A stretch of 24,639 nucleotides of DNA from the NCBI GenBank assembly GCA_024220525.1, contig JAMYWO010000220.1, positions 45,243 through 69,881 of the forward strand, read 5' to 3'. Below are positions 1 to 24,639 of the stretch, piece by piece (position 1 is the stretch's first letter; every line of letters begins with the position of its first letter). Origin of the DNA: Cochliopodium minus. Its lineage: Eukaryota > Discosea > Himatismenida > Cochliopodiidae. The position numbers and the translations under genes are program-made. The notes beneath the pieces were generated by a model. It was not told the DNA's origin and ran no database searches. It was given only the letters and a program-made list of their open reading frames with translations.

Positions 1-294
1 TTTTAAACCAAGAAAAATTTAAAAAAAAAAAATAAAAAATAAAAAAAAAAAAAAAATGATAAAAAAAATAAACAAAAAAAAAATCATATTTATTAATAAA
101 AAATAAAAATAAAATAAAAAATATGAACAAAAGAAAATTTTGATAACAAAATTATTGATTAATTAATTAAAACTGATTAGAGTGATTTTTAATTTATGAA
201 ATGCAAGCTTGTATCTATTTTTTATATTCACAAGTTTGTATTTTAAATAAATTAATTTACATTTTAATTACAAAAAAAATAAAAAAAAATTTAC
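1..294. other. A/T-rich tract, probably intron or contig end
   Basis: Long A runs with hardly any G or C, and no convincing coding frame. On the minus strand it follows the splice donor (GTAAAT) of the RING exon at 295. An acceptor-like TAG at 217-215 would add a nine-residue tail ending in TAA at 189, but that tail supplies no zinc ligand and may be spurious. Nothing else is recognisable. Confidence 0.5.
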
Positions 295-760
295 CAAAAG
301 GACAGAAAGAATTACTTTTGCAACAACTTTTACAACAAGAAAGATCACAATTTGAACAAAGTTGGGGGTCCTCATAAAGTTTTTTGCAAAGAGAACAAAT
401 AAGAAAATCTTTTATTTCCTCAACAAAAACGAAACTTTGTTTTTCTTCTTCTTTGGCACTTTGTTCGATCGTCGTTTCTATCTTTGCGGAAATAAAATTG
501 ATCTTCTCTGACAATTCCTCCATTTTCTTTTTGTTCTCTATTTCTCCCTTTTCTAATTCTTTTATTTTTCCTTTGTTCTCTATTTCTCCCTTTTCTAATT
601 CTTTTATTTTTCCTTTGTTCTCTATTTCTCCCTTTTCTAATTCTGCTATTTTTTCTTTGTTTTGTTTGATTGTTTGATTTTTTAGTTTTATTGTTTCTTT
701 GTTTTGTTCATCCATTCTTTCAAGTTTTTCTATTTTTAATAAAAATTCTTTATTTTCTTT
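295..760 (-). CDS. Coiled-coil plus RING-type zinc-finger exon (partial gene)
   Basis: The frame is open on the minus strand from a TAA at 763-761 down to a donor at 294. An ATG lies at 715, but the K/E-rich frame continues upstream of it, so 715 may not be the true start. Charged heptad-like sequence comes first, including three 14-residue repeats (ELEKGEIENKGKIK type). It is followed by a cysteine-rich module, ICSLC...CSNC...CCKSCC...CPF, typical of a RING finger. RINGs with TRAF-type fingers are usually E3 ubiquitin ligases or scaffolds. The RING stops just after CPF, before its last cysteine, at a phase-1 donor. The missing part fits the plus-strand exon starting at 773 (see findings). 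Function is inferred from domain type only. Confidence 0.6.
537..662. repeat. Three 42-bp tandem repeats coding for coiled coil
   Basis: The same 42-bp unit starts at 537, 579 and 621, nearly identical each time, and keeps the minus-strand frame because 42 is a multiple of three. Each copy encodes 14 residues of charged coiled coil. The lack of drift suggests recent expansion by slippage or unequal exchange. Confidence 0.85.
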
Positions 761-772
761 TTAATTGATTAG

Positions 773-1077
773 AATGTAAAAATTCGGAAATGGAAACAAA
801 CTTGAATTATCAAAAGAGAATCTCAAATTTACAAGTGAATTGTTTGAGTTGCCAAAAAACAATGAAAAAGATTGATTTTGAAAAACATTCAGACTGCAAA
901 ACTTATTGCAGATGGAAAGATATTGTAGGTTGTACATTTCATGACACCAAGGGAATAACTGCTCTTCATGAAATTGATTGCGAGAAATACAAAAATTATC
1001 TCAACATCCAAAAAGAGAATTTCAATTTGGCTCTTCCTCGATACATTCAAGAATTAAGGAACATTCTTGATAAATAA
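773..1077 (+). CDS. TRAF-type zinc-finger exon
   Basis: The frame is open from an acceptor-like site (polypyrimidine tract then TTAG at 769-772) to TAA at 1077; the first ATG is at 790. It encodes about 100 residues with VNCLSC..M...F..HSDC and then GC....ALHEIDC, the paired Cys/His pattern of TRAF/SIAH-type zinc fingers, followed by a short helical tail. In relatives such fingers sit directly after a RING. Read from 773, the exon begins in phase 1 with codons giving E-C-K, which would supply the last cysteine missing from the RING exon on the opposite strand. As a stand-alone gene from 790 it would be a 95-residue protein. Function (ubiquitin-linked scaffold) is inferred only. Confidence 0.6.
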
Positions 1078-1253
1078 TCCAAATTTTTCAAAATTTGAAT
1101 TTCTTCAATAAATAATAAATTCGTTAAACCAACCTCAAAAAATTTTTCTAACCCCTTTTTTTCAATCACCAATTAATTAGAGAAACATAAAAGAAAGGAG
1201 ATTCAACATCTATCAAAAAAAGAAAAAATGGATTTCGATTTGTTTATTTACAC

Positions 1254-4200
1254 TTATTTATCAAGAGTTTTTCTAAAATAAGGATTCATTTTAGAAATAT
1301 TTTTGAGTTCATTTTTTTTAGATTTTCTATGAATAGATTCAAAGTTGGAAAATCTGATTTCAGACATCCTTTGCAAGAAACGCACAATTACAGCAACGGA
1401 AGAAATATCTCCTTTCCCGTTTAGACTTTGTTTGACGATTATTTCTTTGATATGATTACCATGATTGTACATTCTGGAAGAAATACGAAGCAGAATGGGA
1501 AGTTTTTTTCTGAGAGTATTGTCTTCCCTTTTAGAAAGAAAATAAAAATAAAAATAAAAATAAAAATAAAAATAAAAAAATAAAGATTAAAGAATAAAAA
1601 ATATTACTGTTTGACAGGATTCTCAGACGAGATTTCCTCTGGTTCGTTCATCAAAATTTCAGATTTTAAATAGATCTTTTCAGCTTCTTTGGAAATCCTC
1701 GAAGTTTTGGATTCGACTTCTTCGTTGTTGGAGGAGTAAAGGCTGAGAAACTCTTCTTTCAAGTTGAGGTTGGTGGAGAGGTTGCTTTCTTTAGTATTAT
1801 TATTATCACGATGAATGACATTAGGAATGATGGTTTCTTGATAATTTTTTTTGAGGTTTTTTGGTTTTATGAGTTTTTTCATCATGTCTTTCATTTTCCC
1901 GCTCAATGTCCTTTCCAATCTGGCGTCTGAAACTCTGCGAGGACTGATGTCTTCCACTATGCTTCCATTGCTGTTCATCTGAACACTGTTTTCTTTTTCT
2001 GGGTTGTCTTTTTCTTTCAAATCAGAAAGGTTGATACTCAAATTTTTCGAAGAATTGTTCAGAGAATTATTTTCGTGTTTGTTGTTGTTAGAGTTTGAAT
2101 TGGTGAGAGGATTAATGTGTTTTTCTACTAAATCTTTCTCTTTCTCTTTGTTTTCTTTACTCTCAGTTTTTTCTTTTTCGTTTAGTTTAGAATTTCTGAA
2201 TTCTTTAGGTTTTTTTTTGTTTTTCTCTTTCGATTTTTTGATTTTCTTTTTGAGTTCAGAGAGATTCTCGTTGGGTTTTTTCTGGAAATAGTGATCAAAC
2301 TTTAAAGAACCATGAACAGGATTGATAGTGACCATCTCCTCTTTGCTGTTTTTTTTTTCGCTGAGGCTGTTTCCCCTGGGTCTAGTAAAGGTGTTGTTTC
2401 CTTCATGATTGGTATTGTTGTGAACGGTGTTGTTGGAGAGAGAAGGATGAGGGGTGGAGGAGAAAAAGGAGGAAGAGGAGGAGAGGGAGGTGGAGAAGGG
2501 GGTGGTGGGGAGAGTTGGAGAAACAAAGGAGGAATGAGAATGATGAGAGGTGGGAGAAAGAGGTTGGGGTTGCAATGAATTTTTTTTGTAGGGAATGGGG
2601 ATGGGGATGGATGGAGAATTAAAGGTGGACGATCTCACTTTTATATTTGGAGAAGAGGGTTGAGTAGAAAAGAGATTGTTGTTGTTGTTGTAGGATGAAG
2701 AAAGGGAAGAGGGAGGAGGAGGAGAAAGAGACCTAGGTTGGTTGACGTAGTTATCCATGTTGGGGCTCAAGGGAAAGTTGGGACTGCTGGAAAGGGAAGT
2801 GGGGCTGTTTTGAAGGGAAGAGTTGGTGCTGTTAAAAGAGGGAGGACTGTTGTTTTTAGGAGGGCTGTTGTTCAACATGTTGTTTTCGTCTTCCGTTCCT
2901 CCCTCTTCTGTTTTATTTGTCTCTGTGCTGTTTTCTGTGTTTTCTGTGTGGTGGTTATTATTTCTTTCATTTTTGAGAAGAAGGGAGGGTTGAGAAGAAA
3001 GAAGAAAGTTGGAATGAGAACCATGATTGGTATTATTCTTGTTTCCGTTGTAGATGTTCCCCAAAAAAGAGACGGAGGAAGAAAATTTGGGAGGAGTGCG
3101 ATTAGGGGATCGCTTGTTGGTTAATATGTCAGCGATGAGGGTGATGTGATTTTGATTATTTTCTATGAAGGAGTTGAGAACGAACATGTAAGATTCTTCT
3201 TCTTTGAAAGTAATGTTGTTGACGAGTGAAATGATTGATTTCGAAATTAAAATGAGTGTTCTCAGAATCTCTCTGGCAGGAGAAGGGAGGGAAATTTGAT
3301 AGGAATAAGGATTTATGAAAGCAGAGCAAAAACATCTGAAAAAAAAAACAGTGACCACCGCCAATCTACCTTCACCTTTAAATTTTTCATCTGTAGCATC
3401 CCTCACCATTTGTAATAAATGTTTTATTTGTGGATTTATTGAATCAACAGTTGAAACCAGCTTCTCCAAAATGTTTTTCCCTATCTCCACCAAATTGAAT
3501 GCATTTCCTTTCACATAAAATGGATGTGGAACTCTTTCTGGATCTATTTCATAGGATTTTGGAAAGATGGAAACACAATCGATAACGGGTATTAATATTT
3601 TTTTCACATCTTTGTTTAGTTTTTTAAAGATAGAAATTTGGATGAAATCATTAAAAATAAATAAATGAATCTTCTTCTTTAAAAATTCTTAATTACAATC
3701 AAGTGAATAAAACTTCCATGCAGAGGAAATGAGCCAAGTATCTCTATAGATAGAGGAATTAAAGTAAAAAAGTATTATATATTGGTTACATGTTATCATT
3801 TCTCAACAAAATATCTGAATGACTGCTTGCCTTTATTCTTTGTTTGTAATAATGAATGATAATCGTCGGGATATTGAGATGTTCATGTAAAAAAGAAATG
3901 ATAAGATCAGATATTGTTGGATCTTCTATTTCTTTATTCAAATCATAAGAATATTCGATAAAACATTTCAATAATAAATAATCATCCAACATTAATACTT
4001 TTTCCATCAAAGATAATGCTTTAAACAAAAAATTCGTTAATATTATTGATCATTTCAAAAAAGATTTGTTTTTTTGAAACCTTTATCTTGATTTAAAAAG
4101 GTAAATATGTTCCACTGTCATATAAAAAAAAGATAATAAAGCAAATAGGAATTAAATTAAAATTAAATTAAAATCAAACCTCACAAATATAAAAAATATC

Positions 4201-4677
4201 ATCATTTGATTCTCCAAATACTCTGGATTCTATCACACTTTCTATATAACATTCATTTTGCAATATTCTTCCTATTTCAATCAATTTATTTTTTGATAAT
4301 GAAAAAGTATCTGCGAAATCTAGTAGGTATCTGAATGAAATTGTTTATAAAATGTTATTTTGTGATATGTGGAGATTTTACTTTGCTACGAATGTTTTCC
4401 TGTAGATAGATCCTTTGTATTTTCTATTTGCAGAAATAAAAAAAATCTTCATTTTTTTTGATTCAGTTAAATAACATTTAAAGGTACCTTGGCTTTGTTT
4501 CGAATATTTCGCTTTGTATCAATCCAACAATTTCATCCTTTGATTTCAAAATTAAAAGAAACAAAGATTTTATTTTGAATAAAATTTTATTCAAAGATTC
4601 AATTAAAATGCTTTAATTATTACAATATTCATTCTTGAATCGAGGTCATTTGATGTTCTTATAATTTGATGATTCAT
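1254..4677 (-). CDS. DEP-domain RasGAP, 9 exons
   Basis: Predicted Ras-family GTPase-activating protein of about 960 residues. Exons: 4677-4624, 4537-4488, 4423-4382, 4330-4180, 4114-4081, 4018-3790, 3743-3697, 3609-1608, 1527-1254; all phases agree and total 2883 nt. Residues ~20-100 form a DEP domain (YKGSIYRKTF, then YLLDFADTFSLSKNKLIEIG). Residues ~105-370 are RasGAP: the arginine-finger motif is ILLRND (R183), YEIDP follows, and the second hallmark FFFRCFCSAFINP has R294, so catalysis looks intact. Residues ~375-870 are low complexity (S, N, P, then K/E). The in-frame TAA at 1606-1604 lies inside an intron: donor CA|GTAATA at 1607, with the frame resuming in phase at 1527. The last exon (about 90 residues) is not recognised. 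The DEP domain may target membrane or receptors. Same strand as the SulP gene, 70 bp downstream of it. Confidence 0.85.
1541..1577. repeat. AAAAAT microsatellite in an intron
   Basis: About six copies of a 6-bp AAAAAT unit lie inside the last intron of the DEP-RasGAP gene. A simple slippage repeat; no function seen. Confidence 0.8.
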
Positions 4678-4747
4678 TTTTTTTTATTTGAAGGGATATT
4701 ATATTTATAAAGAAAAAAAAAAAAAGATCAAATCTGAGAAAAAAAAT

Positions 4748-7700
4748 TTAATTGTTTTCGATAACAATGCAATCTTCAACAGGAAATGGATGAATGTTTG
4801 AAATTTTCAAAATCTCTTTGGCTCTTTTCACCGCAGCATGAATAGACCTATTTTATATTAAATATATAAACAGATTTTGAAACATAAAATTGAATTTATA
4901 TAACCTAAATGAAAAATATAAAAAGTATTTACCAAAAAGAAATATCTTCTTGAAAATTTTTGAAAATAGATGCTTTTTTAAGTTTTTCCTTGACAGAGGG
5001 TTGGAGTTGTGCAAAAAGATAATGTGATTTTTGTTTTTGGATATAATGGAGCGTCTGGGATAAAACCGCCAAACCTTTTTTTGTTTAAAAAAAAAAGTTT
5101 ATAATATTTTTTAAAAAAAAGAAATGTTTTGAAAACATTACCAGTTGTATCTATATCATTCACACTGCTCCAATCATTCACAAAAACCAATTCGGTCCCT
5201 TCTTCCTTGATGAATTCTTCAACAAATAATTTGATTTGGTTTGTGTTTGCAAAAAATAAATTTGCGTTTATTCTGAAAATTATTATTTTGGGAATCATGA
5301 TCACATTTGGGAATCTTGAAAAATTAACATAATTTGTTGTTCCTTTTTAACAAAAAAATTTTAAAAAAAATTTTTAATAAAAAATATTTGAATAAACCTG
5401 GTAATCTTCCCAATCTTTCTCTCTCAGGAGATGCCTATATACACAAACATTTAAATTAATAAAAAATTTCAAAATAAATTTACGTTTCTCAATACAAGAA
5501 AAAGAATAGAAAATCCCAACCCAAACCAAACTACAAAAAAAAAAAATTTAAAAAAATACTTTAAAACCAAACATTTGACTTTAATAGTTTATTAAAATTT
5601 AAATAAAGTTATCAAAAATGAATTATATAGGAAATTTACTGATCCCATAAATGATTCCCAATAATAAAGTGGCTGCAAATGTTAAAACCCAAATTATTGC
5701 ATCATCCTTGCTCAACTTTATTGATGCCAAAAAACTGTCAAATTTCATCAACGCTTTGCCTTTTTTTATTTTATTTTTTTTTTTTTGTTTAAAAATGAAA
5801 AGTTTATTATTTCAAAATTTTACATGCTACTATGATAGTTGCTGCGAGTACTATTTTATTTTTAAAAAAAAAGTGATAAAAATACAAAAAGTATTATTTT
5901 ATTAGGTTTTACCAGGAAAAGGAAGAAAATATAAAAGAGGTGTTGCAAATAAAAGGACTATCACAATCACAACACATGCTATCAAAGCTAAAAAATAAAA
6001 TAAATAAAAAACTATTGGAAAATGAAAAAAAAATATAAAAAAATAAACAAATTTAAAAAAATTTTAAATAAATTAAATATTAATAAAATGAATAAATTAA
6101 ATAAATTAAAAATAGTAATTATTTAAATTGATTTTTATATACCAGATATTTGAGTTTTAGAACCGGCTTGTTCATTGATGACTGATCTAGAGAGGGAAGC
6201 ACAAACAACAAAAGAACCAGTGAAACAACCTGCCACATTTGTTAATCCCAAACTTATCAATTCTTGATTGTTGTCCACACTGTATTCATATTTTTCTCCG
6301 AATACCTTGCCTAATTTTTAAAAAATTATATTTATTTAATTAATTGTTAAAAAATTTTATTTTTAAAAATATTTTAATTTTTTGTATTTTATTAAATTAA
6401 ATTTTATATTTTTTGATTATAATTTTACAAACAGAAATATTTGAAATGTAAGAAACAAGAGCCAATACAAAAGCATCAAACCACATCTCTTTTAAATACT
6501 TAAAACTTGGTGCGGGTAATGTCAATGGAGGTAATCCTGTCATATTTTCATTTTTTTTATTATAAAATTTTTAAAAATTCAAAAGAAAAAAAAAAATTAA
6601 GAAACTTTAAAAATATAAATTTAAATAAGAGAAATTTAAAAGGAAAAATAATAAAGAGAATAAATTAAAGAAAAGTTTCGAAAAAAAAAAAGAAATATAA
6701 TAAGTGTAACCTTTTGGGATAGATCCCACAACTCTGATGTTGTGTTTATCAAACCTGAAAAGAAATGAAATGAGGATTGAAAGAAAAACAATGGATATTG
6801 GCCCTATATTTTATTATTATTTGTTAATAAATAACATTTAAAATAATTAATTATTTTTATTTAAAAATAAATAATAAATGATGAATAAATACATTTTAAT
6901 TAGTTACTTAATTTAAATTTAAAATATTAAAATTAATTTAATTTTTTGTTAGGAGAAGAGGCTTACCAGGAATGTAAAGGGAGAATTGTTTTATTTTTAT
7001 TTTCTTGGAATTTATATAATCTATCAATAATAAGAAAACAATCGAAGATATTCCTATCATTTTTTTTTTAAAAAAAAAGTAATATGTTTAAAATAAATAA
7101 ATATTAAATAAAATTGATTTTTGTTTTTTTTAATAAAAAAAAAAGGAAATGATACCCAAAATACAGGATTCCCATTTGAAAGTGTGAATGCTTTCAAAGA
7201 AATGGATGATGGAATCATAAAAAAGTGATGATGGCTTCGCTGTCATCCCAAACAGAGGAGCTTTTTTTTTAATAAAAAAATTTGTTTATTGAATGAATGT
7301 TTTATCATTTATTTCAAAATTTTTTTAAATAAATAATTTTTAAATGAATAATTTTTATTTAATAATGTTTTATTTTAATAATATTTATTTTATATTAATG
7401 GTACATAAAAAAATTATTTTACCAAATTGGGAGCTCATAATGATGATAGCGGAAGCAGTAGTGAAAGAATTCAGGACAGGTATTGAAATAAAATTAACAA
7501 TCTAATGTTTATTTTTTTCCAAAAATTTTATCATTAATTATTATTAATTATTATTAATTATTATTAATTATTATTTATTATTATTAATTATTATTTATTA
7601 TTATTAATTATTATTAATTATTATTATTAATTATTATTAACTTTTTTAGAATTAACTTTATTACAATTAAATTTGTGAAATTAAATGTAAAATTAATTCT

Positions 7701-9782
7701 AAAATATGTTTATTTATTTTGTTTTTTTTTGATTTTTATATTTCTATTTTTCTATTCTAAATTTAAATTTTAAATTTTTTTTTTTACGATTCCCAGTCTA
7801 AAAAAACCACCAATCGCCAAAAAAAGACCAACAAAAAAAGTGAGAGTGAAAGTGACTTCCAAAATGAGATTAATGTCAGTTGATCCCTTTACTACTTTAC
7901 CAACACTTGATATCACTAACAAGGATGTCACTGCACTTGGTCCTATCGTCACTAATATTATTTAAAATATTAAATTAATTAAAAATATTAAATTAATTAA
8001 AAATATTAAATTGTTTAAAAATGTTAAATTATTTAAAAATATTTAATTTAAAATTTTGAGTTTATTTCTTTCACAAAAATCATTTAATCTTTTTTACCTT
8101 GTCTTTTCAAGAGAAAAGTTTTTAATTTTTATTTTTCAAAGAAAGATTTTTTTTAAAAAAAAACTAACTTTCCCATTCCAAACAATAAATAAATTATAAC
8201 AGGTAATATCAACGAGTAAAGACCTTTTTATTAAAAAAAAAACGATAAAAATTATTACTATTATTAATTATTGTTGTTATTGTTATTATTATTTTTCATT
8301 TTACCATATTCAGGAGGAAGACCAGCCAAAATGGAATATGCCTTTTTATTTATTCATTTTTTTTAGTTTTTAATTAAAAATTTTTCAAAAAAGTGATAAA
8401 ATCAACCATTCCTTGTGGAATACCTTTTTTGTTGTTTTAAAAAATAAAAATAAAAATATTTAAATAGAAATTAAAATATAAATTAAATTAAAAATGTAAA
8501 ATAAAAAAAATAAAAATGAGATTAAAAATACCCATTATTGAAATTGTTAAACCCGCAATGATATCTCCTTTTAAATAACTCAACTTATAATCCTTCAACC
8601 ATTGATAAGGAGGGAACTTTTTAATGAAATTTTTTTTTTGTAAGTAAAATAAAATGTAATAACAACAAAAATAATAAATTTAATATTAATAATAAATAAT
8701 AATAAATAATAATAAATTTAATAACAATAATAAAAATATCAATAACAATTAAATAATTAATAATAGTAATATAAAATTAAAAAAGAGGAAGTTTTTGAAT
8801 AAAATAAAATTACCAAGTTATGCAAAAAATTGGAAAACTCTTTTTTGATTCTCTCCTTTCTTTTTTGTTTTTCTCTTTCCTTAAATAAATGCTCAGAAAT
8901 GTCTTCAAATGTTTTATAACTTGTTTCATGTTTTTCTAAAAAAATTTAAATTAAAATATAACAGCAACAATAATGATGAATTTAAATAAAAAAATATGAA
9001 AAAAAACTGACCAACAGACATCAAATGACACTCTATTTTTGGAAAATATGTAAACAATAAATCATTCATGTTCTCATTAACATATTCCAAAAATTGCGAG
9101 ATTTTGAAACTTGAAGTTTCGCAAATCTTTTTTTTGAAATTAATAAAATAAATTTTTGAAAGGGATAGAGTTTTAATTACAGTCAATATTTCTTCCAAAC
9201 ATCTGTTGTATATCCTTTATAAAATTTTATTATTAATTAATTTTTTTTTTTTTTGATCCGCTTGATTTTTTTTTTACCTATTGTTTATTATTTTTGATTT
9301 ATTTCTTTGTAATTCGATGATTTCTTTGTTCTTCGTTTGTGATTTTGTAAGACTATTCAATTTTTCCGAATATCCTTTTCCAAAATAAAAAAGAGAAAAA
9401 AAAAGATTTTTTCATTTTTCATCTATTTTCATGATTTTTTTTTTTACCTTCTATTTCTTTTTTAAATTGATTATCAATCGATTTTGGCAATTCCATTTTT
9501 GTTTGTACATTGATGATTCCTTGTTATATTTTTAATATCGTTTTTTTCGATTTGATTTCTTATTTTGCTTACCTTCATATAAAGAGAGAACACCTTTAAT
9601 AATTTGCAATAAGTTTTATAATAAAGTTTGGCGAGAATTACTTTCATTTTCTGTAACATAGATATTTTCCAGTTGGCTAATGATTCAATAAATAATTAAA
9701 TACTCCAAAAAATAAAAGCCAAAATATACCTCAAAGTGAGGATATCATTCCCAATATACTCTGCCTTGACTGTATTGATCAT
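4748..9782 (-). CDS. SLC26/SulP anion transporter with STAS domain, 27 exons
   Basis: Predicted membrane sulfate/anion transporter or exchanger, about 780 residues. Exons (minus): 9782-9730, 9676-9642, 9593-9573, 9519-9448, 9374-9278, 9202-9012, 8935-8814, 8616-8532, 8423-8407, 8341-8305, 8223-8169, 8102-8098, 7951-7788, 7501-7423, 7260-7156, 7053-6967, 6803-6711, 6536-6429, 6310-6143, 5987-5913, 5850-5824, 5759-5640, 5530-5484, 5434-5398, 5342-5142, 5074-4933, 4847-4748; the sum is 2343 nt, in frame throughout. Family marks in order: FPPYQWL, GDIIAGLTI, IPQGM, AGLPPEYGLYS, VTIGPSAV, IPVLNSF, NNQELISLGLTN (residues 489-500), SLSRSVINEQAGSKTQ, LFFAN and IDTTG (697-701) in the STAS domain (~634-770). 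Residues 1-197 are an unrecognised coiled-coil extension; exons 1-6 could conceivably be a separate gene, though the phases join cleanly. Start ATG 9782 is a best guess. Confidence 0.88.
7532..7640. repeat. TTATTAATTA-type tandem repeat in an intron
   Basis: Roughly ten copies of a 10-bp TTATTAATTA unit, with some 7-13 bp variants, fill much of the longest intron (7502-7787) of the SulP gene. A likely polymorphic microsatellite. Confidence 0.85.
7961..8045. repeat. About 20-bp A/T tandem repeat in an intron
   Basis: Around four imperfect copies of a unit like AAATATTAAATTAATTAA sit in the intron between the 5-nt exon and the exon at 7951-7788. Confidence 0.7.
8098..8102 (-). other. 5-nt microexon of the SulP gene
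   Basis: On the minus strand the sequence reads intron...AAAAG|ACAAG|GTAAAA. The upstream exon ends GGA AA (8169) before GTTAGT. The downstream exon begins TG ACG ATA GGA CCA at 7951. Only insertion of ACAAG gives an open frame (GGA AAA CAA GTG ACG) and the family-typical stretch FGMGKQVTIGPSAV. Direct joining of the flanking exons would shift the frame. Flanking introns are 66 and 146 nt. Confidence 0.72.
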
Positions 9783-9908
9783 TTCAATAACTATTCTGCA
9801 ACTAAATTGATTTTTTTTTTTTTTTAATGATTTTTAATTTTCAATGAACTTTTCATTTAAAAAAAATTCTGAAGAAAAAGTTAAAAAGGACATAACTATA
9901 TTTCTTTT

Positions 9909-11675
9909 TTAATTGGGGGAAAGAATGGTAGAAGTTCTGAGTAACAAACGATCTGTCTCATTTCTGAGGGTATCATAAGCAAGGAATTGATCAGAAGATT
10001 CATTGGAGGAAATGTTCTGGGTGTTGGGAAGCTTGGAAATCAAAAGAGCCAAACAACTTTGCAGATTGCTAAAAGTGTTTGTGGAATCTTTCTTGTTGAG
10101 CTTTTTGGCTTCAAGAAAAGAAATGGAGATGGAAAGAAGATTCAAAGACTTCCAAACATTTTGGATGAAATCATTCTGAGAATTGGAAGCAGTGGAAGAA
10201 TTAAAAGAAAGGGAAAGAGAAGCATGAGAAGAGTTGACCATTTGAGTAATGGAATCAGAAAGATGGGAAACCATAAAGTTGTTGTTCAAAAGGGAAGATA
10301 AAAGCAAAGAAGAGTTTTCCTCCAAATCGTCCACTGATTGGCAAACTTCTTGATCTCTTTCATATTCAGAAAAAGAAGAAAGAATTTGACCAAACCATTT
10401 TTCTACGAGGAGAGGAGTGAAAGATTTAGAGTATTGAGAAGCTACCACTATTTCATTGAGAACACTCTTCCATATCTTATCTGATTTATCCTTCTCTGAA
10501 GATTTAGGAAAAGAAGAAGAGATGATTTGAGAAAGGGAAGAAATGTTCTCCAAATACTTTTCTTTCAAATTAAAGTTAAAGTTTCCTTTTTTGAGTAAGG
10601 AGTAGGTGATTTTGGAAGAAGAAAGAGTGAAAATGGAAAGAAACTGGGTAAACTCGTTTTTCTTGTCATCTTCTAACATCAAAGCTTGCCCGATTTGCTT
10701 TAGAAAAGAAAAAGTGAGCTCAATCGACTTGTGGGAGGTGAAAAAGGAAAAAGAAGAAATATCAGAGATGAAAATTAACACAATTTTGGTGAGAGGAATG
10801 AGATGAGAAAAGAGAAACTCTTGGTTTTTTTCAAAAGAAGAAAAAAAAGAAGAAATGTTTTCATTGCACCACTCTATAAACTTTTCATAAAAAGCATTTC
10901 TGTTTGAATGGGTGGTATCTGTTGTTGAAGTTTCTTTTTTGCTTTTCTTTTCTTTGTTTTCGAGGAAATCTTTTTTGGATTGAAAATGAGTGTTAAACTT
11001 GCAAAAAGAAAGGAGACAAGTTTGAAGGAAAGAAAGGGAAAAGAGAGAGTGTTGTGTTGATGTCTTTTTTTTCTGTAAAAAAGAAGAGAGAAAATCAAAG
11101 ACCTGATCAAAGAGGGAGGTGCAAATTTTGGAGAGGGGTTCTGATGCGAATAAATCTTCTCTCAGCTTTTCTTCGCTCATGATGCTGTTTATTATTTGAA
11201 ATGATACCAGTGAAGCTTCCATCAATGCTTCTCCTATCTTTTTTTTACTTTCCAACACTTTTCCTATGTTTTGTGATATGCCTTTATTTTTTATTATAAA
11301 TAAAATTAATTGAAATTTTAAAAGAAATCATAAAACATTCAAAATGTTAAAAAACAAATCATAAAAAATGATGAAATAAAAAACACAATTTAAATAATTT
11401 TGAAAAAAAAAAATTAAAAAAAAGAAATTACTTTTGATCACTAAAGATTGTTTGTTCCAATTGTATAAACAACGTAAGATCATGAGATAAGTGGTGTTGG
11501 AGGAGGTTTTCTCTAATTTTTCAAATTGAGACAAAACATTTTTGTAAAAAGAACCTATCGTCTGTTGGGGAAGGTAAGAACTTATTTGCAATATGTCATC
11601 CATTGCTGTTTCATTTTCCGAAAATCTGTTGCACAACATCTCTATCATGTTTGTGTTGAATCCCCCACATAATTT
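9909..11675 (-). CDS. NCAPG2: Condensin II subunit G2, 3' half of gene
   Basis: This is the C-terminal part (about 538 residues) of the HEAT-repeat condensin II subunit G2, which acts with SMC2/SMC4 in chromosome compaction. Exons are 11675-11432 and 11281-9909 (TAA). The first begins after a TAG acceptor at 11678-11676 in phase 0 and needs an upstream exon. That exon is the plus-strand block ending at 24570, since the intron donor and first bases at 11852-11784 are the same sequence as 24571-24639. Joined, the gene totals 3564 nt, 1187 residues, close to the vertebrate protein length (about 1140). The C-terminal half is helical and S-rich with little recognisable identity; the assignment rests on the joined gene. 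The SulP gene follows 126 bp downstream. Confidence 0.85.
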
Positions 11676-11783
11676 CTAAAAATAAATGATTAAAAATAAG
11701 AAAAATTAAAAACAAAAGAAAAGAAAATATTTTTAAATAATACAATATAAAAAGATAAGTTAAAATAAAAATTTCAAAATAAG

Positions 11784-11860
11784 TAAAAAATAAGTAAAAA
11801 ATAAATAAATAAAAGAAATAGACTCATATAAAAATAAAGGGGGGGTATGTACCAATTTGA
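11784..11860. repeat. 77-bp inverted copy of the window's 3' end
   Basis: The reverse complement of these 77 bases equals 24563-24639 without mismatch, including the C7 run. It covers the last 8 coding bases of an NCAPG2 exon and the first 69 bases of the following intron. Identity ends exactly at the N at 11861 on this side and at the window end on the other, the signature of an unmerged assembly overlap. Confidence 0.95.
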
Positions 11861-11861
11861 N
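11861..11861. other. Ambiguous base N marking an assembly join
   Basis: The only N in the window. To its left is the continuation of the sequence that ends the window; to its right is unrelated sequence leading into the 3' flank (11862-12031, A/T-rich, no gene seen) of the orphan gene at 12032. If the left piece were a true inverted copy, a G would be expected here (complement of C at 24562). Confidence 0.85.
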
Positions 11862-12031
11862 ATCCATCATTTTGGTATATCCAGACAAACTTTATTTGAT
11901 AGAATAAGATTTAATATTTAGAATTGATAAACAAAATATTCAAATATCTTCTCGGTCGCTATCAAGAAACAATTTTTTTTATATATTTATTTTTATTTTG
12001 CACTTTAAATTATCAAATTATGAAATTTTAA

Positions 12032-12985
12032 TTAATCTTTTTTGATAACATCCATGATAGAATTTGTTATTTTGGGAGGCAAAACACCAGAGATGACAAC
12101 AAAATCTCCTTCTAATTCAACAGGAAATAATTGTTTGATGAATTGATAATCAAAATCAGGATTATTATCAGAAACAAGGTGCAACAAAGTAGAAAGTAAA
12201 ATCTTGAATCTTTTTTGGGCATCAGACTTTTCTATTCCTTCAGAAATTTTTCCTTTAAAAGAAAGAGTGGTAAAATTGGATTCGCTTGTTGAAAGTTTGA
12301 AGATAAGTTCATCAAAATCAGAAAGATTCAAAAGGAACCATTGAAATTCGGAAGAATCTTTTGGAATTTTGCTATAAATTGCCACATGATAATCATTTGA
12401 ATTGATCAGATTTTGCAAAAGAGGAGGATGATCATTTTCAATTTTCCCTGAAATCCTTTCTTTAAATTCTGTTTTGATTGAATCATCCATTGCTACCAAA
12501 AGAATATCCTTGCCCAATACTTTTGTGTTTTTATCCAAAGAGGTAATAAAATAAGATCCAGGTTGGACTTTAAAAAAGTCAAATGTTTTATTCTCTTCTT
12601 TTTTGGTATATTCTGAGATTTTTGGGTAATATTTGTACAAATTCTCCAATACATTTCCACCAGATGCCAATACATAGGTGCTTGATAACAAAAAATCTGA
12701 AGAACCAATAATAGAGGCTTTAATATTTTCTTCCTTTGCCAAGAGATCTAAGTAACCAGAATATTTTTTATTTTCTTCAGAGATCTTTTCAAGTGATTTT
12801 GAGAATATTTTCATTCCTTCTCTCTCTTTAAATATTATAACTAATTCTGTTTTTGGAATCCAATCAATTGGTATTTCTTGATTATATGCCAATGCCAAAG
12901 AACCAAATGCTCCAAATGAAGCTAATCCAATCATTTTTTTATTGAATAGGGGTTTTTTGAAGAATTGAGACATTTTCTTGAACAT
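12032..12985 (-). CDS. Orphan protein with basic, hydrophobic N-terminus
   Basis: An intronless frame of 317 residues from ATG at 12985 to TAA at 12032. I do not recognise a family. The first ~17 residues are rich in lysine and phenylalanine (MFKKMSQFFKK...), followed by a small-residue hydrophobic stretch (IGLASFGAFGSLALAY, residues ~19-34). This suggests a mitochondrial-type targeting signal or a single N-terminal membrane anchor. The rest is soluble and mixed alpha/beta in character, without cysteine clusters or obvious catalytic motifs. A second ATG lies four codons in. It is divergent from the glycosyltransferase gene with only 44 bp between start codons. It is one of very few genes here without introns. 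Confidence 0.72.
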   Translation of the reverse strand: MFKKMSQFFKKPLFNKKMIGLASFGAFGSLALAYNQEIPIDWIPKTELVIIFKEREGMKIFSKSLEKISEENKKYSGYLDLLAKEENIKASIIGSSDFLLSSTYVLASGGNVLENLYKYYPKISEYTKKEENKTFDFFKVQPGSYFITSLDKNTKVLGKDILLVAMDDSIKTEFKERISGKIENDHPPLLQNLINSNDYHVAIYSKIPKDSSEFQWFLLNLSDFDELIFKLSTSESNFTTLSFKGKISEGIEKSDAQKRFKILLSTLLHLVSDNNPDFDYQFIKQLFPVELEGDFVVISGVLPPKITNSIMDVIKKD

Positions 12986-13029
12986 TTTTTTTTTATATTT
13001 CAGTTAAATTTTTCTAAACAAAAAAAAAA
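12986..13029. promoter_or_regulatory. Very short divergent promoter region
   Basis: Only 44 bp, T-rich then A-rich, separate two divergent start codons (12985 minus, 13030 plus). Both 5' leaders and any shared core promoter must lie here or inside the opposing coding regions. No TATA-like element stands out from the A/T background. Confidence 0.5.
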
Positions 13030-14188
13030 ATGCAACTACAACCAAAGATATTATTTCTTTACTTCATTTCATCTATTCTTTCCATTTTTCTTATATATCT
13101 TTTTTATGGACAACATAATCACAATGAAAATATCAATAATCTAAAAAATCACATCATCCAACTCACAATAAAAAATGAAGACCAAAAAAATCAAATCAAA
13201 TTGAGAGAATCAAATTTCATGAAAAGAAGCAATGATTTCAAAAATAATAAGGTTGAAAACATTATTTCTTTTTCACCAAATAATTTGCCTCAAAAAACCA
13301 ATTTAAATCCTCCAAAATTTGCTTATTGTTTTGTGATACATAATTGCAATGATAAAAATAATTTCACTCAATTAGTTGTGATGATTCAATCTCTTGTTAA
13401 TACTGGTAAATTCTCAACTGAAATCTCAAAAATTAAAGTATTAATTTGAATTTTAAGGAACAACTGATCAATTTCTCTTATTATATGAACAGTGCCAAGA
13501 TAAACACACAAAATTTTTGAAAGATAATTTTGGAGAAAAATTAAAATTGATAAAAACTGAAAATAAATTGAAAAATGAACCCCATCTAAAACATATCAAT
13601 CACTCTCATTTTTATAAATTTAATATTTGGTTAGTGAAGGATTATGATATGATTGTTTATGTTGATTCAAACAGTTTAATCCTTCAAAATATAGATATTC
13701 TCTTTTCTTCTTCACCTCCTATCACTTGCGGAATTCTGAATGAAGAAACTAATTGTGAAAAATGGAAACAATTTACAAATCAAAAGAAAATAAGCAGTTC
13801 TCTTATTTCCATTCATCCAAATCAACATCTTTGGGAAGAACTTTTAACAAAATTAAAAATGGATAGAAAAAACGGAAATAAAGAAAATTCCTTTCTTACT
13901 TCCTTTTTTGGTGATATGGCAAACTATCTTCCTCTTCAATATAATTTTTTTCCTTCCATGTGTAAATGTATTTTTTTGATGAATTGGTCTCTCACCAAAT
14001 CTATTTATTATCATTCAACATCCAGCAACCTACATTGCAAAGATTGGTTGCAAAAAAATCCCACTTCCTTGGAAGAGGAGTGTAATCACAGAATTTCAAT
14101 CTTTTGGAATCAAACCCTTTATTCTCTCCCTTCTTTAATTTCAAAAAAGCATTCTTTTGATCCAATCACCTACACTTTCGATATTTGA
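13030..14188 (+). CDS. GT8-like type II membrane glycosyltransferase, 2 exons
   Basis: Exons 13030-13437 and 13493-14188 are joined in phase 0 across a 55-nt intron (GTATTA...ACAG), giving 367 residues. An N-terminal signal anchor (ILFLYFISSILSIFLIYLF) fits a Golgi/ER type II enzyme, followed by a short polar stem. The catalytic region resembles glycosyltransferase family 8 (glycogenin/galactosyltransferase-like): FAYCFVIHNCND...SLVNTG near the start, FYKFNIWLVKDYDMIVYVDS then N and LILQNIDILF, and a late IYYHSTSSNLHCKDW where the family has its metal-binding histidine. The usual DXD motif reads D194-S-N196 here, so metal binding may be altered or the enzyme inactive. Donor sugar and acceptor cannot be told. 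Confidence 0.75.
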
Positions 14189-14675
14189 TAAATTAAAATT
14201 AAATTATAAAAAGAAAAAAAAAAAATGAATTAATTCACAAAACAAGAATATTTAAAATTTCTTAATAAAGAAAATAATGTGACAATATCAACACTCCAAT
14301 TCCTTGAAATGCGAAAAGTCAATTGAAGAAAACTGAAAATGAAGGAGATTTCTTCATCACACAAACCGAAGGAAATGATTTTTTTTTACTAATGATAAAA
14401 AAACAAAAGAGGGAAACCTCCTTTTTCACTTCCTATTCTTAAAGTTTGAACCTAAAATGAAGAATTTAGAACATTTTTATATGAAGAATGTAAAATAAAT
14501 TTTTTTTTAATTTTGATTGTTGTAAAAGACTTATCGTCAGAAAAAGGGGCAATGGAAGGACCTTCTACCAAAAACAGATTAAGAAATGCAAAGTTTTCAA
14601 TGCTAAATTGATTAATCAAATAAATTGATAAAAGAATTAATTTATTTTTTAAAAAAAATTTTTAATTATTAATAT
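14189..14675. other. Convergent intergenic region with weak exon-like stretches
   Basis: This 487-bp gap between the 3' ends of the GT8 and RhoGEF genes is long for this window. On the minus strand an acceptor-like ATTTAG precedes an open stretch at about 14608-14475 containing LVEGPSIAPFSDDKS. A second acceptor-like CATTTTAG is followed by VQTLRIGSEKGGFPLLF and then a stop. No start codon or in-frame connection to the upstream gene was found (that gene ends at TGA 14676), so no gene is called. No RNA gene was recognised. Confidence 0.35.
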
Positions 14676-17600
14676 TCAAATAAGATTTTTTGCCAAAAAA
14701 AATAAAAATCTTGAAAAACACTTTTTGTTATCTGTGTGCAATTTGTTGAGTTTATCCCTATCTATTGAAAATAATAGAGATTTATCTTGTGTACAAACAA
14801 AAGAATAAGAAGATCTAGGTTGATAAAAAAAGTTGGAATCACCAAAAACTGTTCCTTCTGAAAATACTTTTACAATCTTTTTTCCTTCTCTTTCTTCTTC
14901 AGAGTACAAACTAAATTCACCACATTCTACAAAAAAGAGGTTTCTAGTTAGCATACCCTTTTGGATGATCACCTCTCCTTTATTGCACAGTTTTTTTAAT
15001 GAGAAAGAAAAGATGATATCCCAATCAGAGAAAGTAAGCCAATGATCAGAAAGAACAGAAAGAGGATCTTCAAAGGTTATCTCGCTTAAAATTTCTTCTT
15101 TTTTCTTTTTTGAGATCATTACAGAATTTGTGCGTGTGAAAAGTGTTTTTTTTCCACATTTGTTGATGTAATCTTCGAATTGTTGAAATTTCTTTTTGTC
15201 ATTGAAAGTAAATACATATTTTTCTTTGTTTGATTTTTGAGAAATGGAAACTTCTTTGTTTTTTGGATCAAACTTTGTGACAGCATACAAATCAAAAGGA
15301 ACAATATAGTAATCATCCTTGAAATTGTTTGAAAACAAAGAACAACTAAAAGAAAAGCCATGAGAATACAAGTGTAAAATACCATTTAAATGAAAGGGCT
15401 GTAATTGTTGTTGAGAAGAAAAAGGGTTTAAAGAACCAAAAGAAGAGTTTGCAGAAAAAAAGGAATTAGAAGCATTATTTAAATTACCACTGTTATTGTT
15501 ATGACTTGATGAGACAGGATCAGAAAGAAAAGGATGTTTTAAAGTACAATCTAATTCTTTTAACAAATCACATTCATCCAAATTTAAATTAGAAATGAAA
15601 CGAAGAATGTTTTTAGAAAAAGGAGAAGAAAAAGAAAGTAAGAGTTGTTGTTTGGTAGTTTCACTCAGGGAATAAGGGGAAACGTGGTGGTTAAGAGAAC
15701 GATACAAGGAAAGATCAGCACAAATCATGTAAAACAGTTTGCTACTTATGTCCACATTCAAAGAGAGATGACGTAATAAATGAAATGGAGAAGATGTGTA
15801 ACTAATGCTATCTTTCGATACACAAGTCAATTCTGAATTGAAATTGTAAAAATTAATTGTATTCAAGGTGGAGGAGGAATTGTTTGTGTTATTATTAATT
15901 GTTGAATTGTTATTGATTGTATCATTGGAATTTGTATCGCTATAATTTGTATTATTATTGTTATTTTTATTATTATAATTTGTATGATTGGAAATATTGT
16001 TATTATTTGGAGAATTCTCCATAATTTTTAGAGGAAAAAGAAGAAGAGGAGAATTCAAGTATTCAGCTTCCCCTATTTTTGGATGGTATCCCTGATTACC
16101 AGCTATTTCCAATTTCCCCTCTTTGACATAAACAAAAAGACCTTCCACGTTGTGTTTTTCTCCCTCTTTCAATCGCAACAATTCAGAATTAGAAAAAGAA
16201 GAGAGTTTATCTGTGTTTTCATTTTCTTTAGTTTCTTTGGGAGTGAGGGTAGTGAGGGCAGTGTTATTTTCTCCTTGTTTAGGTTTCTCTTTTAAATCAC
16301 CAAAGAGAAGAGACCAATCCAGTTCTTTCATCAAGTTTTTTCTCATATGAGAAGACAAAGAGAGGAGAGTTTTAAAGTAAAAGTCATTGTTTTCAAAAGG
16401 TTGGAGTTGTTTGGTTAGTGATTCTTTCCAATTGTTCTCTTCTTCCTCGAATTTCAAAATCAATGTTGTTTCTTCCAAGCATGGAAATTCCTCTGTAGTT
16501 TTGTTTTGATAAAAGTAGAACCCAAAATCTTTATGAAATAAAAATTAATAAATAATAAGAAAATAATAAATAATCATAAGAAAAAAATAAATAAAAAACC
16601 AACAATAAACAATAAAAAATAAAAATTAATAAATAAAATAAAAATTAACAATGAAAAAAAAAAAAAAAAAGAATTACCATCACATTGAAAAGAAAGGTAA
16701 GAGAGAGATAAAGAATGGAAAAATTTGAGTTTTTCGTTGAGTTTAGGTTTTTTGAGGAATTTTAAAAAGAGGATCCGATCAGAGCATAAAACGACATAAA
16801 CTTTTTTGGTTTTTTTCATTTTGAGAGAACTTCTTGAAAGAGTAGAAGAAAGAGACTTTGATTGTTTTCCATTTAGAGAAAGTAAAATACGAGCAACTCC
16901 TTCTTTAATGAGTTTAGTGTTATTGAAAAGTTTGACGAGGTTTCTATCTTTAGCTTGAACCATGAAATGAATTTTTTCCAATTTTTTGAGGGCCTCTTTG
17001 TCATCATTTGCTTCATTTATTTTATTTGCCATCTCTTTCAGTTTTATTTTTGCTGATTTCAAGTTTTCTTGGTCTGGATCATTCCCTGCCGTCACTTTTA
17101 GTTGATCTTTTATCAATAAGATATACCTTGGAATTCTCTATTTTAAAAAAGCAAATTAAAAAAATAAAATAAAATAAAAAATAAAAATAATGAAATGATA
17201 CAAAAATAAAATTAAAAAAATAAAATAAAATGAACCAAAAAATAAACATAAAATTAAAAAAAATAAAATAAAAAGTAAAAATAATGAAATAATACAAAAA
17301 TATAATAAAAATTAAATTAAATTTAAAAAAATGAGGAATACCTGAATGGGAGAAAGAAGAAGAGAAGTGATGTCTTCTTTATTGTTTTTGTTGGCAAGAT
17401 CTTTCAAAAAGAGTTTGAGAGGAGGAATGTCCTTAAGTTTTTTAACCATGTCAACAGCATTGGGATAATTAGAAACATAATTTTTGTAAACACCCACAAT
17501 GTTATCCATTTTCAAAAACAAAAGACCCATCATAGGTTTTTCATACCAAAAGGTGCACAACTCTTCTGTTAATTTTAAAAACTCTCCATTTAAAATTAAA

Positions 17601-19359
17601 AGCATCTGAACATTCCCAAATATAACTTTTATTGCTTCTGTGGTGAGATGTTCTTTAATTTCTTGAGAAAGGTTTTCGTCAGTCATGGAGACATAAAACT
17701 TTTGAACGAGTCTTTGTAGACCATCCACGTAGGTTTTTTCTGTTTCGTGCAACTCTTTTGCAATTTTCTTTCTTTTAAGTGCTCTTAAAAACTTTTTTCT
17801 GCTCAAATATTTCTTTACGTTTCTTTTTATCATCTCCGCCCCCCTCTCCTCCTCCTTACTATAACCCCCCCTCTCCTCCTTATTAAATGTTCCCCTCTCT
17901 TCCTCCTTATTAATTGCTCCCTTCTCTTCTTCCTCTTTCTTAGTTCCTCCCCTCTCCTCCTCTTTATTATATCCTCTTTCCTCTTTCTTTATATCTATAT
18001 CTACCAGATCTAATTTATTCTCTTCTTTAAGTTTCTCCTTATTTTCTTCTTTCTCTTCTCCTTTAATCTTTTTCTCTTTATCTCTCTCTCCTTTTTCAGA
18101 ATTGATAATTTCCCCTCTTATTTCTTGAATGGGATCAAGGGCAGATAAAGAAATCAAATTTGATTTCACATTTTCTACATCAACATCATCAACATCTTCT
18201 TCTTCATCTTCTTCATCATCTTCTTCATCTTCATCTTTGAGAAATTTGATTTCTTTTTTTGGAGATAGCTGCTCGTTCTGAGAATCCTTCTTTGTTGGAT
18301 TTCTTTCCTCAGGAGAATCTTCTAAAGAGACCAAAAGATGATTTTTGGTCTCTTCATTGTCCTTTAAAAGTGATCCAGAATTCTTAAGATTCACTTCATT
18401 CTTTTCCCCAACAATTAAATTTCTTTCATTCTTTTCTTCGGATTTGTAAACTTGTGAGGGGGAAGTAGATTTAATTTCATTTTCCAATTCTTCTTTGTTT
18501 TGTTTATCATCATTCAATTTGAGTGTATTTGATAAATTCAAATTTTTTCTGAGTGAAGATCTATCATTGTGAGGTGCAAAATCCTTTTTACATTCAAAAT
18601 ATTAAACAAAATTGAACTATTTTATTCGAAATTGATACGAGATAATTTTACCTTTTGCATTTGCACTTGTATACTTCTATTTCTGCTTGATAAAATTTGG
18701 CTTTTGAAGGTAGGAATTTGCAATTTATCGAAAAGGAAAGGATATAATTTTGCCATTTTACAATTTCTCATTCTTTCAAAAAGATCCCTCCCATTATATT
18801 GATTGATATGTTGTATTTCTTCATTGTTATCTTCTATATAAGAATCTATTGATTGAGAAGTATCGAAATTTTCTTGTATTTGATCGTTATGATTTATTTC
18901 TTCTATTTCTATTTTATGTTCTGTAAGATGTTCAACCATAATTTGTTCTATTGGTTGATATGCTTCAAAATCTTGATTGATGGGATTCTCTTCGATCTGG
19001 ATATTATTTTCTAAATAATTTATATCCGAAGAATCTTGTTGATCTATTTGTTTTTCTTCTAAATAATCAATAATATTATGTTCTATTATTTCTACCAAAT
19101 CTTTTTTTTCACCAATTTCAATATACTCTTCTGAAATCTTCTCAATAGCTTTATTTTCTTCTATGTTTGAAGGATTATTATCTTTATTATCTTCCTCAAT
19201 TGAATTATTTTCATTTGTGGATTTATCGTTTATTTTTTCCATTCTAAGATTCACTTGATCCATTTCTCCTATATTAGAGTCTTCAAAAGATGATTTTTTA
19301 TCCTCTTCATCATCCGAAAAGAATGATGTATTTTGTTCAAAAAATTTTTCATCAGACAT
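14676..19359 (-). CDS. RhoGEF (DH-PH) with C-terminal cyclic-nucleotide-binding domain, 4 exons
   Basis: Predicted Rho-family guanine-nucleotide exchange factor of about 1420 residues. Exons: 19359-18652, 18583-17342, 17137-16678, 16528-14676; total 4263 nt, phases 0, 0, 1. Residues 1-480 are acidic and low complexity. An IQ-like basic helix (IKRNVKKYLSRKKFL) is at ~488-505. The DH domain is at ~510-705: IAKELHETEKTYVDGL, and SPIQ joined across an intron to RIPRYILLIK. The PH domain (~725-845) is also split by an intron (LCSDRILFLKF). A poly-N linker and an unrecognised region come next, then a PH/GRAM-like strand-rich module (~1185-1265), then a cyclic-nucleotide-binding fold (~1283-1420) with KGEVIIQKG, FVECGEFSLY and FGDSNFFYQPRSSYS in place of the phosphate-binding cassette FGE...RSA. 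Likely couples cAMP/cGMP to Rho activation; the DH and PH assignments are firm, the regulation inferred. Confidence 0.85.
17164..17304. repeat. Imperfect intronic duplication
   Basis: In the intron between the two DH-coding exons, a roughly 45-bp block (17164-17210) ending in AATGAAATGATACAAAAAT recurs with few changes at 17263-17304, about 97 bp apart. An A-rich tandem duplication; no function seen. Confidence 0.65.
17836..17990. repeat. KEEERG-coding degenerate tandem repeats
   Basis: Plus-strand CTCCTCCTTA-like units repeat at 30-36 bp spacing and encode, on the minus strand, about five copies of (N/S)KEEERG(G/A). They form a charged helical spacer just before the IQ-like helix of the RhoGEF. 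This is one of the most G/C-rich spots in the window. Confidence 0.75.
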
Positions 19360-19638
19360 TTTATGATTTGAGCAAATTATATTAGACCTTGAATGAGGGG
19401 ATCTAATTTTTATTGAGGGAACTATATCTATTTGAAGGAAAATAGGTATTTTTTTTATTATTTATTAATATCTCTTCCCTAATAACAATGAATTTAAAAT
19501 ATTATTCAAAATTAATCAAAACAGATATGAAATGCCAAATACATCTTTATTTTTTGATAATTTTCAAAAGAGAATTAATGTTAAATATAAAAAAAAATTG
19601 TTTGGTTTTATTTTATTTGAAAAAGAAGATTGTTAGAT
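19360..19638. promoter_or_regulatory. Shared upstream region of two divergent RhoGEF genes
   Basis: These 279 bp separate start codons at 19359 (minus) and 19639 (plus). No coding frame is seen. It contains T-rich tracts and the only G-rich pocket (GAATGAGGGGATC near 19391), a possible factor site, but no defined element can be named. The arrangement suggests possible co-regulation of the two RhoGEFs. Confidence 0.45.
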
Positions 19639-21703
19639 ATGAAGAAAGAAATGAATAGGGGTGGATCTGTTTTGATGAATGAAGAAGAATCAAAAAAAAA
19701 TCATTCCAAAAGTAATTTAATTTAAATAAAATTAATCCCATTTTTTCTTATATTGAACTCAAATGAATAGCAATCAAAACCATAAAATCAAAAAATAAAG
19801 ATAAATCAATTGATCAAGATTTGACCGATTCTCCAAGTAAATTAGTTATTTTTATTAAATATAATAAAATTTTAATATTATTGAAAGTGAAATCTAGGTC
19901 AACAATAAGAAATAGAGCTTTTTTGAGAGAAAATTCAACGAATGAAGTGAATAAAGAACCCCTCAAAAGAAATAACACCAAACATATGATTACTGTCACC
20001 TTCCTGGGTTTGAAATTTAAATTTTTTATGATCAAAATTCTTAAAGTATAATAAAATTTTAGATGCAACACATACCAACCTTATGATGGATTTATCCAAC
20101 AAAGTTGATGATCTAATGAGAAAAGTATGTATGAAGAGACAAATAGAATACTCTATGCATCATTTTGAAAGAGTGGATGGAACAATTATATCATTAGGTT
20201 CATTTATTTCAGATATAAGCAATGAAATGCACATCCTATTGATTCCAAATAAAGATGATCTCGATGAAATCACGATCGAAGACGAATTTCTAGAATTAGA
20301 CAAACCCAAAAAAAAGGGGAAGAGCAATCTTTTGGAAGTGATTGATTTTTCATTTGATTCGGAAAGCGGTCTTATTGATCAATCATTGTTTATTGAAGAT
20401 TCACTAACTAAAGAAGAAGAAAATTATAAAATTGATTTATCTCTTTTGGAAATGAAATCTATCCCCAAAGAAATCAAATGTATGAGAGATAATATTGCTT
20501 ATGAAATTTTGACAAGTGAACAATCATACATGAGAGGTCTCATTGTATTGAGAGAAGTAAAAACAAATTTAAAATCTCGACATCAAATTTAAATTATAAA
20601 TTTAAAATTTTTTATTTAGTTTTATTGCAATCAAGTTATATTCTATTGTGAAAAAAATTGCTGGCCTAATCAAATCCAACAATCATTCAAGAAAATAGAA
20701 ATGATGATAGAAAGTATAATTTCCATCAATATGATTTTATTGAAAAATTTGGAGGGTAAAAATAAAGATTTTTTTTCTTCCACTATATAAAAAAATAATT
20801 CCCTTTTATTCTAGAGAGATTGACCGATTGGGAGAGTTCAAAAACAGTGGGAGATGTGATTCTAAAGTTGACACCATATTTAAAAGTATATACAACTTAC
20901 ACATCAGAGTATGATAGATCTATTGAGGAAATTGTGAAATGGGAACAAAAATTTGTTCCGTTAAAAGAGAAAATGACAGAAATAATGGAAAATCCCAACG
21001 TGAAAGATTTTATGAGATCTTTTGCGATCACTCCTGTTCAAAGAGTTCCCAGATATATCTTGTTGATTAGAGATCTCATCAAAAATACAGAACCTTCCCA
21101 TCCTGATCTCCAATATCTTCAAGAATGTCTCGATAAAATGTCCAAAATCGCTCAAGAAGTAAATGAATCAATAAGAATGGCTGAAAACACTTCCAAATGT
21201 TTGTCCATACAAAGTTTGACACTCAATCTTGATGATGTACACATCCTTTTTTTTAAAAAAAATTCTATTTTTAAATTTTCAATTTTTATTCTATTTTAAA
21301 CAAGATAATTGCTCCTCATAGGAAATTTCTTAAAGAATCAAAACTTAAAAAAGTATGCAAAAAAGATACTCAAACGAGAATAGTCTGGTTATTTTCGGAC
21401 ATTCTGATTTACGCCCATAAAATCTCAGGAAGCGAAAAATTGACCAATAAGCACAAGAAATATTCTAATTCTCAAATCTTTCATTTGTTGCATTTGGAAT
21501 CAAATAATCCAATCAAAGTTGAAGAGAATCCAGAAAACGAGAATATACCAACCCAAGATAAAGATAAATCTTTCCAAATTATCTCCGATGACAAGACATT
21601 CATTTTATTAGCTTCTTCAATTGAAGAAAAAAATGATTGGATAAATTCTATTAATTTGGCCATTCAATCAGAATTAAAGAATAAGAGCACTTTTCATTTG
21701 TAA
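19639..21703 (+). CDS. RhoGEF (DH-PH) with N-terminal ubiquitin-like/RBD-like domain, 7 exons
   Basis: Second Rho exchange factor, about 569 residues. Exons: 19639-19711, 19771-19836, 19888-20007, 20063-20556, 20620-20755, 20815-21236, 21305-21703; total 1710 nt, in phase. Residues ~75-145 (MITVTFLDATHTN...VDDLMRKVCMKRQI...HILLIP) have the layout of a ubiquitin-fold Ras-binding-type domain. The DH domain runs ~231-440: NIAYEILTSEQSYMRGL, then FAITPVQRVPRYILLIRDLI, the family's most conserved helix. A PH domain follows at ~455-565 (IVWLFSDILIYAHK ... IEEKNDWINSINLAI). This is the minimal DH-PH catalytic unit that loads GTP on Rho/Rac. The RBD-like module might place it downstream of a Ras protein. 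The 5' end is the least certain part; the first two introns were chosen from phase. Confidence 0.85.
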
Positions 21704-21752
21704 AAAAAAAAAAGTTCGATGATGTTTTATTAAAGTTTATAAAAAAATAAAA

Positions 21753-22371
21753 ATGAAATTATTTCTGATTGTATCTATTTTCTTTTGTTTATTTTTTGGA
21801 ATTTTGGGAAATCAACAAAGGTTTGGACATTCAACCATTTTGGTAACAAATTCAACAAAATGGCCTGGTTATTCATTATTGATTTGGGGAGGTTATTCTT
21901 ATGTAAATAAAAAAAATGGAGTATTTGGTGGAATGCAAGATTCTATAATTAAATGTGATATAAACAATAAGAGGTATAAAATTATATTTTAAATATCTCA
22001 TTTCAATAAAAACATAATTTTTTTTAAATTCCCAAAATCAATTTTAAATATATTTTTACTCTCAAAGCTGTGAGATATTGTTAATTAATGGAACGCTCCC
22101 TACAGGACGGGCTTTTCATAAAGCAGTATATGATAGTAATAATAATAGGATGATAATAAGTGGAGGAACGACCCAAGTGAGAGATTTTGGTTTACGATCA
22201 AATGGTTTCATCAGATCATGTGGAAGATCTGATGTTTGGTCTTTTGATTTAAATACTTTATCATGGAACCAATTGGTCCAACATACCGGAAATTGCGAAA
22301 ACTCTTCTATAAAATTGGCTCCTTTTGGAATATTAATCATATCTATGTTATTCTTGATTGTATATACTTGA
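21753..22371 (+). CDS. Small secreted kelch-repeat protein, probably GPI-anchored
   Basis: Exons 21753-21973 and 22068-22371 are joined in phase 2, giving 174 residues. It has a clear signal peptide (KLFLIVSIFFCLFFGILG), then two to three kelch-like blades: RFGHSTILV...LLIWGGYSY; GTLPTGRAFHKAVYDSNNNR then MIISGG; SDVWSFDLNTLSWNQL. The protein ends in a polar NCENSS region followed by a hydrophobic tail (FGILIISMLFLIVYT) at the very C-terminus, the layout of a GPI-attachment signal. Full kelch propellers need five to seven blades, so this is either an oligomerising fragment or a truncated relative. It starts 49 bp after the RhoGEF stop on the same strand. The surface role is unknown. Confidence 0.75.
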
Positions 22372-22464
22372 AAAATTAAAAATATTTATTTTGAACATAA
22401 CAATATTTTTATTTGGCGCCAAAATGATAAAAAATAATAAAAAAAAAAATCAAAATAAAAAATA

Positions 22465-24570
22465 ATGGAACCAAAAAAACTAATAGAAGTGCTTGAACAA
22501 AAAGATATCGAGATATTGTTGGATACCATTCAAAAAGAAAAACTTGATTTTAAAGTATTATTTACATCTTCAACAACTAATGATAACCATGAAATATGGG
22601 ACAATCTTTTGTCAATGACTTTAATATGCCTAGAAAAAATTATAGAATATCAAAATGAAGATGATTTTCTGGTAAATTAAATTTTAAAGCCCCAATTTAT
22701 TCGATTTTAATAATTCAACCAATCAGAATAATGAAGAATATAAAGTTATGATGTCATTTCTCTTGTATATAGTCAAAATGGCACAAGAATTTTTATCAGA
22801 TAAAGATAGATCAACCCCAGATCCCCTCTTTGAAATAGCAATTTTGCTACACAGTAAGAGTGCATTTAATTTATTAACAAATATTAACCCATAAACAAAT
22901 AAGATAAGATATTCGATTTCAAGGATGTACAATGTGGGATACACGATGGAATATCGAGATTATGTGAAACATGGTGGTTGGATGAAAAACCAGGAAAAGA
23001 AAGATTGATTATTACACCCCCTATGTACCTTGCTATGAAATCATTGGAACTCAATTCCAAAATAGCTGATTTAACGAGATTGTATGATATCAGAAAAGGT
23101 TTATTATTGCTTGATTTGGAAGAAGAATCCTCAAATGGTCTCAAAGATTTGCTCCTTAGATGTGTAATGCATCCTCGGTTCCTTTCTAATCCAAAAGGAA
23201 AAAGATTCATCTCTTTCCTCTTTTCTTTGTACACTCCATTCATTGATGAAATCCACAACATTATCAAAGCTCAAGTAAATTTTTTTTTTGATAACTATTC
23301 CTTTAAAGGCTTCAATTTTTTTTTTCAGTTGGTGACATTCAAAAAATCAATAGCCCAATCATATGGAGAAATATATTTCAATGCATGGAAATCAGCAACG
23401 GGACAATTTTTGATAAAAATAGAAAACAACTGTATCCAAGATTTGATTGAAAATGCCATCTATCTTTCCGACAAAGGAATCCTCTCCTCACTAAGAAACA
23501 TTTTAGATTATTTCAACACACAAAGAAAATACAAGGGATTAGATAAAATGTTGTTGACATTGTATGAACCATTGTTGTGGAGAAATTTAAAAGTTACAAA
23601 CTCTTTGGTGAGAAGAAATGCCCTTGCTTTGTTTATCAACGCTTTTCCCTTACAAGATGCCAATGCAAACAATGTACAAGTGAGTACCATTCTCCAAAAA
23701 CAATTCAATGAACTGAATGATCTTTTGTTTGATACGGATGCTTCCGTGAGAGAATTGTGTGTGAAAGGAGTGAGCAGAATCATCAACATTTACTGGGAAA
23801 TGATTCCTTCTGCTGCAATAAAACTTTTGTTGGGTAAAATGGTGAATCATCTTTCTTTAGACAGTAACTCTGCAAAAGTGAGATTGGCAGTAGTGGAAGG
23901 ATTAAACTATATTTTGGACAATTTCCTTTCTCATTCTCTTTTAAAAGAAATTTTGCCTTCTTCTTCTCATCTTTTCCATGACAAAGCGGATTCAGTGAGA
24001 GCAGCATACAGCAAATTATTGGTTACCGTAAGAAACGTGAAAAACATTCATTTTCTTGACATCGTTACTCTTGATGACATCCTCGTCCATCTTCAAATTG
24101 ATTCCAAAAAACCAAGAATCGCTTCCACTTTAACCAAGCTTCTCCTTCAAAACTTTTTCCCCTCCAAAATAAGTTCTCAACATCTCAAAACGTTTAAAAA
24201 AATATATCAAAGCAACGTGGACGCCTGTTTTACTTTTTACTCTTACGTTCATCACTTTGTAAATTTGGAAGCTATTTGTGTTTTCATTCTTCTTCAAATG
24301 AAATACATCAAAAAAACCCTTTCTTCTTCTTCTACCTCCTCTTCTAATCTATCCTCCACAGGAGGAGATGACATGGACAATACAGAGAATATGGAAGATA
24401 AAGAAAATTCTCAAAACAACATTTCCCAAAACAATTCTCTTAACAGCACTACTGGCTCTTCTTCCAAGGATCGTTCTTCTCTCGTCATTGGAATGCTCAA
24501 AAACATCCGCGTTCTTTGGGATTCCATTCAATCTAAACTCAAACTCTCTGAGAACAAAGAACTCAAATTG
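22465..24570 (+). CDS. NCAPG2: Condensin II subunit G2, 5' half of gene
   Basis: Exons 22465-22671, 22727-22853, 22904-23274 and 23329-24570 encode residues 1-649 of the condensin II HEAT-repeat subunit, needed for early mitotic chromosome condensation and interphase chromosome organisation. Conserved stretches include GIHDGISRLCETWW, LLLRCVMHPRFL, and the core LYEPLLWRNLKVTNSLVRRN, then ALALFINAFPLQD, and WEMIPSAAIKLLL, all matching animal and plant NCAPG2. An S/N/D-rich insert (~590-620) precedes a helix. The frame is open to a GTACAT donor at 24571, where the window runs into intron and ends. The rest of the gene is on the opposite strand at 11675-9909, joined in phase 0. Introns here are 50-55 nt. 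Confidence 0.93.
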
Positions 24571-24639
24571 GTACATACCCCCCCTTTATTTTTATATGAG
24601 TCTATTTCTTTTATTTATTTATTTTTTACTTATTTTTTA
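24563..24639. repeat. 77-bp terminal overlap, inverted copy of 11784-11860
   Basis: These final bases hold the end of an NCAPG2 exon plus 69 bp of intron. They are an exact reverse complement of 11784-11860. Since they stop at the window edge, they look like the end of a sequence piece that should have been merged with the left piece. Confidence 0.95.

Follow-up and report, generated by a model that had tools for sequence, protein, structure and literature searches.

Gene content of the locus

The window, i.e., the whole stretch of DNA analyzed here, comprises 24,639 bases of the Cochliopodium minus genome and corresponds to positions 45243–69881 of scaffold JAMYWO010000220.1 (C220). This scaffold has 69,881 bases, so the last position of the window is the scaffold end. 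Coordinates given without a scaffold name are window positions and the features described are collected in Table 1. To the right of the single N found at 11861, the 12.8-kb piece 11862–24639 appears to contain some six gene models, an estimate that comes from open reading frames (ORFs) and Pfam matches and not from a gene predictor. Two neighboring loci on opposite strands both contain RhoGEF domains, the minus-strand one with a cyclic-nucleotide-binding domain downstream as well. The last model is the 5′ part of a gene for the condensin-II subunit CAP-G2 (NCAPG2), the rest of which is found to the left of the N on the minus strand.

Table 1. Features of the window and exact 77-base shared ends in scaffolds C220 and C350.
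Feature	Position	Strand	Evidence or remark
Left contig, right-end copy of the 77-base overlap	11784..11860	−	exact reverse complement of 24563–24639
Single N, scaffolding join	11861..11861		only N of the window; other single-N joins occur in the assembly
Flipped contig, right-end copy of the 77-base overlap (scaffold end)	24563..24639	+	length of C220, 69,881 bases
Contig almost certainly in the wrong orientation	11862..24639		11860 is continued by its right end and not by the left one
CAP-G2 exon 1	22465..22671	+	ATG and donor; frame open
CAP-G2 exon 2	22727..22853	+	sole frame-keeping acceptor among six tried
CAP-G2 exon 3	22904..23274	+	aligned to 9f5w chain G
CAP-G2 exon 4, most of Condensin2nSMC PF12422 (profile positions 39–149)	23329..24570	+	Pfam match; alignment to 9f5w chain G
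CAP-G2 exon 5, beyond the join	11432..11675	−	extends the 9f5w chain G alignment from chain residue 644 to 724; best of 293 candidates
CAP-G2 exon 6 and stop codon	9909..11281	−	in frame with exon 5
Frame	12032–13003	−	ORF
Frames	13018–14188	+	ORF
Cyclic-nucleotide-binding and RhoGEF frames	14676–18601	−	ORF and Pfam
RhoGEF frames	20032–21703	+	ORF and Pfam
Kelch frame	22048–22371	+	ORF and Pfam
CAP-G2 5′ part	22465–24570	+	ORF and Pfam
77-base shared end, pair in the window	11784–11860 / 24563–24639	opposite strands	exact match
77-base shared end	end of C220:3092–25486 = start of C220:1834–3090		exact match
77-base shared end	end of C350:2159–15666 = start of C350:1–2157		exact match

An inverted-match scan of the window showed that its last 77 bases are the exact reverse complement (77/77) of those immediately to the left of the N, which is the only non-ACGT letter of the window and the point where the match ends. 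The second-longest exact inverted match is a local palindrome of 22 bases at 4574–4595. In the searched assembly (44,654,751 bases in 598 contigs) a 40-base part of the repeat was found in these two places only, with 0 matches for the same query read backwards as a control. The ends that overlap (right and right) are different from the ends that have been joined (right and left). At its left end the piece gave a match of 92% between 11862–12002 and C41:84950–85085, near a long run of N in C41; this match probably represents a dispersed repeat lying where a contig ends and provides no exact neighbor.

Inverted repeats on both flanks are also the geometry required by a real invertible segment, in which 11862–24562 would lie between true 77-base repeats with unique flanks on both outer sides, both orientations would exist, and recombination would turn CAP-G2, a condensin-II subunit, off and on by breaking and restoring its gene. 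We consider this exceedingly improbable and reject it because the outer copy stops exactly at the scaffold end and because a length of 77 is found elsewhere, in six other shared ends, none of which is such an inversion (see below); besides, the inner copy stops exactly at the N and the 40-base part is absent from the rest of the searched assembly.

The CAP-G2 gene across the join

When the sequence is rejoined as 11862–24639 followed by the reverse complement of 11783–1, with the overlap merged, 24,561 bases are obtained, in which a six-exon CAP-G2 gene extends from 22465 (+) to 9909 (−) and encodes 1187 residues, the two strands meeting in phase 0 after residue 649. The exon borders were placed by hand and delimit introns of 55, 50, 54, 177, and 150 bases, the 77-base overlap taking in 8 bases at the end of exon 4 plus 69 at the start of the 177-base intron. 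The initial annotation had described a perfect 77-bp overlap with an N at the join, a plus-strand NCAPG2 frame ending at a donor (24570/24571) that is repeated at 11852 on the minus strand, a minus-strand exon at 11675 continuing in phase 0 to a protein of about 1187 residues, and a true length of about 24.56 kb; all of this was reproduced, including the acceptor before 11675 (−). We infer that the 24570 side and the 11675 side are physically joined. A minus-strand gene running through the N as given was also considered and rejected, the next long minus-strand frame (323 aa, 12032–13003) matching no Pfam family at E ≤ 0.01.

The identity of the gene was assessed with two outside references, a Pfam profile and a protein structure. 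The region 22918–24569 matched PF12422 (Condensin2nSMC) with E = 2e-50, scoring 171.2 bits (cut-off 27). Chain G of PDB 9f5w is the condensin-2 complex subunit G2, and the plus-strand half alone aligned to it with 300.9 bits over residues 34–648, while the joined protein reached 323.8 bits over 33–730 of its 1187 residues in a continuous alignment, unbroken at residue 649/650. The C. minus protein differs from chain G in its final 457 residues (731–1187), which gave no sequence match to it, presumably through divergence, and whose placement follows solely from frame and splicing. The minus-strand half by itself (exons 5 and 6) matched nothing in the PDB at E values up to 10, and its assignment to CAP-G2 depends on exon 5, the frame and splicing.

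Exon 5 was ranked among 293 candidates, i.e., frames preceded by [CT]AG and open for at least 60 aa within 246 N-free bases, drawn from the window and further sampled loci, minus three loci that duplicate other sampled stretches. Each candidate was trimmed to 82 aa, as long as the predicted exon, and appended to the plus-strand half, and the product was scored against residues 39–724 of the chain, the stretch shown in the alignment of the joined protein. The exon starting at 11675 (−) ranked first of the 293, with 325.6 bits vs. 313.3 for the runner-up (mean 304.5, s.d. 2.1), although the 82-aa cut and the limit at residue 724 derive from the predicted exon and favor it slightly. The maximum among 200 shuffles of the predicted exon was 311.8 bits, a value that no other candidate from the window exceeded.

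The scaffold as given shows two truncated CAP-G2 genes on opposite strands, and they could be real and separate, as in a rearranged or degenerate locus. This is exceedingly improbable: both halves are open in frame, they jointly cover the protein without overlapping, and they stop at opposite borders of a single intron. Nor was a second CAP-G2 copy found in the searched assembly, with 5/5 protein matches and 2/2 PF12422 matches falling in C220, which is weak evidence given that the smallest of the contigs whose length was read measured 10,038 bases, so that short scaffolds may be missing, and that runs of N may conceal sequence. The PF12422 search matched 0/14 control genomes, and C. minus itself was its sole positive control. 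Frame, intron, and the lack of another copy likewise led us to discard a pair of separate condensin pseudogenes.

Shared ends elsewhere in the assembly

Eight scaffolds were read whole, namely C220, where the finding was made and which is not a random choice, C300, C350, C400, C450, C500, C550, and C598; C1, C2, C3, and C100 were left out as too long. They contain nine single-N joins and 18 pieces, although ends beside longer runs of N (e.g., at the start of C220 or C300) may not be true contig ends. Both C220 (within C220:1–1833) and C300 (within C300:1–25157) open with long runs of N, which is unusual. Many of the sampled contigs have AT-rich simple repeats at an end, with units such as TTTTTTA or TTTTA (C300:39906, C350:2159, C350:15668, C550:1, and C598:1, among others).

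Terminal overlaps other than simple repeats were found in three cases within these scaffolds, and all three measure exactly 77 bases. In every one the two pieces are neighbors across a single N, yet the ends that overlap are not those that were joined. Single-N joins contradicting the overlaps thus amount to 3/9, or 1/6 if C220 is left aside. Besides the pair in the window, C220:1834–3090 and C220:3092–25486 are probably in swapped order, and probably so are C350:1–2157 and C350:2159–15666. Frames open across these two overlaps (109 aa in C220 and 126 aa in C350) are weak supports. By eye, the C350 frame resembles a coiled coil. The remaining 14 terminal overlaps, 15 to 70 bases long, are AT-rich simple repeats and were excluded from the count, including two between single-N neighbors in C400 (45 bases) and C598 (57 bases).

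From the 36 piece ends we took the 22 whose 3-mer entropy was 4.3 or more and searched the assembly with them. Exact partners were checked in four other scaffolds (C80, C376, C116, and C108), and 4/4 stop at exactly 77 bases. The match in C376 is a scaffold end, and those in C80, C116, and C108 are internal, with no N in the 351–401 bases read; the end matched in C108 has many copies at 99% and is the weakest of the four. The end C598:2379 gave matches of 99–100% over 70 to 77 bases in several scaffolds, which look like a dispersed repeat. Lengths other than 77 thus occur where piece ends fall in such repeats, e.g., 70–72 bases for this end, which speaks against the k-mer explanation. A match of 97% in C136 was seen for the end C220:3090.

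Since shared 77-mers also occur inside other scaffolds, they mark branches in the assembly graph, and further evidence is required before two pieces are called adjacent; for the pair in the window it is provided by the CAP-G2 gene. Such branch points, together with the haplotigs and the reduction step reported for this assembly (PMC9198077), would also suit a small contig lying between the two neighbors in one haplotype, the 24,561-base join then being the path of one haplotype or slightly incomplete. This is very unlikely, however, considering that the joined intron has 177 bases with a normal donor and acceptor, and that the protein alignment has no large gap at the join.

Origin of the arrangement

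As far as its assembly description goes, PMC9198077 reports a C. minus draft genome of 50.6 Mb in 1474 scaffolds, with 26.33% GC and a longest scaffold of 649,451 bases. Illumina reads were assembled with SPAdes using Canu contigs as trusted contigs, Redundans cut duplicate haplotypes, and SSPACE scaffolded the result, with scaffolds divided wherever a gap exceeded 10 kb; the artificial mate pairs, whose inserts were 200–50,000 bp, are described right after a SuperNova linked-read assembly (PMC9198077). Compared to the published size, the 44.65 Mb in 598 contigs searched here probably leave out short scaffolds. SPAdes leaves overlaps at contig ends (PMC5481147). In C220 these overlaps persist in the scaffold, facing away from the join. 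A usual last k of SPAdes is 77, and this was presumably its last k in the C. minus assembly too. SSPACE puts a single N where an overlap was expected but is absent, and the N at 11861 would mark one that the scaffolder expected and missed.

The window carries what a contig placed in the wrong orientation would leave behind: a join marked by an N, an overlap of the same length as the k-mer overlap found elsewhere in the assembly, and a gene restored by the flip of 11862–24639. It is almost certain, in our view, that the arrangement is an assembly artifact in which this contig was scaffolded backwards, splitting an intact, one-strand CAP-G2 gene. SPAdes would have left two contigs, 1–11860 and 11862–24639, with a common 77-base k-mer at their right ends, and SSPACE, given the artificial mate pairs, may have linked them with the second one reversed. 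The common 77 bases would then not face each other, so that the contigs would not be merged and a single N would be written. A backwards placement that left the 77-base graph overlap unmerged explains both the N and the presence of the two copies. The true order would be 1–11860 followed by the reverse complement of 24562–11862, again 24,561 bases. Faults of this sort seem to recur in this assembly, the one at 11861 being an example. A point against one uniform error is that both joined ends look wrong in the order swaps, and only one in the window.

That the window is mis-joined and that a flip restores one NCAPG2 gene had been proposed by the initial annotation, and the proposal gains support from the alignment to 9f5w chain G, the 293 candidates and 200 shuffles, the ends shared over exactly 77 bases, and the combined use of SPAdes and SSPACE. 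Its estimate of the consequences was partly right: two truncated condensin genes would indeed be annotated, although the figure of three genes on wrong strands looks low next to the approximately six models.

Implications for the annotation

The case resembles the scaffold inversion misassemblies of QUAST, in which part of a scaffold is likewise reversed relative to the true sequence (PMC7993450). Unlike that class, it was recognized without a reference genome, by the k-mer overlap and the split gene. The main text of the genome report (PMC9198077) makes no mention of condensin, NCAPG2, misassembly, assembly error, or inversion, and a literature search on misassembly in the C. minus genome assembly returned no report for this species. 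A single N accompanied by an exact 77-base overlap between a different pair of ends from the two pieces it joins is a warning sign for users of the assembly; it also points to two more probable order errors among the eight scaffolds read and could serve to find such joins assembly-wide. The mis-join in C220 is very probably an artifact and not a biological feature, and brings no new biology. What it affects is how the gene is read: annotating the scaffold as given would break this condensin-II subunit of C. minus into two fragments, one on each strand.
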